Below, one piece after another: positions 1-64,000 of a DNA stretch of 64,000 nt; position 1 is the stretch's first letter, and the number at the start of each line of letters is the position of its first letter. The stretch lies in the NCBI RefSeq assembly GCF_000172975.1, contig NZ_ABTR02000001.1, forward strand, positions 310,001 through 374,000, written 5' to 3'. The notes below the pieces were generated by a model. It did not search any database and was not told the DNA's origin. It saw nothing but the letters and a program-made list of their open reading frames with translations. This stretch comes from Dethiosulfovibrio peptidovorans DSM 11002. Its GTDB lineage: Bacteria; Synergistota; Synergistia; Synergistales; Dethiosulfovibrionaceae. The translations under genes and the position numbers were made by a program.

Positions 1-1017
1 CTTGGAGATCAGATCCCTTATGGAGCCGATGGCCTCGGGAGCCAATCTGAGACTGTCGGTTCTCATGTAGGTTATAAGACCTGTAAGCCCTCTGCCATGT
101 ATGTTTATGCCTTCGAACAGAGATTGGGCCACCCTCATGGCCCGACGAGGGGAGAAACCAAGTCTCCTTGCGGCCTCCTGCTGTAGGGTGCTGGTCTTCA
201 AGGGGGCGGGAGCCTTTCTGCGTCCCTCTCTGGTGGTAAAGGAGGTGACTGTTATGCCCTCTCTCTTTACCGTCTCGACTATCTCCTGGGCTTTTTCGGC
301 ACTGTCTATCTTCATGGGACGGCCCTTGACCATGAGGGTCTTTCCGTCTTTTTTCTCTACTTTCAGATGGTAGCGACGGCCGTCCTCCGAGCTTCCGTCA
401 ACCTCCACTATCCAGTAGGGCTGAGGCTCGAAGGTCTCTATCTCCTTCTCTCTACGGCAGAGTATGGTCAAGGCCACAGACTGTACCCTTCCGGCGGAAA
501 GGCCGTATCTTATCTTCTTCCACAGAAGCGGGCTTAGGGTGTAGCCGACCAGACGGTCCAGTACCCTTCTGGCCTGCTGGGCGTTGACCTTGGCCATGTC
601 GATAGGCTCCGGATCGTCCAGGGCCTGAACCACCGCGTCCTTCGTTATCTGATGGACCCTTATGCGACATTCCGAGTCGGGTTCTATGTCCATCAGACCG
701 GCCAGGTGCCAGGCTATGGCCTCTCCCTCTCTATCGGGGTCGGAGGCCAAGAGTACCTTGCGACTCTTGGAAGCCAGGGAGACCAGTTCCTTCTTGATCT
801 TGGCCTTTCCCTTGACCAATATGTATTCCGGCTGAAAGTTGGAGTCAACGTCTATGGCCAGGCGGCTTTTAGGAAGGTCCATTATGTGCCCCACGCTGGC
901 CTTGACGGTGTAGCCCGGACCTAACATCTTAGTGAGGGTTTTCGCCTTCGTGGGAGACTCTACCACCACCAGCACCGTTCCGGTTTCGCTTTTAGTTTTT
1001 TTCTTCGCTTTAGCCAT
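1..1017 (-). CDS. topA: DNA topoisomerase I, N-terminal part (runs off window)
   Basis: Type IA topoisomerase, which relaxes negative supercoils through a covalent 5'-phosphotyrosine intermediate. Only the first 339 codons are in the window; the rest lies beyond the left edge. After a lysine-rich leader the Toprim fold begins with VLVVVESPTKA near residue 15 and carries the acidic DPDREGEA motif near residue 93. The active-site tyrosine is Tyr317 in GLITYMRTDS. The ATG at 1015-1017 follows a strong ribosome binding site, GAGGAGGCGAC. The small gene just upstream ends 15 bp away, so the two may be cotranscribed. The family assignment is secure. Confidence 0.97.
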   Translation of the reverse strand, partial: MAKAKKKTKSETGTVLVVVESPTKAKTLTKMLGPGYTVKASVGHIMDLPKSRLAIDVDSNFQPEYILVKGKAKIKKELVSLASKSRKVLLASDPDREGEAIAWHLAGLMDIEPDSECRIRVHQITKDAVVQALDDPEPIDMAKVNAQQARRVLDRLVGYTLSPLLWKKIRYGLSAGRVQSVALTILCRREKEIETFEPQPYWIVEVDGSSEDGRRYHLKVEKKDGKTLMVKGRPMKIDSAEKAQEIVETVKREGITVTSFTTREGRRKAPAPLKTSTLQQEAARRLGFSPRRAMRVAQSLFEGINIHGRGLTGLITYMRTDSLRLAPEAIGSIRDLISK

Positions 1018-1032
1018 CCGTCGCCTCCTCTC

Positions 1033-1305
1033 TCAACAGATCCAGGAAGGGGCCCCGTCGTTTTTACGGATGGCCCATTCGGGTCCGTGACATATGTCTA
1101 TGAAAAAAGTATCCACGAATGCGCTGAATATCTCGGCGTCGACGGGACGATGATGACTTCTGCCGAAAGCTACCGCCTCATCGATGGCTTTTTCAACGAC
1201 CTCGGAAGGGACGTCTTTACAGGCAAGATAGCGATAGACCATGGTCTGAGCGTCCATATCCAAGAACCACCGTTCTACGTCGTGTAGCGTTCTAGTCACT
1301 GGCAT
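1033..1305 (-). CDS. Hypothetical protein, 90 aa
   Basis: Family not recognised. The frame is open further upstream to 1407, but the ATG at 1303-1305 has the better ribosome binding site (GCGAGGAATTG directly before it), giving a 90-residue acidic protein starting MPVTRTLHDVERWFL. It is probably soluble and largely helical, with aromatic and histidine residues (GRSHHRP, ICHGPEW) and no membrane segment. It lies between the ppsA terminator and topA on the same strand. A role cannot be inferred from sequence or position; it may simply be the first gene of a topA transcript. Confidence 0.6.
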   Translation of the reverse strand: MPVTRTLHDVERWFLDMDAQTMVYRYLACKDVPSEVVEKAIDEAVAFGRSHHRPVDAEIFSAFVDTFFIDICHGPEWAIRKNDGAPSWIC

Positions 1306-1383
1306 CAATTCCTCGCTTGAAAATATATGAAACGACCGACATTGTACCCTCACCGGCGGAGTTGTCAACCGAAAGACGTCAAA

Positions 1384-1426
1384 ATCGAGGGCGAGTGTCT
1401 CCCGCAACGGAAGCCTCGCCCTCGAT
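1384..1426 (-). terminator. Intrinsic terminator downstream of ppsA
   Basis: A 12-bp perfect inverted repeat (1384-1395 and 1415-1426, arm ATCGAGGGCGAG) is followed on the minus strand by a short T run. It lies about 20 bp past the ppsA stop codon and separates ppsA from the topA side. Confidence 0.8.
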
Positions 1427-1447
1427 CTTATATAGACTATTCAAAGC

Positions 1448-3832
1448 CTAGCGGTCAAGCCCTGTCAATCCTCTTATTCCGTTCAATATGAGTCTCTGCT
1501 CTACTCCGGCGACCAGTTTCCTGGTGTAGGCCACCGTGTCAGGATTGACGCTCATGCTATCTATGCCGGACCTAACGAGGAACTCGGCGAAGTCGGGATA
1601 GAGGGATGGACCCTGACCACAGATGGAACAGGTGATACCGTGGCGATGGGCCGCCTCTATCAGTGTCTTTATCGCCCTGGTAACGGAGATATTCCTCTCG
1701 TCGAAGTACCCCATAGTGTTCAGTATACCCGAGTCCCTGTCGACCCCCATGACCAGCTGGGTGAGGTCGTTGCTGCCTATGCTGAAGCCGTCCACCATCT
1801 GGGCGAACTCGTCGGCTGCGAAGACTACCGCTGGGACCTCGGCCATGATCCAGAGCTTGAACGACTTGTTTCGGACGAGCCCCTCGGAGGCCAATATTTC
1901 CTTGACCCTCTCCAGCTCCCAGGTAGTCCGGACGAAGGGAAGCATGACCCAGACGTTTATGAGGCCGTATTCGTCTCTTACCTTCTTGATGGCACGACAC
2001 TCCAGTCGGAAGCCCTCCTCGTATTCGTCGGAGATATATCGGGAGACCCCTCGCCAGCCTATCATGGGGTTGTTCTCTACCGGCTCGACCTCTTCCCCTC
2101 CCTTGAGGCCGCGGAACTCGTTGGTCCTGAAGTCACTGAGGCGGACAACCACGGGACGGGGATATACCGCCTGGGCGACGGCAGTAACGGATTCGGACAT
2201 CTCGTGTATGAGTTTGTCTCCCTCGCCGTTTTTGACCATGTACATGGGATGCACTCCCAAACTGTTGAAGATGAACTCGGTCCTCATGAGACCTATTCCG
2301 TCGAAGGGAAGGTTTTTATATTTATTCACCACCGACGAGTCGCCGAGATTCATGTATATCTTGGTCCCCGTCACGGGGGCCAGATCGTAGACCATGTCCC
2401 TGTTGTAGGACGGGGCCGCTCCTGGCGCTAGAGGAGAGTGTTTATCCTCATCGGAAGACAGAGATACCGCTCCGTCGTAGACCACTCCTCTGGTGGCGTC
2501 CACCGTGACAACCGCTCCCTCGGAGAGTCGAGAGGATCCGTTCTTGGATCCTACGATGCAGGGGATGCCCAGCTCCCTGGAAACTATGGCGGCATGGCAG
2601 GTTCGTCCCCCTTCGTCGGTGACGACCGCGGCGGCCCTCTTCATGGCCGGAACCATGTCAGGATTCGTCATGGTGGTAACCATTATCTGTCCATCCACGA
2701 CCCTGTCTATCTCGTCGATAGTCTTAACCACCACCACCGTTCCCGACGCTATGCCAGGAGAGGCGGCCAATCCTCTGACCAATACCTTGAGCGCCTTTTT
2801 ATCCTCCACGGCCTTCTCCTCCTCGTTTGCCTTGGGCTCGTCCAAGAGAGTGGTGATAGGACGAGCCTGAAGTATATAGAGCCGTGACGTGTCTCCGTCG
2901 AAGGCCCATTCTATGTCCATAGGAGCACCGTATATCTCCTCTATCCTACGTGCCGCCGATCCCAGGGCCCTTATTTCCTCCGCTCCCAGACACTGTTTGT
3001 CCACGAACTGAGGCCCCAGAAAGTCGGCTACCGGAACGGAGACCGTACCCTGCTCCGATTTCTTCTCCGCCACCATGGTCCTCTTCTCCGCCACGTTGAC
3101 GTCCATAAGGGCCAGGTCCCTTTTATCCAGTATGTACTCGTCGGGAGTCACCATTCCCGAGACTACCGCCTCTCCGAGCCCCCAGCTGGCCTCTATCATT
3201 ATCTGAGAACGACTGTTGGTCACGGGGTTGGCTGTGAACATGACGCCGGACCTCTCGCTGGAGACCATCTTTTGGACCACGGCGCTGAGGGCTACCTGAA
3301 AGTGATCGTATCCCTGGCGCTGCCTGTAATAGGTCGCCCTGGCAGTCCACAGAGAAGCCCAGCAGCGCCTGACGTGAGCCACGACAGAGTCGGCACCTAT
3401 CACGTGAAGATAGGTATCCTGCTGTCCTGCAAAGGACGCGTCGGGTAGGTCCTCGGCGGTCGCGGAGCTGCGGACTGCCACCCTCGGATCGTTCAGATCG
3501 ATAGACTCAGAAAGCTCTCGGTAGGCGGTGCGTATCTCCGCCTCAATATCCACCGGAATGGGAGACTCCTCTATAAGTCTTCTGACTGAATCGCAGGCCC
3601 TGGACAGATCGACGGAGCTCTCCACGTCCACCGAGCCGACGGCCTCCCTTATCTTTCCCTCTATCCCGGCTCCTTTGATAAAGTCGACATAGGCCTGGGC
3701 GGTTACGCAGAAACCGGGAGGCACGTCCACACCGTTCACTGTTAGCTCCCCGAGGTTGGCACCTTTTCCCCCGACCAAGGCGACATCGTCTTTGCCTATT
3801 CCGTTGAACCATCTCACGTATCTGTAAGCCAT
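1448..3832 (-). CDS. ppsA: Phosphoenolpyruvate synthase
   Basis: PEP synthase (pyruvate, water dikinase) makes PEP, AMP and phosphate from pyruvate and ATP for gluconeogenesis from pyruvate-forming substrates. At 794 residues it has full family length. The order is an ATP-grasp nucleotide-binding domain (about 1-340), the swivelling phosphohistidine domain with GGRTCHAAIVSREL (His413), and the C-terminal TIM-barrel PEP/pyruvate domain ending with CSICGQGPS (Cys738 as acid/base). The ATG has the ribosome binding site GGGGAGGAGA. The gene is divergent from a PucR-like regulator, and ppsR, encoding the kinase/phosphatase family that controls this enzyme, lies 1.3 kb away. A terminator hairpin follows the gene. 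Confidence 0.96.
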   Translation of the reverse strand: MAYRYVRWFNGIGKDDVALVGGKGANLGELTVNGVDVPPGFCVTAQAYVDFIKGAGIEGKIREAVGSVDVESSVDLSRACDSVRRLIEESPIPVDIEAEIRTAYRELSESIDLNDPRVAVRSSATAEDLPDASFAGQQDTYLHVIGADSVVAHVRRCWASLWTARATYYRQRQGYDHFQVALSAVVQKMVSSERSGVMFTANPVTNSRSQIMIEASWGLGEAVVSGMVTPDEYILDKRDLALMDVNVAEKRTMVAEKKSEQGTVSVPVADFLGPQFVDKQCLGAEEIRALGSAARRIEEIYGAPMDIEWAFDGDTSRLYILQARPITTLLDEPKANEEEKAVEDKKALKVLVRGLAASPGIASGTVVVVKTIDEIDRVVDGQIMVTTMTNPDMVPAMKRAAAVVTDEGGRTCHAAIVSRELGIPCIVGSKNGSSRLSEGAVVTVDATRGVVYDGAVSLSSDEDKHSPLAPGAAPSYNRDMVYDLAPVTGTKIYMNLGDSSVVNKYKNLPFDGIGLMRTEFIFNSLGVHPMYMVKNGEGDKLIHEMSESVTAVAQAVYPRPVVVRLSDFRTNEFRGLKGGEEVEPVENNPMIGWRGVSRYISDEYEEGFRLECRAIKKVRDEYGLINVWVMLPFVRTTWELERVKEILASEGLVRNKSFKLWIMAEVPAVVFAADEFAQMVDGFSIGSNDLTQLVMGVDRDSGILNTMGYFDERNISVTRAIKTLIEAAHRHGITCSICGQGPSLYPDFAEFLVRSGIDSMSVNPDTVAYTRKLVAGVEQRLILNGIRGLTGLDR

Positions 3833-3904
3833 TGAAGATCTCCTCCCCGGTATCCATAACGAACTTGCCCTATTATGCCCCGAAAAAACGGGCGATACGT
3901 GGTA

Positions 3905-3983
3905 TTATTTGACATAAATAACGGCATAAATCTATGGTATAGCGACACTGAAACACTATATTCAACCTTTATTATGAAATAAA
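3905..3983. promoter_or_regulatory. Divergent ppsA / PucR-like regulator control region
   Basis: The 200 bp between the divergent starts at 3832 and 4033 is AT-rich. It contains two similar AT palindromes, TTATTT-GACAT-AAATAA (3905-3921) and TTTATT-ATGA-AATAAA (3968-3983). A TTGACA hexamer on the plus strand overlaps the first. They are candidate operators or promoter parts shared by ppsA and the regulator gene; exact -10 elements are unclear. Confidence 0.4.
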
Positions 3984-4032
3984 ACAACTCAAAGAGGTTT
4001 ATGCTGTATAAGCGGGGAGGGAGTTTACTGAC

Positions 4033-5163
4033 ATGGACCCTCTACAAAACGAGGGCAATCCGGCATCTGTATTCATGAGGTCCATAGAGGATAGGAAGGG
4101 AGTTGAGGAGACCGTCCAGATTCTGGGAGAATTCCTGGGCAACGTCGCTTTCTGGGAAAACGACACGGGGAATCTGCACCTGGCGGCAAAATCGAGCCAG
4201 TTCGTGTCTCAGGTCAAGGAGATGCCTCTCCACGAGCTTATAGCTATATACCCTCACGGAACAGTCGAGGACAAGGGCGAGAGGCTGGGCTACGTTCTCT
4301 ACTACAGGGAGGAGGGGGCAGATCCAACCGGGGAATCCCAGATTCTCCGATTCGGGACCACCGCTCTGAGATTGGCTATAGAGGAAAGAAAGGGTAGGTC
4401 GGAAGAGAACCACCAGATGAAGGGCGACCTTGTCAGGGACATCCTGGCAAAGAACAGAAGGCTGGCCGAGAGATCTCTGAGAAAGGCCGCCGAAAGGGGA
4501 TCGGGGATCACTGGCTCGCTGCTAGTTCTCGTGGCGAAATTCAACGGAGGCAAGAATACCTCGGAACCGGTATATCTCCTATCTCGGTGGTTTCAATCCC
4601 GTTTTCCCTCGGCTTTGCAGGGGACGGTAATGGACGATCTGGTCTTGTTGCTACCGGTAAAGAGTAAGGAATGGAGGAACGATCTGGAGTCTGCTCTCGC
4701 TGAGTTTCTTTCAAAGAGAAAGGGTAGAGAGGAGTTCTCCATAGGGGTAGGCTCCGTTGTGGACAACGCGGTGGAGGCGTGGAAAAGCCACGAGGAGGCG
4801 ATGGAGGCCATCGTCTTGGGAGGTCGCCTCGACAAGGGACCGGTATCCTTCTGGCAGGACATGGAAATATACGACGTGCTCAGGAGCCTCCCCCCAACTG
4901 CTAAGAACACGAAGTTCGTTAATCGCTACATGAACGTCATCCGGCAGGACAAGGACGCAAGGGATACACTAAGGTCGCTGGTTAGATCCGGCTGGCATCT
5001 GAAGACCGCCGCAGCTGATCTTAAGATACACTACAACACCCTCAGGTACCGCCAGAACAGGATATGGGAGATTTTAGGCATGGACGGTCAGGACCCTATG
5101 GCCAAGCTCAACCTGACCCTCGCATGTCTGATGGACGAGATAAAGGAGGATATGGGGCCCTAG
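4033..5163 (+). CDS. PucR/CdaR-type helix-turn-helix transcriptional regulator
   Basis: A 376-residue probable transcription factor. The C-terminal 60 residues (LRSLVRSGWHLKTAAADLKIHYNTL and following) match the PucR/CdaR-family helix-turn-helix, where the spacing of helix 2, the NTLRYR turn and the recognition helix is typical. The middle (about 140-300) resembles the GGDEF-like linker domain of these regulators, and the N-terminal part may be a sensor. The gene is divergent from ppsA with a 200-bp palindrome-bearing gap, so control of ppsA is a reasonable inference, not shown. The ATG follows GGGAGGG. Confidence 0.8.
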   Translation: MDPLQNEGNPASVFMRSIEDRKGVEETVQILGEFLGNVAFWENDTGNLHLAAKSSQFVSQVKEMPLHELIAIYPHGTVEDKGERLGYVLYYREEGADPTGESQILRFGTTALRLAIEERKGRSEENHQMKGDLVRDILAKNRRLAERSLRKAAERGSGITGSLLVLVAKFNGGKNTSEPVYLLSRWFQSRFPSALQGTVMDDLVLLLPVKSKEWRNDLESALAEFLSKRKGREEFSIGVGSVVDNAVEAWKSHEEAMEAIVLGGRLDKGPVSFWQDMEIYDVLRSLPPTAKNTKFVNRYMNVIRQDKDARDTLRSLVRSGWHLKTAAADLKIHYNTLRYRQNRIWEILGMDGQDPMAKLNLTLACLMDEIKEDMGP

Positions 5164-5168
5164 GTGTT

Positions 5169-5993
5169 TCAGGAGTTGTTTCCGATAAAATCCAAAACCT
5201 CCTGAGCGGTCTCCTCGATGGCTCTGCCGGTTACGTCGAAAACTGTAGCGCCAACTCTGTTCATGACCGACCGAGCGTAGACGAGCTCTTTTTCGACTCT
5301 ATCCCTCTGGGCGTAAGAGGCTTTCTCCGGGTCCAGACCAAGCATCTGGAGCCTTTCTCTTCGAATCTGCATCAGAGCGTTGGGATCTATGACCAGCCCC
5401 ACTATGCGAGCTCTGGGGACCTGAAAAAGCTGCTCCGGCGGATCCAGCTCAGGAACGAGGGGGATGTTGCCGGTACGATAGCCTTTGTTGGCGAGATACA
5501 TGGAGAGGGGGGTCTTGCAGGTTCTGGAGACCCCAAGTATGACCAAGTCGGCCTCTCCCAGAAGATGGGGATTGCTTCCGTCGTCGCAGGTGATCGAGTA
5601 TTCTATTGCCTTGACCCTCTTGAAGTAGGCTTCGTCCATCTGATGCATCAGCCCCGGCTCCTCTAGCGGAGGAACTCCCAGATGGGATGAGAAGGCGTCC
5701 ATGAGAGGTCCGAATATATCGACGACCTCGACGCCATATCTCTGGGCTTCCTTTCGGAAACAGGCCCTTATCTTATGTTCTACGAGGGTGCAGACTATCA
5801 CTGCTCCGGATTCTTTAGCCAACTCACAGACCTGACGAGCCATGTCCGGCTCCTTCAGGTAACGATAGCGGGTGAATTTTATCCTCTTATCAGGGAACTG
5901 CCTCGCAGCGGCCAAGGCCACGCTATGGGCGGTCTCTCCGGTAAAGTCAGATATTACAAATATATTAAGATCCTGTCCTTCTTCGGCAAGCAC
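5169..5993 (-). CDS. ppsR: PEP synthase regulatory protein (DUF299 kinase/pyrophosphorylase)
   Basis: Member of the DUF299 family, bifunctional enzymes that inactivate PEP synthase (or pyruvate phosphate dikinase) by ADP-dependent threonine phosphorylation and reactivate it by Pi-dependent dephosphorylation. Visible marks are the N-terminal NIFVISDFTGETA and the P-loop-like GVSRTCKTPLSMYLANKG. The frame is open to 6032, but a GTG at 5991-5993 with the well-spaced ribosome binding site GAGAGGGG lies just after the dprA stop and gives the usual short N-terminus, so that start (274 aa) is preferred. It is the last gene of the lepB-to-ppsR operon and close to ppsA, its probable target. Confidence 0.93.
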   Translation of the reverse strand: MLAEEGQDLNIFVISDFTGETAHSVALAAARQFPDKRIKFTRYRYLKEPDMARQVCELAKESGAVIVCTLVEHKIRACFRKEAQRYGVEVVDIFGPLMDAFSSHLGVPPLEEPGLMHQMDEAYFKRVKAIEYSITCDDGSNPHLLGEADLVILGVSRTCKTPLSMYLANKGYRTGNIPLVPELDPPEQLFQVPRARIVGLVIDPNALMQIRRERLQMLGLDPEKASYAQRDRVEKELVYARSVMNRVGATVFDVTGRAIEETAQEVLDFIGNNS

Positions 5994-6013
5994 GAGAAAA
6001 CCCCTCTCTATTC

Positions 6014-7090
6014 TCACAAAAGAGCGCACCAACGCCCCGGGCCGGAACGGTATATCTTTTCATCCGCCTCCAGATCGGCCAAAGTCGCCAGGACTTCCGG
6101 CACGGATATACCCAGTTTGTCCGCCAGGCCGTCGGCGGTGATCCCCCCGGACGTGGCTATTTCCTCCAGCAAAGGAGACGGCTTAGGGGGTTCCCCGGGA
6201 GGAAAAAGAGACAGCTGCGAGTCCCTTCCTGCTACGAATGAGACGAATTCATCCAGATCCCAAAGGGGCTGTGCTCCGTCGAAGAGGAGCTTGTTCGATC
6301 CCTGTGAGACTTTCTGCACAATAGGTCCGGGAACGGCCCATACAGGGCGCCCCATCTCGCCGGCCAATCCTGCGGTTATCATGGATCCACCCTTTATGGG
6401 GGATTCCACCACGACCAGATGATCGGCCAACGCCGCAATAATACCGTTTCTTTTCGGAAAATGCCAACGGTTTCCCCTGATTCCCATAGGGAAACGGCTC
6501 ATCAAGGCACCTCGTTTTTCCGATATGGATGAGAAAAGTTGCTCGTGTCCTCTAGGATAGACGACATCAACACCGGTTCCAAGGACTGCGACGGTAGCCC
6601 CTTGGCCTTCCAACGCACCGGAATGAGCGGATCCATCGATACCCATGGCTCCTCCGCTGACCACCAGGACCCCGGCTAAGGCCAGTCTCTCCGCCAAGGC
6701 GCGAGCTACCTGGGAACCGTAGGGAGAACATCTTCTGGTACCGACGATAGAGACACAGGGGCCAGGTATAGGCCAGGATCCCTTTACGTAGAGGACGACG
6801 GGAGGGTCGTCAGAGTGGTCCAGTCCGTCGGGGAAAAGGGGATCCCCTCTGAAAAAAACCTGGGCACCGAAGCGAGAGGCTCTCTCCATCTCCTCCTCCG
6901 GCCAGTCAGAACCGTAGAGCCCAGCCATTCTTTCCCATCGGTCTTCTTTGAATCCCAGGGATAGGGCCAGCTTTCGATTCGACACAAGGGATTCGGCGGT
7001 CTCTCCCAGAAGGTCCAGCTCACGAGCCCACTGCCCCGGGGCGTTCACAGAGAAGTTTAGAGCCAACAGGGCTCTTTCGCTACGGGTCAT
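6014..7090 (-). CDS. dprA: DNA-processing protein DprA/Smf
   Basis: DprA binds incoming single-stranded DNA and loads RecA during natural transformation. The 358-residue protein has a helical N-terminal part (1-95), the Rossmann-like DprA fold with SIVGTRRCSPYG (about 125) and SGGAMGIDGSAHSGAL (about 155), and a C-terminal winged-helix-like segment (about 300-358, ADGLADKLGISVPEVL). Its ATG overlaps the comM stop in an ATGA (7087-7090), showing translational coupling. The comM-dprA pair suggests a competence function, though both are widespread also in bacteria not known to be transformable. Confidence 0.95.
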   Translation of the reverse strand: MTRSERALLALNFSVNAPGQWARELDLLGETAESLVSNRKLALSLGFKEDRWERMAGLYGSDWPEEEMERASRFGAQVFFRGDPLFPDGLDHSDDPPVVLYVKGSWPIPGPCVSIVGTRRCSPYGSQVARALAERLALAGVLVVSGGAMGIDGSAHSGALEGQGATVAVLGTGVDVVYPRGHEQLFSSISEKRGALMSRFPMGIRGNRWHFPKRNGIIAALADHLVVVESPIKGGSMITAGLAGEMGRPVWAVPGPIVQKVSQGSNKLLFDGAQPLWDLDEFVSFVAGRDSQLSLFPPGEPPKPSPLLEEIATSGGITADGLADKLGISVPEVLATLADLEADEKIYRSGPGRWCALL

Positions 7091-8586
7091 GATCGATTTT
7101 CCCCTCTGTAGGATAGGGCCTCCATGACCGCTACCTTAGAGACCTCCGTCTCTCCGGCAAGGTCAGCCACGGTCCTGGAGACCTTCAGAACCCTGGACAT
7201 TCCCCTTCCCGAGAGGTTCAACCGGTTTGCCATCTTGATCAGGACGGCCTTTCCCTCCTGGGATAGGGCCATCTCTTTTCTGAGAAGTTTTTCCGGCACC
7301 TCGGCGTTGCAGCCATAGCCCCATCGACGCCATCGTTCCCTCTGTGCGGACCTGGCCATGCAGACTCTATCTCGTATAGAATCGCTTTTTTCCGACGCCG
7401 CCACGGACAGTCCGACCAATTCCTCAGGAGATAGACGAGGCACCGATATATGGAGATCGACTCTGTCCATCATCGGTCCGGAGAATTTACGTCTGTATCT
7501 CTCAAGCTCGGAGGCGGAACATTTACAGGTCTCGACTGGATCACCGTACCACCCGCACCCACAGGGGTTGGCCGCCAACACCAGTAGGACTCTGGAGGGA
7601 TATTCAACCGTTCCGGAGGCCCTGCTGACCGAGATAGCCCCGTCCTCGAGAGGCTGCCTCATGGCCTCGACGAGATCTCGACGAAATTCGGTGAACTCGT
7701 CCAAAAACAGGACCCCTCTGTGGGCCAGGGATATCTCACCGGGCCTGAGGGCAGAACCTCCGCCGCAGACCGCCACGGTCGATGCGGTATGATGGACGAT
7801 TCTGAAAGGGGGCTGACGATCCAGAGGTCCATCGCTGCCCAGGGTGCTCCTGACAGTAAGGGTCTCCAGGAGCTCACGATCCGACAGTGGAGGCAGAATT
7901 CCCCTCAACGCCCGGGCCAACATCGTCTTACCGCTGCCGGGAGCCCCGACCAACAGAACGTTATGGTGTCCTGCCGCGGCTATCTCCAAGGCCCTTTTGG
8001 CCGCAGATTGGCCTCTGATATCGCCGAAGTCGGGATCCGCCGCAGGTATGTCCGATCCCGGTTTTTCCGGCTTCACCCTAGGGAGGTCCGAGCCGGATTT
8101 TATATGGCTCAGAAGAGAGGACAGATGATCCACCACGTATGCCTCTACGTCGGAGACTAAACCAACCTGGGTGGCGTTGCCCTCCGGGACGTATAGAGGC
8201 ATGCCGGATTTTCGAGCCAAGATGGCGGCAGGCACGGCACCTCTCACAGGGCGTATTTTTCCGTCCAGGGCAAGCTCTCCCATGAAGAGAGATGGCCTGG
8301 ACAGAGGCAACCTGTCGGAACGAAGCGCCAACCCCACCGCTATGGGCAGGTCCATGAGGGTTCCTTCCTTAGGAAGGTCGGCCGGGGCGAGGTTCACCGC
8401 TATTCTTCCCTTCAGAGAGACGCCGACAGACCTGAGGGCAGCCCGGACCCTCTCCTTGGATTCCCTGACCGATGCGTCCGGAAGGCCGACTATGGAGATG
8501 GAGAACAGTCCTCCTGCCATCTCCACCTCTACGTCCACCTCTCTGGCCTCGACACCTCTCAATGTGACGGCTTTTACTGGGTTCAC
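7087..8586 (-). CDS. comM: ComM/YifB family Mg-chelatase-like AAA+ ATPase
   Basis: ComM-type AAA+ helicase, which promotes branch migration during integration of transforming DNA. The order is an N-terminal Lon-protease-like fold (about 20-170), the AAA+ core with Walker A GAPGSGKTMLARAL, a Walker B region VLFLDEFTEF, and the C-terminal Mg-chelatase subdomain with SGRGMSRVLKVSRTVADL. A zinc-like CGCGWYG...CKC insertion is present. The frame is open to an ATG at 8619, but the GTG at 8584-8586 overlaps the yraN stop (GTGA) and gives the family-typical N-terminus (VKAVTLRGVEAREVDVE), so 499 aa is preferred. Confidence 0.94.
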   Translation of the reverse strand: MNPVKAVTLRGVEAREVDVEVEMAGGLFSISIVGLPDASVRESKERVRAALRSVGVSLKGRIAVNLAPADLPKEGTLMDLPIAVGLALRSDRLPLSRPSLFMGELALDGKIRPVRGAVPAAILARKSGMPLYVPEGNATQVGLVSDVEAYVVDHLSSLLSHIKSGSDLPRVKPEKPGSDIPAADPDFGDIRGQSAAKRALEIAAAGHHNVLLVGAPGSGKTMLARALRGILPPLSDRELLETLTVRSTLGSDGPLDRQPPFRIVHHTASTVAVCGGGSALRPGEISLAHRGVLFLDEFTEFRRDLVEAMRQPLEDGAISVSRASGTVEYPSRVLLVLAANPCGCGWYGDPVETCKCSASELERYRRKFSGPMMDRVDLHISVPRLSPEELVGLSVAASEKSDSIRDRVCMARSAQRERWRRWGYGCNAEVPEKLLRKEMALSQEGKAVLIKMANRLNLSGRGMSRVLKVSRTVADLAGETEVSKVAVMEALSYRGENRS

Positions 8587-8954
8587 AACACCACATCTCC
8601 TCCCGTGATGTCCCGACAATGATTCAGGAACAAACGTCCCTTCCTCTCAGTCAAGGCGATCAGATCGATCCGCCAGAACCCGTTCCACCCCGTCTTTTCT
8701 ACGTAGGCAGCCCCTGCGATCACGAGGCGCCTGAGTTTTCTCGGTCCCACCGAGTCCTCGGGAGACATTATTATGCCGGTAGTCCTGAATCGGACCTCGA
8801 CTATCACCAGGGTATCCCCATCCCTAGCGACTATATCCAGCTCTCCCCTGCGGAAACGTACGTTTCTTTCCAGGACGGTCCATCCCAGGTTTCGAAGGTA
8901 ACGACAGGCGAGGTCCTCTCCTCGCTTGCCCTTTTCGAGATGAGGGGCGGTCAC
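8583..8954 (-). CDS. YraN/UPF0102 endonuclease-like protein
   Basis: A 123-residue member of the YraN (UPF0102) family with a PD-(D/E)XK nuclease-like fold. Diagnostic motifs are KGKRGEDLACRYLRNLGW, RRGELDIVARDGDTLVIVEV and the C-terminal RIDLIAL. The biochemical role is not established. The start is a GTG two bases past the stop of the FlhB-like gene, and the stop overlaps the comM start. Its position between rnhB and dprA/comM is common in many bacterial genomes. Confidence 0.92.
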   Translation of the reverse strand: MTAPHLEKGKRGEDLACRYLRNLGWTVLERNVRFRRGELDIVARDGDTLVIVEVRFRTTGIIMSPEDSVGPRKLRRLVIAGAAYVEKTGWNGFWRIDLIALTERKGRLFLNHCRDITGGDVVL

Positions 8955-8956
8955 GG

Positions 8957-9232
8957 TTATCGACTTCCCACGTCGACTTTGTATATGAAGGCCAGGACCC
9001 TTGCGACCGCCTCGTAGAGGTCGAGAGGTATTTCCTCCCCTATATCCAACGCCAGGAGGGCGCTGACCAGAGCGGCGTCCTCCACTATGGGGACCTCCGC
9101 CTCGCGGGCGACCTCAACGATTCTCTCGGCTATCCTTCCCGATCCGGATGCGACGAGATGGGGGGCCTCTCTTTCCTCTCTGTCGTATTTCAGGGCTGCC
9201 GCCTTGAAGCGGCCTTTATCGCCGTCGTTCAT
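8957..9232 (-). CDS. FlhB C-terminal-like export-switch domain protein
   Basis: A 91-residue protein matching only the cytoplasmic C-terminal domain of FlhB/EscU/YscU, the switch that changes type III export specificity. The typical pattern AALKYDREEREAPHLVASGSGRIAERIVEVAREAEVPIVEDAALVSALL is seen in pieces: KYD near residue 15, P-H-L-V-A-S-G, and V-P-I-V-E-D. There are no transmembrane helices. The NPTH autocleavage motif of full FlhB is absent. Its ATG overlaps the FliK-like stop (ATGA). Such FlhB-like orphans occur beside FliK-like genes in Clostridia and related phyla. Confidence 0.85.
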   Translation of the reverse strand: MNDGDKGRFKAAALKYDREEREAPHLVASGSGRIAERIVEVAREAEVPIVEDAALVSALLALDIGEEIPLDLYEAVARVLAFIYKVDVGSR

Positions 9233-10269
9233 GCCTCTATGTCCAATCTGAGATAGCGGCGGCCATCGTCTTTTCTCCTGCCCTCTACCCCTAGATATTG
9301 AAGGGACATTTCAAGGTCGGATAGATCGTCCCTGAGTTCGTTAAGTCTTTCCAATATGATGTCTCGACCTGCCGGATCCTCGGCGTTTATAGATACGGCC
9401 AGGGCTTTCCCGTCCGATTCCAACCGTCCGGACACCTCTCCTATGGCCACTCCGTCCAGGGCAAAGGAAACCTGATAGTAACGGCGTTCCTCTCCAGGAC
9501 CGCCTCCGGAGGAGCTGAATCGGACCCGGGCAGGCAGTGAATCTTCGTCGGGAGAGGGCCACCAGGCCCCAGCAAGAGCCGCATGAGAGAAGGGCTCACG
9601 GGGAGGACGGGAGACCAGAGAGTGAGCCCGAAGAAAAAGGCTAGATTCGTCCTCGCCCTCTTTCATATCGCGGAGCGACTCGAGAGGGTGTTCCCCTCGG
9701 CGTGACCTTTCCCGAAGCTCCTCTCTTATCCTGCGCCATTGGGCTGCCACAGAGTTAGAGTCCATTGAAAGGTACCAGGACAGAAGATTGGCCTTTTCTG
9801 AAGTCACTGCCTCGCCTCGAGCCATCAGTTCTACCAGAGAATTCATAGAGACCGAGTCACCTCCCAGACGGCGAAACTCCCTTCGAAGACCTAACATAAG
9901 TTCGTCGGTCAGAGGAAGCCCTTTGGACAGAAGCAGCGACGCCGCTTCTCGGTCTCCCTGAGGGAGCTTTCCCAAAAGGGCTGCGTCCTCCGGACGAAGC
10001 CGCAATACCGGCACGTCGCCCTTGGCGTCCCAGAGAGCCTGAAAATGCTGCCCCGGATATAGTGTCAGGTTGGATCGTGCCATGAGGTTCTGTCCGGCGA
10101 TACGGACCGTGTAGGTTCCGTTCTCGGCGGATAGCACCCGCCCCTCCACGACGGTCCCGTCGGCTATGCCTTTGGCCTTTAGGGTCATAGCCCCTTTCGA
10201 GATATCCGGGGTCTGTCCTCTTCCTACCCCAATGTTCAAGTTGTTGGAATTTCCTATTCCGTCTATCAT
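9229..10269 (-). CDS. FliK-like flagellar hook-length control family protein
   Basis: A 346-residue protein with an N-terminal segment rich in polar and glycine residues, a beta-rich part with GTVVEGRVLSAENGTYTVRIAG, and a C-terminal domain (about 235-346) whose VSFALDGVAIGEVSGRLE resembles the FliK/HlyD-like C-terminal core that contacts FlhB. The adjacency to the FlhB-domain gene supports the assignment. It is translationally coupled at both ends: the ATG overlaps the rnhB stop, and the stop overlaps the next ATG. Sequence similarity is weak, so the family call is moderate and a flagellar role is unproven. Confidence 0.65.
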   Translation of the reverse strand: MIDGIGNSNNLNIGVGRGQTPDISKGAMTLKAKGIADGTVVEGRVLSAENGTYTVRIAGQNLMARSNLTLYPGQHFQALWDAKGDVPVLRLRPEDAALLGKLPQGDREAASLLLSKGLPLTDELMLGLRREFRRLGGDSVSMNSLVELMARGEAVTSEKANLLSWYLSMDSNSVAAQWRRIREELRERSRRGEHPLESLRDMKEGEDESSLFLRAHSLVSRPPREPFSHAALAGAWWPSPDEDSLPARVRFSSSGGGPGEERRYYQVSFALDGVAIGEVSGRLESDGKALAVSINAEDPAGRDIILERLNELRDDLSDLEMSLQYLGVEGRRKDDGRRYLRLDIEA

Positions 10270-10850
10270 GCCGGACCTCTCCAGTGGAAGCTTTTTCTGT
10301 GAATCGGCGACGGCCCCATCGCCTCAAGGGCGTTCCTATGAGCCTTGGTCCCGTATCCTTTGTGGGACGCAAAACCGTAGGCGGGATACAGACGGTCCAA
10401 GGCGACCATAGCCCTGTCCCTCAGCACCTTGGCGACCACCGATGCGGCGGAGATCTGAGGATATACATCGTCTCCGTGGGGACAGACTCTCTGAGGCCAT
10501 ATAAGATCGGGGATCTCTTTGTCTCCGTCCACCAAGACGCCGTCGAACAGACGGGAAGGCAGCCTCTCTACCGACCGTCTCATTGCCCACAAGGTAGCTC
10601 GCAGTATGTTTATCTTGTCTATCCGTTCGACCGATGCCGCCTGAGCGGCCCAGATCACACCGAGCTCCCCCATCAAGGAAAAGACCTTTTCCCTTCTCAG
10701 AGGAGTCATCTTTTTTGAGTCCCTGAGACCGGCGGAAACGAGCCTCTCCGACTGTTCCTCGGTCAAGATGGCAGCAGCCGCTACAACCGGCCCTGCCATG
10801 GGCCCTCTCCCCGCCTCGTCCACTCCGGCAAAGACAGGGGAAAGGGTCAT
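10266..10850 (-). CDS. rnhB: Ribonuclease HII
   Basis: RNase HII cleaves RNA in RNA:DNA hybrids and removes misincorporated ribonucleotides. Motifs are VFAGVDEAGRGPMAGPVVAAA with the first two catalytic acids, SKKMTPLRRE, the GDKEIPDL region, and the C-terminal VAKVLRDRAM followed by HKGYGTKAHRNAL. The open frame runs on to 11138 but overlaps ylqF there; the ATG at 10848-10850 overlaps the ylqF stop (ATGA) and gives the expected 194 residues. Part of the lepB-to-ppsR operon. Confidence 0.95.
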   Translation of the reverse strand: MTLSPVFAGVDEAGRGPMAGPVVAAAAILTEEQSERLVSAGLRDSKKMTPLRREKVFSLMGELGVIWAAQAASVERIDKINILRATLWAMRRSVERLPSRLFDGVLVDGDKEIPDLIWPQRVCPHGDDVYPQISAASVVAKVLRDRAMVALDRLYPAYGFASHKGYGTKAHRNALEAMGPSPIHRKSFHWRGPA

Positions 10851-11671
10851 CCTATGAGGTCTCCCGGTCTTTCCAGCGAGAACGCTCCTAGCTTCCCCGC
10901 CGAGAAGGCCTCTAAAAACCGCCGTCCCGCCAGGGTAAAATCCACCTTGTTTCCCGGCAGAAGACAGCCCAGTCGCCTGCCCAGGGACTCCAAAGTCTCG
11001 TAGGGATCCTCTCCCGGATTCACTCCCCAGGCGTCCTTTACGACGTACCACAGGTCCTTTTCCAGAAGGAACTCCACCAGACGAAAGGCCACAGCGTCGT
11101 AACCTCCTATGATCTCCGCCTTGCTGCATCCCAGCCAAGCCAGGGCTTTTTGTATGTGTTCATCCGATTTGGGGTCCAGTATTCCCGGGGAGTCCACCAC
11201 TAGGAAGCCTCTGCCCTTGTACCATGAGACTCCCTTCGTTACTCCCGGTATGCCTCCGACCGATGCGCTTTTCTTGCCTACCAGACAGTTAAGAAGAGCG
11301 GATTTGCCGACGTTAGGGATCCCCACTACTGCCAGACGCAGCTCCCGGTGGGATGGAGAGGCCTTGAGCAAGTCTCTTCTCATAGGCTCGATCTTCCCCT
11401 TCAACAGGTCCACCGCCCAGGCCTTGCCCGAGCCCTTTCTATACAGAGAAAGCCAAGCGTCGGTGACCTTTTTATCCGCCAGGTCGCTCTTGGTAAGGAC
11501 CTTCCATACCGGACAGATCTTGGACATGGATGAGGCAAGAGGCGATGCCGTTACCTCCGGGGCTCTGGCGTCCCTTACCTCCAGGATAAGGTCCAGCTTA
11601 CCGATAAGTCCTTCGAGCTTTCTGGTTCCCTTCGCCATATGGCCGGGAAACCAAACTGTACGTCCCGACAT
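10847..11671 (-). CDS. ylqF: YlqF/RbgA ribosome biogenesis GTPase
   Basis: Circularly permuted GTPase that acts in late 50S subunit assembly. The permuted motif order G4 (TKSDLADK), G1 (GIPNVGKSALLN), G2/G3 (GVTKGVSW, DSPGIL) is clear in the first 185 residues. A C-terminal helical ANTAR-like region follows. The N-terminal WFPGHMAKGTRKL is the family signature. Length is 274 residues. Its ATG overlaps the lepB stop by one base (TGATG) and its stop overlaps rnhB. Confidence 0.95.
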   Translation of the reverse strand: MSGRTVWFPGHMAKGTRKLEGLIGKLDLILEVRDARAPEVTASPLASSMSKICPVWKVLTKSDLADKKVTDAWLSLYRKGSGKAWAVDLLKGKIEPMRRDLLKASPSHRELRLAVVGIPNVGKSALLNCLVGKKSASVGGIPGVTKGVSWYKGRGFLVVDSPGILDPKSDEHIQKALAWLGCSKAEIIGGYDAVAFRLVEFLLEKDLWYVVKDAWGVNPGEDPYETLESLGRRLGCLLPGNKVDFTLAGRRFLEAFSAGKLGAFSLERPGDLIG

Positions 11672-12183
11672 CAGTCCACCAAACCTATCCGCTTGATCGG
11701 CCAGTAACGGAGAAATACGGGGCCTCTTATGTTGTCCTCAGGGACGAACCCCCAAAAACGACTGTCCTGAGAGTTGGGTCTGTTGTCTCCCATGGCGAAG
11801 TAATGCCCCTCCGGGACCTTAACCTCGTCCATGATGTAGGCGTCTGGAAAACCAACGTAGGGCTCCTCTATTGGGTTTCCGTTGATAAAGACCTCTCCCT
11901 GTCTTATGGCGACCTTGTCTCCGGGCAGCCCTATTATCCGTTTCACAAAGTCCCTCTTGGGATCCACAGGATACTTAAAGACAAATATCTGACCTCTTTC
12001 AGGCTCCTGAAGGGCATACCAAAACTTGCACACTAAAACCCTGTCGCCAGGTAAAAGGGTAGGGATCATCGAGCCACTAGGAATCCAAAAAGCCTGGACC
12101 ACAAAGGTACGAATGACCAATGCCAGAACTACCGCCCAAAGTATCGTCTCGATGGTCTCTCTCCACCATGGTTTTACTGCCAT
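11671..12183 (-). CDS. lepB: Signal peptidase I
   Basis: Membrane-bound leader peptidase that removes signal peptides from exported proteins. An N-terminal transmembrane helix (ETILWAVVLALVIRTFVVQAF) is followed by the catalytic Ser in IPSGSMIPTL, the catalytic Lys in FVKRIIGLPGD, and box E GDNRPNSQDSRFWG. The ATG at 12181-12183 is preferred; a TTG six codons upstream at 12201 is also open, but it overlaps the GGAGG used as ribosome binding site. About 170 residues, short and typical for Gram-positive-like and Synergistota enzymes. First gene of the operon that runs to ppsR. Confidence 0.95.
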   Translation of the reverse strand: MAVKPWWRETIETILWAVVLALVIRTFVVQAFWIPSGSMIPTLLPGDRVLVCKFWYALQEPERGQIFVFKYPVDPKRDFVKRIIGLPGDKVAIRQGEVFINGNPIEEPYVGFPDAYIMDEVKVPEGHYFAMGDNRPNSQDSRFWGFVPEDNIRGPVFLRYWPIKRIGLVD

Positions 12184-12226
12184 TCTGCGAACAACCTCCA
12201 AATTAAAATATGACTCTCTACCCAGA

Positions 12227-12748
12227 TCAATGTCGGAACCACTCCATATATGGAACCCCCTTTACAGGAAGGACTATCTTCCCAAGAGGAGGTTTTTTTG
12301 TATCATCAGTAGTATATATGTGAAGGGTCATTCCAGGGGACAAGGTCCGGTAGATCGGAGAATAAAAAGACAGGCTGAAAGGTCCCGATCTGGATAGGAT
12401 ACAGTATTTTAGCCTGAATATCTCCTTCTCGGTCGGATCCATCCAGGTAAGACCAATCCTGTCCACGCCGCTCCCGTGCTCGGAAATGATCAGGAAAAAG
12501 AATCTACGGTACATGATGGACCGCTGATAACGATTCGTCAACCATCGGGTCATACGGAGCGCCTCGTCTTTGGCACAGTAGTTTCTCCAGTTTTCTCCAG
12601 AGATCACTAAAAAAACCGATCCGGCTCCAACGGACAATAAAACCAATACGACCAGTACCTCCAACAGGGTGTAGGCCCGAAGGGGAATAAAAAAGGGGGC
12701 AAAAGCCCCCTTCCTCTCCCCCTCGTAGCAATTATCTGGCAGCTTCAT
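12227..12748 (-). CDS. Type IV prepilin-like protein
   Basis: A 173-residue frame with a prepilin N-terminal signature: a basic leader, then LRAYTLLEVLVVLVLLSVGAG, in which the A-YTLLE junction resembles a prepilin peptidase site with tyrosine instead of phenylalanine at +1 and the conserved Glu at +5. The hydrophobic helix is followed by a soluble C-terminal domain. The ATG at 12748 would make the first 20 codons run through the terminator hairpin of iorB, so the true start may lie further in with a rare start codon. It is probably a pseudopilin or minor pilin; no other pilus genes are visible nearby. Confidence 0.65.
   Translation of the reverse strand: MKLPDNCYEGERKGAFAPFFIPLRAYTLLEVLVVLVLLSVGAGSVFLVISGENWRNYCAKDEALRMTRWLTNRYQRSIMYRRFFFLIISEHGSGVDRIGLTWMDPTEKEIFRLKYCILSRSGPFSLSFYSPIYRTLSPGMTLHIYTTDDTKKPPLGKIVLPVKGVPYMEWFRH
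12689..12710 (-). terminator. Intrinsic terminator after iorAB
   Basis: The hairpin GGGGGC-TTTT-GCCCCC is followed on the minus strand by TTTTTT. It sits 22 bp past the iorB stop, inside the 5' part of the prepilin-like frame. Confidence 0.85.
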
Positions 12749-13286
12749 GCCCCAGTTTTAGGACCTTCAGGTTTTCTTCTACGAAACGGGGGGGAGCCAG
12801 ATCACTTATGGCCTGATTCATCTCGTCCACCGAGACGCCTCCGACGCCAGCACCGCACATCGCCCCTAGGATCAGGACGTTCAGGAAAAGAAACCGCCCT
12901 CCCATATGTTCTTTCAAAATAGAGTACCCCTCTATGGGATGGACCTCTATCTTACGGCGATCCAGAGAGCTCTGAAGCCTGTCGTTTTGGAAGGCCTTGG
13001 GATCGTATAGATTGACTACAAGGGTCCCTCCGTCCCTCAGATAATGAAGGTTCCTGACCGCTTCGTTCTGGTCGAAGGCGAGCAGTACGTCGGCCTCTCC
13101 TACCTTCACCAGGGGACTGAGATATTCTCCCACCTTGAAGTGGCTCACGACTGAGCCCCCTCTCTGTGCCATGCCGTGAACCTCGCTGCCTACGACGCTA
13201 CGCCCTTTTTCCATGGCGATGTGCCCCAGAGCCTTGCTGGCAAATAGAATACCCTGACCTCCGGTACCTACTATGACGAACTGCAT
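12732..13286 (-). CDS. iorB: Indolepyruvate:ferredoxin oxidoreductase, beta subunit
   Basis: Gamma-domain subunit of the enzyme that oxidatively decarboxylates aryl pyruvates from aromatic amino-acid transamination to aryl-acetyl-CoA, reducing ferredoxin. The 184-residue protein begins MQFVIVGTGGQGILFASK, the glycine-rich motif of the 2-oxoacid oxidoreductase gamma domain, followed by VVGSEVHGMAQRGGSVVSHFK. The frame is open to 13433 within iorA, but the ATG at 13284-13286 has GAGGAGGCC just upstream and lies right after the iorA stop. It forms the functional complex with iorA. Confidence 0.93.
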   Translation of the reverse strand: MQFVIVGTGGQGILFASKALGHIAMEKGRSVVGSEVHGMAQRGGSVVSHFKVGEYLSPLVKVGEADVLLAFDQNEAVRNLHYLRDGGTLVVNLYDPKAFQNDRLQSSLDRRKIEVHPIEGYSILKEHMGGRFLFLNVLILGAMCGAGVGGVSVDEMNQAISDLAPPRFVEENLKVLKLGHEAAR

Positions 13287-13288
13287 AA

Positions 13289-15142
13289 TTAGGCCTCCTC
13301 TCTCAAAACTATGGCCCCGTGGGGACATACGCTCATACAGACACCGCAGTTGACACAGTATCTCTCGTCTATATAAGCCTTCTTGGAGGACTCGTCGAAG
13401 ACCAGTCCGGGGCAATTGAAGGAGGTAATACAATATTTACAGCCTATACAAACCTCTGGATCCATCCTTACCGGCCTCGGGGTCGGAGGCTCCTTGAGGA
13501 TGGTTATACAGGGATGTTTGAAGATCAACACCGCTGGCTCTTTGTTCTCCCAGGCGTAGGCCCAGGCGTCCTTTACGACGTCGACGTTCTCGTCCACATC
13601 GTAGGCCTCCACGGTCTTGATGTAGGAGACACCGCAGCCCCGACAGACCTGCTCCAGGTCTATCTGAACTCCCTGATCGCCCTTTCTCAGTTTCGCCCCG
13701 ACGTTGGGGCTGGACTGTCCTCCGGTCATGGCGGTAATACGGTTGTCCAGTATGGCGAGTACGAAGGCATGACGGTTGTAGACCGCGCTGGCCAAACCGG
13801 TGAGGCCACTGTGGAAGAAGGTGGAGTCTCCTATAGTGGCGACCACCGGACGTTCCTCTCCGTCGACCTTAGAGGCCAGGTAGAAACCGGAGGCAGCTGT
13901 TACGGCAGCCCCCATGTCTATGGCGCTGTCTATTCCCTTTTGCATTATGCCCAAGGTATAGCACCCTATATCTGAGGGGGTGATCGCCTTCGGTAGGGCC
14001 TTCCTGATAGCAAAAAAACTGGCCCTGTGAGGGCATCCGGGACAGAGCATGGGAGGCCTGGGGGTTATTTGCATCTCCTCCATGGCCGAAAGCACGTCCT
14101 CGTCGATAGATGTCTCGACCTCGTCTCCGAGACACTTCGCTATGATCTCCTCTATCAGCTCAGGCAGAAGTTCCCCCGCCCTCGGCACGAAACCGTTCCA
14201 ACGTCCCATTATCTTATTACGGTCGTTCAGCTGAGTCTCTATAACTGGGTAGGTCTGTTCGAGGACCAACACCTTTTCGTGACGTGCTATGAATTCCTCG
14301 CACAACTTGACCGGAAGGGGGACGGGAGTGCCTATCTTGAGAATCTCTATGTCGTCCCTGCCGCTGGTTCGGATCATGTCGGACAGGAAGGCAAAGGTGG
14401 TACCTCCGGCTATGATACCCAGACGGGCGGTACCCTTCGCCGGAACAATGTAATTGTATTTTTCGTAATCTTTCTCGAATTCGTTCCGAATGACGTCATT
14501 TTTATCGTTTAGTCTGGGGTGATTTACCCTGACTCCAGCTGGAAGACAAACCCATCTTTTAGGGTCCTTCTTGAACTCGTCCTTCTTAGGCGGCAAAACC
14601 TCGTCCCTCAGGGGAACGTCCTGTCTTGCGTGATCCACCTTGCCGGTAGGTCGAAGCATGGTCACAATACCGTGTCTCTCCGAGAGATCGTAGGCGTCGA
14701 AGACCATCTCCTTCGCCTCCTCGGCGGTCGACGGATCGAAGCACGGAACCTTGGCGAACATGGCGAAATAACGGCTGTCCTGTTCCGTCTGAGAACTATG
14801 AGGACCGGGATCATCGGACACCACGAGCAGGAATCCGCCCTTGAGATCGAAATGGGCGGTGCTCATAAACGGATCGGCCGCCACGTTGAGTCCGACCTGC
14901 TTCATGATACAGCAGGTCCTCTTTCCTCCGAAAGAGGCCGACACCGCCATCTCGTAGGCTACCTTCTCGTTGGCTCCCCATTCGACCGCAGTCTTGGTTC
15001 CTAACTGATCCGAATAAGCTGCCACGGCAGGAAGGATCTCGGAAGAAGGTGTTCCGGGATAGGCAGTGGCTATCTCGCATCCGGCCTCCACGATACCCCT
15101 CGCTATGGCCTCGTTACCTAACAATATGCTTCTCTTGCTCAA
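13289..15142 (-). CDS. iorA: Indolepyruvate:ferredoxin oxidoreductase, alpha subunit
   Basis: Large subunit, 617 residues, carrying the thiamine-diphosphate sites and iron-sulfur clusters. The N-terminal pyrimidine-binding domain starts LLGNEAIARGIVEAG...YPGTPSSEI. The pyrophosphate domain has GCYTLGI, ATIGDSTFFHSG and LAILDNRITAMTG near residues 395-475. Two C-terminal ferredoxin-like clusters appear as CIGCKYC and CVNCGVCMSVCP. Start is a TTG with ribosome binding site GAGGGGGAG. It indicates fermentation of aromatic amino acids with ferredoxin-linked ATP formation, as in peptide-degrading anaerobes. Confidence 0.95.
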   Translation of the reverse strand: MSKRSILLGNEAIARGIVEAGCEIATAYPGTPSSEILPAVAAYSDQLGTKTAVEWGANEKVAYEMAVSASFGGKRTCCIMKQVGLNVAADPFMSTAHFDLKGGFLLVVSDDPGPHSSQTEQDSRYFAMFAKVPCFDPSTAEEAKEMVFDAYDLSERHGIVTMLRPTGKVDHARQDVPLRDEVLPPKKDEFKKDPKRWVCLPAGVRVNHPRLNDKNDVIRNEFEKDYEKYNYIVPAKGTARLGIIAGGTTFAFLSDMIRTSGRDDIEILKIGTPVPLPVKLCEEFIARHEKVLVLEQTYPVIETQLNDRNKIMGRWNGFVPRAGELLPELIEEIIAKCLGDEVETSIDEDVLSAMEEMQITPRPPMLCPGCPHRASFFAIRKALPKAITPSDIGCYTLGIMQKGIDSAIDMGAAVTAASGFYLASKVDGEERPVVATIGDSTFFHSGLTGLASAVYNRHAFVLAILDNRITAMTGGQSSPNVGAKLRKGDQGVQIDLEQVCRGCGVSYIKTVEAYDVDENVDVVKDAWAYAWENKEPAVLIFKHPCITILKEPPTPRPVRMDPEVCIGCKYCITSFNCPGLVFDESSKKAYIDERYCVNCGVCMSVCPHGAIVLREEA

Positions 15143-15163
15143 GATGACTCCCCCTCTTTTGGA

Positions 15164-15574
15164 TTACGGCCTCTCTGTCGACCGTTCCTCAAGCCATCGG
15201 ATAAGGGGGTGACCGCCACGGATCAATTTACCGTCCGGAGTAGCAAAGGCATGGCGGGTCTTCCCCTCTGCCAACAGCTTATCCCCTCTGTACAACCTAT
15301 ATTTGAACGTAACGCTATGGGGTTTTACCTGCTCCACCGAGGTATGCAAGGAAAGCTCCTCATCGTACCTCGCTGGAGATTTATACCTACAGGAAGCCTC
15401 GACCACCGGCAGGAAGACCCCTTCGTCCTCCCAACTTGCATAGGGTTTTCCCCATTCCCTGCATAGGGTGGAACGCCCCATCTCAAACCAAGTGAGATAG
15501 TTTCCATGGTGCGCTATTCCCATCTGGTCGGTCTCGGCATATCTGACGCGAAAAACAAAGACGCTCTTCCTCAA
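15164..15574 (-). CDS. YbgC/4-hydroxybenzoyl-CoA thioesterase family protein
   Basis: Hot-dog-fold acyl-CoA thioesterase of about 136 residues. The signature RVRYAETDQMGIAHHGNYLTWFEMGR near the N-terminus contains the catalytic Asp and the HHGNY loop; YRLYRGDKLLAEGKT follows. The frame is open to an ATG at 15589, but a TTG at 15572-15574 has GGGAGGA at ideal spacing, so the shorter form is preferred. It is 21 bp downstream of the CoA-producing iorA in coordinates but transcribed ahead of it, so a role in releasing aryl-acetyl groups from CoA is possible. Confidence 0.85.
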   Translation of the reverse strand: MRKSVFVFRVRYAETDQMGIAHHGNYLTWFEMGRSTLCREWGKPYASWEDEGVFLPVVEASCRYKSPARYDEELSLHTSVEQVKPHSVTFKYRLYRGDKLLAEGKTRHAFATPDGKLIRGGHPLIRWLEERSTERP

Positions 15575-15643
15575 GTAAAATCCTCCCATTCGATGAACAC
15601 TTTCATTATACCGTTTTAGCTCTTCAAAAAAACAATAGAAGAT

Positions 15644-16075
15644 TTAAACTATTTGCTTTTGTGCTGTACAGCGCCGCAGATGTGCAACCTTCATGCAATT
15701 GTCGCTAACCACCTCGAAACCGTCCTCCCTTAAAGAGGCTTCCAGGGAGGAATTTTTAGTCCCAGGCTGAAACCACACTGCCGGTTTATAGGGGAGAGCG
15801 TTTAACTCATCCCTCAGCCCTTCCTGAAATCGGGCGGATATGAAAAGCGAGACTATGTCCAACGGACCGTCTATATCGGCCAAAGAGGAGACGCATTTTT
15901 CCCCCAGTATTTCCTTTTCCTTTAGCCTCGGATTTATGGGATACAGCCGCACACCGGCCGATTTAAGATAGGACATGACGTCGTAAACAGGGCGGTTTAC
16001 CTTGTCCGAAGCTCCTATAACAGCTACCTTTCCTCGATTACATAGGACTCTATCTACAAGATCGTTGGTTGTCAT
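15644..16075 (-). CDS. CoA-binding domain protein (YccU-like)
   Basis: Small Rossmann-fold CoA-binding protein, 143 residues, with KVAVIGASDKVNRPVYDVMSYLKSAGVRLYPINPRL and a later LDIVSLFIS segment, as in succinyl-CoA-synthetase-like CoA-binding domains. The ATG at 16073-16075 follows AAAGGAGGAATAAAT. The exact function of this family is not known. Located between the thioesterase gene and tRNA-Ser, with its own start region. Confidence 0.85.
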   Translation of the reverse strand: MTTNDLVDRVLCNRGKVAVIGASDKVNRPVYDVMSYLKSAGVRLYPINPRLKEKEILGEKCVSSLADIDGPLDIVSLFISARFQEGLRDELNALPYKPAVWFQPGTKNSSLEASLREDGFEVVSDNCMKVAHLRRCTAQKQIV

Positions 16076-16144
16076 ATTTATTCCTCCTTTTTGGTTGCCG
16101 TAGACTGAATATCGCACTGTATAGCTCAATTTTATCACGAGCCC

Positions 16145-16172
16145 TTGGCTTATCCGCTTTTCTTGTTATAAT
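16145..16172 (+). promoter_or_regulatory. Promoter of tRNA-Ser
   Basis: TTGGCT (16145-16150), a 16-bp spacer and a perfect TATAAT (16167-16172) end 14 bp before the mature tRNA 5' end. Confidence 0.75.
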
Positions 16173-16186
16173 GTCTGGGTAAACTG

Positions 16187-16274
16187 GGAGGGTTGACCGA
16201 GCGGTCGAAGGTGGCGGTCTTGAAAACCGTTGAGGCGCAAGCTTCCGTGAGTTCGAATCTCACACCCTCCGCCA
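16187..16274 (+). tRNA. tRNA-Ser (anticodon UGA)
   Basis: A class II tRNA of 88 nt. The acceptor arms GGAGGGT and ACCCTCC pair perfectly, G is the discriminator base and CCA is encoded. The anticodon loop CTTGAAA gives UGA. A long variable arm (GAGGCGCAAGCTTCC region) identifies it as serine. Its 3' end is the prophage attachment site and is kept intact by the prophage. Confidence 0.97.
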
Positions 16275-16330
16275 ATGGCATATTCGTAGCCGTCCGGGAG
16301 AGTCCAACACCCGGACGGCTACTGCTTTTA
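16260..16330 (+). repeat. attL direct repeat (tRNA 3' end plus terminator)
   Basis: 71 bp matching 62818-62888 with only two mismatches (16277 G/A and T/C at the TTCG(T/C)AGCC position). It begins with the last 15 nt of tRNA-Ser and contains the GC-rich terminator hairpin. The integrase gene follows directly. This defines the left prophage end. Confidence 0.92.
16288..16320 (+). terminator. Terminator of tRNA-Ser
   Basis: An 11-bp perfect stem, AGCCGTCCGGG with CCCGGACGGCT, followed by a short T-rich stretch. It lies 14 bp past the tRNA and is part of the att repeat, so the prophage restores it at attL. Confidence 0.8.
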
Positions 16331-16340
16331 TTGGGGTTGT

Positions 16341-16425
16341 GTGTCCACATTCGACCAGGTAGAATTGAGGCAATCCATGATCGATGTGGCTACAAATGTG
16401 GACACGAGGATATCTGGTGTCCACA
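16341..16425. promoter_or_regulatory. Repeated GTGTCCACA motifs upstream of integrase
   Basis: Three exact copies of GTGTCCACA lie before the integrase gene at 16341-16349 (+), 16397-16405 (reverse) and 16417-16425 (+); a fourth is inside the gene at 16659-16667. They could be integrase arm-type sites or repressor operators, since the motif differs by one base from the GTGTCTACA pair at the repressor switch. Confidence 0.5.
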
Positions 16426-16442
16426 AAACAGGAGGGTACGAT

Positions 16443-17582
16443 ATGCTATCCGACACCCAGATACGCAAACTGAAACCTCAAGAAACCCGCTATTCCATGC
16501 TGGACAGCGACGGGTTATATATAGAGATTCTCCCCACGGGGAAAAAATACTGGCGAATACGCAAAAGAAAACCGGGAGGGAATGGCGAAATACGGCGGTC
16601 TATAGGGGCATATCCTAAGATCGGACTGAAAGAGGCCCGCCAAAAACGAGATGAGTTGGTGTCCACACTACCGGAACTCGGCGGGAAGAAAAACGTGAAC
16701 ACATTCGCGGAGCTGGCCCACGAATGGCTCGAGGTCAAAATGTACCCCACGAAAGCTCCCAGGTATATCGAAACCCTCGTATATAAGATAGATAAACTTC
16801 TGATACCCCATATCGGTCACCGCCAGGTCGACACGTTGACCGCTCCGGAGCTTCTGGACGTGCTCAGAAAGATAGAGTCGAGAGGGACTATAGAAACCGC
16901 CCGACGAACGCGCCAGATGTGTGGTCAGATCCTGAGGTACGGAGTGGCTACCGGAAGATGCGACAGGGACATATCGGCGGATCTCAAAGGAGCTCTCCAG
17001 ACCGTGCGGCACAAACATATGGCCACATTGATAGACCCCGCTCAGATCGGAGGGCTTATGAGATCCATAGAAGAGGGACTCAAGGGACAAATCAGATTGA
17101 CACTCCTCTTCCAGGCATACACATTTGCAAGACCCGGAGAGATTCGAAAAGCGGAATGGGAAGAGATAGAAGCAGACACTTGGAAGATCCCCGCCGCAAA
17201 GATGAAGATGAAGAGGATCCACTGGATTCCTCTATCACGCCAGGCAATCCAAGTCCTGGAAGAACTGCGAGATATCTCCGGGCATTCTCGTTTTTTGTTT
17301 CCCTCGGTCCGCTCTTCCAAGATCCCTATGTCGGATATGACGGTGAATGCCGCCCTCCGTCGCCTGGGATACACTCAAGAGGAGATGACCGGTCACGGGT
17401 TCCGCTCGATGTTCAGCACTATCGCCAACGAGCACGGCTGGTCACCGGACGTCATAGAAAGGCAGCTCGCACACGTCCCCAAGAACGCAGTACGAGCCGC
17501 CTACAACCACGCCGAACACCTGCCGCAACGCCGTGAGCTTATGCAGTGGTGGGCGGACTGGCTGGATGAGCAAAGAGGATAG
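16443..17582 (+). CDS. int: Prophage tyrosine integrase (P4-like)
   Basis: Site-specific recombinase for insertion into tRNA-Ser. The 379-residue form starting at the ATG 16443 has ribosome binding site AGGAGGG; the open frame reaches back to 16341. The order is an N-terminal arm-binding DUF4102-like part (LSDTQIRKLKPQETRYSMLDSDGLYIEI), a core-binding domain (about 95-190), then the catalytic domain with FARPGEIR (Arg I), a TGHGFRSMF box (His-x-x-Arg) and the nucleophile in RAAYNHAE. This is the usual layout for integrases that use tRNA genes. It lies immediately inside attL. Confidence 0.95.
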   Translation: MLSDTQIRKLKPQETRYSMLDSDGLYIEILPTGKKYWRIRKRKPGGNGEIRRSIGAYPKIGLKEARQKRDELVSTLPELGGKKNVNTFAELAHEWLEVKMYPTKAPRYIETLVYKIDKLLIPHIGHRQVDTLTAPELLDVLRKIESRGTIETARRTRQMCGQILRYGVATGRCDRDISADLKGALQTVRHKHMATLIDPAQIGGLMRSIEEGLKGQIRLTLLFQAYTFARPGEIRKAEWEEIEADTWKIPAAKMKMKRIHWIPLSRQAIQVLEELRDISGHSRFLFPSVRSSKIPMSDMTVNAALRRLGYTQEEMTGHGFRSMFSTIANEHGWSPDVIERQLAHVPKNAVRAAYNHAEHLPQRRELMQWWADWLDEQRG

Positions 17583-17633
17583 ATTAGGATAGATCATGGA
17601 ATAATCAATGGAATAAAAATTCCCTGCATCTAC

Positions 17634-17670
17634 AAAAAAACAGCCCTCCCGAGGAGATTCCCGAGAGGGC
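17634..17670 (-). terminator. Terminator of the late operon
   Basis: The GC-rich hairpin 17643-17670 (arms GCCCTC and GAGGGC plus partial inner pairs) is followed on the minus strand by a run of T. It is placed a few bp past the last lysis gene and between convergent int and late genes. Confidence 0.75.
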
Positions 17671-17676
17671 GTATTC

Positions 17677-17991
17677 TTATCTCGTCTTACGCTCCAGCCA
17701 CTTCAGGAGCAGTTCCTGTCCGTAATCCAACAGCTGACCTGCGCTGTACCCGGACATGGCCACCACAGCCGAAGTGATCCAGATGTTCAGTCCAAGGCCG
17801 CGGCAAAGACAGTGCATAACCATTCCGGCAAAACCGGCCGTTGCCATCCCGACCAGAAACTCTCTCCAGGAGAAAGATTCGGACCGGTGAAGGCGGCCAT
17901 ATTTAACCGCCGACCCTCCCATGGCCATCAGGGCGGGCGGCAAAAGAAGAGCCAGGATATGACGCAACGTCTCCATGATGTCATCAAGCAA
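17677..17991 (-). CDS. Putative holin
   Basis: A 104-residue membrane protein with three hydrophobic stretches: HILALLLPPALMAMGG, a middle FLVGMATAGFAGMVMH, and ITSAVVAMSGYSAGQLL. It has a charged C-terminus (LLKWLERKTR), a typical class I holin layout. The TTG start at 17991 has AAGGAGG at good spacing and follows the endolysin stop. Position next to the muramidase supports holin function, which would form membrane lesions timing lysis. Confidence 0.75.
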   Translation of the reverse strand: MLDDIMETLRHILALLLPPALMAMGGSAVKYGRLHRSESFSWREFLVGMATAGFAGMVMHCLCRGLGLNIWITSAVVAMSGYSAGQLLDYGQELLLKWLERKTR

Positions 17992-18004
17992 AGTCAGGCC
18001 TCCT

Positions 18005-18607
18005 TCAATCCTCCAGTCCCGCCGATTTTCCCAGCTTCACTACCCTATTGTGAATCCACCCTCGCAGAAACTTACGTTGCGACACATTCCTATCCGCGAG
18101 GCGATCGTACAGCCTCGTACGGTTCATCAAAACCTCGAGGCAGAGATAGCGAAGGAGAGAATAAGGCTTCACGTCACCGCTTCCGTTCGTCAGCCTGGCG
18201 TTCTCTTTTCTCAGATTCGCCAGCGCCGCCCGAGTTCTCGGACCCATCGTTCCATCGACTGCGAGGACTGTGTCTCTCAATATCGAGTTGAGCCCCTCCT
18301 GTAGGAGCTTTACGGCTCCACCCACCCCGTGATTCACGGCACAGTCGAACATGACAAGGTCCAGCGGTTTCGGCATTCCGTCGGCTCCTATGGGCTCCCA
18401 GTAGTCGGACCAGTAGATGAGAGAAGCTTCAGCCATCGATAGAGATCGTATGTCGTTATGGGGTACGATCTCTCTATCGTATGCCGATCTCAAGGTCCTT
18501 TCCGTTATGCCGTAATTGGTCCGTCCTCCCCTATCGTCCGGATCGTTCACATATCCTCCCTCGAATCCCAACACCACGGAGAGAACCTCAGAGAACCTCT
18601 CCGTCAC
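18005..18607 (-). CDS. Endolysin, glycoside hydrolase 108-type muramidase
   Basis: A 200-residue peptidoglycan hydrolase. The N-terminal GFEGGYVNDPDDRGGRTNYGIT holds the catalytic Glu16 and is the GH108 signature. A C-terminal peptidoglycan-binding-like segment (about 95-180, VDGTMGPRTRAAL) follows. The open frame reaches 18964, but the GTG at 18605-18607 overlaps the preceding stop (GTGA) and has GGGAGGGGG upstream. No signal peptide is visible, so export depends on the adjacent holin. Confidence 0.9.
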   Translation of the reverse strand: MTERFSEVLSVVLGFEGGYVNDPDDRGGRTNYGITERTLRSAYDREIVPHNDIRSLSMAEASLIYWSDYWEPIGADGMPKPLDLVMFDCAVNHGVGGAVKLLQEGLNSILRDTVLAVDGTMGPRTRAALANLRKENARLTNGSGDVKPYSLLRYLCLEVLMNRTRLYDRLADRNVSQRKFLRGWIHNRVVKLGKSAGLED

Positions 18608-19056
18608 TTCGTCCCCCTCCCCTCCCAGGGCAAAGGGCCCGCTATATCCAATATGTCCCTGCCATGGATCGCCAGCTCCTCTATCCTGTCCAGCCCCCAG
18701 TCGTGACCGAGGCGCTCGTTCAGTTTGTCCACGGCATAGTCCACCAGTCCTCGGATGATGGGGCCATCGAAGGGCTCCAGAAACCATGGAAGGACTATCA
18801 AGCCATCCAGGTATTCCACGACGGCGTCTCTCTTGTCCTTTGACTGAAGCCCCGAGATCTCGTCCTTCACCTGCGAGGTGGCCAACTCGGCGAACACGAC
18901 TATACGCCCGACAAAATCGACCACATTCGACAGATTCTCCCTTGCCTTCTTGAGACTGTTCCACTCGGACAGCTCGTTCATCCGCTCTTTCAGATACCTA
19001 GCGTCGGCCACCAGAGTGCTCAGGGCTTCCTTGATCTTTTCGACGTTCTCTCTCAT
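18604..19056 (-). CDS. Phage hypothetical protein, 150 aa
   Basis: Not recognised. Helical and charged, with a possible coiled coil near the N-terminus (ENVEKIKEALSTLVADARYLKERMNEL) and one moderately hydrophobic stretch (VVDFVGRIVVFAELA). The ATG at 19056 follows GAGGAGGAATCC. It is translationally coupled to the endolysin. Its place before the endolysin would fit a lysis accessory or a virion-tip protein; neither is shown. Confidence 0.6.
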   Translation of the reverse strand: MRENVEKIKEALSTLVADARYLKERMNELSEWNSLKKARENLSNVVDFVGRIVVFAELATSQVKDEISGLQSKDKRDAVVEYLDGLIVLPWFLEPFDGPIIRGLVDYAVDKLNERLGHDWGLDRIEELAIHGRDILDIAGPLPWEGRGTK

Positions 19057-19129
19057 CGGGATTCCTCCTCTTTTCGGAACAAAAAAAGGGAAGCCCACGC
19101 CGAGCTTCCCCGAAACTTTATGCCGTTCG

Positions 19130-19315
19130 CTACGCCTCCGGCGTCTCCAATTCCATACCCAACCTCAAAGCTCCCACCATGACGACGTTGCTCTTCGGAG
19201 GGGCTCCCGGCGTCTTTATCTGATCCCATATCCGGTCCATCTTCGAAGACAAACCACCCATTCCCGACAACACCGGGGAGAGATCTATGTCCGTCTGCTT
19301 GATGAAACGTCCCAT
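19130..19315 (-). CDS. Small phage protein, 61 aa
   Basis: The ATG at 19313-19315 overlaps the preceding stop by one base (TGATG) and uses GGAGGTG as ribosome binding site. Sequence MGRFIKQTDIDLSPVLSGMGG, with no recognised family. Part of the tail/lysis operon. Confidence 0.55.
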   Translation of the reverse strand: MGRFIKQTDIDLSPVLSGMGGLSSKMDRIWDQIKTPGAPPKSNVVMVGALRLGMELETPEA

Positions 19316-19722
19316 CAAGACACCTCCATAACGAGAAGATTCACTGTTGCCCCCGCCGAGGAAGACAGGGAGATCTCCCCCAGCCGTCCCCAGTCCAGAC
19401 TATCGAGGTCGAGCCCGTAATTCCCATCCAGCCTTATGGCTCTTTCGCCCAGATGGATCTCCGCAACGTCGTCCCCCTCGGTGGCCGCCTGGAGAGAGAG
19501 CTTGCCGCAATAGGGGACCGGCAATGTCACGGTCTCACCGGGCGGGACGGTCACCTCTCCGGAATACAACACCTGAGAGCGAGGCTTAGGATCGTCGGAG
19601 ACGACGGTAAGCCCGATCTCCTCGGCGGGAATGAAAAAGGGCACCCGTTTTTCCTCGCCGGGTACCCAGTAATGCCGCCCGAAAGATATCGGGTAGGACT
19701 TTTCGTTTTTATATGTAGGCAT
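19315..19722 (-). CDS. Phage hypothetical protein, 135 aa (tail region)
   Basis: Beta-rich sequence with VTVPPGETVTLPVPYCG and a C-terminal SAGATVNLLVMEVS. Not assigned to a family. Lies between the two large tail genes and the lysis module; it may be a tail-fibre accessory or receptor-binding component, by position only. Confidence 0.55.
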   Translation of the reverse strand: MPTYKNEKSYPISFGRHYWVPGEEKRVPFFIPAEEIGLTVVSDDPKPRSQVLYSGEVTVPPGETVTLPVPYCGKLSLQAATEGDDVAEIHLGERAIRLDGNYGLDLDSLDWGRLGEISLSSSAGATVNLLVMEVS

Positions 19723-19726
19723 GGAT

Positions 19727-20998
19727 CTAACCTATCTGGAGCATGCGTCCGGGAAGATGGACCCGATATCTCTTGCCATCCAGCCACCCCACGGACCCGA
19801 CGGAAAGAGCCTCCGGCGTCGCTAAAACCCCGGGGACTGCCCCCCTTATCTCCTCGGACGTATAGGCGAAAAGATCCGTTACGACGGGGCCGCCACTGAC
19901 GGAATCCGTAGAAATAGGTGGCGAAGGAGCAAAAAGTTGCATCGTGATAGTTCCCTCCGGGTTGGATTCGCTACCTAAAACGACCAGATGCTCCCCCTTG
20001 CTGGGCGGCGAAAAGGCACAACAAAGATCAGTGTCGAAGATAGCAGGGAAAGCCCCATCAAGGCCGTTGCCTTTAGAAGTGTCCACAAGGACGAGCCCCA
20101 GCACCCCGGAGTGTTCCTCTCCTTCGTCATAGCAGAAAAAAACGCCACCTTCGTTGCTGATTACCGAAGAGGTTATGGGCAAAATTCTCCAGGGAGTGGG
20201 AGATACCAGCTGATCTTCTAAAAAACCCGTCCCTATCCGCATAATGGTCCCAGATATCACGATCGGGGCGCCTAGCCCTTCGCTAGTCTGCCCGAAATAG
20301 ATGCGGGGAGTTTCATGGTACTTATACCAGCTTGGACGGAAAGGCTTGCACTGGATGTTCTCAAGAAAGGCACTCATGACAACGGCGGATGTCCCGTTAT
20401 AAGGATATTCCAGTGTGTCGGAAGTAAAAAGATTAACAGACACATAGTTGTTATTTGATTTGTCCGTCAGACCAAGACGACTTATCGGGTTTTTACCTCC
20501 TATACGCATCACTTTCTCTTTATTACGCGACAGAGGGCCTCCAAACAAGTAGCCGTTGTCTATGTTTATGTAGGCTCCACAGTTGAGCTCATACGAAGTT
20601 GTATTTGACGCCTTGCCAAAATACGAGAATAAGATACTTAATCCCAAAGGACCCTCGGGGAGTGGCGTCTGCGAGTTTATCACAGGGGCCATGAAATCCG
20701 TCTGGCTTCTGATCCCCAGCATCGTAGAGCTCGCTTCCAATGTCATGATATCTCCGTCTAGCTCTCCAAGGTACACTCTTCGAGGTAACAGTTCGGGGGT
20801 ACTTGCGAACTCGTATATAGGATCCTTCGCCTCCACGTACAACCCGTCTTTCACCTTCGCCACGATGTGGTAGGGGTACTCCACCCCGTCGTGGACGTGT
20901 TTTTCCTCCTTGAGTATCTCCAACCCGCCTATGGCCGCCAATTTCTTCATTAGCACCAGGGGGTGACACCCCAGAGTATCAATCCTTTTTACCGCCAT
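19727..20998 (-). CDS. Phage structural protein, probable tail fibre or tip
   Basis: A 423-residue beta-rich protein with many glycine, serine and tyrosine residues and no recognised domain. The ATG follows GGAGGTAATGTA. In siphovirus gene order, the genes after the tail-tip hub and before holin/lysin usually encode tail fibres or baseplate appendages, which is the basis for the call. The C-terminal part ends SVGWLDGKRYRVHLPGRMLQIG. Confidence 0.55.
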   Translation of the reverse strand: MAVKRIDTLGCHPLVLMKKLAAIGGLEILKEEKHVHDGVEYPYHIVAKVKDGLYVEAKDPIYEFASTPELLPRRVYLGELDGDIMTLEASSTMLGIRSQTDFMAPVINSQTPLPEGPLGLSILFSYFGKASNTTSYELNCGAYINIDNGYLFGGPLSRNKEKVMRIGGKNPISRLGLTDKSNNNYVSVNLFTSDTLEYPYNGTSAVVMSAFLENIQCKPFRPSWYKYHETPRIYFGQTSEGLGAPIVISGTIMRIGTGFLEDQLVSPTPWRILPITSSVISNEGGVFFCYDEGEEHSGVLGLVLVDTSKGNGLDGAFPAIFDTDLCCAFSPPSKGEHLVVLGSESNPEGTITMQLFAPSPPISTDSVSGGPVVTDLFAYTSEEIRGAVPGVLATPEALSVGSVGWLDGKRYRVHLPGRMLQIG

Positions 20999-21010
20999 TA
21001 CATTACCTCC

Positions 21011-22036
21011 CTATTGAGATATGACCCTGAGCCGGGCCGTCAGTACCGAGTTCGGCGCATCGTAAGGCAGAGACACCCTCAAGAAACACCGTCTTCCGCT
21101 CCACTGTCGGATATTTCCTATGGCGTGCCCCCTTTCGTAGGAGTAATCCATACGGACCTCCGAATCCACGGCGGGAGCGGCCCCGAAGGTAATCGTCCCC
21201 TTTACGTTGTTGAGGGCGTAGTCCGTCACCTCCTGCCCCCCTACCAGCACCTTCGAGACTTCACGTATCAAAGGGGTGCCGGTGTCGAATATCTTTTTAC
21301 TCCCGTCTCCAGTTCCAACCAGACGGTTCTCCACGGAGAAGGCCCCGCCCAGCTTGAAAAAAGCGGTCTCCGCATCGTCGGCCATGTCGTTCTGGCTATA
21401 TGGATTATCAAGACCGGAGCTCCTGGTCTCGTAATATCCTCCCTGACAGACGGGATCCACGTAGGAGAACAGCACGGACTCGTTGGCCTCCGGAGGCTCC
21501 GCTATGTACAGGCTCTCGCCGTCGTCTTGGATCTCGAAGCCTGTTCCCTCCGGTATCTCCACTCCTCCCACCAACAACTTCAATGGCGTCAGACATCTGG
21601 ACGGAAGGGGAAAGGATCTAGTCACTCCGTCTCCGGCCACGCCAGCGACCTGCTCCATGGTCACTATTACGGCGTTGGCGTCGGTGGACCCTACGGAGTA
21701 GGCATAATCGCAGGTGACCACCTTCCCGTCGGCAGGAGGGGACGAAAAAACTATCAGACCGTTCTCGTGGTCCACAGAGACCCCCGTCGCAGGTGAGCCG
21801 TCCACCTTGACCGCGACTGGAGCCTCCGGATGGTTCACCAGCGGCTTGAACTGGGTGGCGAAACTGACCCTCGCTCCGTCGGCGGTCCCCAGCAACTCGC
21901 CGGACACCTGAGTCGGCCTGTCGTTCCATAGGCGGAACCCTATCTGTACACTGGTCGTCCCGGTGTCTATGGCCCCGAAGTCCAACCGGCTCAGTGGATA
22001 CGCATCGTCGCTCGTTCTCAACTGCATTATCGGCAT
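21011..22036 (-). CDS. Phage structural protein with repeated beta modules
   Basis: A 341-residue protein with at least three similar modules of the type 'V-G-T-A/G-D-G ... F-x-T ... V-x-V-D/G-G ... D-Y-x-Y' (FATQFKPLV...CDYAYS; FPLPSRCLTP...FSYVDP; FDTGTPLI...MDYSYERG). This resembles repeat domains found in tail appendages. The start at ATG 22034-22036 uses GGGAGGAATAGAT, abutting the upstream gene. Function by position: tail-fibre or tail-tip component. Confidence 0.55.
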   Translation of the reverse strand: MPIMQLRTSDDAYPLSRLDFGAIDTGTTSVQIGFRLWNDRPTQVSGELLGTADGARVSFATQFKPLVNHPEAPVAVKVDGSPATGVSVDHENGLIVFSSPPADGKVVTCDYAYSVGSTDANAVIVTMEQVAGVAGDGVTRSFPLPSRCLTPLKLLVGGVEIPEGTGFEIQDDGESLYIAEPPEANESVLFSYVDPVCQGGYYETRSSGLDNPYSQNDMADDAETAFFKLGGAFSVENRLVGTGDGSKKIFDTGTPLIREVSKVLVGGQEVTDYALNNVKGTITFGAAPAVDSEVRMDYSYERGHAIGNIRQWSGRRCFLRVSLPYDAPNSVLTARLRVISQ

Positions 22037-22038
22037 AT

Positions 22039-24858
22039 CTATTCCTCCCTTTTTTCTTCCTCTTTCCATAGCCGGGCCATCCGGTCCAGTTCCTCAGGCG
22101 ACTGCCGTATCACCACCGGAAAAAACCGGGCGTACCAGGTATGGAGAGCCATCCTCGTCCACCATTCGCCGAACCCGAACACCTCTAGAGCCTTGTCGTA
22201 ATCCCCGATGGACAGGGAGCATCTGCCATGGCCGAACAGGGCCACGATCGCCCCATCCTCACGAGACCCCAGGCTTACCAGTTCCCAATCGGTCGCCTGC
22301 TCCAAGACATACGGAGAGGGGCTCGTCTCGCACCGGACCGACAGCCAGACCCCCGTCCAATGTCGAAGCATCACCCAGGTGGTGCCTTCCTCGTCGATCT
22401 CCAGCCTCGCATCTACCAGCGGGACGGTTGGGTCTATGGCCGCCGCAGAAAGTATCTGATGATCGTAGGTCTGACCCATGGTCACCGCCGGACGGTTTAT
22501 GTCCTGGGCTTTCTCTCTCCACAGATCCATCCTCTCCACCATGTTCTCGGCCAGCGCCGCCTCGGGGTTCCCCGTCGGCTCCGGAAGAGGATACAGACAG
22601 GGTTTATTCCCGAGAATGGAGTCTATGTCCTCCTTTACCCCGCCGCTTCCCCCAGGCCAGGTTCCCCACCTAGCCCAGTAGGTGGAGGGGACCAATCCGG
22701 CGGCCTTTTCTCCTACCTCTCCCGCCTCCTCCGGGTCGATCCGGCGCGCCCCGCTCCGACAGACCCCCCATACCTCCGGCTTGGGGTCGTTGCCGGTGGC
22801 CTCTTTCAGCTTGGAAAAAACAGCCATAGGCTCGTCTCTGACCGTAGCCCATCCGGCGAAAGTCCAGAAATAGCCAGGTCCGGCGTCCACCTCTTCCCAT
22901 TCTTGGAATAGAGGGTCTCCAACGTACAGCCGTTGATTCGGCAGAGTGTAAACCAGCATAGCGTCCCCGAAGGAGTCCTCCAGGTACTTGTTGAAAGCCT
23001 CCTGAACCATCAGGGCTCCGTACAGGGCGAACCCTCCTCCGAGACCGACGAGAGGCATTAGGAAAGACCAGTCGGTGGTCTCCAGTAACTTCCGATAACG
23101 TATCCTTCCTACCGGGGCGTGGAACAGACTCCAGTCCGCACCGGGGAAGTGGTGAACGTGGTAATTCCCCTGTCCATACGGGGCCACCAGTCTGTCGGAA
23201 CAGGGCCATGAAACCCGGTTTTTCTCCCAGCCTCCACCGTCGTACTTCCATGCCATCACATCGAGGGCCTCGTCTTCGTAGTTGTCTCCGGATAGATAGA
23301 TCAGGCCGTCGGAAGTTACCGACATTCCCTTTCGGTTGTCCCTGTGTGTTCCGTCGTGAAAGTCGTTTGAACCGTCGCTATCGCCCAAGCCTTCCAGGTT
23401 CGGAGGGCTTCCCCGAACTCCCAGATCCGGCAAATCCCACCAGCCTATTTCCAGAGGATCCCCCGCCCTGCCCAGCCAGGGGATGCAGAGGTCTTCCGGC
23501 TTCACGTCCTGGGAAAAACGCTCTCCTCCCTCGCCTACCGCCTCCACCGGGGAACTACTTTCAAGGCAGACCTTTTCGTTAGCCGAATGGGACCGGACGA
23601 AACCATGTCCCTCAGAAACCTGGATATCTCCCACCTCCGGGACTATGTGCCGTCGCATGGTCCGCATATCCGTGATAACCGCCCCACCGGAGGCCTCTGC
23701 AATCAGAAGAGGCCCCGCCGCATCGACCGGCTCTGCTTCTCCGGGAAAACACCATCGCTCCATGGTCCTTGCCGCCCCTCCCAGTTTCGAAGGGATATCT
23801 CCGTACGGCCACCAGAGAAAGACTTTCCCGTTCAGAGAAAGAACCCCGGGGAGGGCCAGATAACCCCATCGGGGAGATAGAAAGCCCTCCTCGATCTCGT
23901 ATAGCCTCGTCTCCTCCCCCCATAGATGTAGGGCATAAGGACCACGGACCGACAACAGCCGACCTCGTGGGTCCCCCTCTCCCGCCGCTACATGGACAGC
24001 TCCACCTCGTACCGGGATAACCTGTCCCGGTTCTTGCCCTTGGAGCTCTCCGCTATGGACCACCGACAACCCTAGACAGGTACCATCGGAGTCGAAGGAA
24101 GTAGGCACCAACAGGGCCCTCCCAGCCGACTTGCTCCCGGCCCCATACAAGACGCCACCGTCCAGCCACAGCCCGCCGAAGGAAGGCTCTGTCATCTCGG
24201 TTTCCGCGGCGGGGTCGCAGTCGTACCAGGTCATGCCGTAGACCCCGGAGGACCCTGCGATGTCTCCGATCTCGAACCGCTCCACTTCCATCAGCCTGGC
24301 GGCAAGTGCCGCCCTTTCAAGACCCTTGGCCTTGTCTGCCGCCTCGCGAAGTTTGCGGTACTCCTCCCGCTCCCATCTGTAGGCAAAACTCAAAGGCGTA
24401 TAGCACCACCGGCCGAAAAAAGCCGACTCAACAGAGGAGAGAGAAGGAACGAACGGAGCCGTGTCGCTATCGTCGCACCGGTCCACCCACCAGCCGGAGT
24501 TACCGGCGTCGGGCATCGGGCAGGGCATCTCCACGGAGACGAAAACCCCGTCCACGACCAGGCCGCCGGAGACCAGAGCCCAGTCGTACCCCGACAGGAC
24601 CGCCTCGTCGCATAAAAAAAGAGGGGACAGGCCCTCGCCTACCCCCTCTTCTCGATTCCATATATATACACCGCTCTCGAAAAGCCAGATCCGCCCGTCC
24701 CCCGATACCTCGATCAATTCTCCGGATTCGTCCGGCTTCCCGGCCTCCCTATCGAGGAGACGGATTTTAACCGTCTCCGGCACGGCGAAGGGAACCCTGC
24801 CAAGCACGTGGCCGGACAACCGCCCGACCGGACCCGTGTAGACTCTCGCTTTCGTCAT
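22039..24858 (-). CDS. Large phage tail-tip protein
   Basis: A 939-residue protein without a recognised domain, rich in tryptophan and glycine with repeated short beta motifs. The ATG overlaps the stop of the upstream hub-like gene (ATGA at 24855-24858), so the two are coupled. Place and size fit a central tail-tip or receptor-binding protein. The central part (about 230-420) has propeller-like repeated segments (for example LSLNGKVFLWWPYGD), an inference only. Confidence 0.55.
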   Translation of the reverse strand: MTKARVYTGPVGRLSGHVLGRVPFAVPETVKIRLLDREAGKPDESGELIEVSGDGRIWLFESGVYIWNREEGVGEGLSPLFLCDEAVLSGYDWALVSGGLVVDGVFVSVEMPCPMPDAGNSGWWVDRCDDSDTAPFVPSLSSVESAFFGRWCYTPLSFAYRWEREEYRKLREAADKAKGLERAALAARLMEVERFEIGDIAGSSGVYGMTWYDCDPAAETEMTEPSFGGLWLDGGVLYGAGSKSAGRALLVPTSFDSDGTCLGLSVVHSGELQGQEPGQVIPVRGGAVHVAAGEGDPRGRLLSVRGPYALHLWGEETRLYEIEEGFLSPRWGYLALPGVLSLNGKVFLWWPYGDIPSKLGGAARTMERWCFPGEAEPVDAAGPLLIAEASGGAVITDMRTMRRHIVPEVGDIQVSEGHGFVRSHSANEKVCLESSSPVEAVGEGGERFSQDVKPEDLCIPWLGRAGDPLEIGWWDLPDLGVRGSPPNLEGLGDSDGSNDFHDGTHRDNRKGMSVTSDGLIYLSGDNYEDEALDVMAWKYDGGGWEKNRVSWPCSDRLVAPYGQGNYHVHHFPGADWSLFHAPVGRIRYRKLLETTDWSFLMPLVGLGGGFALYGALMVQEAFNKYLEDSFGDAMLVYTLPNQRLYVGDPLFQEWEEVDAGPGYFWTFAGWATVRDEPMAVFSKLKEATGNDPKPEVWGVCRSGARRIDPEEAGEVGEKAAGLVPSTYWARWGTWPGGSGGVKEDIDSILGNKPCLYPLPEPTGNPEAALAENMVERMDLWREKAQDINRPAVTMGQTYDHQILSAAAIDPTVPLVDARLEIDEEGTTWVMLRHWTGVWLSVRCETSPSPYVLEQATDWELVSLGSREDGAIVALFGHGRCSLSIGDYDKALEVFGFGEWWTRMALHTWYARFFPVVIRQSPEELDRMARLWKEEEKREE

Positions 24859-27314
24859 TTCATCACCGCCTGGATAACGCCGCTGGAGACGCTCCCGGGA
24901 GGAAGGAACACAAGTGCGTTGTCTCCTCTCTTGATCCGTATGGAGGAGGTACAGCTGACCGGACGACCGCCCAGTATGACCAGAGCCCTGTCCGGTCGGA
25001 CGTCCACCACCCGACCGAAGGCGCTCCGGCCCTTGCCGATACTCTCCCTGGCGTAGACGTTGGCGGCGGTGGATCCGGAGTTGAGCAACATCAGATACTC
25101 CGGCGGCGTAGTGTCCGAAGGACGGAAGGATATGGAGGTCTGTAGCCTGTCGAAACTGTGTTCCACCGCCATCACCCCCCCGTCCGGATGGACCCTCATG
25201 TCCAGGGGTACCGTGACCGTCTCCACTATCCCCCTGCTTACCTTCTTGACCGACAGGATGTTGTCTGCAATGGTCTGGGCTATCGACCTGGCTCGATCCT
25301 CCGAGAGATGCTCATCTATGTACAGCTCCTTCTCCGTCCATATACTTCCTCCTCCGGACATGCCCACCACCGGAGACACCGGAGAGGTCCCGGAGGTAGA
25401 CCCCGCCAGATGGCGGAAAGCCTTGTACCTGGAACACCTCTCGTACCCCGGAGTTTTTCCGTCCTCCAGATAGCCGCAGGGATCACCTTCGATGTAATCC
25501 TCCGAATCCGATTCGGAGTCTTCCGTCGAATGAACCGGACCGTCTACCGTCTCGACGCCGCTTCCGTCCCATCCCGAAGGCTTCGACCTCGACGTCCCGG
25601 GAGCGGAGACCGCCGATGGAGACTCTACGACCCCGCAGGTTCCATCGCTACACAAAAACGGGCAGGTCTCTTCCGACCAGATCCCGTCTATATAGCGGTT
25701 TCCACCGTCCTCGCCCGACGTCTTCTCCCTGTATCTCCTGCCGGGCTGAGACAGCGTTCCGACCTCCTCCGAGATGGAGGATCCGCCTGGAACCTGAATT
25801 ATCCTCATGGAGCCGTCTTGAAGTAGCGTTTTCATCTGAGCCAGGGCCTCCCCGGCCCTGGAGTTTGCAGGGTCGTAAAGGTCTCCGAAAAGCCCTCTCT
25901 CCAGCATATCCGCCAACCCGTTGTCGTCGGTCGTCCTCTCTATACGGGTGACGCATTTACCGTCGTCGTCGAAAACCTCGTCTATCTGTCTCTGTCGCTC
26001 CCTCTTTATCATCGTGGTGGTCTGATAGGCCGGAAGCTGTATGTACCTGGTTTGGCCGTCGCTCCCTACCCAGGTAAGAGGGTTCCCGTCCGATCCCGTC
26101 ACAAGGTCCGCCTCTCCGACGTCTCTTTCCTCATAGCTCCATTCCCTCTCGGTGAGCCCTCTGTATCCGTGATCGTCGTCCCACGTCCAGGCCCGCTCGG
26201 TCTTGTGGGTGTAGGGTACGTCGTTTCTTCTTCTGTCGGGATCATACGAATTGATCTCCACTACTTCCTTCAAGATGTGGGTTTTGTCCATGTCGTAGGA
26301 TCGTCTCACCTGATACTCCATGACGTGCTCGACCGTCTCGGTGGCTAACCCGCCCGTGGCATTATCGTAATAGACCGCATCGACGGCGGTATCCTCGACG
26401 CTTCCGGCCTCGACGAGGCAGAATCTCCACAGCCGCTGTTCCTGGTCGCCTACTCTTACCACGGAGGACTCCACGTCATAGGAGTAATCCGACACGATAC
26501 TCTTTCTGATACCGGCCCCGGGAAGAAACAAGCTCGCTCCATAGGATTCGACCACGTTTATAGGCGACAATAGGGTATATCTCCAAGACAGGGTCCCCCC
26601 CGGCAAGGCGGTGGTCCCCCGCTTCGTGATCCGCTTCAACGATCCAGAGGGAGTCGTCCCATAATAGCCGCCTCCAGGACCGTCTTCGTCTACCGAACCG
26701 GAGGAGTCTCCCCGGCGTCCCAGGATAACCACCACGCCGGAGGCGTACCCGTCGAGATCCAGATCCCGGGCCTGTACGTCGTCCAGGTTCAACCCCTTGC
26801 AGGGATAGGTTTTACAAGGCCGGGGCGGAGCTACTTTCAGGGTTCCGTCCTGGGTCATATAGGCGATGGCTCCCCCGAGGGTGGCGAGGTCCAAAACGGC
26901 GTTCGCCGCCGTCTGGCCCGAAACCAGGTGTCGGGCGTCCACCGGGACGTCTCTGTCCAGAGTCACGTCCGCTTTCAACCCGCACCCCTCCGCCAGCTCG
27001 GACAAGACATCTCCCAGGGTGGATCCTTTTATCTGGTGAGGCAACAGAGGGCTTTTCATGAGCCGGAACCCCGCATCGTAGCCGGAGAGGGACCACAACA
27101 CCCGTCCGTCCTCGGCGTCCCCCAGTTTATCCGCCCGGGACACCAGCCCGTTTTCCATGATCCCCGGGACCGTCCAAGATCCACCAAGCTCCGGAGGACT
27201 CCCCGCAGGCAACAGTACCTTTCCCTGCCATGTCCCTATGAGGGCCCGTAATTCTCTTCTATAGGAAAACTCCACATATCCATCCGGCAGGGCCGGGGCC
27301 TGTATTTCCCGCAC
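24855..27314 (-). CDS. Probable tail-tip hub protein
   Basis: An 819-residue protein. The frame extends upstream to 27764, but a GTG at 27312-27314 has GGAGGTGAAGTA and overlaps the previous stop (TAGTG), which is the likely start. The N-terminal half contains GSTLGDVLSELAEGCGLK and VSGQTAANAVLDLATLGG, a pattern seen in phage hub/baseplate proteins of the gp27/gpD type. The C-terminal half carries long charged and serine-rich linkers. The hub anchors the tail tube to the tip complex. The assignment rests on pattern and gene order. Confidence 0.55.
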   Translation of the reverse strand: MREIQAPALPDGYVEFSYRRELRALIGTWQGKVLLPAGSPPELGGSWTVPGIMENGLVSRADKLGDAEDGRVLWSLSGYDAGFRLMKSPLLPHQIKGSTLGDVLSELAEGCGLKADVTLDRDVPVDARHLVSGQTAANAVLDLATLGGAIAYMTQDGTLKVAPPRPCKTYPCKGLNLDDVQARDLDLDGYASGVVVILGRRGDSSGSVDEDGPGGGYYGTTPSGSLKRITKRGTTALPGGTLSWRYTLLSPINVVESYGASLFLPGAGIRKSIVSDYSYDVESSVVRVGDQEQRLWRFCLVEAGSVEDTAVDAVYYDNATGGLATETVEHVMEYQVRRSYDMDKTHILKEVVEINSYDPDRRRNDVPYTHKTERAWTWDDDHGYRGLTEREWSYEERDVGEADLVTGSDGNPLTWVGSDGQTRYIQLPAYQTTTMIKRERQRQIDEVFDDDGKCVTRIERTTDDNGLADMLERGLFGDLYDPANSRAGEALAQMKTLLQDGSMRIIQVPGGSSISEEVGTLSQPGRRYREKTSGEDGGNRYIDGIWSEETCPFLCSDGTCGVVESPSAVSAPGTSRSKPSGWDGSGVETVDGPVHSTEDSESDSEDYIEGDPCGYLEDGKTPGYERCSRYKAFRHLAGSTSGTSPVSPVVGMSGGGSIWTEKELYIDEHLSEDRARSIAQTIADNILSVKKVSRGIVETVTVPLDMRVHPDGGVMAVEHSFDRLQTSISFRPSDTTPPEYLMLLNSGSTAANVYARESIGKGRSAFGRVVDVRPDRALVILGGRPVSCTSSIRIKRGDNALVFLPPGSVSSGVIQAVMK

Positions 27315-27958
27315 TACTTCACCTCCAAAACGACTTCCGCCTCGGCGATGTCCGACCGCCTGGGCCTCGATGTCACCGCTATCATGGGATCTCCGCCGGA
27401 GGAGCCCTCGACCGGCAGGAAAACCGACCATATCGGCAGGTATCCGACCCATCCGTAGACCACTCCGCCAGATGGATGTATCGACACCGGAATCTCTCTG
27501 GTAGTCCGGGCCACGCCGTTCACATCCGCCCAGGGCCTTATCATGTGGGCCGACGCCGGAAGCCCCGACACCCAGGCGGGAACGCCCGAGAGATCCACCG
27601 ACGCCGCCTCGCCTCTGGAAAGGACGGCGGAGAGTTCCGAGGTCCATCTCATGGCCCCAGAGACGCAAAGGTCCTCCCAGTCGCAGAGTCGTCCGGTCTC
27701 TCCGAATACCGGACGGTCCACCACCCACCGAGGCGATACGCTGGCGTCCGCCTCCACGGGGCACAACATCCAGCGGAACGGACGGAAAACCTGCATATCC
27801 TCCGATCGCAGACCCCTAAAGGACACGTCCAACCTGGTCAGCTTACCGGCATTCGTGAGAGGTTCGAATCGAAACGCCGGACGACACAAACCGACCCTGC
27901 CGACCTGCAAAGTCTCCAGATACAACAAAATAGTCCGAGGCTCCACCTCCAGGGTCAA
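27314..27958 (-). CDS. Phage tail protein, 214 aa (possibly 3' part of a frameshifted gene)
   Basis: Starts with a TTG at 27958 that has only a distant AGGAG. It contains LEVEPRTILLYLETLQVGRV and later ASVSPRWVVDRP. The same frame is open upstream of the TTG for about 25 codons and reads RRRWANVTRQETHDVL, while the overlapping frame 27843-28091 begins with a good start site; a single +1 shift would join them into one 258-residue protein. Tail-tip accessory by position. Confidence 0.5.
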   Translation of the reverse strand: MTLEVEPRTILLYLETLQVGRVGLCRPAFRFEPLTNAGKLTRLDVSFRGLRSEDMQVFRPFRWMLCPVEADASVSPRWVVDRPVFGETGRLCDWEDLCVSGAMRWTSELSAVLSRGEAASVDLSGVPAWVSGLPASAHMIRPWADVNGVARTTREIPVSIHPSGGVVYGWVGYLPIWSVFLPVEGSSGGDPMIAVTSRPRRSDIAEAEVVLEVK

Positions 27959-28091
27959 AACATCGTGAGTCTCCTGCCTCGTAACGTTGGCCCACCGCCG
28001 TCTCTGGCTCTCCGTTCAGGCTGACAGCCAGGCAGAGAGGCGGTTCCCCGCCGCAAAGATGCAGACTTGCCCAGCAGGATACGCTATCCAT
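27843..28091 (-). CDS. Short tail-region frame, probable 5' part of the next gene
   Basis: The ATG at 28089-28091 has GGGGGAG in front and overlaps the end of the 120-aa gene region. The first 30 codons (MDSVSCWASLHLCGGEPPLC) look like a real N-terminus; the later part overlaps the 214-aa gene out of frame and has no gene-like composition. 28091 to 27314 is 778 bases, that is 259 codons plus one base, so one extra base or a +1 frameshift would fuse them. Confidence 0.4.
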   Translation of the reverse strand: MDSVSCWASLHLCGGEPPLCLAVSLNGEPETAVGQRYEAGDSRCFDPGGGASDYFVVSGDFAGRQGRFVSSGVSIRTSHECR

Positions 28092-28094
28092 GGG

Positions 28095-28457
28095 CTACTC
28101 CCCCGCCATAGGTTCGTCTATATCCAGGCTTCCATCGTAGGCCCTGGTGGACAAAGCCTGTATCTCGTAGGACCGACCGTCGAAAAACTCCCCGTCGACT
28201 GCCCTTATCCGGTGAAGCCCCGACAGCTTTATCTGCTCCACCACGTACTCTATTCCCTGATGGGAGAAGACCTCGCCGACCGTGAAAAATCCCGCAGGGT
28301 GAGAGGTGAAATGCCCCTGAAAGGTGGCCCTGAAACGGACCCTGCCGCCGGGGCGACGGACGAAAACAGTCTCCCCCGAGGCTGTGACCACCATCTCGCC
28401 GTGGGGGATCTCCTCGATATCCGTAAGTTCGTAGTTGGCCACCGGGTCGTAGCTCAT
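28095..28457 (-). CDS. Phage tail hypothetical protein, 120 aa
   Basis: ATG with GAGGAGGGTGG in front. Beta-rich small protein (GEMVVTASGETVFVRRPGG, HQGIEYVVEQIKLSG). It lies directly downstream of the tape measure gene, where distal tail or tape-measure-associated proteins are encoded in siphoviruses. No family recognised. Confidence 0.6.
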   Translation of the reverse strand: MSYDPVANYELTDIEEIPHGEMVVTASGETVFVRRPGGRVRFRATFQGHFTSHPAGFFTVGEVFSHQGIEYVVEQIKLSGLHRIRAVDGEFFDGRSYEIQALSTRAYDGSLDIDEPMAGE

Positions 28458-28470
28458 GGGACCACCCTCC

Positions 28471-31098
28471 TCAGTACCCCAGATCGAAGGACTTGACTAT
28501 CCCCCGGCCGATCTCCCGACCGGTCTTGTCCGCATCCTCCGGACGTTTTACGTTGACCGTGCCTATCTGTATCGATATAGGGGCGGACACCTTGTTGACC
28601 GTCCCGCCGAATTCGCCCTTACCGGAGAACTTCGGCATCCTGCTTTGAACCCCCAGGTTGGAAAGCTCCAGCTTGGCGTGGTAGGCTTTCAGATCTCCCA
28701 TCAAGGCGGAGCTGAATTTCATACCGGCATATTCTTTTTCTATCTGATCTCCGGTTTTTTTGACGAGCTCGTCCGTCTTCTTCTGAATGAGCTTCATGGC
28801 CTCTGTCAGAGCGGGACCTTTTATAAAGCCGTCCTGAATGGCCCCGGTCAGAATCTTTACGATGGAATCCTGCCCCTTGCCCATGGCCCCGGCTATGGAG
28901 GCCATAAGAGCGTCTCCCCCCTCCGTTCCCATCTTCTCCATGGCGGATACGAAGGCGGTGGCCATATAGGGATCCTCGTCGGCGAGAGACTTCTTTATCT
29001 CCTCTACCGCCTTCAATATGGAGTCTCTCATCACGGCATCGGCCTCTTCGGCGGAGACTCCCAATGTTTCCATCGCCTCTTTGCCGCCGGCTTTTATCTC
29101 CACTACACGCTTCTTAAGGTCCGAGATGGCTAAATCTATCTTTCTGATCGGCTTATCGCTAACCCACCTGGCTAGGAGATCGTCGGGGTTATCAAAAAGC
29201 TCTTCATCATCGAATAGACTAGCTAGAGAAAACGGGTCCTCTTCAAGCTTTTTCATATCATCCGATACGTTTTTGATCTTATCGTCCAAATCCTCGACGG
29301 CCTTGGAGGTCTCTTTTAGCGATACACTCGTCTTTTTGTTCTTCTCTATCCATTTCTGAATCGGTTCAGGCAGACTTTCGAGGGCCTCTTTATCTCCCTT
29401 CAAGGCCTCTTCGAACCCTTCCAGATCCTCCAGCCCCATATCCAGGCCTATATTCGCCCCGGCACCACCAAGAGCGAGCTTAAGCTCGTAGAACCAAGCT
29501 CCCTTGTACTTGATCAACGCCCGCATCTCGTTGCGAAAGTCCTTGGCCCAGCGAGACAGTCGTCCACTGTCTCCCAACTTATTAATCATCTCCGATAATG
29601 CCGCTCCGCTTTTTATAAGCCACTTAGCGATGGAAGTACCCTCGATAAAAGCCGCCACCTTGTTGAACTTCTCCATCATATCGGCCAAGTCGCCAAAAGA
29701 TCCCGCAAGGCTTAGAACTCCTCCGGCTATGGACAAAACCTTACCGGAGGCCCACCCGTATATTATGATCTTGGTCAGGCTGTCGGCGTGTTCTATCAGG
29801 AGCTCCCAGGGGATCATGTCGGCTATGGTCTTAAGCGATCGATAGATAGCCTTCAGCATTCTGCCGAAGGTCTCGCACTGATCGGTGAAGGAGGCGACAT
29901 CGACCTTCTCCAACGCCTCTTTGAACTCTTCCACTTGTATATTGCCTAACCCCAATCCTTCGAAGAAGGCATCAACCGAGCCCTTAAGCACCTGGTTTTC
30001 GTCCGCCCATTCGACGAGAACCTCCAGCAGTTCGGCAACGTGGGCGACATATCGAGACACCTCGTCTCCCAACGGCTCAAGGAGCTTGTCTTTCGCGGTA
30101 TTCCTAAGTGATTGAAGAGACTCTATCAACGTAGATGTTTCCTCGTCGGCCGTTTCGATCGCTCCCTCGGCCTTCGACAAGACCTCCACCAACGCTCCGA
30201 GCTCGAAGCGGTTCTCCCTGATAGCCGCCGCCATGTCCGGACCTGCATCGGCGCCGAAATACTTCACGGCCTTGTTTATGGCATCTCCTTCGGTGGTGGC
30301 GTTTTTTATGCTATTCGTAAGGTCCTTCCATCCCTGAACCAGGTTCCGGACACCGCTTCGGGTCATGTTGGTTATCGCCTGGCCAAGACCGGACAGGGCC
30401 TTTTCGGTGCTGACCCCTTCCTTCTCCCACTTGCCCAACAACCCGAGAGCCTCCTCCAGGGAGAAGCCCAGCTGCCTGAACTTGGTTCCATAGGTAACGG
30501 CCTTCTCCGCCAGGTTTTCTATGGAAGCCCCCGTCGATCTGGATGCAACGAACAGCGCATCCAACGCCTCGGTCTGTTTATCCGTCGAGATGGACCAGTC
30601 CCCGAAGAGCCTGGAACCCAGACGAACCGCGTTGTTGAGATCCACTCCGGTAACGTCCGACAGGGACAGATACTGCTGGGTCAGTTTCTCCAGAGCCTCA
30701 CCGGCGGCCCCGGTCGCCACCCGAACAGCCGCCAGAGCCTGGGCCACCTCTCCGTATCCGGACACCGGGTTTTCCCTGAAAAGCCTTCTGACGATGTCCT
30801 CGTATTCTTTCAGGGCCTCTTCGCCTTCTCCGGTTTTCTGGGCGACGACCGCCATGGCCTCCTCGAGGTCCTGGGCCACCGAGAAAGCGGCCAATCCGGT
30901 TCCCGCGGCGGCGGTTTTGGCCGCAAGGCCTACCGCCACAAGCCCCTTCATAGCCGGGTCGAAAACCTTCCCTACCGACTGGCCGTAGGTCTCCAGGCGG
31001 TGACCGTTCAGATAGAGGGTTTTCTGCAATCTGTCGAAGGCGCTCACGGCCTGATCTACACGAGCCCCTACGTTTATCTGTACGTCCCGCTTGGACAA
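28471..31098 (-). CDS. Tail tape measure protein (TP901 type)
   Basis: An 875-residue tape measure protein sets siphovirus tail length and fills the tail tube. The N-terminal third matches the TP901-type core (FDRLQKTLYLNGHRLETYG, then SVAQDLEEAMAVVAQKTGEGEEALKEYEDIVRRL, and STGASIENLAEKAVTYGTKF). Long helical regions and hydrophobic stretches follow near residue 45-70 and near 460 (SIAGGVLSLAGSF). The start is a TTG with GGAGGTGATC. A terminator of the BRO gene lies just upstream, so transcription of the tail genes must pass or restart there. Confidence 0.92.
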   Translation of the reverse strand: MSKRDVQINVGARVDQAVSAFDRLQKTLYLNGHRLETYGQSVGKVFDPAMKGLVAVGLAAKTAAAGTGLAAFSVAQDLEEAMAVVAQKTGEGEEALKEYEDIVRRLFRENPVSGYGEVAQALAAVRVATGAAGEALEKLTQQYLSLSDVTGVDLNNAVRLGSRLFGDWSISTDKQTEALDALFVASRSTGASIENLAEKAVTYGTKFRQLGFSLEEALGLLGKWEKEGVSTEKALSGLGQAITNMTRSGVRNLVQGWKDLTNSIKNATTEGDAINKAVKYFGADAGPDMAAAIRENRFELGALVEVLSKAEGAIETADEETSTLIESLQSLRNTAKDKLLEPLGDEVSRYVAHVAELLEVLVEWADENQVLKGSVDAFFEGLGLGNIQVEEFKEALEKVDVASFTDQCETFGRMLKAIYRSLKTIADMIPWELLIEHADSLTKIIIYGWASGKVLSIAGGVLSLAGSFGDLADMMEKFNKVAAFIEGTSIAKWLIKSGAALSEMINKLGDSGRLSRWAKDFRNEMRALIKYKGAWFYELKLALGGAGANIGLDMGLEDLEGFEEALKGDKEALESLPEPIQKWIEKNKKTSVSLKETSKAVEDLDDKIKNVSDDMKKLEEDPFSLASLFDDEELFDNPDDLLARWVSDKPIRKIDLAISDLKKRVVEIKAGGKEAMETLGVSAEEADAVMRDSILKAVEEIKKSLADEDPYMATAFVSAMEKMGTEGGDALMASIAGAMGKGQDSIVKILTGAIQDGFIKGPALTEAMKLIQKKTDELVKKTGDQIEKEYAGMKFSSALMGDLKAYHAKLELSNLGVQSRMPKFSGKGEFGGTVNKVSAPISIQIGTVNVKRPEDADKTGREIGRGIVKSFDLGY

Positions 31099-31120
31099 AA
31101 GATCACCTCCGGAGAGAAAT

Positions 31121-31146
31121 AAAAAAAGCCGCCCCTGAGGGACGAC
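31121..31146 (-). terminator. Terminator after BRO antirepressor gene
   Basis: An 8-bp stem with two G-U pairs (31128-31135 and 31139-31146) is followed on the minus strand by seven T. It lies between the BRO gene and the tape measure gene inside the late operon. Confidence 0.65.
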
Positions 31147-31168
31147 TTTAGTCAGTATTGGTTAAGCT

Positions 31169-32281
31169 CTACTCCACCATGGCCGTTATACCGAAGTGAT
31201 CCAGAAACCACTCCCTGCCTCTTTCGTTGTACACGAAGGTGTTGACCTCCTTGCTGGAATAACGGGACTTGCTTCTTATCCAGTAGCCGTATTCTCCGTC
31301 CTCCCCCGCCGGGCTCTTCAGATGATGGGACTTGGCCACCTTGCCCACCACCTGGGCGGAGACTCCACACTCCTTCCCTATGTCGGTGGCAGAGTACATC
31401 GGCTCGGCGGATCTGGGAAGCAGACGAGTCAGATCGACGTCTGTAACCAGCTCGCCGTACTTGGCCATAAAGACGGTCTTGGACTCTTTGGTCATGACGT
31501 CCTTGAAGGCGTCCATGCCCTTCAGGATCATCTTGGCCATTCGACAGTTGGCGTTCCGCTCCATGATGGCGAGACGTTTTTCCGCAAGCTCTTCCTTTCT
31601 GCCGTTCTTGGATGGATCGACGCCGGGAAGAGCGTAGCTTCCGGTTTTTCGTATGGTCGGCAGAAGCTCGTGGGTAAGCCAGCGTTTGAATCGTTTGGCC
31701 TCTGGCTTTCTGGATCTGAGGATAAGGGAGTAAAGACCAGGTTCGTTGATGACTTTCATTTCTCGAGATTGCCCACCTGACTTCAGTATTACTGAAGTCA
31801 GCTCATCCTCATCCAGACCACGTAAGGCCTCCGTAACATTACCAAGGCTTAATATATCACATACATCTTTTGCTACCCACCAAGGATTGCCGTCGATGAA
31901 TACCACCCTTACCACCATTCGCTCGAACTCGAACAACGTCACATCAGAATCACCAGCTACGGGATTAGCCTCCAGCACGTCTATCATCTCTTCTGCCTCC
32001 CTTCGGCTCTCTGCGGCACGAAAAAAATCGAAAGCGGACCTTATCTCGCCTTTCTCGTCGTTTCTTTCCATCACGGCGACGGTTTCCGATAGATCGACGG
32101 AACGCCCCTGTACCTCCATCCGATCGTGAGCTGTACGAAGCAGGGAGCTTTTCCGAAAAACAGATGCAAAACTTCGACGTAATGTGCCTCCCGAAGGTTC
32201 CCAACTACTCCCCTGAAGACACCAAATATACTCGAAAAAGAGGCTTCCTTCGCCATCTTTAAAGCCAAGAGAAACCTTCAC
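31169..32281 (-). CDS. BRO-family phage antirepressor
   Basis: A 370-residue protein with a BRO-N domain at about 115-215 (VVRVVFIDGNPWWVAKDVCDIL, LGNVTEALRGLDEDE, EPGLYSLILRSRKPEAKRFKRWLTHELLPTIRK). It has an unusual N-terminal extension of about 110 residues and a C-terminal region with a winged-helix-like KECGVSAQVVGKVAK segment resembling phage KilA/ANT C-terminal domains. Such antirepressors normally sit in the lysogeny region; here the gene is inside the tail operon, with its own terminator. GTG start with TAGGAGG. Probably a moron acquired as cargo. Confidence 0.85.
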   Translation of the reverse strand: MKVSLGFKDGEGSLFFEYIWCLQGSSWEPSGGTLRRSFASVFRKSSLLRTAHDRMEVQGRSVDLSETVAVMERNDEKGEIRSAFDFFRAAESRREAEEMIDVLEANPVAGDSDVTLFEFERMVVRVVFIDGNPWWVAKDVCDILSLGNVTEALRGLDEDELTSVILKSGGQSREMKVINEPGLYSLILRSRKPEAKRFKRWLTHELLPTIRKTGSYALPGVDPSKNGRKEELAEKRLAIMERNANCRMAKMILKGMDAFKDVMTKESKTVFMAKYGELVTDVDLTRLLPRSAEPMYSATDIGKECGVSAQVVGKVAKSHHLKSPAGEDGEYGYWIRSKSRYSSKEVNTFVYNERGREWFLDHFGITAMVE

Positions 32282-32328
32282 GATGTTTTCCTCCTACAAA
32301 GCCCAGGGAGATAGATATTACCCTCAAC

Positions 32329-32354
32329 AAAAAAGACCCCTCATCTGAGGGGCC
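32329..32354 (-). terminator. Terminator between membrane protein and BRO gene
   Basis: An 8-bp stem (32335-32342 and 32347-32354; GGCCCCTC arm on the minus strand with one mismatch) is followed by TTTTTT. It lies just after the 150-aa gene. Confidence 0.75.
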
Positions 32355-32356
32355 TT

Positions 32357-32809
32357 TCATTTCGCTATTTCAATTAGAGCTTTCCCAATCCTGGCCCATC
32401 CACCGGTAGCCATAAGGAAGGCAAATCCGGCAAGAACGAAGATCACAGAGGCGGCAACTCCCTGCCAAACACCGTACATAAAACCATGTGCCTTGTGGTT
32501 ACGGATGAAATCCGCCTCTTGTTTTCGTTTCGCCTCTTCCAGCTCTTGTCCTACGACCTCATCAAGAAATAGTTGAGCAAGCGCCGTCGCTTTATCCTTA
32601 TAAAACCCAACCTGGGAGTTGCTTTGAGATAGGTCTACAAACGGAGCCAAATCCTCGTCCGTAACGTCGGCACCTCCGTTTTTCGACTTTATCTTCGCTA
32701 TTTCCTCACGTTTTTGGTTTTTATATATCGAGTAGGCGATATGGCCGAGAATATCGTTCTCGTCCTTTACAAGCTTATCGTAGATAAAGTTGAACTGCTT
32801 GCGAGACAT
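32357..32809 (-). CDS. Small membrane protein of the tail-operon cassette
   Basis: 150 residues: a long charged helical N-terminal part (KDENDILGHIAYSIYKNQKREEIAKIKSK), then a conserved-looking middle, and one or two C-terminal transmembrane stretches (YGVWQGVAASVIFVLAGFAFLMA). Family not recognised. Together with the BRO gene and terminators it forms a separate transcription unit inside the tail operon, so a lysogenic-conversion or exclusion function is conceivable but not shown. Confidence 0.6.
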   Translation of the reverse strand: MSRKQFNFIYDKLVKDENDILGHIAYSIYKNQKREEIAKIKSKNGGADVTDEDLAPFVDLSQSNSQVGFYKDKATALAQLFLDEVVGQELEEAKRKQEADFIRNHKAHGFMYGVWQGVAASVIFVLAGFAFLMATGGWARIGKALIEIAK

Positions 32810-32814
32810 GCAAC

Positions 32815-32988
32815 CTATCTACTTTCCGAGCGATTCAATGCCTTGGACGCAGCTCTAAAAGCTCTGTCGATCTCCTCCTGCGTTTTTTCCGTCCTCACAG
32901 TAGGGCAAGACACAGGAGAAGCTCCAGAGCGGACACGCTCCGCAGCGAGTAAAACGACATTTCGGCTGAAACATGCTTTTCTCTTCAT
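32815..32988 (-). CDS. Small ORF, 57 aa
   Basis: The ATG at 32986-32988 follows GGGAGGAGAG, and the stop at 32815 lies 6 bp before the start of the 150-aa gene, so it looks like the first gene of that unit. Sequence begins MKRKACFSRNVVLLAAERV. An overlapping frame (ATG at 32974 to 32855) encodes a Cys-rich 39-residue peptide with CRFTRCGACPLWSF; it has a poorer ribosome binding site, but the Cys pattern is striking. Which frame is used is unclear. Confidence 0.4.
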   Translation of the reverse strand: MKRKACFSRNVVLLAAERVRSGASPVSCPTVRTEKTQEEIDRAFRAASKALNRSESR

Positions 32989-33056
32989 GGAACTCTCCTC
33001 CCTTCCGATGCCTACTAATTATACGATAGTGTCGTAGCATCGACAACATGCCACCC

Positions 33057-33254
33057 CTACATCCCCGCAACCCCATCCTTTACCAGGTCCTCTATCGTCC
33101 GTCGCTTTCCCTTCCCCGCTCTTCGTCGGGGTCCAGGATTTCCTGTGCGGCCTCGATAAAGCCCACGAACTGCCAGTAGGTTCAGCGATGGAACATGGTC
33201 TCCTCGTCTATTCCGAAGTTGTGCCTCATATGAAGGCAGAACTTCGGCCATGCC
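33057..33254 (-). pseudogene. Duplicated 3' fragment of the tail chaperone-like gene
   Basis: 198 bp about 97% identical to 34298-34496, the 3' end of the 185-aa tail gene including its stop codon. Relative to the intact copy it has a one-base deletion and a TGG-to-TGA change, so it cannot encode the protein. It and the intact copy bracket the PIN toxin-antitoxin cassette as direct repeats. Confidence 0.85.
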
Positions 33255-33274
33255 TCAAGCTGATAAGACTCAAA

Positions 33275-33302
33275 AAGCCGCCACCTTAACAGGCAGCGGC
33301 TT
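33275..33302 (-). terminator. Terminator after PIN toxin gene
   Basis: The stem AAGCCGC/GCGGCTT (33275-33281 and 33296-33302) is followed on the minus strand by TTT. It lies directly after the toxin stop codon region. Confidence 0.65.
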
Positions 33303-33304
33303 AC

Positions 33305-34048
33305 TCAATCTAGATCAGGTCCGTAACCAGCCCCCGCAAGAACCCCGACGAGAAGGGCTTCCACCAAAAGGCTCGGCCTATAAAGTTCAGTCAACTCAGC
33401 CCCCATATTCAAAGAGAGCGTCTTGGACCTTCCATCATCGAATGAGTCTTCCAAAACGGCAGAAAATCCGGCTTCGAATCTTCTTCTATCCAGGAAGGAA
33501 GCTTTAAGAAGCCAAGCGGTCTCTTGAATCAGTCTATTCACGGTAGGAACTATCTCAGACTCGGACGAGTATTCATCTATCTCGATTTTCCCGTTCATAG
33601 CTCCATTTATCATGTGGTGAGGTTTAAACCAAAGCTTGGGAGGCCTAAAAAAACGTATCTCATATTCATCCCAAACGGATATCATTTCCTTGTCCGACGT
33701 CACCAAGGGAGCGTTGAGTTTTTTCGACAAGGCCAAGGCGAAGCAGTCGGCAAAAGCCAGCGATTCTTTCCTCTCGAAAAACTTAGCCTTGAGACGTGCG
33801 ACATCCTTACACATGTCGCCATCCACGGCCTCATAAATCGTCACGCCGCACTTTCGCAGGTCAGCCGAAAACTCCTTAACCTTGGATTCGCCCTCCCGGC
33901 TCTTCATAAGGTCATAAAGCACTTCGCACCAATTTACGGCATGTATAACGCAATCGTTGTTCGTCAATATCTCGGCTACGCGATCGGAACCCCTTTCGCC
34001 TCTAAAAAAGGCTATTAACGAGCAGGCATCCAGAACATAATCTACCAT
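33305..34048 (-). CDS. PIN-domain toxin with C-terminal extension
   Basis: A 247-residue protein. The first 135 residues are a PIN ribonuclease domain with the acidic residues in VLDACSLIAF (Asp7), NWCEVLYD, LAFADCFALA and VTSDKE. A C-terminal extension of about 110 residues (KPHHMINGAMNGKIEIDEYSS onward) is not a known PIN partner domain to me. The start ATG overlaps the small upstream gene's stop by seven bases, a typical antitoxin-toxin coupling. It most likely encodes a VapC-like RNase toxin, sitting in a cassette between duplicated tail-gene ends. Confidence 0.8.
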   Translation of the reverse strand: MVDYVLDACSLIAFFRGERGSDRVAEILTNNDCVIHAVNWCEVLYDLMKSREGESKVKEFSADLRKCGVTIYEAVDGDMCKDVARLKAKFFERKESLAFADCFALALSKKLNAPLVTSDKEMISVWDEYEIRFFRPPKLWFKPHHMINGAMNGKIEIDEYSSESEIVPTVNRLIQETAWLLKASFLDRRRFEAGFSAVLEDSFDDGRSKTLSLNMGAELTELYRPSLLVEALLVGVLAGAGYGPDLD

Positions 34049-34209
34049 TTCTCCTTCGCAGCTCTTTTTTCTTCAAGAAACTTATCGGAACTGCTCAGCA
34101 ACTTGCTGTACTTACCACAGATCTCATTGATCGCACGTTTAGAATCTTGGGTTTTACGACGAACCTCTTTCTCTTCCATACGTCGTCCCGTTCCTATTTC
34201 ACAACGCAT
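34042..34209 (-). CDS. Putative antitoxin, 55 aa
   Basis: A short charged protein (MRCEIGTGRRMEEKEVRRKTQ, ending KFLEEKRAAKEKW) with ribosome binding site AGGAGGGATCC and a stop overlapping the PIN gene start. The position and size fit a VapB-like antitoxin. No ribbon-helix-helix or AbrB motif is visible, so it may neutralise by direct helix binding. The assignment is by context. Confidence 0.6.
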   Translation of the reverse strand: MRCEIGTGRRMEEKEVRRKTQDSKRAINEICGKYSKLLSSSDKFLEEKRAAKEKW

Positions 34210-34297
34210 CAGGATCCCTCCTCACGTTTCAAGCGACTTTTTAGGATACCTGCTCTAGCCTGATTATAACATCGGAGCGTACACAAGACTCCTTAAA

Positions 34298-34496
34298 CTA
34301 CATCCCCGAAACCCCATCCTTTACCAGGTCCTCTATCGTCCGTCGCTTTCCCTTGCCCCGCTCGTCGTCGGGGTCCAGGATTTCCTGTGCGGCCTCGATA
34401 AAGCCCACGAACTGCCAGTAGGTCCAGCGGTGGAACATGGTCTCCTCGTCTATTCCGAAGTTGCGCCTCATATGAAGGCAGAACTTCGGCCATGCC
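34298..34496 (-). repeat. Direct repeat at 3' end of tail gene (intact copy)
   Basis: 199 bp matched by 33057-33254 with six differences, one of them a single-base deletion. The match starts exactly at the stop codon. The 1.04 kb between the copies holds the PIN toxin-antitoxin pair. Confidence 0.9.
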
Positions 34497-34855
34497 AGAG
34501 GATCCCCCTCCGAGTCATCCGCTCCGTCCTCGCCGTGGGTCTTGAGATCCTCCAATATATCCGGCACCTTGTTGACCTCCCAGACTATGGCCAATAGACC
34601 GGACTTCACATCGGCATCCTCCGCCGGAATGGAATCCGCCGTGGGGAAGGCATCCATCAATATAGGGTCCAGAACCCTCCGTTCTGCAAGCAAGGCATCC
34701 ATGGCCTCTCTGCCGTCTTCGGGAATCTCGCCGTCGCACAGCTCCCTTATGGACACGACGAGGGCGGAAACGTCCGCCCTCGTCAGATACCGCAGTTTAT
34801 GAGGCCGCCCGCCTATGGTAACGACCAACCGGGCAGGCTCGGGAAAATGGCGCAT
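34298..34855 (-). CDS. Tail assembly chaperone-like protein
   Basis: A 185-residue protein just after the major tail protein and before the tape measure region, the usual place of gpG-type tail assembly chaperones. It has FGIDEETMFHRWTYWQFVGFIEAAQEIL near the C-terminus. The ATG at 34853-34855 overlaps the previous stop (TGATG); a GTG one codon upstream is also possible. No obvious slippery sequence or second T-frame is seen, so the usual G/GT frameshift may be missing. Its last 199 bp are duplicated at 33057-33254. Confidence 0.6.
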   Translation of the reverse strand: MRHFPEPARLVVTIGGRPHKLRYLTRADVSALVVSIRELCDGEIPEDGREAMDALLAERRVLDPILMDAFPTADSIPAEDADVKSGLLAIVWEVNKVPDILEDLKTHGEDGADDSEGDPLAWPKFCLHMRRNFGIDEETMFHRWTYWQFVGFIEAAQEILDPDDERGKGKRRTIEDLVKDGVSGM

Positions 34856-35625
34856 CACCAGCCCCCTCCGGGAACCGCCTCCGCTGGCACATCCATAACC
34901 GTCATAAGCTGACGCCCCGCCGGTTTCGTGCTGTCCGCTATGGCCGTAACCTCCACGGCCAGAGGCGACTCGGAAGCCTCCTTGAACGCCATGGAGAAGT
35001 TACCCTTCACCTTGCCCTTCCATATCCGGACGTGACGATACTTTCCGTCTCTGCGCTTGTGATAGAAATCGACCCGGAAAGTCTTGTCCGTCGAGGTTCC
35101 GCCGCCGACGCCGAACCCTTTGCTTTCGTAGGTCTTATACGTATAGCTCGCCTTGACGTCGTCGCCGTCGGCTATCTTGGCGGATTCGGGCACTCTGTAG
35201 ATGGTCCCGTTCAACCGGTCCAGGTAATAGTCCACTCCCTCGGTCAAAGCCGTACCGTCCACGGTGGTTACCGTGGCGTCCCCCTCCACCCTGCCCTTGC
35301 CGAGCATGGTATGGACGGAATCGAACAGCGTCACAAGCTCGTCGGCGACGGTGGCGGTTCCGGCGTTTTCTGTTACCGGATCGTACTCCGGCATCAGACG
35401 GCAGACCATATCCAGGTTCGTCTCCAGCAGATTGAAGCTCAGGGTCAGCTCCTCACTGACCAGAGCAGAAAGGACCACCGTCGCCGGGAACCCGGCTTTC
35501 AGCTCGTACATCTCCTTTCCGTGCTCGAAGGTCAGATCGTCCTTCAGCTGACCGACATCCCCGCCGTCGACGAACATGCGACCGGATCCCAGAACTATAT
35601 CGTTGGAATTCCTTACGTTCGCCAT
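34855..35625 (-). CDS. Major tail protein
   Basis: A 256-residue tail tube protein by position and composition: it starts MANVRNSNDIVLGSGRMFVDG, with the beta-rich core VVLSALVSEELTLSFNLLETN and the C-terminal VEVTAIADSTKPAGRQLMTV typical of lambda gpV-like or other siphovirus tube subunits. ATG with GAGAGGGGCGATAGG. Polymerises around the tape measure to form the tail tube. Confidence 0.8.
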   Translation of the reverse strand: MANVRNSNDIVLGSGRMFVDGGDVGQLKDDLTFEHGKEMYELKAGFPATVVLSALVSEELTLSFNLLETNLDMVCRLMPEYDPVTENAGTATVADELVTLFDSVHTMLGKGRVEGDATVTTVDGTALTEGVDYYLDRLNGTIYRVPESAKIADGDDVKASYTYKTYESKGFGVGGGTSTDKTFRVDFYHKRRDGKYRHVRIWKGKVKGNFSMAFKEASESPLAVEVTAIADSTKPAGRQLMTVMDVPAEAVPGGGW

Positions 35626-35641
35626 TCCTATCGCCCCTCTC

Positions 35642-36079
35642 TCACCATTCCGTGACCGTCAGCTCCATCTCCCCCACGAAGGCGGGAGACTGATCGGAGC
35701 TGAAGAGATCGTATCCGGTGTAGGTTATTCTGTACTCGTTCCCCACCGCCTCCAGGGAGGACAGCACCAGCTCGCCCAGTTCGTCCACCTGCAGAAAGCC
35801 GGGAAACGTGATCTTGTTGCCGTACCGCTCCTCTCCTCCGTCGTTCAGCACCGCCCACATGAGATCTATTTTGTGCTCTCCACGACCGGCTCCATCGAAA
35901 TCGCTCCTGTCGGGAGCGACCACGATCGTAGGAAGCTCGTCGTTTCCGGGAGGACGCCGGGCGTTATATCCGGCCATCACGGTCGGCTCTCTGCCGAAAC
36001 GGTCCAAACAGAAAGCCCGGACCTCTTCGGACCGGGCTATGGAGTCTCTTATCTCCATCATTACCTGAGTCAATCTCAC
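35642..36079 (-). CDS. Tail completion/terminator-like protein
   Basis: A 145-residue protein just upstream of the tail tube gene, in the position of the gpU-type tail terminator. Sequence: MRLTQVMMEIRDSIARSEEVRAF, later KIDLMWAVLNDGGEERYGNKI. The start is a GTG next to the preceding stop; an ATG six codons in is also possible. It would cap the tail and bind the head connector. Family by position only. Confidence 0.55.
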   Translation of the reverse strand: MRLTQVMMEIRDSIARSEEVRAFCLDRFGREPTVMAGYNARRPPGNDELPTIVVAPDRSDFDGAGRGEHKIDLMWAVLNDGGEERYGNKITFPGFLQVDELGELVLSSLEAVGNEYRITYTGYDLFSSDQSPAFVGEMELTVTEW

Positions 36080-36083
36080 CTCG

Positions 36084-36722
36084 TCACCACCAGCTTCCGT
36101 AGACTCTGTATTTTCTCTTGCTCTTTTTCGTGGACCTCTTCATATCGTCCTCCATGTAACCGTCGATCTTCTTCACGAAATATCCCGGAATTCTGGGAAC
36201 CAGAACCTCCCTCATAGGACCTATGGTCGGCCTGGCGGGGAGGATTATCTCCCTCGTCTCTTTCCGAAGACGTACGCCTTTTTTCAGCACCTTGGGCCAT
36301 TTTTTGCCTCTGGCTCCGGACCACCAGAACCGCCGCATCTTTTCGGTAACCGGAAGACGCCGTCCCTTTTCCTGCATAGACCCCAGATATACGGCGCTCT
36401 TCGAGAGCCACCCCACGGTCAGGGAGCCGTCGTCTTTATACTGATAGCCCACGGCCTTTCGAAGCTTGCCGAGAGGTCCGCTTCTTACCTTCTTTTTTTT
36501 CATGACCCTGAGTTTCGATTTCGCCTTGACGCCGCGGGCTACGCCGGACAGAGGAGCGTAGCGTCTTCCTCCGGGAGCTCCGCTCTCTATGCCTTTTTTT
36601 ATCTCCTTCTGCATCATCCATCCGACAGACTTCAAGGCCCTCCGGCGAAATTCGGGAAACTCCCTGATAACGTCCTCCACCCATGGAGTGGCCATATCCT
36701 TCCAGGAAACTGTGACGGACAT
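36084..36722 (-). CDS. Virion morphogenesis / minor tail protein (HK97 gp10-like)
   Basis: 212 residues, strongly basic, with KSVGWMMQKEIKKGIESGAPGGRRYAPLS near the N-terminus and GWLSKSAVYLGSMQEKGRRLPV, a pattern of phage virion morphogenesis and head-tail joining proteins (gpG/gp10 type). ATG with GGAGGTGATCCT. Located between the head-tail joining gene and the tail terminator-like gene, as expected. Confidence 0.7.
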   Translation of the reverse strand: MSVTVSWKDMATPWVEDVIREFPEFRRRALKSVGWMMQKEIKKGIESGAPGGRRYAPLSGVARGVKAKSKLRVMKKKKVRSGPLGKLRKAVGYQYKDDGSLTVGWLSKSAVYLGSMQEKGRRLPVTEKMRRFWWSGARGKKWPKVLKKGVRLRKETREIILPARPTIGPMREVLVPRIPGYFVKKIDGYMEDDMKRSTKKSKRKYRVYGSWW

Positions 36723-36737
36723 AGGATCACCTCCCCA

Positions 36738-37055
36738 TTACAGAAACGACCGATCCGTCCGGATCTCCAGCAGAGCCGTCGTCATGGAACGGGAGATCTC
36801 TCTAACCACCGACCAGACCTTTCCATCGGCCTCGACGACCTCGTCTCCTTCGCAGGGATCCACATCGGAAAGTCTTATCCTCAAAGTTCCTTCCGTGGAG
36901 GAACCGTCCGACCCGAAACCCGTTCCGTCGGTTCCGGTTCTGCCCTTGCGGATGATCGCCCGGATCTCGCTGCCGTTATAGACCACCGTGTCGGCCCAAT
37001 CACCTTTGAAAAGGGCTTCCACCGTAGATGTCAGGTGATCCCGAAAAGATCCCAT
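36738..37055 (-). CDS. Head-tail joining protein (gpFII-like)
   Basis: A 105-residue beta-rich protein with NGSEIRAIIRKG, LRIRLSDVDPCEGDEVVEADGKVWSVVREI, matching the pattern of lambda gpFII-like adaptor proteins that cap the filled head for tail attachment. The ATG overlaps the upstream stop by one base (TGATG). Confidence 0.7.
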   Translation of the reverse strand: MGSFRDHLTSTVEALFKGDWADTVVYNGSEIRAIIRKGRTGTDGTGFGSDGSSTEGTLRIRLSDVDPCEGDEVVEADGKVWSVVREISRSMTTALLEIRTDRSFL

Positions 37056-37378
37056 CAGTCGATCTTCACCTCTCCGAAGTTCGCCGAAGCCGCCTTCGGA
37101 GTCCAGGCGTACCCCGCCAGGGGTTTGTCGCCCGTACCGTCCCTGGTCAGGCTTCCGGCAGAGGCGTCCCAGTAAAGAGCCTCTCCGGGAGCGAAGGCCG
37201 TCCCCGTCACGGCGGGCAGCCGGAACACCCCCACCACGGCCAGAACTCCCATTTTCCCAGCCGGTATATCGGTAGTGGCCACTCCGATCCTTCCCCCCAA
37301 AACGACCACATCGTCTACGGACACATCCTCGGTCGGCGTGTAATCCATCCTGCCGCCTATCTCCACGTAAGTTCTCAC
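37055..37378 (-). CDS. DUF2190 capsid cement/decoration protein
   Basis: 107 residues with VSVDDVVVLGGRIGVATTDIPAGKMGVLAVVGVFRLP and GEALYWDASAGSLT, the characteristic pattern of DUF2190 phage decoration proteins. GTG start with GAAGGAGGCGATTC. These stabilise the expanded capsid. It follows the capsid gene and a terminator-like hairpin. Confidence 0.88.
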   Translation of the reverse strand: MRTYVEIGGRMDYTPTEDVSVDDVVVLGGRIGVATTDIPAGKMGVLAVVGVFRLPAVTGTAFAPGEALYWDASAGSLTRDGTGDKPLAGYAWTPKAASANFGEVKID

Positions 37379-37399
37379 ACGAATCGCCTCCTTCGAAAG

Positions 37400-37429
37400 A
37401 AAACCCCGAAGCCTACGCCCCGGGGTTTT
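37400..37429 (-). terminator. Terminator-like hairpin after capsid gene
   Basis: A 9-bp stem (37400-37408 and 37421-37429, AAAACCCCG/CGGGGTTTT) overlaps the end of the capsid gene and ends in a T-rich tract on the minus strand. It may partly attenuate transcription so that capsid mRNA exceeds that of downstream genes. Confidence 0.6.
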
Positions 37430-39467
37430 TCTGGAAACCGCGCCAGTCCATGGCCTTGGCTCCCACGTCTATTCGCACCTTGTAGCTCGTTCCGTCCACG
37501 TTCCATCCCTGCTGTTGTTCCAGATAGGGTTCCTTGATTCCGCTCAGAAAGAACAGCTTCACCGTCTTGCCCTTCTCGGCGGCCATGTAGAAAGCGGTCT
37601 CGCTCACGTCGTCCAATCTGGGATCGGACACGAGCTCGAAGGCTCCGGCGTAGGGGTTTGCTCCTCCTCCGTTGGCTTTGTTAGCCGCGGTGTCCACCGA
37701 CAGAGGGGTTTCGGTCTGCTTGAGGAACCTCCTGGCCGCAAGCTCCAGAGCCACCGGCACCACCAGGAACTTGGGAATGATGTTCAGCCGCCTCTTTCCG
37801 GAAAGGTCCGTCTGCCGCTTCATGGCCTGCACCATGAGACTGAGCGCCGTCAAAGTGGCCTCGAAATCGGTGAAGCTGAAAGCCGCCGCAGGCTGAAGGT
37901 TTCCGTGATGGGTACAGAAAAGATCCTTCTTGTCGCCCATCTTGGGGTTATCCAGAAAAGCCTGGTAGCCCACGTCGGCCACCTTGCGCCTGGCGGCCTC
38001 GCCCATCTTCCGGGGAATATCGGTCAGTACGCCCAGTGCGTCGTTTACGATCGACTGTCTGGATATGGAGAACACACGGCCGAAGGTCCCTATCTTCCAG
38101 GCCTCCGACTCCTCGCCCATGGATCCGCTCTTGTACTCTCCGGATTCCGGCAGAGGAAGCAGATCATCCACCTCTCCGGCCCTCGCCCCGGTGTGTTCCT
38201 TGAAATCGGTCACGACGCCGGAGTCGTCCATCCACTTAAGATAGCTCTCCTCCTGAACGCCCCACCCTTCCATAAGAGAGACGTTCGCAACGCTTCCCAG
38301 GATGACGGGAAGGTCCGAGGTGGTCAGGGCACGGCCTATCATCTCCATGGGATTTCCACCGACCCGCTCGCCCATCCGGGTCAGGCATTCCTCGGCCATT
38401 CTCTCCAGCCTGTAGCCTCTCAGATCCATGGAGCCGGCGGCAGGTTCCTCTACGGGCAGACCACCGCGGATCAGGAGCGCATCTCTGGCAGCAGAACGGA
38501 ACTTCTCCTTCTCGTCCTCCGTCACCCTGCCGGGAACGGAGATTGCCTGCCGCGTCTCCTTGAGCTTTTTCATGACCTCGGCTCTCACCGTGTCGAGTTC
38601 CGCACCAGAACGGATGAATTCGCCAAGGTCGATATCGAAGGATCTTCCCATCTCCTGGATCTCCGATACCCTCTCCCGCTCGGCCCTGAGGATCTGAAGC
38701 ACATTGCTATCTGGAGCTCCTCCTACGGGGAAATTCCTATGAGAAGGGGGGATGTCGTTTGTGGATCTGTTCTGATTCCCGCCGTCGGCGGACCGTCCCC
38801 CCGGCTCCCCCTCGGGGGGAGTTTTTTCCGGATTCGCAGCCGCCCCGTTGTTTCCTACCCCGTTCTCAGGCTCAGGTAAAGTTACGTCTCTTTTCACGTC
38901 GTCATCTCCTCCTTCAGTATTTCTGTTTACCCCCACCGACGGATCGGCGGGAACCGACACGATGGAAATTTCCAGTCCTTCCCATCTGGTACCCACGTAA
39001 CAGGGCCCGGCAAAACGACCGTTGCTGGACGTACCACCGGCCGGAACCTTTTCCCAGTTCTCCACCCTGTAGCCCACCGATACGCTCTTGAGAGATCCGG
39101 CCAGAACCTTTCTGTAGATCCTGTCGCTTTCCTCGTCGTCGTCGAATCGGACTAGTGCCCGCCCCTTCCTGGAAGATTCATCTATCCAGACCTTCTCTAT
39201 CGAACCGATTGGAACGTCGGATTTGTGATTCCAGAGCAGAACTCCCATTTCCTCCAATCGTTTCAAATCGACGGCACCCTGATCGTGGGATAGATATTCC
39301 ACTTCTCCCCAGCGAGAAACCGGAGACTCGGACGAAAAAGAGAGCTCCACCGTTCTGGAGCTCTCCGTACCCTTGGTTTCAACTCCGGCTATCTCCCTGT
39401 AGTAGGTCCCGTCTACAGGGACATCCCTGTAGCAGGTCCCAGCCCTCTCACCTCTAAAACCGGTCAC
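37413..39467 (-). CDS. Prohead protease - major capsid fusion protein
   Basis: 684 residues joining two head proteins. Residues 1-190 are an HK97-type serine prohead protease with His81 in LLWNHKSD and Ser130 in GSLKSVSVGYR. A proline/glycine/asparagine-rich linker (about 205-270) and a helical scaffold-like delta region follow. Residues about 350-684 are a major capsid domain with GVQEESYLKWMDDSGVV, FSISRQSIVNDALG and a C-terminal EPYLEQQQGWNVDGTSYKVRID. Such fusions occur in Mu-like capsid families. GTG start with AAAGGAGAG. The protease would release the capsid domain during maturation. Confidence 0.88.
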   Translation of the reverse strand: MTGFRGERAGTCYRDVPVDGTYYREIAGVETKGTESSRTVELSFSSESPVSRWGEVEYLSHDQGAVDLKRLEEMGVLLWNHKSDVPIGSIEKVWIDESSRKGRALVRFDDDEESDRIYRKVLAGSLKSVSVGYRVENWEKVPAGGTSSNGRFAGPCYVGTRWEGLEISIVSVPADPSVGVNRNTEGGDDDVKRDVTLPEPENGVGNNGAAANPEKTPPEGEPGGRSADGGNQNRSTNDIPPSHRNFPVGGAPDSNVLQILRAERERVSEIQEMGRSFDIDLGEFIRSGAELDTVRAEVMKKLKETRQAISVPGRVTEDEKEKFRSAARDALLIRGGLPVEEPAAGSMDLRGYRLERMAEECLTRMGERVGGNPMEMIGRALTTSDLPVILGSVANVSLMEGWGVQEESYLKWMDDSGVVTDFKEHTGARAGEVDDLLPLPESGEYKSGSMGEESEAWKIGTFGRVFSISRQSIVNDALGVLTDIPRKMGEAARRKVADVGYQAFLDNPKMGDKKDLFCTHHGNLQPAAAFSFTDFEATLTALSLMVQAMKRQTDLSGKRRLNIIPKFLVVPVALELAARRFLKQTETPLSVDTAANKANGGGANPYAGAFELVSDPRLDDVSETAFYMAAEKGKTVKLFFLSGIKEPYLEQQQGWNVDGTSYKVRIDVGAKAMDWRGFQKNPGA

Positions 39468-39471
39468 GCAA

Positions 39472-41022
39472 TCACTCTCCTTTCCCGTTATCCAGAGCCA
39501 TCAACGAAAGAGCCTCCTGCCCTATCCCGGAAGATCCGGCAAGACCTCCGAGATTAAGGGACGTCATATACTCCCTCTCTCGCGATATCTGTTCCAACAC
39601 CTCCCTCCAATCCTTGCCCTTGGAGGCACATACATCCTGAAGGGTTGTTATTCCGGCCTCCATCTCCTTAGTGATAGCCGATACCTCTTTAAGAGGATCC
39701 ACCCACTGCCTTCCCGGAGGAACCCACCTGCACCGGTTATACACATCGGGACGCTGGAAATAATCCCGTATGTTCAGCTTTCCGGACAGAACGCAGGCAC
39801 AGACGAAGGCCTCCCATAGAGGCTCGAGGACCCTCTCGACCATGAACTGCCTCAGCACCTTGTATCCTTCCTCGTCCTCGAGGGATGCGGCCCTGGCCGA
39901 GCTGTAGTTCGTTCGACTGACGTCCCTGCTCACCACCTCGTAGCTCTGCCCCGTTCCAGCTCCTATCAGTCTCTGCTGCAAAGCCACGAAGTCCGAGGCT
40001 CCGGTGTTGGGATGGGTCGGGTTGGCGAACTCCACATCCGCCCCGTCCGGAAGGGTATTCACTATTCCCGGCTCGAGTCTGGTTACGTTCTTATCCCTGC
40101 CCAGGGCGTCCTGGACAGTGGCGTTCCTTCCTATCGACGGAGTGTTCCCGCTTCCCGTCTTTATGAAGGCGGCGAAGCACGCCGCTATCCTGGCCGCCAT
40201 CAGCTCGGCATCCATGTACTCTCCCGAGTCTCTGATATTGCCCATGACATGGGCGAACTGGCTTATGCCCCTCACCGCCTGAGGTCTGGTCTTTACGAAC
40301 ATCGGCAACACCCGCCCGGCATCCACTCTCACCGCATCGGTTGTTCTGCCGAAAGAGGACGTCTCCATGTCGTCCCTGTAGAACCAATAGGCCAGAGGAC
40401 GCCAGTACTCGTTGACCTCCACTCCCGAAACTATCCGCTTATCCTTCGCCCGGGGCATCCAGGTCGCAAGGGCGTCGGCCTCCATCATCTGTATCTGCAA
40501 CGGAATGAATCCGTCCTCCGGAGCCGTGAGAATCGGGTATATCTCACCGTCCGTAACCATACGGCGAACCATCATCCGCTGAAGACCGTAAAAGCCGTCG
40601 TGGCCGGTTATGTCGCAGTTCTTCGGCTTCGCCCACACCTCCCACAGGGCCTCTATCTCCCGGTTCAGCTTTTCGTTCTCCTTTCCGTCGGCATCGAGGA
40701 TTTTAGCCTGAGGCCGTAGCCCCGTGCCTACGACGTGACGCTCCATAGCAAGCAGAACGCTCTGAGCTATTCCGTTGTTTCGTTCAAGGTCTCTCGCCCG
40801 AGCTCTTATCCTATCCCTGTAGACTCGGTCGGTCTCGTCCGGCCTTTTATTCACCGCCACCCAACCGCTTCCGTAGCGGTCTATCCTGGCGGCGTCGTAG
40901 TTGCGTTTCTCCCATCGGGCCTCCATCTTGGCCCTGTCGTCCATACGTCTGGCACCGGCTCCGGGAGCCACCAGTCCCACGGCCCGGTCCAGCACGTAAC
41001 CCGCCTTACCAAACCACGACAT
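39472..41022 (-). CDS. Phage portal protein (lambda gpB family)
   Basis: A 516-residue portal, the dodecameric channel at the capsid vertex. Lambda-family signatures are RARDLERNNGIAQSVLLAMERHVVGTGL, RRMVTDGEIYPIL and the C-terminal CRWVPPGRQWVDPLKEV. ATG with GGGAGGAGGTCC. Order terS-terL-gpW-portal is that of lambda. It overlaps the gpW-like gene by 17 bp. Confidence 0.94.
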   Translation of the reverse strand: MSWFGKAGYVLDRAVGLVAPGAGARRMDDRAKMEARWEKRNYDAARIDRYGSGWVAVNKRPDETDRVYRDRIRARARDLERNNGIAQSVLLAMERHVVGTGLRPQAKILDADGKENEKLNREIEALWEVWAKPKNCDITGHDGFYGLQRMMVRRMVTDGEIYPILTAPEDGFIPLQIQMMEADALATWMPRAKDKRIVSGVEVNEYWRPLAYWFYRDDMETSSFGRTTDAVRVDAGRVLPMFVKTRPQAVRGISQFAHVMGNIRDSGEYMDAELMAARIAACFAAFIKTGSGNTPSIGRNATVQDALGRDKNVTRLEPGIVNTLPDGADVEFANPTHPNTGASDFVALQQRLIGAGTGQSYEVVSRDVSRTNYSSARAASLEDEEGYKVLRQFMVERVLEPLWEAFVCACVLSGKLNIRDYFQRPDVYNRCRWVPPGRQWVDPLKEVSAITKEMEAGITTLQDVCASKGKDWREVLEQISREREYMTSLNLGGLAGSSGIGQEALSLMALDNGKGE

Positions 41023-41197
41023 GAGGACCTCCTCCCTCTTCCATGGCCAGCATGCCCCGAAGCTCCTTTATCCGTTTCTGTACATGGGACAGGTTGGCCC
41101 TGTCTATCTTCAATCCGTTATCCTCGAAGGCCTGCCCTCCCTCCAGTATCTCGGCCTCGGCCTTTTCGTACATGGCCAGTTCTTCCGTCAAGGTCAT
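41006..41197 (-). CDS. gpW-like head-tail connector protein
   Basis: A 63-residue helical protein (MTLTEELAMYEKAEAEILEGGQAFE, then HVQKRIKELRGML) located between large terminase and portal, exactly where lambda W lies. gpW-type proteins plug the portal after packaging. Confidence 0.75.
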   Translation of the reverse strand: MTLTEELAMYEKAEAEILEGGQAFEDNGLKIDRANLSHVQKRIKELRGMLAMEEGGGPHVVVW

Positions 41198-41201
41198 TAG
41201 A

Positions 41202-43082
41202 TCACCTCCCTTTCCACCATCCCGAACCGCCGCCCTTCAGCCATCCCGCACCTTCGGCGGAATCCACGGAAGAAGACGACGGCCTCATGGCCTCCCGCTC
41301 CTCCTCCGTTGGCATGTAGTGCAGGTTGAGCATTCTGGCCGCCAGAGTCGCATAAACCTCGCAATCCAGAAGGTGGTTGGCGGCGTGTCCGGAGATCTTC
41401 TTCCACTCGTGATGACTGGAACCTGTCCTGGCATCCGTCACCATCACCTTATGCTCCGACGCTATCTGCTCGGCGTATCCTCTCGGGCAGTCCCTGAAAA
41501 GCGACCACGACCCTCTAGTTCCGGGCTCCTTCGTCATACGTCCGAAAATGAAATCCTTCAACAAAGACGTATTCGCCTCCAGCATGGTGAGGCCGTCTTT
41601 CCGGCCCTTGCGGTCCACCACGTGACGGCGGTAATAACCGTCCATCCTCCGAGAGGAGCCCTTGACCGGACCCAGAACATCTCCGTACACCACGCAGGCG
41701 TCGTAAACCTCGTCGGTCCTGTAGCCGCAGTCGACAAGGCAGTAGCCGATCTGACACAGACGACCGTCGCCGAAACGATAGACCGGCTCCACTATATGGG
41801 CCCTCAGACCGTCCTGAAGGTCCGTTTCATTCCAGGTGTCGAACCGGCCGTACTCGATAAGCCAGGACGTCAACCCGGGACCCCAGGCACGCACCACGTA
41901 ATAGGCCTCCGACTTCTGAACGTCCACTCCGGCGGTAATGGCCACCGCCTCGTCCGGCACCTCTCCTCGGGAATAATTTCCGGAAGCCTCCAGAACCTTC
42001 TCCGGCTCCGCCTTGGCCACCGACTCCCTGAAGGGCTCGGCCAGCCAGGAGTTTATGAAGTTCATAAGATCCTCCGGACTGTCTTTCGACCGAAGGAACT
42101 CCGAAGCCACGGCACCGAACGAAATCTGAGGAGAATATATCGAGTTCCAGTGGAAACCTATCCGACGGATCTTCCCCGGCTCGGCTCCTTCCGAAATCCA
42201 TCTGCCTTCGCCAAGCATAAAAGACTTGTCCCGATCCTCTATCCTTCCTTCACAGTGAGGACAGCGATACCACGCCCGATCCTCCACCTGGCGAATTATC
42301 TTCTGTCTGGCGGTGGGATCGTCCTCCTTCCTGAGGGCTTCCGTGAGATCCTCGGGCCACGACACATCCTTGAAGGAGAAGGAAAGGAGCTCTCCGCAAC
42401 GAGGACAGGGAACCTCGTACCGATAGACGACGTCGCACCTCTGCAAAAGCCGCCAGATGTTCCCGGTCTCCAGAGTCGGAGTGGATATGTACATCAGCTT
42501 TCGGTTGGGAAAAGTCTTGGTCCTCTCCTTCCCCAGCTTCAGCGGATTAGCCTCCCGGCCCGAATACCTCGGATACTTGTCGATCTCGTCGAAGATTATG
42601 TATCTCATAGGCATGGCGGAGAGAGCGGCGGGGCTGTTCGCTCCGGTGAGAGCTATATACATTCCCCGAAACTGAAGCTCCAGACGATCCGACTCCCTCT
42701 CCCGAAAGATCCCATTGAATACGTTGCTGGTTTTTATCATGTCCTGAAGCCGGTTTTCGCTGGCCCATTCCGCTATATCCTCGGTGGGATACACCACCAG
42801 AGCCGCCCCGGGATCCTGACAGGCCGTGTAACCCAGACAGTTGTTCGCCGCCTCCGACGCTCCCGCCTGAGCTCCCTTGCACAGAACGATCTCCTCCACT
42901 CCCGGCTCGTTCCAGGCATCCATGATCCCCTTCAGATAGGGCATGTAGGAAGTCCTCCACGGTCCGGGCTTGGCGGCAAGCCTGGGAGTCAGGATCCGAT
43001 AACGGTCCGCCCACTCGCTTACGGTCATCCTTTCCGGAGGCTTGCAGGCCGCAAGCTCCGCGGATGTCCAAGGTACGATCAA
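41202..43082 (-). CDS. Terminase large subunit (gpA family)
   Basis: A 626-residue DNA packaging ATPase/nuclease of the lambda gpA family. It has a deviant Walker A at 68-78 (CKGAQAGASEA), the YIIFDEIDKYPRY Walker B region, two Cys-pair zinc-like sites (CPRCGEL, CPHCEG), and a nuclease part with VDVQKSEAYYVVRAWG. The TTG start overlaps the terS stop (TTGA) and uses GGAGGTGG. Supports cos packaging. Confidence 0.95.
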   Translation of the reverse strand: MIVPWTSAELAACKPPERMTVSEWADRYRILTPRLAAKPGPWRTSYMPYLKGIMDAWNEPGVEEIVLCKGAQAGASEAANNCLGYTACQDPGAALVVYPTEDIAEWASENRLQDMIKTSNVFNGIFRERESDRLELQFRGMYIALTGANSPAALSAMPMRYIIFDEIDKYPRYSGREANPLKLGKERTKTFPNRKLMYISTPTLETGNIWRLLQRCDVVYRYEVPCPRCGELLSFSFKDVSWPEDLTEALRKEDDPTARQKIIRQVEDRAWYRCPHCEGRIEDRDKSFMLGEGRWISEGAEPGKIRRIGFHWNSIYSPQISFGAVASEFLRSKDSPEDLMNFINSWLAEPFRESVAKAEPEKVLEASGNYSRGEVPDEAVAITAGVDVQKSEAYYVVRAWGPGLTSWLIEYGRFDTWNETDLQDGLRAHIVEPVYRFGDGRLCQIGYCLVDCGYRTDEVYDACVVYGDVLGPVKGSSRRMDGYYRRHVVDRKGRKDGLTMLEANTSLLKDFIFGRMTKEPGTRGSWSLFRDCPRGYAEQIASEHKVMVTDARTGSSHHEWKKISGHAANHLLDCEVYATLAARMLNLHYMPTEEEREAMRPSSSSVDSAEGAGWLKGGGSGWWKGR

Positions 43083-43609
43083 CGAACCACCTCCTTTTCC
43101 TTCTTGCCCGCCGGTGTGAAGGGGCCGTCTCTCGAATACCCCTCCCAGAGAATCCGGATCTCCTCTCCCAGAATCTTCTCCATCTCCGTCCGAGACATGC
43201 CCTCCAGCAGAGGAGGCAGCGTATTGACCCAGCCGAACATGTTGGTCCGGCAGATCACCAGACGATCGGCCCAGGCATCCTCAACCTGCTCGAACGGAAT
43301 GTACCGCCCCTCCAGAACCTTAAGACGAATCTCCTCCTGAGCCGCCTTCGCCTTGCGATATTCGGCCTCGGCTTTCAGCTTTACCGCCTGCCAGTTACCG
43401 TCGTTGTCGGGGCTGTCGGTCTCCAGTCCGCACCGCCACCTATAAACCTCCTCCGGATCCCACCACCCTCTACCGGCCTGAGGACAGCCGGACCTCTTCC
43501 ACTCCGACATCGTCTTGGAGGTCACCCCGAAAAAGGCGGCGCATCTTTTGGTGGAGAGCATTATCCTGTCGCCCTCGACCTTGATGTTGGGCTTCGCCAG
43601 GCGGATCAC
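43079..43609 (-). CDS. Terminase small subunit (Nu1-like)
   Basis: DNA-recognition subunit of terminase. A winged-helix N-terminal domain (MLSTKRCAAFFGVTSKTMSEWKRSGCP) matches the lambda Nu1 type, followed by a helical part (AVKLKAEAEYRKAKAAQEEIRLKVLEG). The frame starts with a GTG at 43609 that is squeezed against GGGGG; the internal ATG at 43561 aligns better with the family start, so the real protein may be 160 residues. It should bind the cos region upstream. Confidence 0.85.
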   Translation of the reverse strand: MIRLAKPNIKVEGDRIMLSTKRCAAFFGVTSKTMSEWKRSGCPQAGRGWWDPEEVYRWRCGLETDSPDNDGNWQAVKLKAEAEYRKAKAAQEEIRLKVLEGRYIPFEQVEDAWADRLVICRTNMFGWVNTLPPLLEGMSRTEMEKILGEEIRILWEGYSRDGPFTPAGKKEKEVVR

Positions 43610-44182
43610 CCCCTAAGTAAACTCTAGTTTCCACCCCATTTCGGCGTTTAATGTTCTATGCTTATTGATATTTGATGCTTAACCCTTAACCCCAATTTCG
43701 TATTTTAATCGAGATTTTTCCGTCGGTGCAACCGACCCCTGAGGCCCCCACCCCCCAGGAAGGACCCGTAACGCTTTCCCTTTGCAACTACCGGGCTCAC
43801 GGCTTCTCGAATCGGGCGAAATCGGCCTCTTCGGGATTCTCTACAGCGTAACTCAATGACAGGGAGTAACGTAGAACAACCTCTTTCGGAAACCCGCCCC
43901 ACTACCGGCCTGGATAGCCTTCGAGCGGAAGATTATTAAACTCGAAAACAGGCTTTTTCTCGAAGATAGTCGAAAAATGATTAAAAACGACCGTTTCAGA
44001 CCATCTCATTATTAACCCCCCGACGCCGGGAGGCCTTGCAAACACCGGATTCTTTTCTTCGATTCGGCGCTAATGAGCCCCGAAAACCCCGATGTTTAAC
44101 CCCGACGGCCCGATAGAGGATCGAACACGACGAGCTCGACTCTATGATTGATTTAAAGTGTGGCATTATGAAGCCAAATCAA
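43610..44182. other. Gene-free region, probable cos site
   Basis: 570 bp without a convincing gene between the terminase small subunit and a recombinase, the place of cos in lambda-like genomes. It has four TTAACCC(C) repeats (43680-43686, 43687-43694, 44012-44019, 44096-44103), a GTCGG-TGCAA-CCGAC inverted repeat near 43722-43736 and several TCGAAA stretches. The repeats may be small-terminase binding sites. The cleavage point cannot be fixed from sequence alone. A late promoter may lie here too. Confidence 0.45.
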
Positions 44183-44845
44183 TCACAGGTTCAAGGCCCT
44201 GTAGTGGCCGTCCGTTATCTCTTTCGTGATGCCCAGATAACGCAGAGTAACCTTCTCCGACGAGTGGCCGTACATGGTCTGGATATCCGCCAGAGGCACC
44301 GAATCACCCTCGTAATAGAGCATGTACCCCAGGGTCTTCCTCATGGAGTGGCAGCCGATGGACGTGGTTCGAAGGTTGATCCGCTCCGCCGGAGGCGATG
44401 CCTCGTTGGCTCGTACCGCCGCATCGTTCAGCATCCGGTAGACCTGCATCCTCGATATGGCCCGCATCTCCTCTCCCTTCCGGCGGACGGCGGCCCATAG
44501 GGGCTCGTCTCTAGCCAAGCCCCTGAGATCCTTCCTGTAGCGCAGATAGTCCTTTAAGGCCTCCCGGCTTTTGTCTACGAGGGGGAACGTCCGGATGTTA
44601 CCGGTCTTTCCCTCCCGAAGCCTTATTTCCTCCTCTATCCTGAGACGACAGCTTCTACCGGCCAGGACGTCGTCCACCTTGAGGTCGAGCAGATCTCCGA
44701 TCCGGAGGGCCGAATTGATCCCGAAGACGAAAAGGGCGTAATCCCTCAAAGCCGCCTCCCGGCTGAATCTCCCCGGCCTTTCAAGAATGGCCCGCTTCAT
44801 CCGGTTGATCTGCCTCCTGCCTCGGAAGGGACTCGTGTATTTCAA
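44183..44845 (-). CDS. Second tyrosine recombinase (single catalytic domain)
   Basis: A 220-residue integrase-family protein lacking a separate N-terminal core-binding domain. Catalytic residues appear in NSALRIGDLLDL (Arg I), the LREGKTGN beta-hairpin Lys, HSMRKTLGY (His-x-x-Arg), GHSSEKVT and RYLGITKE (Tyr). TTG start with GGAGGGAG. It sits next to the probable cos region. Similar short recombinases near terminase genes occur in other phages of Firmicutes-like hosts; their role is not settled (resolution of multimers or excision are options). Confidence 0.85.
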   Translation of the reverse strand: MKYTSPFRGRRQINRMKRAILERPGRFSREAALRDYALFVFGINSALRIGDLLDLKVDDVLAGRSCRLRIEEEIRLREGKTGNIRTFPLVDKSREALKDYLRYRKDLRGLARDEPLWAAVRRKGEEMRAISRMQVYRMLNDAAVRANEASPPAERINLRTTSIGCHSMRKTLGYMLYYEGDSVPLADIQTMYGHSSEKVTLRYLGITKEITDGHYRALNL

Positions 44846-44858
44846 TCCCGCTCCCTCC

Positions 44859-45059
44859 TCATCCCTCGCAAGACCTTCTCAACCGCTCGAGGCTCCATCC
44901 CTTCTTCGCCCTGCGCCTGAGCCAGCGCCGCATGAGGCGCACGTCACAGGGTTCGACGATGGTGATGGGATCCGCCATGTAGGGAATGGGATACCTGGCG
45001 TCGGAGACACCGACACGCAACCCGCCCCGTCCTTCCCTGCGACACCAGATAACGTACAT
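44859..45059 (-). CDS. Small phage protein, 66 aa
   Basis: The ATG at 45057-45059 has AGGAGGGGATT. Basic, tryptophan-rich C-terminus (RLMRRWLRRRAKKGWSLERL). Family not recognised. The stop lies 14 bp before the recombinase start, so the two are probably cotranscribed. Confidence 0.55.
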   Translation of the reverse strand: MYVIWCRREGRGGLRVGVSDARYPIPYMADPITIVEPCDVRLMRRWLRRRAKKGWSLERLRRSCEG

Positions 45060-45086
45060 GTCCAATCCCCTCCTATTCCAAGGCAT

Positions 45087-45117
45087 AAAAAATGCCCCGG
45101 TCCGTGTGGACCGAGGC
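45087..45117 (-). terminator. Intrinsic terminator of early operon
   Basis: The stem GCCTCGGTCC/GGACCGGGGC (45094-45103 and 45108-45117, one mismatch) is followed on the minus strand by ATTTTTT. It separates the early and late parts. Confidence 0.75.
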
Positions 45118-45179
45118 TTGCGCTTTTGTAGTTTATAAATCATGATACAGAACAGCCAAACTTCTGGAGGTGAACTAAC

Positions 45180-45461
45180 ATGACTGAGAAACTCTATGAT
45201 TATGATTTCGCCGAGCAACTCGACGACATAGAGGCTATAGAGATCTTCCTCGAAGACGCTTTCGAGACAAACGACCCGGGCTACATAGCTCAAGCCCTCG
45301 GCGTAGTAGCCAGATCCAAGGGCATGGGTGAAATAGCCAAAAAGACCGGACTATCCAGAGAACAGCTCTATCGAAGCCTAAGCGATAAAGGCAACCCCAC
45401 ATTGCAGACCCTTCTCGCCGTCCTGACGGCTTTGAATCTACACCTTAAAGTCACGGCATAG
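45180..45461 (+). CDS. Addiction-module antidote protein (HigA/COG3636-like)
   Basis: 93 residues with a lambda-like HTH at the C-terminus (GEIAKKTGLSREQLYRSLSDKGNPTLQTLLAVLTAL), typical of the putative addiction module antidote family that normally pairs with a RelE/ParE-type toxin. ATG with GGAGGTGAAC. No toxin-like frame lies on either side, so it is an orphan. It is on the strand opposite to its neighbours, so it has its own promoter, probably expressed in the lysogen; it might block a toxin of another plasmid or phage. Confidence 0.8.
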   Translation: MTEKLYDYDFAEQLDDIEAIEIFLEDAFETNDPGYIAQALGVVARSKGMGEIAKKTGLSREQLYRSLSDKGNPTLQTLLAVLTALNLHLKVTA

Positions 45462-45652
45462 TTCAACTATGATCAATAGGAAAGATGCCCCGGCGCTGGG
45501 GCGTCGGGGCTTATCGGGAAATCCCGGGCCTGCACTCCCGGGCTGCTATCTTGTTGTGGCACACTATCAGTATAAGGCCGTTTTCAAATTTATCATCCAC
45601 GTTATCGCAACGATATAGTAACAACTATCATCGCTATAACGTCGTCATAACG

Positions 45653-46153
45653 TCACCATTTCAGAGCTATCTGAAACCCCTTCAGGGCATCCCGGGCTAT
45701 CATCATCGGGATCTCCTGCCTCTTCCTGGTCACGGTGCCGGGTGACATTCCGACCCTGTCGGCCACTCTCTGTAACGGGGACTTCCCGCCCAACCTGGTC
45801 TTACCTGTTACGAAACGGACGTGAAGACAGAAAATCTCCCAGTCCTCCGCAAAGAAGGTCTTTATGGCTCTGGCCGATTCCACTATGGCCGGCCAGCCCG
45901 CTTTCTCTATCACCCCCCGAACCTCGTCCAGCGCTATCGTCTGGTTCAATATCCCGTCGTGATCCGGGTCCCTGTCTATCCTGACACCCGGGTCCTCCGC
46001 CGCTCCGGAGACATAGAGCCTCCGGCGGGTCATTATCTCTATCCATTCGTCGTCGGTCGGGGGCTCGGCCTCGCCAAGCAAAACACTGAAAGCGCAAGGA
46101 TAGTACTCGACCAGGATGTCTATCGCCCTGGCCAACCGTTCCACCTGATCCAC
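45653..46153 (-). CDS. Probable late-gene transcription regulator
   Basis: A 166-residue protein with a C-terminal helix-turn-helix (LQRVADRVGMSPGTVTRKRQEIP) and a hydrophobic middle (ETWEIF-type WEIFCLHVRF). The size, position at the end of the early operon and HTH fit ArpU/RinA-like activators of late phage genes. The GTG start has GAAGGGGG. Two direct ATAACGTC repeats 11 bp apart (45636-45643, 45647-45654) lie at its end and could be a regulatory site. Function inferred by position. Confidence 0.6.
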   Translation of the reverse strand: MDQVERLARAIDILVEYYPCAFSVLLGEAEPPTDDEWIEIMTRRRLYVSGAAEDPGVRIDRDPDHDGILNQTIALDEVRGVIEKAGWPAIVESARAIKTFFAEDWEIFCLHVRFVTGKTRLGGKSPLQRVADRVGMSPGTVTRKRQEIPMMIARDALKGFQIALKW

Positions 46154-46169
46154 ACCGAAGCCCCCTTCT

Positions 46170-46337
46170 CTATTTGCGTTCCAGTTTTTCTTTACTCCTC
46201 CTGGTCACCGCATAGCGGCACTCCCGACAGCCCTCAGGCCGCCAGGAGCACCCCATTCCGTATTCGTTCTTGGGCCAAGGGGCCCGACAGGCTACCACCT
46301 CGTCGGGATCCGTGGAATCGTACACTCCGGGGATCAT
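46170..46337 (-). CDS. Small Cys-containing protein, 55 aa
   Basis: The ATG at 46335-46337 overlaps the previous stop (TAATG). Four cysteines (CRAPW, GCSW, CREC near the middle) could bind zinc. A family is not recognised. Part of the early operon. Confidence 0.5.
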   Translation of the reverse strand: MIPGVYDSTDPDEVVACRAPWPKNEYGMGCSWRPEGCRECRYAVTRRSKEKLERK

Positions 46338-47047
46338 TACGTGGCCGCTATTTTCAGGCTGGCGGCCTCCCTCAAAGAAGGGTCGTCTTCCAGGGAGAAG
46401 CCCTTGCCTCTGGCGTAACCGTCCGCATAGGCGTTTTGTCCCCGTAGGACGGTTCGGCTGGCTCCGCCGTTTTTCAATCCCAGGGCTTCGTAGGCCGATT
46501 CGACTTCGGGATCTCTCACGAGCACCAGCCCCCATTCAGGGTTTTTCTTTCTCTGTTCCTCGAATCGGTCTTCCAGCCCTCGGACAAATCCCATGAAGTA
46601 GCTGTTCCTGACTGTACGCCATCGCTCCTCGGTTCTCTTTCTGTATTCCATGGCGAATCTGCTTACCGCCGTGACGCATTTACAGAAGGCATCGAAGACT
46701 ATCTTCACGTCTTCGCCCCTTCCCAGGATCACGACGACGCTATAGGAAACGGCAGGAGCACCGTTATCGCCATGCCTTACTCTTCTGGACCTGTAGGTCA
46801 TGCACCGGAAGTTTTCCGCCAACACTATGGACAGATACCCCTTCCAGCTTTCCACCCTGCCCCCCAGGTCGATGTCCTTCTCCACCACGTCTCCCCGCTC
46901 GGAGGGGTCGATGTCCCCATCCTCCAGGCCGTTGAGCGCCATTAGTTCCTGAGCCTTCAGGAGGGCGGTTTCCACCTCGGCGGGATAGGGCGAGTCCTCG
47001 GCTATCTTGAGTAGCTTTCTTATCCGTTCCTTTATCCTATCGTTCAT
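46337..47047 (-). CDS. DUF2786 domain phage protein
   Basis: 236 residues. The N-terminal 40 (MNDRIKERIRKLLKIAEDSPYPAEVETALLKAQELMALNGL) match the DUF2786 signature, and the rest has a beta/alpha domain with VVVILGRGEDVKIVFDAF and a helical region. Such proteins are common in phages and mobile elements; function unknown. ATG with AAGGGAAGCG. Confidence 0.85.
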   Translation of the reverse strand: MNDRIKERIRKLLKIAEDSPYPAEVETALLKAQELMALNGLEDGDIDPSERGDVVEKDIDLGGRVESWKGYLSIVLAENFRCMTYRSRRVRHGDNGAPAVSYSVVVILGRGEDVKIVFDAFCKCVTAVSRFAMEYRKRTEERWRTVRNSYFMGFVRGLEDRFEEQRKKNPEWGLVLVRDPEVESAYEALGLKNGGASRTVLRGQNAYADGYARGKGFSLEDDPSLREAASLKIAAT

Positions 47048-47065
47048 GGTCGCTTCCCTTTCGAT

Positions 47066-47299
47066 CTATCGGAATACAGCGCTTTCCCTGGGACGGGAGG
47101 GGATCTCCACTTTCGCAAAATCTATCCTACGAAGCGAGTCCTTTATATCCCGAATCTCGGAATACATCTCGTCAAGAGCGTCTTCCATCTCATCCCGTTC
47201 TCTGACGCAATCCACTATGTATCTAGCCATCGCCCTGGAGTTAAGGGCGCTCTCCAGCTTGTCCTCTATTTCCCAGAGCTCTCGTTCGGTGAAGTTCAT
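47066..47299 (-). CDS. Hypothetical early protein, 77 aa
   Basis: The ATG at 47297-47299 gives a charged helical protein (MNFTERELWEIEDKLESALNS) likely to form a coiled coil. Family not recognised. The frame is open further up to 47407 but there overlaps the upstream gene. Confidence 0.5.
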   Translation of the reverse strand: MNFTERELWEIEDKLESALNSRAMARYIVDCVRERDEMEDALDEMYSEIRDIKDSLRRIDFAKVEIPSRPRESAVFR

Positions 47300-47321
47300 T
47301 CTACACCGCCATCCTTTCCCC

Positions 47322-47756
47322 TCACCACCGGAAGCCTCCGGAGGGAGATCCCGACGGGGCGTCTTTCTTGTCCCGCTCCTTTTCCTTCTTGGCATCCAGA
47401 TACGCACCGCATTTCCCGCCGTAGTATTCGGGCACGAACACGCCCGAGGCGTAGTGTTTGCCTTTCCAGTATTTCCTCATCCGGATCTCGCCCCTGTAAC
47501 CGTAGTGAGGGCACTTAGCCGGGTTGCTACAGCTGTCACAGTGCTCTCCCCAGTCGACCAGGGTTTCGTAGTCGCAGAGTTCTTCCGGAAAGAGTTCCCG
47601 GGTTATGGGGCCTATGTAGTTCAGCCTTTTGCGTACGTAGGCCATTACCCGGTTCCACCGCTCTTCCTCGGAACGTTCCCTGACGGCTATGCCCCTACGG
47701 GCCAGCATTTTCCTCAGGTCACCGACGAAATCGGGACCGCAGGCCTGACGGATCAT
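47322..47756 (-). CDS. Zinc-finger-like replication-region protein
   Basis: 144 residues. The middle has CDSCSNPAKCPHYGYRGEIRMR and later GGKCGAYLD, an arrangement resembling the N-terminal zinc part of DnaC/DnaI-type helicase loaders, but no ATPase domain follows. The ATG overlaps the replication initiator stop (ATGA), which is where a helicase loader gene would be. It may be a loader accessory or a degenerate loader. Basis is weak similarity and context. Confidence 0.45.
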   Translation of the reverse strand: MIRQACGPDFVGDLRKMLARRGIAVRERSEEERWNRVMAYVRKRLNYIGPITRELFPEELCDYETLVDWGEHCDSCSNPAKCPHYGYRGEIRMRKYWKGKHYASGVFVPEYYGGKCGAYLDAKKEKERDKKDAPSGSPSGGFRW

Positions 47757-48619
47757 CGGCAGTCTCCTTCCTGGTGATATTTGCCCTCCCGGATCTTGAT
47801 CCAGTTGGATTTCTTTATCACCCAGTCAAAGTCGCAGAATCTGCCGTCCACCAGAAACTTGCTCTGGGAGACGTACAAAAAGTACTCCCGCCAGGTTTTC
47901 AGGTCGGCCCATGGCCATGGAGGGGCTCCGGGGTCGCCTTTGGTCCTCCATCGGGATCTCAGGGTGTTCTGCCTGGTCTCCGAGAGGATCCTGACGCCAC
48001 GCTTGCCCATAGGGACCATCACCTCGTCCCAGAGATCGGCTATGGCCCTGTAGGGACAGGGAGGCGGAGTCTCCCCCGGTTGGGGTACGACTTCCTCCCC
48101 GGGCACGGGGTCGAGGGGAAGTCCCGCCGTGTTTTCGGCGGACTTGCCCACTATGTCTTTATCGTTCTTTGGTTCTAGTTCTATGTCTCTAGTTCTGTGT
48201 ACGTCTGACGGACACCGGGGGTCCGCCTGGCGTACACCGGGGGTACGTGAGACGGACTGCGGGAGTCTTTCTGACGGACTCTCGGTGTCCGTTTGGCGGA
48301 CTGCCTGTCGAGAATCGGCGCCTCCCGTAAGGATGTATTTGTTGACCGTCTGAAATGATTTGTTGGACTGGGTCACTTTCTCCAACACCCCGAACTCCAC
48401 CAGTATCCTGAGACTCTTGAAGAGTCGGTCCCTGCTGCACTTCACCTTTTTGGCCAATGTCTCCGCACTGGGAAAACACTCCCTGTCGGAACCGGCGTAG
48501 GCGCACAGTACGGCGTAGGTGGCTTTCGCATAGGCGTCTATTCCTTCGTCCAGCAGTACGGAGATGTCCACCCTGGCGAACCAGAACTTTCGGTTGTCTA
48601 TTACTATGTTGCGCTCCAC
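47753..48619 (-). CDS. Phage replication initiator (O-like)
   Basis: 288 residues. The N-terminal winged-helix (about 25-95, IDAYAKATYAVLCAYAGSDRECFPSAETLAKKVKCSRDRLFKSLRILVEFGVLEK) is of the HTH_36 type found in phage and plasmid initiators; a flexible middle and a C-terminal domain (WADLKTWREYFLYVSQSKFL, FDWVIKKSNWIKIREGKY) follow as in phage replisome organisers. The middle of the gene holds five 22-bp-spaced iterons, as in lambda O. It should bind them and recruit the host helicase. GTG start with GGGGGTGACC. Confidence 0.85.
   Translation of the reverse strand: MERNIVIDNRKFWFARVDISVLLDEGIDAYAKATYAVLCAYAGSDRECFPSAETLAKKVKCSRDRLFKSLRILVEFGVLEKVTQSNKSFQTVNKYILTGGADSRQAVRQTDTESPSERLPQSVSRTPGVRQADPRCPSDVHRTRDIELEPKNDKDIVGKSAENTAGLPLDPVPGEEVVPQPGETPPPCPYRAIADLWDEVMVPMGKRGVRILSETRQNTLRSRWRTKGDPGAPPWPWADLKTWREYFLYVSQSKFLVDGRFCDFDWVIKKSNWIKIREGKYHQEGDCR
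48187..48313. other. Phage replication origin: 22-bp-spaced iterons within the initiator gene
   Basis: Five 17-bp units of the form CGGAC-N7-GTCCG begin at 48209, 48231, 48253, 48275 and 48297, exactly 22 bp apart (two helical turns). Units at 48209, 48231 (CGTAC/GTACG) and 48275 are perfect palindromic half-sites; those at 48253 and 48297 keep the left half. A degenerate sixth at 48187 keeps the right half GTACG in phase. The spacing is not a multiple of three, so it is not a protein repeat but DNA structure. AT-richer DNA flanks it. The layout resembles ori-lambda inside O. Confidence 0.8.
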
Positions 48620-48722
48620 ATGGTCACCCCCTATAACTTTATTCCATCAAGAGGATCAATTACATTTTTTTATACTTTCAAATTCCACTCTACGGGCTTT
48701 TGAAAAGCCTCAATAAACTCCT

Positions 48723-48750
48723 TTGTAATAATCAGAAAGAGTGATAGAAT
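48723..48750 (+). promoter_or_regulatory. Promoter of the SieB-like gene
   Basis: TTGTAA (48723-48728), 16-bp spacer, TAGAAT (48745-48750). A perfect palindrome TGATCC-TTTA-GGATCA (48788-48803) lies between promoter and gene. The 228-bp gap 48620-48847 otherwise holds no gene. Confidence 0.55.
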
Positions 48751-48847
48751 CACATCATGAAAGAAATTCGATAGTCATCGACGAAACTGATCCTTTAGGA
48801 TCAAAGTAGATTTGTTTTTCAAATCATCCACTGCAAGAGAGAAGGTG

Positions 48848-49384
48848 ATGTTGGTGAGTCACATGAGAACTTTTGTAGACAAAACCGTGGAATCTCATAT
48901 ACCCGTCATCTTCAACTTCCTGATAATAACCTCGTTCCTGACATTCGCTCCGCCTTCTCTTCTACGAAGAACGGGGCTGGACTGGCTCCACTCCCGCTAT
49001 GCAACCCTGATCTCCATAGCCTTCCTCTGTTGCGCATCGGCTCTCGTCTGGGAAGCGGGCAGCAGAATCTATCAGTCGGCTAAAGCACGAAAAACCAAGG
49101 CCCAAGAGAAGGACAGGCTTCGTCGGGAAATCCGAACCCTGACGGGCAAGGAATTCGAGATCGTAGACATTCTCAGGCAAGCTCCTACCGGAACCCTGTG
49201 GCTTCCCGTCGAAGACTCCGCCGTGTTCAGCCTTCACTCCAAAGGCATCATCGAATTTGCCGTCAACGGCGTCATGCTGAGAGAGGAACGCATACACGAC
49301 ATAAAACCGTCGATCCTCTGCACGCTGAGCCTACTTTCGTTGGAGATACTGAAAGAAGGCAACTCCAGCGAACAGGCAGACTAA
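48848..49384 (+). CDS. SieB-like superinfection exclusion protein
   Basis: 178 residues. Two transmembrane helices (IPVIFNFLIITSFLTFAPPSLL and TLISIAFLCCASALVWE) and a cytoplasmic C-terminal domain with LTGKEFEIVDILRQAPTGTLWLP match the SieB superinfection-exclusion family. It is transcribed opposite to the early operon from its own promoter, as expected for a lysogen-expressed exclusion gene. Several starts are possible between 48848 and 48863. Confidence 0.75.
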   Translation: MLVSHMRTFVDKTVESHIPVIFNFLIITSFLTFAPPSLLRRTGLDWLHSRYATLISIAFLCCASALVWEAGSRIYQSAKARKTKAQEKDRLRREIRTLTGKEFEIVDILRQAPTGTLWLPVEDSAVFSLHSKGIIEFAVNGVMLREERIHDIKPSILCTLSLLSLEILKEGNSSEQAD

Positions 49385-49395
49385 AACAGACGATC

Positions 49396-49686
49396 CTAGC
49401 CCCCGCAGCTCTCCTCGACGGTACAGCCTCGAATCTGGCCTCTGCGACGGTGTCGACCGGACTTTACCGCCGGATCGTGCTCCATGGCTTCGAAACAGTT
49501 CTCGTGGTACTTCCGGTCCACGAACCGGCTCCCTCTGATGCCCTCTACGAAAAACTCCAGAAAGACATACCTCTCGTCCGGATAGATACTCCCTCCGCAC
49601 CAGTCGCAGCGATGCTCCTTCCGAGCTACCCGGCGGACCTTCTTTTCCGGACGGATCGGCTTCGATTGCGTGGTGGTGCTTTCCAT
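49396..49686 (-). CDS. Small zinc-binding protein, 96 aa
   Basis: Contains CDWCGGSIYPDERYVFLEFF and HENCFEA, a CxxC...HxxC-type treble-clef arrangement. Upstream GTG at 49695 is also possible. Family not named. First of a run of short early genes. Confidence 0.55.
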   Translation of the reverse strand: MESTTTQSKPIRPEKKVRRVARKEHRCDWCGGSIYPDERYVFLEFFVEGIRGSRFVDRKYHENCFEAMEHDPAVKSGRHRRRGQIRGCTVEESCGG

Positions 49687-49769
49687 AAAGATCACGTCCT
49701 CTCCGTATATCTGCTTGTGCTATACTTGGAGGCAGGGAGTAGAGACCTCCCTGCCTTGCTTATTTGTCT

Positions 49770-49988
49770 TTAGATACACGCCCGTTCGGTTGCCGCCGAG
49801 CGGGTTCTTTTTTGACCCTCCGCCACTTCCCCCAGGTAGATCTGTCCCGCCACGTCCTTACTCGTGTTCATGCCCATCTTCATATGTCCCGCACATACCG
49901 GACATATATCCGTACACTTCGGCCCCAGATACTGGATGCGACCGATGATCGACCCACACTTGGCACAACGCCGCACAGGCATAGGCAT
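49770..49988 (-). CDS. Small zinc-ribbon-like protein, 72 aa
   Basis: Two Cys pairs (CAKCGS and CPVCAG) make a zinc ribbon. The ATG overlaps the upstream stop (TGATG). Unknown role in the early operon. Confidence 0.55.
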   Translation of the reverse strand: MPMPVRRCAKCGSIIGRIQYLGPKCTDICPVCAGHMKMGMNTSKDVAGQIYLGEVAEGQKRTRSAATERACI

Positions 49989-50209
49989 CAAACCGCCTCC
50001 TCGCCGCCGACTATTCCACCCAGGCGGGACTCGATCTCGGCCAGCTCCTCTTTCAGGGACAGGTTTTCATCTATCGCCCGTTCCAGCTTCTTTTGCTGAC
50101 GCTCGAAGGCCCTGTCCTGAACGACGATAAGCTCTCTCGCCATGGAGACCTCTCGCCTCAGAGCGTCACGCTCACGACGCATTTCCCGCAACGACTCGAA
50201 AAAACTCAT
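49988..50209 (-). CDS. Coiled-coil early protein, 73 aa
   Basis: Almost entirely heptad-like charged sequence (REMRRERDALRREVSMARELIV, then QQKKLERAIDENLSLKEELAEIE). Not otherwise recognised. Confidence 0.55.
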   Translation of the reverse strand: MSFFESLREMRRERDALRREVSMARELIVVQDRAFERQQKKLERAIDENLSLKEELAEIESRLGGIVGGEEAV

Positions 50210-50211
50210 GG

Positions 50212-50403
50212 TTATGGCCTCTCCGCCATGGAGTAAAGGACATCCGCCTGATCCAGGGTGATCTGATCCCGCAAACAGGAGTGGCTATCTCCGTCGAGGA
50301 CCTGCAAGAGGGTTCGCCGGGCGTAATCCCCCATGCTGACCTCGTACCAACGCCCCTTTCTGTAATGCCTCAGTTTTCTCTCGACCGCCTTCATAAATCT
50401 CAT
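50212..50403 (-). CDS. Small early protein, 63 aa
   Basis: The ATG directly follows the upstream stop (TGA ATG). Basic N-terminal half (MRFMKAVERKLRHYRKGRWYEV) and a C-terminal LDQADVLYSMAERP. Not recognised. Confidence 0.5.
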   Translation of the reverse strand: MRFMKAVERKLRHYRKGRWYEVSMGDYARRTLLQVLDGDSHSCLRDQITLDQADVLYSMAERP

Positions 50404-50727
50404 TCAACACACCGCCCTTTCCGCGAATCTCACTCGACGTTCCAGAGTGGCCACCTGTAGCTCCGTTCTGCGATAACGATTCCTGGCCGACGAATCCTTG
50501 TATCTCTCGACCAACCTAGCCGCATAATCCAGCTCGGCCCGTTCCAGCTCCAATCTGTCTCGAAGCTCCGCAAGCTCTCGACCTGCCGACATACGGCACA
50601 CCACCGGACAGTTCATCGCCGCCCTGATTCGGTTCGCTTCTGCCTCGGCGGCGGCCTTTCGGCGATCGTTCTCCATCATCGTTTTCTGACGCTTCATAAC
50701 CTGACCGTTCCATCTTTTGCCCTTCAT
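50404..50727 (-). CDS. Early coiled-coil protein, 107 aa
   Basis: ATG overlaps the AlpA-like gene's stop (ATGA). Strongly basic N-terminus then long helices (AELRDRLELERAELDYAARLVERY). Not recognised; possibly DNA-binding. Confidence 0.5.
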   Translation of the reverse strand: MKGKRWNGQVMKRQKTMMENDRRKAAAEAEANRIRAAMNCPVVCRMSAGRELAELRDRLELERAELDYAARLVERYKDSSARNRYRRTELQVATLERRVRFAERAVC

Positions 50728-51065
50728 GCCACCGAACACCTCTTTTCGGCCACCAGACGGGCTTTCAACTGACGCAGTTCCTCCATATCCCAAGCCACGC
50801 GGCGATCGGAAAGCCTATAGGGAGCCGGATAATCACCCTTCTTGACTCCATCCCACCAGGTAGACTTGCCTACCGGGAATATGGCCAACACCTGTTCCAG
50901 ACTCAGAAACAGAGGCTCGGGCCCCTTTTCAATACCGGACACGGCATCCGCAACCGCCTGTTCCAAAACGGGGCTCAACAGCTTTGCCGTCGACTTGGCC
51001 AGCAAAGGGGCGATCCCCTGAGACAGCTTTACGCAGAACCCCTGAAAATCATCGCCGAAGAACAT
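50724..51065 (-). CDS. AlpA-type helix-turn-helix protein
   Basis: 113 residues. The C-terminal 60 (LSLEQVLAIFPVGKSTWWDGVKKGDYPAPYRLSDRRVAWDMEELRQL) match the AlpA/excisionase-like winged-helix. The N-terminal part is helical. Candidate excisionase or early regulator. ATG 51065 has GAGAGGAGGATG. Confidence 0.75.
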   Translation of the reverse strand: MFFGDDFQGFCVKLSQGIAPLLAKSTAKLLSPVLEQAVADAVSGIEKGPEPLFLSLEQVLAIFPVGKSTWWDGVKKGDYPAPYRLSDRRVAWDMEELRQLKARLVAEKRCSVA

Positions 51066-51318
51066 GCGACATCCTCCTCTCCCGCCACCAGCGGACATCC
51101 ATATCATCTAGCCCCCATTCCACAGGCTCATCCGCATGGATCCCTCGATCTCGGGTTTCGTCGTACAGATCGTAGATCGTGGCATCCTCCGGCATTCCTC
51201 TGGCGACCTCGACTACCGCCTTGGCCGTGTCGGCGTCGGACATGGCCACCCACTTGTTACGCACCCTGACGACCGAACCATTGCGATAGGATCTACTTAC
51301 CGGCCTCAGCCGCTTCAT
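51049..51318 (-). CDS. Early hypothetical protein, 89 aa
   Basis: ATG at 51316-51318 with GGAGGAGG, overlapping the upstream stop (ATGA). Basic N-terminus and a C-terminal WGLDDMDVRWWRERRMSH. No family recognised. Confidence 0.5.
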   Translation of the reverse strand: MKRLRPVSRSYRNGSVVRVRNKWVAMSDADTAKAVVEVARGMPEDATIYDLYDETRDRGIHADEPVEWGLDDMDVRWWRERRMSHVLRR

Positions 51319-51455
51319 GGTTCCTCCTCCCTTAAACATTTGAAGAGCTCCACCGCCGGAGCGAAGATGGAAGTATCTACACCGATCTCACCACGTAAGG
51401 CCTCCGTCAGATATACCTCCAGCTCCTTTTCCAACTCCTCACAGTTCGACTTCAT
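51315..51455 (-). CDS. Small early protein, 46 aa
   Basis: ATG at 51453-51455 with AAAGGAGGATCTC, overlapping the stop of the HTH gene (ATGA). Sequence MKSNCEELEKELEVYLTEALR; acidic helix. Not recognised. Confidence 0.45.
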   Translation of the reverse strand: MKSNCEELEKELEVYLTEALRGEIGVDTSIFAPAVELFKCLREEEP

Positions 51456-51946
51456 GAGAGATCCTCCTTTCCATGTTTCACCGCCTTCAGCACCTCCCCG
51501 GCCAGGGGGACCAGGGCTTCCAGGAGATCCATAAACGCCTCGTTCTTCGGGTGGTTGTTGATTCGACCGTCCTCGCCTACGTCCAGCAGGAGATTCATGA
51601 CCTCTTCCGGAGAATCGCATCGCTCGTACAGCTCTCCGATGGTTCGGACAAGGTTACTCAGTCGATGCTGGATTTCCTTCAGCGAAGGGTCCCTATCCGT
51701 GGCCTCGAGGATCGAAGCTTCTGGTTCCCAGCCTTCTCCATCGACAACAAGCAAACGATAGAGAGATCCCAACGGAAGGTTTAAGTTTCGCTCAAGGGCC
51801 GCTATCTTTTTAGCATCTGTAGGAGGAAATTTTTCTGTTTCCCACGCGCCAATTGTTGTCCTCACAACACCAACACGAATGGCTAGCTCTTCCTGAGAAA
51901 AGCCCCCTCCTTTCCTTGCTTTTTGAATAACTTCACCATACCTCAC
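51452..51946 (-). CDS. Cro-like XRE-family early regulator
   Basis: 164 residues; N-terminal lambda-like HTH (QKARKGGGFSQEELAIRVGVVRTTIGAWETEKFPP) and a helical C-terminal part (NLVRTIGELYERCDSPEEVMNLLLD). GTG start with GGAGGTGAC. It is the first gene of the early operon and divergent from the repressor, in the position of cro. Its promoter is at 51985-52012 with an operator right after the -10. Confidence 0.85.
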   Translation of the reverse strand: MRYGEVIQKARKGGGFSQEELAIRVGVVRTTIGAWETEKFPPTDAKKIAALERNLNLPLGSLYRLLVVDGEGWEPEASILEATDRDPSLKEIQHRLSNLVRTIGELYERCDSPEEVMNLLLDVGEDGRINNHPKNEAFMDLLEALVPLAGEVLKAVKHGKEDLS

Positions 51947-51971
51947 TCAATTGTCACCTCCCTTATTAGGT

Positions 51972-52080
51972 GTGTCTACACGACATAATACACCCCCATC
52001 TTTAAATGTCAAGCTTGCACTACTAAAAAAGTAGCGTCTAAGCGTCTTGACTTTGATTTCCTTGGATGTAATGTAGACAC
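51972..52080. promoter_or_regulatory. Lysis-lysogeny switch region (divergent promoters and operators)
   Basis: The 156-bp gap between the divergent regulators. Minus-strand early promoter: TTGACA (52012-52007), 16-bp spacer, TATTAT (51990-51985). Plus-strand repressor promoter: TTGACT (52047-52052) with TAATGT about 16 bp on. Operator-like inverted pair GTGTCTACA (51972-51980) and TGTAGACAC (52072-52080) lie symmetrically, plus AGCGTCT repeats at 52033-52047. Confidence 0.75.
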
Positions 52081-52102
52081 TACAAATACCGGGGGGTTGG
52101 AG

Positions 52103-52741
52103 ATGTATCAGACAGGGGACAGAATAAAAGAGCTAAGAAAGAGGAAACAGCTAACACAGGACCAATTAGCTCAAAAAATGGGAGTATCTAGAACTACTGT
52201 TGTTTCATGGGAAAAAAGTAAATTTGAACCAGATAGACAAAACACTATTGATTTAGCAGCTGCTCTAGAAACTACGACAAGTTACCTCATGGGTGAAACC
52301 GACGATCCATCGCCACAGAAAGCCGATAGGCAGGTTCCCAGCGGCATACTGGCCCCTATGAGGCAGGAAACCGGGCTCTCACTTGACGAGGCCGCCGCAT
52401 TGATAGATCTCCCGGCGGAGGACCTCGAGCTGATGGAAAAGTACGAGGATCGGGCGGACAGCGTCCTCAAGCAGAAGCTCATCAAAGCCTACGGAAGGTA
52501 CCTTTCGGCCCGGGACGGAGAAACACAGCAGGAAACGGAGAAAAAGAAGGGACAGAGCGAGGAAGACCTCGAGACTCTGATGAAGATGCTGGCGGCGGAG
52601 GATCCGGACATCGTTCTGAAGTTCCGCCACGTGGCCAAGAACGTCACCAGGCTGGCCCCGGAAGACCGGGAGTTCCTGGCAACGCTCTTCAAAGCGGCAC
52701 TGGGCAAGATTACGTTAGAGGATCATACGGACGAATACTGA
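52103..52741 (+). CDS. CI/ImmR-type XRE-family repressor
   Basis: A 212-residue probable prophage repressor. The N-terminal HTH (RIKELRKRKQLTQDQLAQKMGVSRTTVVSWEKSKFEPD) is followed by a helical C-terminal part with no S24 peptidase signature, so it should not self-cleave. This fits ImmR-like repressors, which are cleaved by an ImmA peptidase; ImmA-like genes lie 1.3 and 4.8 kb downstream. A second HTH-like segment (MRQETGLSLDEAAALIDLPAEDLELMEKY) near residue 85-115 is unusual. ATG with GGGG/TTGGAG upstream. Confidence 0.85.
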   Translation: MYQTGDRIKELRKRKQLTQDQLAQKMGVSRTTVVSWEKSKFEPDRQNTIDLAAALETTTSYLMGETDDPSPQKADRQVPSGILAPMRQETGLSLDEAAALIDLPAEDLELMEKYEDRADSVLKQKLIKAYGRYLSARDGETQQETEKKKGQSEEDLETLMKMLAAEDPDIVLKFRHVAKNVTRLAPEDREFLATLFKAALGKITLEDHTDEY

Positions 52742-52785
52742 TCGAGAATTCATCATCAAAGCATTTCTAGGAGGTAGGGTAAAAA

Positions 52786-54009
52786 ATGGGAGCAAACGAC
52801 ATAAAAAATCGTTACAGTCATTTCATCCAACCCGACAATGATCAACTAAAAAATCTCCTTAAAGAAGCAACTATCATACCCGATACAAACATTATTCTAG
52901 AAATATATCGCTCCTCGCCCAAAACCCAAGACGATATACTTGAAATACTTGAAAAAGTAAGTGACAGGCTCTTTTTCCCGGACCAAGTTATTCAGGAATA
53001 CTTGAGCCTTAGGCCTCAAGAGCTTCTTAAAGAGACTCATGTTAGAAAATTTGTAAAAAATTTAAGAGAAGCAAAAAATAAACTTAAAAAAATTTTTGAA
53101 AGTGATAATAACGATCAAGTTAACGTTGGAATCAAAAAAGACTTAGACGAAATAATAGATTTACTTGTTGATAAAATAAAAATAAACGAAAAAAAAGAGC
53201 CCAATTCCTCAGAGGCATTGCGCAATGACCCTATTCTAGAAAAAATAAATGAACTTTCTAGAGGCCACATTGGGGACCCCTTCTCAAAAGAAAGATTAGA
53301 TTGCATCTATAAAGAAGGGGAAGAGCGATACAAAAAAAAGATTCCTCCTGGATACGAAGACCAAAACAAAAAAGAAGCTAATACATATGGAGATCTTGTT
53401 ATATGGGAACAAATCATAGAATATGCAAAATTTAACAAAAAAGATGCAATATTCATAACAAATGATCAAAAAGAAGACTGGTGGTGGAGAAACGACAAAG
53501 AAACAATAGGCCCCAGACATGAACTCAAAAAAGAGTTTAAAGATAGAAGTGGACAAAAGATACACTTCTACAGACTAAACAAGTTCATCGAATTTTCCTC
53601 AAAAGAATTAAGCGTTAAACTTGATTCTGAAACAATAGAGGAATTAGAAGAAAGCACAGAAGAGAATACTGAAGGAAGCTCTAATAAAATGAATTATCAG
53701 TTTCAAGATATAAAGGAAATACAAAAAGCACTTAAGCAGTTAGAAAATCAATCAGTGCTGCTCAAAAACACCCTAGACTTCGATAAACTTAATCGTAATT
53801 TCCAAGCCATGTCAAGTTTAGAAAGCCCTTCTCTAGCAAGCATAGTACAACAGTTTCAACAGTTACAACAGCTAGCCACCCACCCTAGCCTATACGATAC
53901 CTACAGGAATATATGCAAAAACATTAACAAAAAAAATAAGCACGTAATAAGTGGTAAAGATGATATAGAAGACACTGGCAGCACGGATGATACGGATAAC
54001 GAGGAATGA
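52786..54009 (+). CDS. PIN_8 (DUF4935-like) nuclease domain protein
   Basis: A 407-residue AT-rich gene inserted between repressor and ImmA. The N-terminal part has IPDTNIILEIYRSS (first Asp), the middle KKIPPGYEDQNKKEANTYGDLVIWEQIIEYAK, and IFITNDQKEDWWWRND, the pattern of the PIN_8/DUF4935 PIN-like family. The C-terminal part (about 300-407) is an acidic, Gln-rich helical extension. These proteins are frequent in defence islands, possibly as RNases triggered by infection; that role is not established for this one. ATG with GGAGGTAGGG. Confidence 0.8.
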   Translation: MGANDIKNRYSHFIQPDNDQLKNLLKEATIIPDTNIILEIYRSSPKTQDDILEILEKVSDRLFFPDQVIQEYLSLRPQELLKETHVRKFVKNLREAKNKLKKIFESDNNDQVNVGIKKDLDEIIDLLVDKIKINEKKEPNSSEALRNDPILEKINELSRGHIGDPFSKERLDCIYKEGEERYKKKIPPGYEDQNKKEANTYGDLVIWEQIIEYAKFNKKDAIFITNDQKEDWWWRNDKETIGPRHELKKEFKDRSGQKIHFYRLNKFIEFSSKELSVKLDSETIEELEESTEENTEGSSNKMNYQFQDIKEIQKALKQLENQSVLLKNTLDFDKLNRNFQAMSSLESPSLASIVQQFQQLQQLATHPSLYDTYRNICKNINKKNKHVISGKDDIEDTGSTDDTDNEE

Positions 54010-54081
54010 CTCTAATCACTATAGTCAATACAACGATGCGTTTCTGAAACTACGAAGCATCGGAAAGTCGACGGGGCAGGT

Positions 54082-54495
54082 ATGAGAAATGATAGCACCA
54101 AGATCCGGGTCATGGCCCGAACCCTGTTAGGCAAATACGGAATGGAACGGATGATCCCCATTCGGCTGAGCAAACTCTGTCGGAAGCTGGGGATCGAAAT
54201 CTGCCACAGTAAAGCCAGACACATCGACGGCACCCTCTTCATCCACGGAGACCGAAAGATTATCCTTGTCTCCACCGCCCTACCCTACGAACGCCGCCGC
54301 TTCACCGTGGCTCACGAACTGGGACACTACGTCCTCGGCCACCAAGCCGCTTTTTCTCTGGACTCTCCGGAATCGTGGGTTCCTAGAGAGGAACAGGCGG
54401 CCAACGTCTTCGCGGCGGAGCTCCTCATGCCCAAGATGCTCCTGCAGACAAAACACCACGGAGAAAAGCGGAGGGGGAAACAAGAAGATGGATGA
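54082..54495 (+). CDS. ImmA/IrrE-like peptidase, 3'-truncated duplicate
   Basis: 137 residues with the full N-terminal region and HELGH zinc site (FTVAHELGHYVLGHQ), but after LLMPK the sequence departs from the intact copy at 57562 and ends with an unrelated basic tail (TKHHGEKRRGKQEDG). The region 54095-54435 is about 94% identical to 57575-57915 with no gaps. It may be inactive or have altered partner recognition. It precedes the disrupted repeat gene. Confidence 0.8.
   Translation: MRNDSTKIRVMARTLLGKYGMERMIPIRLSKLCRKLGIEICHSKARHIDGTLFIHGDRKIILVSTALPYERRRFTVAHELGHYVLGHQAAFSLDSPESWVPREEQAANVFAAELLMPKMLLQTKHHGEKRRGKQEDG
54095..54435 (+). repeat. Direct repeat, ImmA copy 1
   Basis: 341 bp matching 57575-57915 at a constant offset of 3480 bp with roughly 20 substitutions and no gaps. 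The pair brackets the IS66-disrupted gene and its neighbour. Confidence 0.9.
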
Positions 54496-54580
54496 CGCTA
54501 AAAAACACAACCTGAATGAATTAATAAAAAATATCTTAGAAATATCGCAAAACAATCCAACTCCAACACAAAGGCTCAAG

Positions 54581-54958
54581 AACATCCTCAATAGCATGAG
54601 GCTTCCCACGCAAAGTTACCTAGGCATGGAAGAAGCACTTAAGAACATCAACAATAGCATGAGGCTTCCCACGCAAAGTTACCTAGGCATGGAAGAAGCG
54701 CTTAAGAACATCAACAATAGCATGAGGCTTCCCACGCAAAGTTACCTAGGCATGGAAGAAGCGCTTAAGAACATCAACAATAGCATGAGGCTTCCCACGC
54801 AAAGTTACCTAGGCATGGAAGAAGCGCTTAAGAGCATCAAGAATAGCATGAAATTTCCCATGCAGAATTACCTAGACATGGAGGAAATGTTTAAAAATAT
54901 CAACAATAACATGAGACTCTCCGTGCAAAATTATTTGAAATCAATAGAAACGCCAAAC
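54581..54958 (+). repeat. Six tandem 63-bp repeats in coding sequence
   Basis: Units of 63 bp start at 54581, 54644, 54707, 54770, 54833 and 54896. The first four are nearly identical (21 aa: NSMRLPTQSYLGMEEALKNI plus one); the last two have diverged. Amplification of the first units must be recent. No spacers. Confidence 0.95.
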
Positions 54959-55238
54959 TATTTCCAGTCAGAAAAAACTATAAAAGCAATATTCCAGACT
55001 CAAAAATTAAATTTATTTTTATTTGAAAAAATTGATCCCTACTTGAAAGGTGTAACCATAGGGCCAGACAACTTAAAAATAAAAGATCCAACTGATTTTA
55101 TATGTAGCAAATTAGATAAAAATACCATATTAAACACTGATATAATAAATAACTTCATTGCCCAGACTTCGTCCCCACCCACAAACAGATTGTTACATAT
55201 GCCCAACGCCTCCTCATACATCCCCCCAAAGGTAATTC

Positions 55239-56784
55239 GTAACTATTCAGTCGCCCCATCCAAGAAGAGAATCTGACCATCGAGGGCCATAGACATAGCC
55301 TCGAATATATTGATCGAGTTCTTCTTCGCCGTAATGAGGAACGACATTATTTTGGCATAGTCATTAGCCCCTTCCGAGGTTCGGAAGCAGCCCGATATTT
55401 TAAGCTTCGCTTTGAAGTTGCGAATGTTTCGCTCAGCTTCGTTATTGTCGAAGGGGATCGCAAAGTCCCTGGCATAGAGCAGGATCTCCTCCTTATGGTC
55501 CCTAAATCTCTCCAGGAGGTTCCTGGCCTTGCCTTTTTTGGGCCTGCCTCTTGCCCCCTTTCCAGTAGGTAGAGGGTTTTGAGCCAGACCGGAGGCAAGT
55601 AAGTCATCGAAGGGCTTGTCGATCCTGTAGCGACAGCAATAAGGTGAAAAACGGTCCTTACCGGCCGCGATAAACTCCTTCTTTTTGTGCTGGGCCCATA
55701 CCAGGAGCTTTCTCAGGTCTGAGGCCCATTCCTGTCCGGTGTTTTCGTGGATGGCCCTTAGCTCCCGAATGAGGTGAGCGTTGCAATAGACGTGGTTCAC
55801 GTCAAATCTCTCGTAGGGACGCCAGAAATCATGGACAGCTATCCCTCTGAAACAGGGAAGTATCCCGGAGGCGACCATTCCATCGTAGCCTCGCTTCTTC
55901 TCGACGGAGATGTAGGCGTAGTCACGGTTACAGGCCACATGAGCCCAGCGGAGTCCTTTATCTACTCGGACCCCTGTTTCGTCGAAGTGAGCTAAGGGAA
56001 GGGCTTTGACCTTCTCCTTTATGACCTCCACAGAGGGTGCTACGGAGGATACCGCTCTTTTGACCATGTTGTAGACCGTTCCTGTGGATATAGGAAGGTT
56101 ACAGGCCCCATGAAGTATGTCGTGAATGCGATCGATGGATACGGCTCCTAAGGTATTTAGGACAGAGACCAGAGCTGTAGTCTCCGGACCATACTGGATG
56201 GTGGACTTCACGGTTAGAGGCAGATGACCCCTTATCGTCTCGCTGGACAAGGGACAGGTTCGTTTTATCGCCTGATGTTTTTCCACCGTGGTCACCAGTT
56301 TGGTCTCTATTACGTATCCTGCACCGCAGGAAGCCTTATCGGCGGTTCAGACATCCTTATGTTCGCAGCTCTCGCACTGTTTGGGCAGGTGCTCCACGAT
56401 TTTATCCGGCTCATGGGGAAGGTGAAGACTGCTTCCTTTATGGCCCTTCTGGGCCCCTTTACTCTTGTCGCTTTTCTTACGGGAGCTGGTAGGCTTGGGC
56501 TTTTTATAGCCGTCGCTGGAAGGAGGCTTGGAGCTGGTCTGGCTGTTTTGTTTCAGAATGGCTTCGAGTTCTGCTATACGAGTTTCCTGTCTCTCCTGGT
56601 TCTCGCTGAGGCTCTTGATTATCGCCTTGAGCATCTGGTTTTCCTCGAAGAGCTCTTCGTAGGTGGGCTTCTGAAACATGGATAGGCCTCCCTTCAGATT
56701 TATTCTGATGCCATGATATCACGTTGTAAGAAACTAAGGGACTGCTGATTTAGGAGCTAAATCCGCAGGGGACTGAATAGTTAC
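55239..56784 (-). mobile_element. IS66-like insertion sequence with 8-bp target duplication
   Basis: 1546 bp. Ends share the inverted repeat GTAACTATTCAGTC (left 55239 onward; right in reverse ending at 56784). It is flanked by GGTAATTC at 55231-55238 and 56785-56792, an 8-bp target duplication as IS66-family elements make. It carries one transposase gene interrupted by a stop codon. Confidence 0.92.
55243..56679 (-). pseudogene. IS66-family transposase with in-frame TGA
   Basis: 479 codons in one frame, interrupted by TGA at 56347-56349. Before the stop: a coiled-coil N-terminus and the CESCEHKDV zinc-like part. After it: continuing similarity (TADKASCGAGYVIETK), then the catalytic domain with FDETGVRVDKGLRWAHVA, CNAHLIREL and a final NNEAERNIRNFKAKLKISG. 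An internal GTG near 56295 could express the catalytic half alone. The stop could be a nonsense mutation; readthrough cannot be excluded. Confidence 0.88.
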
Positions 56785-57047
56785 GGTAATTCAAGTTATC
56801 CTTTGTGCTCTTTTATTGTTTACTTTTGCATATTACACATCAGGTTGGAACGAGGAATACGTCAATAAAGGCATAACTGAAGTAGACCTTTTACTGGCTA
56901 AACAGTTACAAAAAAAATCGCAAAAAAATAAAAATACTCACCAATTGCTACTACACGAAGAAGTTATAAATTCAGGAGAAAGCCAAACTCGAAAAAACAT
57001 TCTGTCAACATGCGCGGCCATGGGCCTCATACCGGACGACTAAAACA

Positions 57048-57497
57048 ATGGGGTTATCTTTTTTTAAATTTATAAAAAAAATTTCGTGGCTTATTGAACT
57101 GGGAATATTAATTATTCAAGCATTAATTTTATTTAGACAACAAAGCATACTAGAAAACCAATTCAGCTTATCTATGCACAATAGTAAACAATCACAAGAA
57201 AATATTTTTGTTATTCAACAAATAAAATGTTTCAATGAAATATGTGAAATAATCGCCTTTATACTTGTCCCAGACAATGACAACATTTATACAGAAAGGA
57301 AGTTGACGCGAATAACATTAAAAAACCAATACTTTATACCAAAAAAAGCATATGAAGAAATAAACAATATAATAGAAGAGCTGAAAAACAACAATCAAAA
57401 AGATAAGTTAAATAAAAAAATACTAGATCATTTTATAAAAATGCAGGATTATTTTTTAGAAAATATCGAAAGCAAGCTAAAATATCGTACACGTTAG
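57048..57497 (+). CDS. AT-rich membrane protein, 149 aa
   Basis: Starts 4 bp after the stop of the disrupted repeat gene, so the two formed an operon. One N-terminal transmembrane helix (WLIELGILIIQALILF) then a helical, lysine/asparagine-rich domain (SKQSQENIFVIQQIKCFNEICEII; ELKNNNQKDKLNKKILDHFIKMQDYFLENI). No family recognised. Possibly the second component of a two-gene membrane system between the two ImmA copies. Confidence 0.65.
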   Translation: MGLSFFKFIKKISWLIELGILIIQALILFRQQSILENQFSLSMHNSKQSQENIFVIQQIKCFNEICEIIAFILVPDNDNIYTERKLTRITLKNQYFIPKKAYEEINNIIEELKNNNQKDKLNKKILDHFIKMQDYFLENIESKLKYRTR

Positions 57498-57561
57498 ACA
57501 GACGAGTACTGATAGGGAGGCGATAGAGGTAAGTTCCAAAGACCAAGCGCAGAAGGATGGA

Positions 57562-58023
57562 ATGACAAACAACGGTACCAGGATCCGGGTGATGGCCCGA
57601 ACCCTGCTAGGCAAGTACGGAATGGAACGCATGATCCCCATTCGGCTGAGCAAACTCTGTCGGAAGTTGGAGATCGAAATCTGCCACAGTAAAGCCAGAC
57701 ACATCGACGGCACTCTCTTCATTCACGGAGAACGAAAGATCATCCTTGTCTCCACCGCCCTACCCTACGAACGCCGCCGCTTCACCGTGGCTCACGAACT
57801 GGGACATTATGTCCTCGGCCACCAAGCCGCCTTCTCTCTGGACTCTCCCGAGTCGTGGGCTCCAAGAGAGGAACAGGCGGCCAACGTCTTCGCAGCGGAA
57901 CTCCTAATGCCCAAGACGGCTCTTCAAGCAATCCACTACAAGCACGACACAAAGCAACTGGCGCAGATATTCGGAGTAAGCCCTTTGGCTATGCAGATAC
58001 GGCTGGAGGAAATTGGGGAATAA
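57562..58023 (+). CDS. ImmA/IrrE family metallopeptidase (intact copy)
   Basis: 153 residues with the HELGH zinc motif in FTVAHELGHYVLGHQ and the downstream Glu-containing REEQAANVFAAELLMPK, followed by the C-terminal QLAQIFGVSPLAMQIRLEEIG. ImmA-type proteases cleave ImmR-like repressors to allow prophage induction. It would act on the repressor at 52103. An upstream truncated duplicate exists. ATG with GAAGGATGG. Confidence 0.9.
   Translation: MTNNGTRIRVMARTLLGKYGMERMIPIRLSKLCRKLEIEICHSKARHIDGTLFIHGERKIILVSTALPYERRRFTVAHELGHYVLGHQAAFSLDSPESWAPREEQAANVFAAELLMPKTALQAIHYKHDTKQLAQIFGVSPLAMQIRLEEIGE
57575..57915 (+). repeat. Direct repeat, ImmA copy 2
   Basis: Partner of 54095-54435 (offset 3480 bp, about 94% identical). 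Homologous recombination between them would delete the intervening cargo and leave one intact ImmA. Confidence 0.9.
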
Positions 58024-58054
58024 GGCTCGAAAACAATAGAAAGGAAGTATAGAC

Positions 58055-58153
58055 ATGGATTTCATCGATAAGATAAGAAACATAGCTAGCAATATTCCAT
58101 TTGGGAACAATGACGTCATTTTCAGAGGGATTTGCCATGAAAAAAACGATTAA
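58055..58153 (+). CDS. Short ORF, 32 aa, possible FRG-domain remnant
   Basis: ATG with AAAGGAAG. MDFIDKIRNIASNIP, then NNDVIFRGI, which recalls the start of FRG domains (F/W-R-G). It overlaps the start of the SIR2-like gene and stops at 58153. It could be a truncated gene or a leader peptide controlling translation of the next gene. Confidence 0.35.
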   Translation: MDFIDKIRNIASNIPFGNNDVIFRGICHEKND

Positions 58154-59192
58154 AGAATTTGATGAATGTCTAGAAATAGCAAAAAAATCTTCAAGCCAAT
58201 CAAAACCTAGTATCTTGCTTGGGAACGGATTTAGCATGGAGCTTAATAAATCCATTTTTTCATATAGTGCCCTCCAAAAGGTAGCCATAGAAAGTCTAGA
58301 GGGGACAGACAAAGAAAAACTAGAGGAATTATTCAAAAACGCTAATACTCAAGACTTTGAAATAATACTAAAAAAAATCAGAGATGCCATAGAAATAACG
58401 AAAATAATCTGTGCCTCCGACAGCTCCACTCTAAGAAGCCTTGAAAAAACATATGAGATGGTAAAACAATGTCTAATAAAGACAATATCAAAATGCCATC
58501 CCGACAAGCCGAATGACATAGACGACTGGAGATATGATTCATGCCAAAGATTCATAGCAAACTTCGATACTATATATACCATAAATTACGACCTAACTTT
58601 ATATTGGGCTTTAATGCATAATTACGATAAAGAAAACAGCGACAATAACTTTATAAAACATTACCCTGATGGCTTTACGAATCCATCTACGACAGAAGAC
58701 TACGTTATATGGGATATCAAACGAGGGAAATCACCTAGCTTGATATACCTACATGGGGCTCTTCATATTTTTGATGATGACGGCATAATAAAAAAGTTCA
58801 CTTGGAATAGAAGCGGCAGATCGTTAAAAAGCCAAATAACAGATCAGCTCGAAAGAAACACATTTCCCATTTTTATCTCAGAGGGGACAACAAGCGACAA
58901 AAAGGCCAGAATAAACGGAAGCAGCATCTTGTCAAAAGGATATCGCAGTCTGTCGAACAAAGGCGGGAATTTATTCACCTTTGGAATATCTTTTTCTGAT
59001 AACGACGATCATTTACTTGAGGCCATTTTTAATTCTCATGTAAAAAATTTATTTATCGGAGTCTACGGGGGTAATATCGACACTAACTTGAGCAATAAAA
59101 TCCAACGTTCCGTCTCTCAACTTCAGGCTCCAGGAAAGACACCTCCCCAAATACATTATTACAATACATGTACGGCAAAGGCATGGGGCTAA
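58137..59192 (+). CDS. SIR2-like protein of the DUF4917 family
   Basis: 351 residues from the ATG at 58137 (ribosome binding site AGAGGGA). Motifs: ILLGNGFSMELN (nucleotide-binding start of SIR2-like folds), FDTIYTINYDLTLYWALM, IYLHGALHIF, and FPIFISEGTTSDKKARI. These match the DUF4917 branch of SIR2-like proteins. Several SIR2-like proteins in defence systems are NADases that trigger abortive infection; this is inferred for the present gene. AT-rich, located between ImmA and the MORC-TIR gene. Confidence 0.78.
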   Translation: MKKTIKEFDECLEIAKKSSSQSKPSILLGNGFSMELNKSIFSYSALQKVAIESLEGTDKEKLEELFKNANTQDFEIILKKIRDAIEITKIICASDSSTLRSLEKTYEMVKQCLIKTISKCHPDKPNDIDDWRYDSCQRFIANFDTIYTINYDLTLYWALMHNYDKENSDNNFIKHYPDGFTNPSTTEDYVIWDIKRGKSPSLIYLHGALHIFDDDGIIKKFTWNRSGRSLKSQITDQLERNTFPIFISEGTTSDKKARINGSSILSKGYRSLSNKGGNLFTFGISFSDNDDHLLEAIFNSHVKNLFIGVYGGNIDTNLSNKIQRSVSQLQAPGKTPPQIHYYNTCTAKAWG

Positions 59193-59233
59193 AACAACTA
59201 CCATAGAGAAGTCATCAAAGGGGTCGAAACGAC

Positions 59234-61120
59234 ATGGCAAATGACGTAACGAAAGAATACAAGCTCAATGTCGATCCACGGATTCTGGAGTTATTAGGGC
59301 CTAATCTATATACGAATATCTACTACGTATTGGCGGAATTGATCGCCAACGCCTACGATGCGGATGCCAAGAACGTTTATATAATCGCAGGTAGGGACGA
59401 CATTAGAGTCGAGGATGACGGACACGGAATGTCCTACTCTTCAGGTGATATTTCAAAATATTTGAACGTAGCTGGTGTATCCAGAACCAATGAAGAGGAT
59501 TCTTTCACTAAGTCGGGGGATCGACGGAAAATGGGCCGAAAAGGTGTGGGAAAATTGGCGGCTTTATCGGTTTCCGAGAATGTCGATGTAATGACAATCG
59601 CCGACGGGGAAAAATCCGGATTCGTCCTCTCACGAAGACCAGAAGAAGGAAACCGACTAAAGGCCATTCCAGAAACTGGCATCATATTCGAGAATATCAT
59701 CGAACATGGTACCGCCATCATCATGCGAGCCCCTCAATATCGACTTCACAAGACTCTCGAAGCAATCAAAAGGAATCTTCTAAAGATATTTCCCCTGGTG
59801 AATGCCGATTTCCGGATACATATCGTTCGCGGGACCGAGTCAGAGATCATTGACGATTTCGACAAGAGCATCATGAACGAGCTAGGCACACTCATTACTC
59901 TCGGAGAGGATTATTCGTCCTTGTGCAATCTGGTTCCAGATTTATATCCTGATAGGCGATCGGAATTGATCACTGCAAAGGAAGCAGAAATCATTCCTCT
60001 GACCATGAAGGATAATACAGGAACCGAACATGATTATTACTTAGATATAAAGGGCTGGATAGGCACTTATAAAACGACCAGAGGCAAAAAAGTCGAGGCT
60101 ACAGATTTCCCGGACAACTTCATTTCTTTGTTTGCAAATAAAAAAATGGGAGAATTTAACGTCCTTCCGATGATAGGACAAAATAAATTAAGTGAAGTTT
60201 ATGTGGTCGGGCAGCTTCATGTCGATCTTTTCGAATTAAGCGAACTACCCGATATGGCATTGAGCAATAGGCAGGGTTACAAGTCGGATGATCCACGCTA
60301 CGAAGCCGTTCTAACGCATATTAGAGATAAATTACTCTCCGACATACTAAAAAAAAGAAACCTGTTTGCCGATCTAGGCAAGGCGAAAAAAAAGACAAAA
60401 CGTCTTGATGCGCAACGAAGAGATGAAGAAGAATTACGACACGCAGTAGATGCATTTCGTAGAAATGCCAGTGAAAACGCTGCTCAAAATGTCTCAAAGT
60501 TATTCTCTGGGGTTGACACCGACGCAATCCAAAAAGTAATAGCAAAGTCAATCAGTGACAACAGCCCCGATTTGGGATTGAAAAGTATCGTAGACTCGCA
60601 GAAAAAGAAAATACTGATAAGCCAGACGTATCCCGACAAACCTTTCGCAGATATCGTATATCAAATGCTCCTGTTCAACAACGTTCCTGCCGACGATATT
60701 CTTTACACCAACTGCGACGATGAAATTTGCCGCGTACCAGAAGGGGCCAGCGTATACGGTTATCTCAGAGATTTTTTCGTGGAAAGTTATTCCAATCAAA
60801 AAATTTATGTCATCTTCATTACCAGTCAAAATACGAAGCTATCTTGGGGAGCCATCACCGAAGTGGGTGCATCTTGGATCACGAAAATCGATCACAAAAT
60901 TTTCAACATTCCCCCCTTCAGACCAGAACATCCTCTTGATGACGAAAGTCAATGGCAGAGCACCAACAGAGAGGAAAAAACAGGCAAGTTATGGATGACA
61001 TCTCTTAGTTCAGATATTTTTTGCCAAAAAATCGAACATGTCTGCCACTCTTTGGGGTATCATGAAAACACACGAAAAAAGAACGAAGGGTACCTGAAAA
61101 CACTAATCTCCATCAGGTAA
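59234..61120 (+). CDS. MORC/Hsp90-like GHKL ATPase with TIR-like C-terminal domain
   Basis: 628 residues. The N-terminal GHKL ATPase has ELIANAYDADAKNVYI (Asn of the Bergerat fold), RVEDDGHGMS, and GRKGVGKLAAL. An S5-like second domain (about 200-370) is followed by a basic coiled-coil (KAKKKTKRLDAQRRDEEEL). From about residue 455 the sequence KKKILISQTYPDKPFADIVYQ...VYVIFITSQNTKLSWGAITEVGASW resembles a TIR-type NADase domain with the Glu near 'SW....E.GA.W'. Prokaryotic MORC homologues linked to cytosine methylases and Vsr-like nucleases were described as components of restriction systems; the following two genes fit this. The TIR part is an inference. Confidence 0.72.
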   Translation: MANDVTKEYKLNVDPRILELLGPNLYTNIYYVLAELIANAYDADAKNVYIIAGRDDIRVEDDGHGMSYSSGDISKYLNVAGVSRTNEEDSFTKSGDRRKMGRKGVGKLAALSVSENVDVMTIADGEKSGFVLSRRPEEGNRLKAIPETGIIFENIIEHGTAIIMRAPQYRLHKTLEAIKRNLLKIFPLVNADFRIHIVRGTESEIIDDFDKSIMNELGTLITLGEDYSSLCNLVPDLYPDRRSELITAKEAEIIPLTMKDNTGTEHDYYLDIKGWIGTYKTTRGKKVEATDFPDNFISLFANKKMGEFNVLPMIGQNKLSEVYVVGQLHVDLFELSELPDMALSNRQGYKSDDPRYEAVLTHIRDKLLSDILKKRNLFADLGKAKKKTKRLDAQRRDEEELRHAVDAFRRNASENAAQNVSKLFSGVDTDAIQKVIAKSISDNSPDLGLKSIVDSQKKKILISQTYPDKPFADIVYQMLLFNNVPADDILYTNCDDEICRVPEGASVYGYLRDFFVESYSNQKIYVIFITSQNTKLSWGAITEVGASWITKIDHKIFNIPPFRPEHPLDDESQWQSTNREEKTGKLWMTSLSSDIFCQKIEHVCHSLGYHENTRKKNEGYLKTLISIR

Positions 61121-61158
61121 CCTTAAAAACACACTATTTTACACAAGAAGCTTATAAC

Positions 61159-61593
61159 ATGACTGATACGGTTTCGACAAAAAAACGAAAAGTCATAATG
61201 TCCAGAGTCCGGGGCAAGGATACCAAACCTGAAATGGCCGTTCGGCGATGGCTTCACGCTCACGGTTTTCGATTCAGACTCCACAGGAGAGATTTACCGG
61301 GATCCCCGGATATAGTCCTCCCGAAGTATCGTACTGTAATCTTCGTGAATGGTTGTTTTTGGCACAGACATCGGGGATGTCCGAGAACGACGACGCCGAA
61401 AACTCACAAGGACTTCTGGGAGAAAAAATTTCAAGCCAACATATCCAGAGACATCGCAAACGAAGATCGACTTAGATGCTTGGGATGGCGTGTCCTGATA
61501 GTTTGGGAATGTCGAACGAAACGAGACGAGGATATTGAGGATGCCCTCAACGATCTCATCGCCTCGAAGAATTCCATCGATTCCGACATATAA
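61159..61593 (+). CDS. vsr: Very short patch repair (Vsr) endonuclease
   Basis: 144 residues with MSRVRGKDTKPEMAVRRWLHAHGF, DLPGSPDIVLP (catalytic Asp), FVNGCFWHRHRGCP, and KKFQANISRDIANEDRLRCLGW, all standard Vsr motifs. Vsr nicks T:G mismatches arising from 5-methylcytosine deamination; in R-M clusters, Vsr-like nucleases can serve as restriction enzymes. Directly upstream of the matching methyltransferase. Confidence 0.94.
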   Translation: MTDTVSTKKRKVIMSRVRGKDTKPEMAVRRWLHAHGFRFRLHRRDLPGSPDIVLPKYRTVIFVNGCFWHRHRGCPRTTTPKTHKDFWEKKFQANISRDIANEDRLRCLGWRVLIVWECRTKRDEDIEDALNDLIASKNSIDSDI

Positions 61594-61694
61594 GACGACC
61601 TCGACGTATCAGCTCGAATATGCCATAATCTTGACGAGGCCGACATGACCCGACCGGACTCGTATTTTTTAGGATATGGCGTGGTGATGATCTC

Positions 61695-62747
61695 ATGAGG
61701 AAAGGGATATCGGTAGTGGATCTTTTTTGCGGAGCCGGAGGCTTGACGCACGGATTCGTCATGGAAGGATTTAGAGTCCTGGCAGGCGTGGACACGGACA
61801 AAGCCTGCAAGTATCCCTTCGAAAAAAACAATGCCGGAGCCGAATTCATCGCTTCCGACGTTAGAGATCTGTCGCCCGAGGATTTGGCGAAGCTATATCC
61901 CGAAGGAGACATGAAGGTTCTCGTAGGTTGCGCTCCTTGTCAGCCCTTCTCCAGCTACACGAACGGGGATAGAAAGAAAGACGGTAAGTGGAGGCTGTTG
62001 TACACCTTCGCCGATCTGATAAAGGGAGTGGACCCCGAGATTTTTTCCATGGAGAACGTTCCCGACCTTGTCAGAAGGTTCGGCAAGGACGGCGTATACT
62101 CCGATTTCGTAGAGTCTCTTTCTGATAGATACGAGATAAGCGCCTATGTGGTCCATTGTCCCGAATACGGCATTCCTCAAAGGCGAACCCGTCTGGTCCT
62201 TTTCGGATCGAAGAGGGGGAAGGTCGAACTCATACCTCCTAGCCACGACCGAAGCTCTTTCAGAACGGTAAGAGACGCCATAGGGCATCTTCCACCGTTG
62301 TCCGCCGGAGAGGTGGATCGTAAGGATCCTCTACATAGAGCGCCTAGATTATCGGAAACCAATCTGGAACGTATCAAGCAATCGAAACCGGGAGGAACTT
62401 GGCAGGATTGGGACGAAGATCTGGTAGCGAAATGCCACAGAAAAAAGACGGGGACATCCTATCTCGCGGTATATGGACGTATGCGGTGGGACGAACCGGC
62501 TCCCACCATGACGACTCTTTGCTTCGGATACGGAAACGGAAGGTTCGGTCATCCGGACCAAGATCGGGCAATCTCGTTGAGAGAGGCAGCCATATTCCAG
62601 ACGTTTCCAGAAGACTACTCCTTCGTTCCTCCAGGAAGGCCTTATTATTTCAAGGTTCTGGGTAGGCTGATAGGCAATGCTGTTCCCGTGGACTTAGGGC
62701 GATTGGTCGCCAAGAGCATCGCAAAACACCTGGAAGAAACCGCTTGA
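61695..62747 (+). CDS. DNA (cytosine-5-)-methyltransferase
   Basis: 350 residues with all main C5-MTase motifs: I DLFCGAGGLTHGF, IV GCAPCQPFS with the catalytic Cys, VI MENVPDLV, VIII PQRRTRLVLFG, IX and X RLIGNAVPVDLG. The short target recognition region (about 200-280) gives no clear specificity. It protects host and phage DNA at its sites and partners the Vsr and MORC-TIR genes. Last gene before attR. Confidence 0.95.
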   Translation: MRKGISVVDLFCGAGGLTHGFVMEGFRVLAGVDTDKACKYPFEKNNAGAEFIASDVRDLSPEDLAKLYPEGDMKVLVGCAPCQPFSSYTNGDRKKDGKWRLLYTFADLIKGVDPEIFSMENVPDLVRRFGKDGVYSDFVESLSDRYEISAYVVHCPEYGIPQRRTRLVLFGSKRGKVELIPPSHDRSSFRTVRDAIGHLPPLSAGEVDRKDPLHRAPRLSETNLERIKQSKPGGTWQDWDEDLVAKCHRKKTGTSYLAVYGRMRWDEPAPTMTTLCFGYGNGRFGHPDQDRAISLREAAIFQTFPEDYSFVPPGRPYYFKVLGRLIGNAVPVDLGRLVAKSIAKHLEETA

Positions 62748-62817
62748 AGAAAAGTATGTGGTCACTAAAGTGGCTACCAAATCGTCTAAGGCCTTGCAAA
62801 AGGCTAAAAGATGACTG

Positions 62818-62888
62818 TCACACCCTCCGCCAATAGCATATTCGCAGCCGTCCGGGAGAGTCCAACACCCGGACGGCTACTGCTTTTA
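62818..62888 (+). repeat. attR direct repeat
   Basis: 71 bp matching attL at 16260-16330 with two mismatches; lacks the rest of the tRNA. Includes the same terminator hairpin (62846-62856 and 62868-62878), which here would end transcription from the methyltransferase. Confidence 0.92.
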
Positions 62889-62893
62889 CTCAA

Positions 62894-62921
62894 AAAGGCC
62901 CCGGGGATACCCAGGGCCTTT
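62894..62921 (-). terminator. Terminator after the S24 repressor gene
   Basis: The stem AAAGGCCC/GGGCCTTT (62894-62901 and 62914-62921), followed on the minus strand by TTT. Convergent with the prophage. Confidence 0.7.
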
Positions 62922-63008
62922 CATATCATCAACAACCAAAATAGGGGCATTTCTTCAATTGTAAGCCTCTCTGATCTTGGGCGTCCTGGGGAAAGAGCCA
63001 CAAAGGTC

Positions 63009-63713
63009 TTAAGCCCCTCTTTTAGGCTTACCTAACGTCCTGACTACCTTACCTATTATCTGGAATAGCCCTTCGTCTATATCTTCCACGGAAAAGGATC
63101 TGGGAGGGTATCTCAAAGAGGACGATCGTATCTCCACCGCACCGTTTCTCTGCCAATAGACCCATTTGACCGCCCAATCGCCGTTTCGTCCGAAGCTTAC
63201 CAACGCGGGGTCACCATCGTATACCTCTTCCTCCGGATTTACCACGACTTGACTTCCATCCAAAATTCCGGCTTCTTCCATGCTATCTCCCTCCACCGTG
63301 ATTATGAAGGGACGACGATCTGCGTTCACCGATACGGTTCCCAACAGCTCACCGGGAAGCATTATAGAGTCCTCCGCATCTGCATAGACCTCGGCCATTC
63401 CGCCTATGCCGTTTCCAGCACAGGCCACTGCTGTATCGTCGAGAATGGGAACGTCTATCCACTGAAAAAACGAGAGCTTTCCAGCAGACCCCCTGTGCCC
63501 GGAGCTTTTTCGATCTCCCTCTCCACTTACGAGATAACCTACGGAACACCCCAAAACGGAAGCCAGACTTTCCCAAGTCTCTATGGAAAGACCTATTCTA
63601 TCGTTTTCGACCTGACTTACGGTGTTTTGCTTTACCCCCGACAACCTGGCCAGCTCGGTCTGAGTAAGACCTTGATCTTTTCTGACCCGGCGCAATCTCT
63701 CCCCTCGAGTCAT
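63009..63713 (-). CDS. S24-type HTH repressor (CI/LexA-like)
   Basis: 234 residues. N-terminal lambda-like HTH (RKDQGLTQTELARLSGVKQNTVSQVENDR) and a C-terminal S24 peptidase: Ser in EGDSMEEAGI and Lys in WAVKWVYW, with a possible Ala-Gly cleavage site in VACAGNGI. It lies outside the attR boundary and is divergent from a gene at 63852 with a clear operator between. It may be a repressor of a second mobile element or a chromosomal SOS-type regulator. Confidence 0.9.
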   Translation of the reverse strand: MTRGERLRRVRKDQGLTQTELARLSGVKQNTVSQVENDRIGLSIETWESLASVLGCSVGYLVSGEGDRKSSGHRGSAGKLSFFQWIDVPILDDTAVACAGNGIGGMAEVYADAEDSIMLPGELLGTVSVNADRRPFIITVEGDSMEEAGILDGSQVVVNPEEEVYDGDPALVSFGRNGDWAVKWVYWQRNGAVEIRSSSLRYPPRSFSVEDIDEGLFQIIGKVVRTLGKPKRGA

Positions 63714-63756
63714 AGCATCACCTCCAAGGTTTATATCGAACCCTATTATCCATCAA

Positions 63757-63822
63757 ACCGATATTTTATACAACCTCGCTCTCAAAATATCGGTTGACAC
63801 GATGAAAAAGACGTCGTAATAT
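63757..63822 (+). promoter_or_regulatory. Operator and promoter between S24 repressor and divergent gene
   Basis: An 11-bp inverted repeat ACCGATATTTT / AAAATATCGGT (63757-63767 and 63784-63794) precedes and touches a strong plus-strand promoter TTGACA (63794-63799), 17-bp spacer, TAATAT (63817-63822). The repressor should bind the inverted repeat and block this promoter. Confidence 0.8.
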
Positions 63823-63851
63823 CTGTATAAAAGATATTTGGAGGTGATCCC

Positions 63852-64000
63852 ATGGACAGAGGCACCATAAAACTGATAGTAGAAAATGGGCATTTCATAG
63901 GATACGACATCAACCATAAAAAGAAGGTCCGCCGAACAGTGCTCACTGCACAGGCTACGGCGGACAGGATTCTGGAACGAGAGAGCTCGGGGTTCTTCGA
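63852..64000 (+). CDS. Start of a repressor-controlled gene (partial)
   Basis: The ATG at 63852 follows TTTGGAGGTGATCC. 49 codons are visible (MDRGTIKLIVENGHFIGYDI, later TVLTAQATADRILERESSG) before the window ends. Family not recognised. Its promoter and the operator before it make it a target of the S24 repressor. Confidence 0.65.
   Translation, partial: MDRGTIKLIVENGHFIGYDINHKKKVRRTVLTAQATADRILERESSGFF

What the first reader, a model, noticed from the sequence alone, without database searches (positions are those of the whole stretch)
54488..57497. Two-gene membrane system with a 21-residue repeat protein, unrecognised families
The restored first gene encodes six 21-residue repeats, then a helical domain and a transmembrane helix; the second gene follows after 4 bp and also has one N-terminal transmembrane helix. 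Both are AT-rich, unlike the phage, and lie in the lysogeny region where cargo collects. The repeat tract is recently expanded, a feature of proteins under selection to change binding or length.
Basis: partly seen in the sequence, partly recalled or inferred. Interest (0 to 1): 0.72.

Follow-up and report, generated by a model that had tools for sequence, protein, structure and literature searches.

The report
Broken membrane gene pair, prophage hotspot
A prophage in a Synergistota bacterium carries a two-gene membrane cassette without known relatives, one gene broken by a jumping element, at a spot where related prophages keep anti-phage defence genes; it may be an unrecognised defence system, but this copy is probably dead.

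Summary
Gene 1 has six in-frame 21-residue repeats (63 bp each; copies 2 and 3 identical in DNA) and a C-proximal membrane helix. It is cut by an IS66-family element (55239-56784) with 8-bp target duplications. Gene 2 starts 4 bp after gene 1 and has one N-terminal membrane helix. Both are AT-rich.

The context is new. Against a sister prophage, the pair lies in a 4755-bp insertion (52743-57497) exactly between a repressor (XRE) gene and an ImmA/IrrE gene. The insertion is bracketed by a duplicated repressor tail and contains a truncated ImmA copy. Eight such loci in the genus carry different cargo; seven have PADLOC defence matches, including PD-Lambda-1/SNIPE, PD-Lambda-5 and restriction-modification. 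Ten prophage body proteins gave none.

Best reading: disrupted remains of a lysogen-expressed, membrane-anchored anti-phage or exclusion cassette in a defence hotspot. Location and disruption are shown; function is inferred from position and anatomy and is untested. Interest is moderate: orphan families in a good context, but one broken copy and no mechanism shown.

The parts
52097..52741 (+). XRE-family repressor-like gene; its 3' tail marks the left edge of the insertion
   Evidence: XRE matches; homology to G108 runs to 52742
52727..52742 (+). XRE tail, left copy of a 16-bp repeat (14 of 16 identical to the right copy)
52743..57497 (+). 4755-bp insertion between XRE and ImmA relative to sister prophage G108
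   Evidence: blastn blocks window 52254-52742 and 57498-58017 against adjacent G108 sequence
52786..54009 (+). PIN_8-domain protein gene, AT-rich cargo
   Evidence: PF18476 E 8e-61; GC 0.34
54082..54495 (+). ImmA/IrrE copy A, lacking the C-terminal part; its frame overlaps the gene 1 start
   Evidence: 92% identical to copy B over 54079-54436
54488..55238 (+). Gene 1, N piece: repeat protein, cytoplasmic part
   Evidence: open frame, ribosome site
54590..54967 (+). Six 63-bp repeats (21 residues each)
55239..56784 (-). IS66-family insertion sequence, transposase with a premature in-frame stop
   Evidence: PF03050 E 2.6e-39; GTAACTATTCAGTC ends and GGTAATTC duplication
56785..57043 (+). Gene 1, C piece: membrane helix and 65-residue tail
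   Evidence: open frame in the same phase; hydropathy 1.89
57048..57497 (+). Gene 2: 149 aa, one N-terminal membrane helix, all-helical prediction
57498..57513 (+). XRE tail, right copy of the 16-bp repeat, directly after the gene 2 stop codon
57562..58023 (+). ImmA/IrrE copy B, full length
   Evidence: PF06114 E 2.7e-23
58101..59192 (+). DUF4917 gene (PADLOC candidate PDC-S21), neighbouring cargo
   Evidence: PF16263 E 6.5e-64; PDC-S21 E 7.8e-99
59234..62747 (+). BbrUII/HgiDII-like ATPase/restriction protein, Vsr and cytosine methyltransferase genes, neighbouring cargo
   Evidence: same group in L027

Best explanation
This is the disrupted remains of a two-gene, membrane-anchored accessory cassette acquired by a prophage at a cargo hotspot between its XRE repressor gene and its ImmA/IrrE gene. 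When intact it was most likely an anti-phage or superinfection-exclusion pair expressed in the lysogen. Gene 1 would place a repeat-built, probably helical domain in the cytoplasm under the inner membrane, where it senses or blocks an incoming phage or its DNA; the small membrane protein of gene 2 would be its partner or effector. Shown: position, the insertion relative to a sister prophage, IS disruption, orphan status, one membrane helix each, defence genes at equivalent sites. Inferred: co-transcription from the repressor side, partnership, topology, defence role. Not shown: any activity.
For: Exact insertion between XRE and ImmA. Seven of eight XRE-ImmA loci in the genus have PADLOC matches in their cargo: PD-Lambda-1 E 1e-118, PDC-M63A; PD-Lambda-5 A and B, PDC-M59A, R-M genes; PDC-S21 and R-M genes in the window; ten prophage body proteins have none. 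PD-Lambda-1/SNIPE is itself a membrane-anchored injection-stage defence (PMC13190303). All genes from XRE to the methyltransferase are on one strand with short gaps. One membrane helix in each protein. Gene 1 and gene 2 are 4 bp apart.
Against: No family match and no relative. Not all hotspot cargo is defence: L029 has no match. Methyltransferase matches are generic. No promoter above chance. The copy is broken, so selection to keep it is not evident.
Confidence: 0.42

Rival explanations
1. The pair is a non-defence lysogenic-conversion cassette: two small membrane proteins that alter the envelope or host physiology, or simply tolerated foreign DNA in a permissive prophage site.
For: No match to any defence model; several neighbouring cargo genes at equivalent sites are unclassified membrane proteins; the IS insertion was tolerated.
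Against: Named defence systems dominate the recognisable cargo at this site.
Confidence: 0.3
2. The two genes are not a functional unit but neighbours brought together by cargo stacking.
For: The site shows stacked, chimeric junctions (two ImmA copies, duplicated XRE tail); gene 2 is much more AT-rich than gene 1 (0.25 against 0.37).
Against: The 4-bp gap, with no obvious ribosome site for gene 2, suggests translational coupling; both have a single membrane helix.
Confidence: 0.15
3. The pair is a toxin-antitoxin or abortive-infection membrane effector with its regulator, keeping the prophage or killing infected cells.
For: Two small adjacent genes in a lysogeny region; one small single-pass membrane protein.
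Against: Gene 1 is far larger than usual antitoxins and is itself membrane-anchored; the weak AbiEi match (14.1 bits against a cut-off of 150) is not credible.
Confidence: 0.1

Closest known systems
Prophage-encoded antiviral hotspots (P2- and P4-like elements; Rousset 2022, PMC9122126)
   Same: Conserved flanking phage genes with variable, often AT-rich cargo that includes known anti-phage systems
   Different: Here the flanks are an XRE gene and an ImmA/IrrE gene of Synergistota prophages, with partial ImmA duplications at the cargo junctions
PD-Lambda-1 / SNIPE (PMC13190303)
   Same: Single-pass inner-membrane protein with its working part in the cytoplasm; a homologue occupies the ImmA-adjacent site in sister prophage G108
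   Different: No DUF4041 and no GIY-YIG nuclease in either protein; two genes instead of one; 21-residue repeats
Lambda RexAB exclusion (own knowledge)
   Same: Two genes behind the repressor gene in the presumed lysogenic transcription unit, membrane-linked
   Different: No sequence similarity reported by any library; RexB is multi-pass, both proteins here are single-pass

Membership tests
Prophage defence hotspot | Same flanking genes with different cargo in related elements | tested here: met
   Eight XRE-ImmA loci in five genomes, cargo all different
Prophage defence hotspot | Known defence systems among the cargo, not in the phage body | tested here: met
   Seven of eight loci with PADLOC matches; ten body proteins without
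Prophage defence hotspot | This cargo protects against phage | not testable with these tools
   Needs infection assays; copy is broken
[quoted passage not shown]
   No Pfam or PADLOC match in any of the three pieces
PD-Lambda-1 / SNIPE | Single membrane anchor with cytoplasmic main part | tested here: inconclusive
   One hydrophobic helix each; topology only inferred
RexAB-type exclusion | Sequence similarity to RexA or RexB | tested here: not met
   No such match in Pfam, PADLOC, PHROGs or NCBIfam at E up to 1
Phage tape measure protein (repeat tract) | Profile match above the curated cut-off | tested here: not met
   TMP_3 20.3 bits against 41; TIGR01760 14.3 against 28.8; resident tape measure E 0.04
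IS66 family (the insertion) | IS66 transposase, matching inverted ends, 8-bp target duplication | tested here: met

The most novel reading that the evidence does not exclude
The pair is a new kind of injection-stage defence. Gene 1's 21-residue repeat rod, in steps of exactly three heptads, resembles or binds tape measure proteins at the inner membrane; repeat number sets its length or target range, and gene 2 is the membrane effector. Weak support: subthreshold matches to several tape measure profiles, the resident tape measure protein as best of 155 local proteins, and a SNIPE homologue (which targets tape measure proteins) at the same site in a sister prophage.
Probability: 0.07. Interest if true: 0.8.

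Novelty: new member of a known kind. Interest (0 to 1): 0.38.

Why it matters
Prophage hotspots are productive places to find new immune systems. The XRE-ImmA junction in these Synergistota prophages appears to be such a hotspot, with PD-Lambda-1/SNIPE, PD-Lambda-5 and R-M genes beside several unclassified membrane proteins, including this pair. If the pair defends, it would be a family without known relatives and with a length-variable repeat domain. The site itself gives a short list of testable candidates.

Tried and rejected
Homologue searches that found nothing but self: tblastn of gene 2 and the gene 1 N piece in plasmids and phages and of the gene 1 C piece in phages; peptide-pattern scans of 84,980 species genomes for gene 2 and the N piece (sensitive to close relatives only); IMG/VR (only the same prophage); 188 genomes of the phylum (hits at E about 0.002 are 25-32% identical stretches, mostly in 523-aa open frames, judged chance). 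Pfam EAD9 on gene 2 (15.7 bits, cut-off 25) and Nre_C on gene 1 (25.1, cut-off 27) rejected as below threshold on repetitive or helical sequence. AbiEi match rejected. Foldseek with the gene 2 model (pLDDT 68, no alignment) gave nothing at E 0.001 or better in PDB or viral models. The gene 1 model (pLDDT 37) was too poor to search. Tape measure similarity: 1 of 300 position-shuffled repeats scored as high, but E is 0.04 in a local panel, so it stays a lead. Heptad pattern: 9% of shuffled units match it, not significant. No similarity between gene 1 and the neighbouring PIN_8 protein.

Full report
What was checked. The window lies in a 2,576,359-base genome in three contigs. The same prophage is in IMG/VR as UViG 2501533205_000002. 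From size and contig number I take it to be Dethiosulfovibrio peptidovorans, phylum Synergistota (own knowledge; the genome paper PMC3035263 was found, but I did not read its figures). The 3' end of a tRNA-Ser at about 16260 is repeated at about 62818, so the prophage runs from the integrase next to the tRNA to about 62.9 kb, and the finding lies inside it, near the right end.

The sequence itself. Gene 1 starts at 54488 behind a GGAGG-type ribosome site and overlaps the stop of a truncated ImmA frame by 8 bp. It has six 63-bp in-frame repeats. Copies 2 and 3 are identical, copy 1 has one silent change, copy 4 two changed residues, copies 5 and 6 are diverged, so the tract has expanded or been homogenised recently. 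The unit is exactly three heptads long, with five of six a/d positions hydrophobic, but 9% of shuffled units do as well. The IS66-family element at 55239-56784 has an 8-bp target duplication and a premature in-frame stop in its own transposase. Past it the C piece of gene 1 opens in the same frame with one membrane helix; gene 2 follows after 4 bp with one N-terminal membrane helix. As it stands, gene 1 would give a repeat protein without its anchor.

No relatives. All three pieces were compared with Pfam, PADLOC, PHROGs and NCBIfam, gene 2 and the gene 1 N piece with PDB sequences, and all three with IMG/VR. Phage and plasmid records, 188 genomes of the phylum and peptide-pattern scans of species genomes were also searched. 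Nothing credible was found apart from the same prophage.

Where it sits. The ImmA/IrrE gene has DNA relatives in five genomes of the genus, the own one included. I read eight XRE-ImmA loci. In G108 the XRE and ImmA genes are adjacent; there the window aligns up to 52742 on one side and from 57498 on the other, with 16 bp of the XRE tail shared by both alignments. So the window has a 4755-bp insertion, 52743-57497, holding the PIN_8 gene, ImmA copy A (5' part only) and the pair. It ends exactly at the gene 2 stop codon, followed by a second, slightly different XRE tail (14 of 16 bases). Because the two tails differ, this looks like recombination between related prophages and not a fresh target duplication (inference). 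G108 shows a similar chimera: after its full ImmA and a PD-Lambda-1 gene comes a 3' fragment of a second ImmA, then an AT-rich membrane protein gene. Cargo thus seems to be stacked and exchanged around ImmA.

What the site carries. PADLOC gives PD-Lambda-1 at E 1e-118 in G108, PDC-M63A in the second prophage of the own genome and an HNH protein in G113; PD-Lambda-5 A (1.6e-135) and B and PDC-M59A in G111; methyltransferase and restriction genes in G113; a methyltransferase and a UvrD-like helicase in G110; PDC-S21, Vsr and methyltransferase in the window, with a BbrUII/HgiDII-like protein (E 3e-63, below its curated cut-off). Seven of eight loci have such matches. Ten proteins from the prophage body have none. 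Methyltransferase matches are generic, so the named systems are the stronger part of this evidence. PD-Lambda-1 is SNIPE, which cuts phage DNA at the membrane during injection and associates with tape measure proteins (PMC13190303). Prophage hotspots of this kind are known (PMC9122126).

How it may work. The order XRE, PIN_8, ImmA copy A, gene 1, gene 2, ImmA, DUF4917, R-M is all on one strand, so expression in the lysogen from the repressor side is plausible, though no promoter stands out above chance. I take a membrane-level anti-phage or exclusion role as most likely: position and anatomy support it, but nothing tests it. The tape measure lead is recorded only as the most novel reading: several tape measure profiles match below cut-off and the resident tape measure protein is the best of 155 local proteins, at E 0.04.

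Verdict. It is a new member of a known kind, hotspot cargo, with unproven function.

Noticed in passing
L025 (G108:C1) 2651-4880: A PD-Lambda-1/SNIPE homologue sits directly after a full ImmA gene and is followed by a 3' ImmA fragment and an AT-rich 650-aa protein with C-terminal membrane helices and no family match.
   Followed up: partly
window 54079-54436 and 57559-58023: Two ImmA/IrrE copies, 92% identical, bracket the pair; copy A lacks the C-terminal part. Partial ImmA duplication also marks cargo in G108.
   Followed up: yes
L028 7679-8422 and L030 7069-8001: Unclassified membrane proteins directly beside ImmA in two further sister prophages; they look alike in their N-terminal part by eye.
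   Followed up: no
L029 (G111:C12) 5260-7687: Another orphan pair after ImmA, the second protein with a C-terminal membrane helix, and a membrane protein with a zinc-finger-like motif before ImmA; no PADLOC or Pfam match for the pair.
   Followed up: no
window 59234-62747: BbrUII/HgiDII-like ATPase protein, Vsr and cytosine methyltransferase group, 92% identical in DNA to L027 over the first gene.
   Followed up: partly
window 55239-56784: IS66-family element whose transposase carries a premature in-frame stop; partial relatives elsewhere in the genome.
   Followed up: partly
G000:C1 about 31000-46000 (L024): A second related prophage end in the same genome with an XRE-ImmA site and a DUF6932 (PDC-M63A) gene as cargo.
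   Followed up: partly
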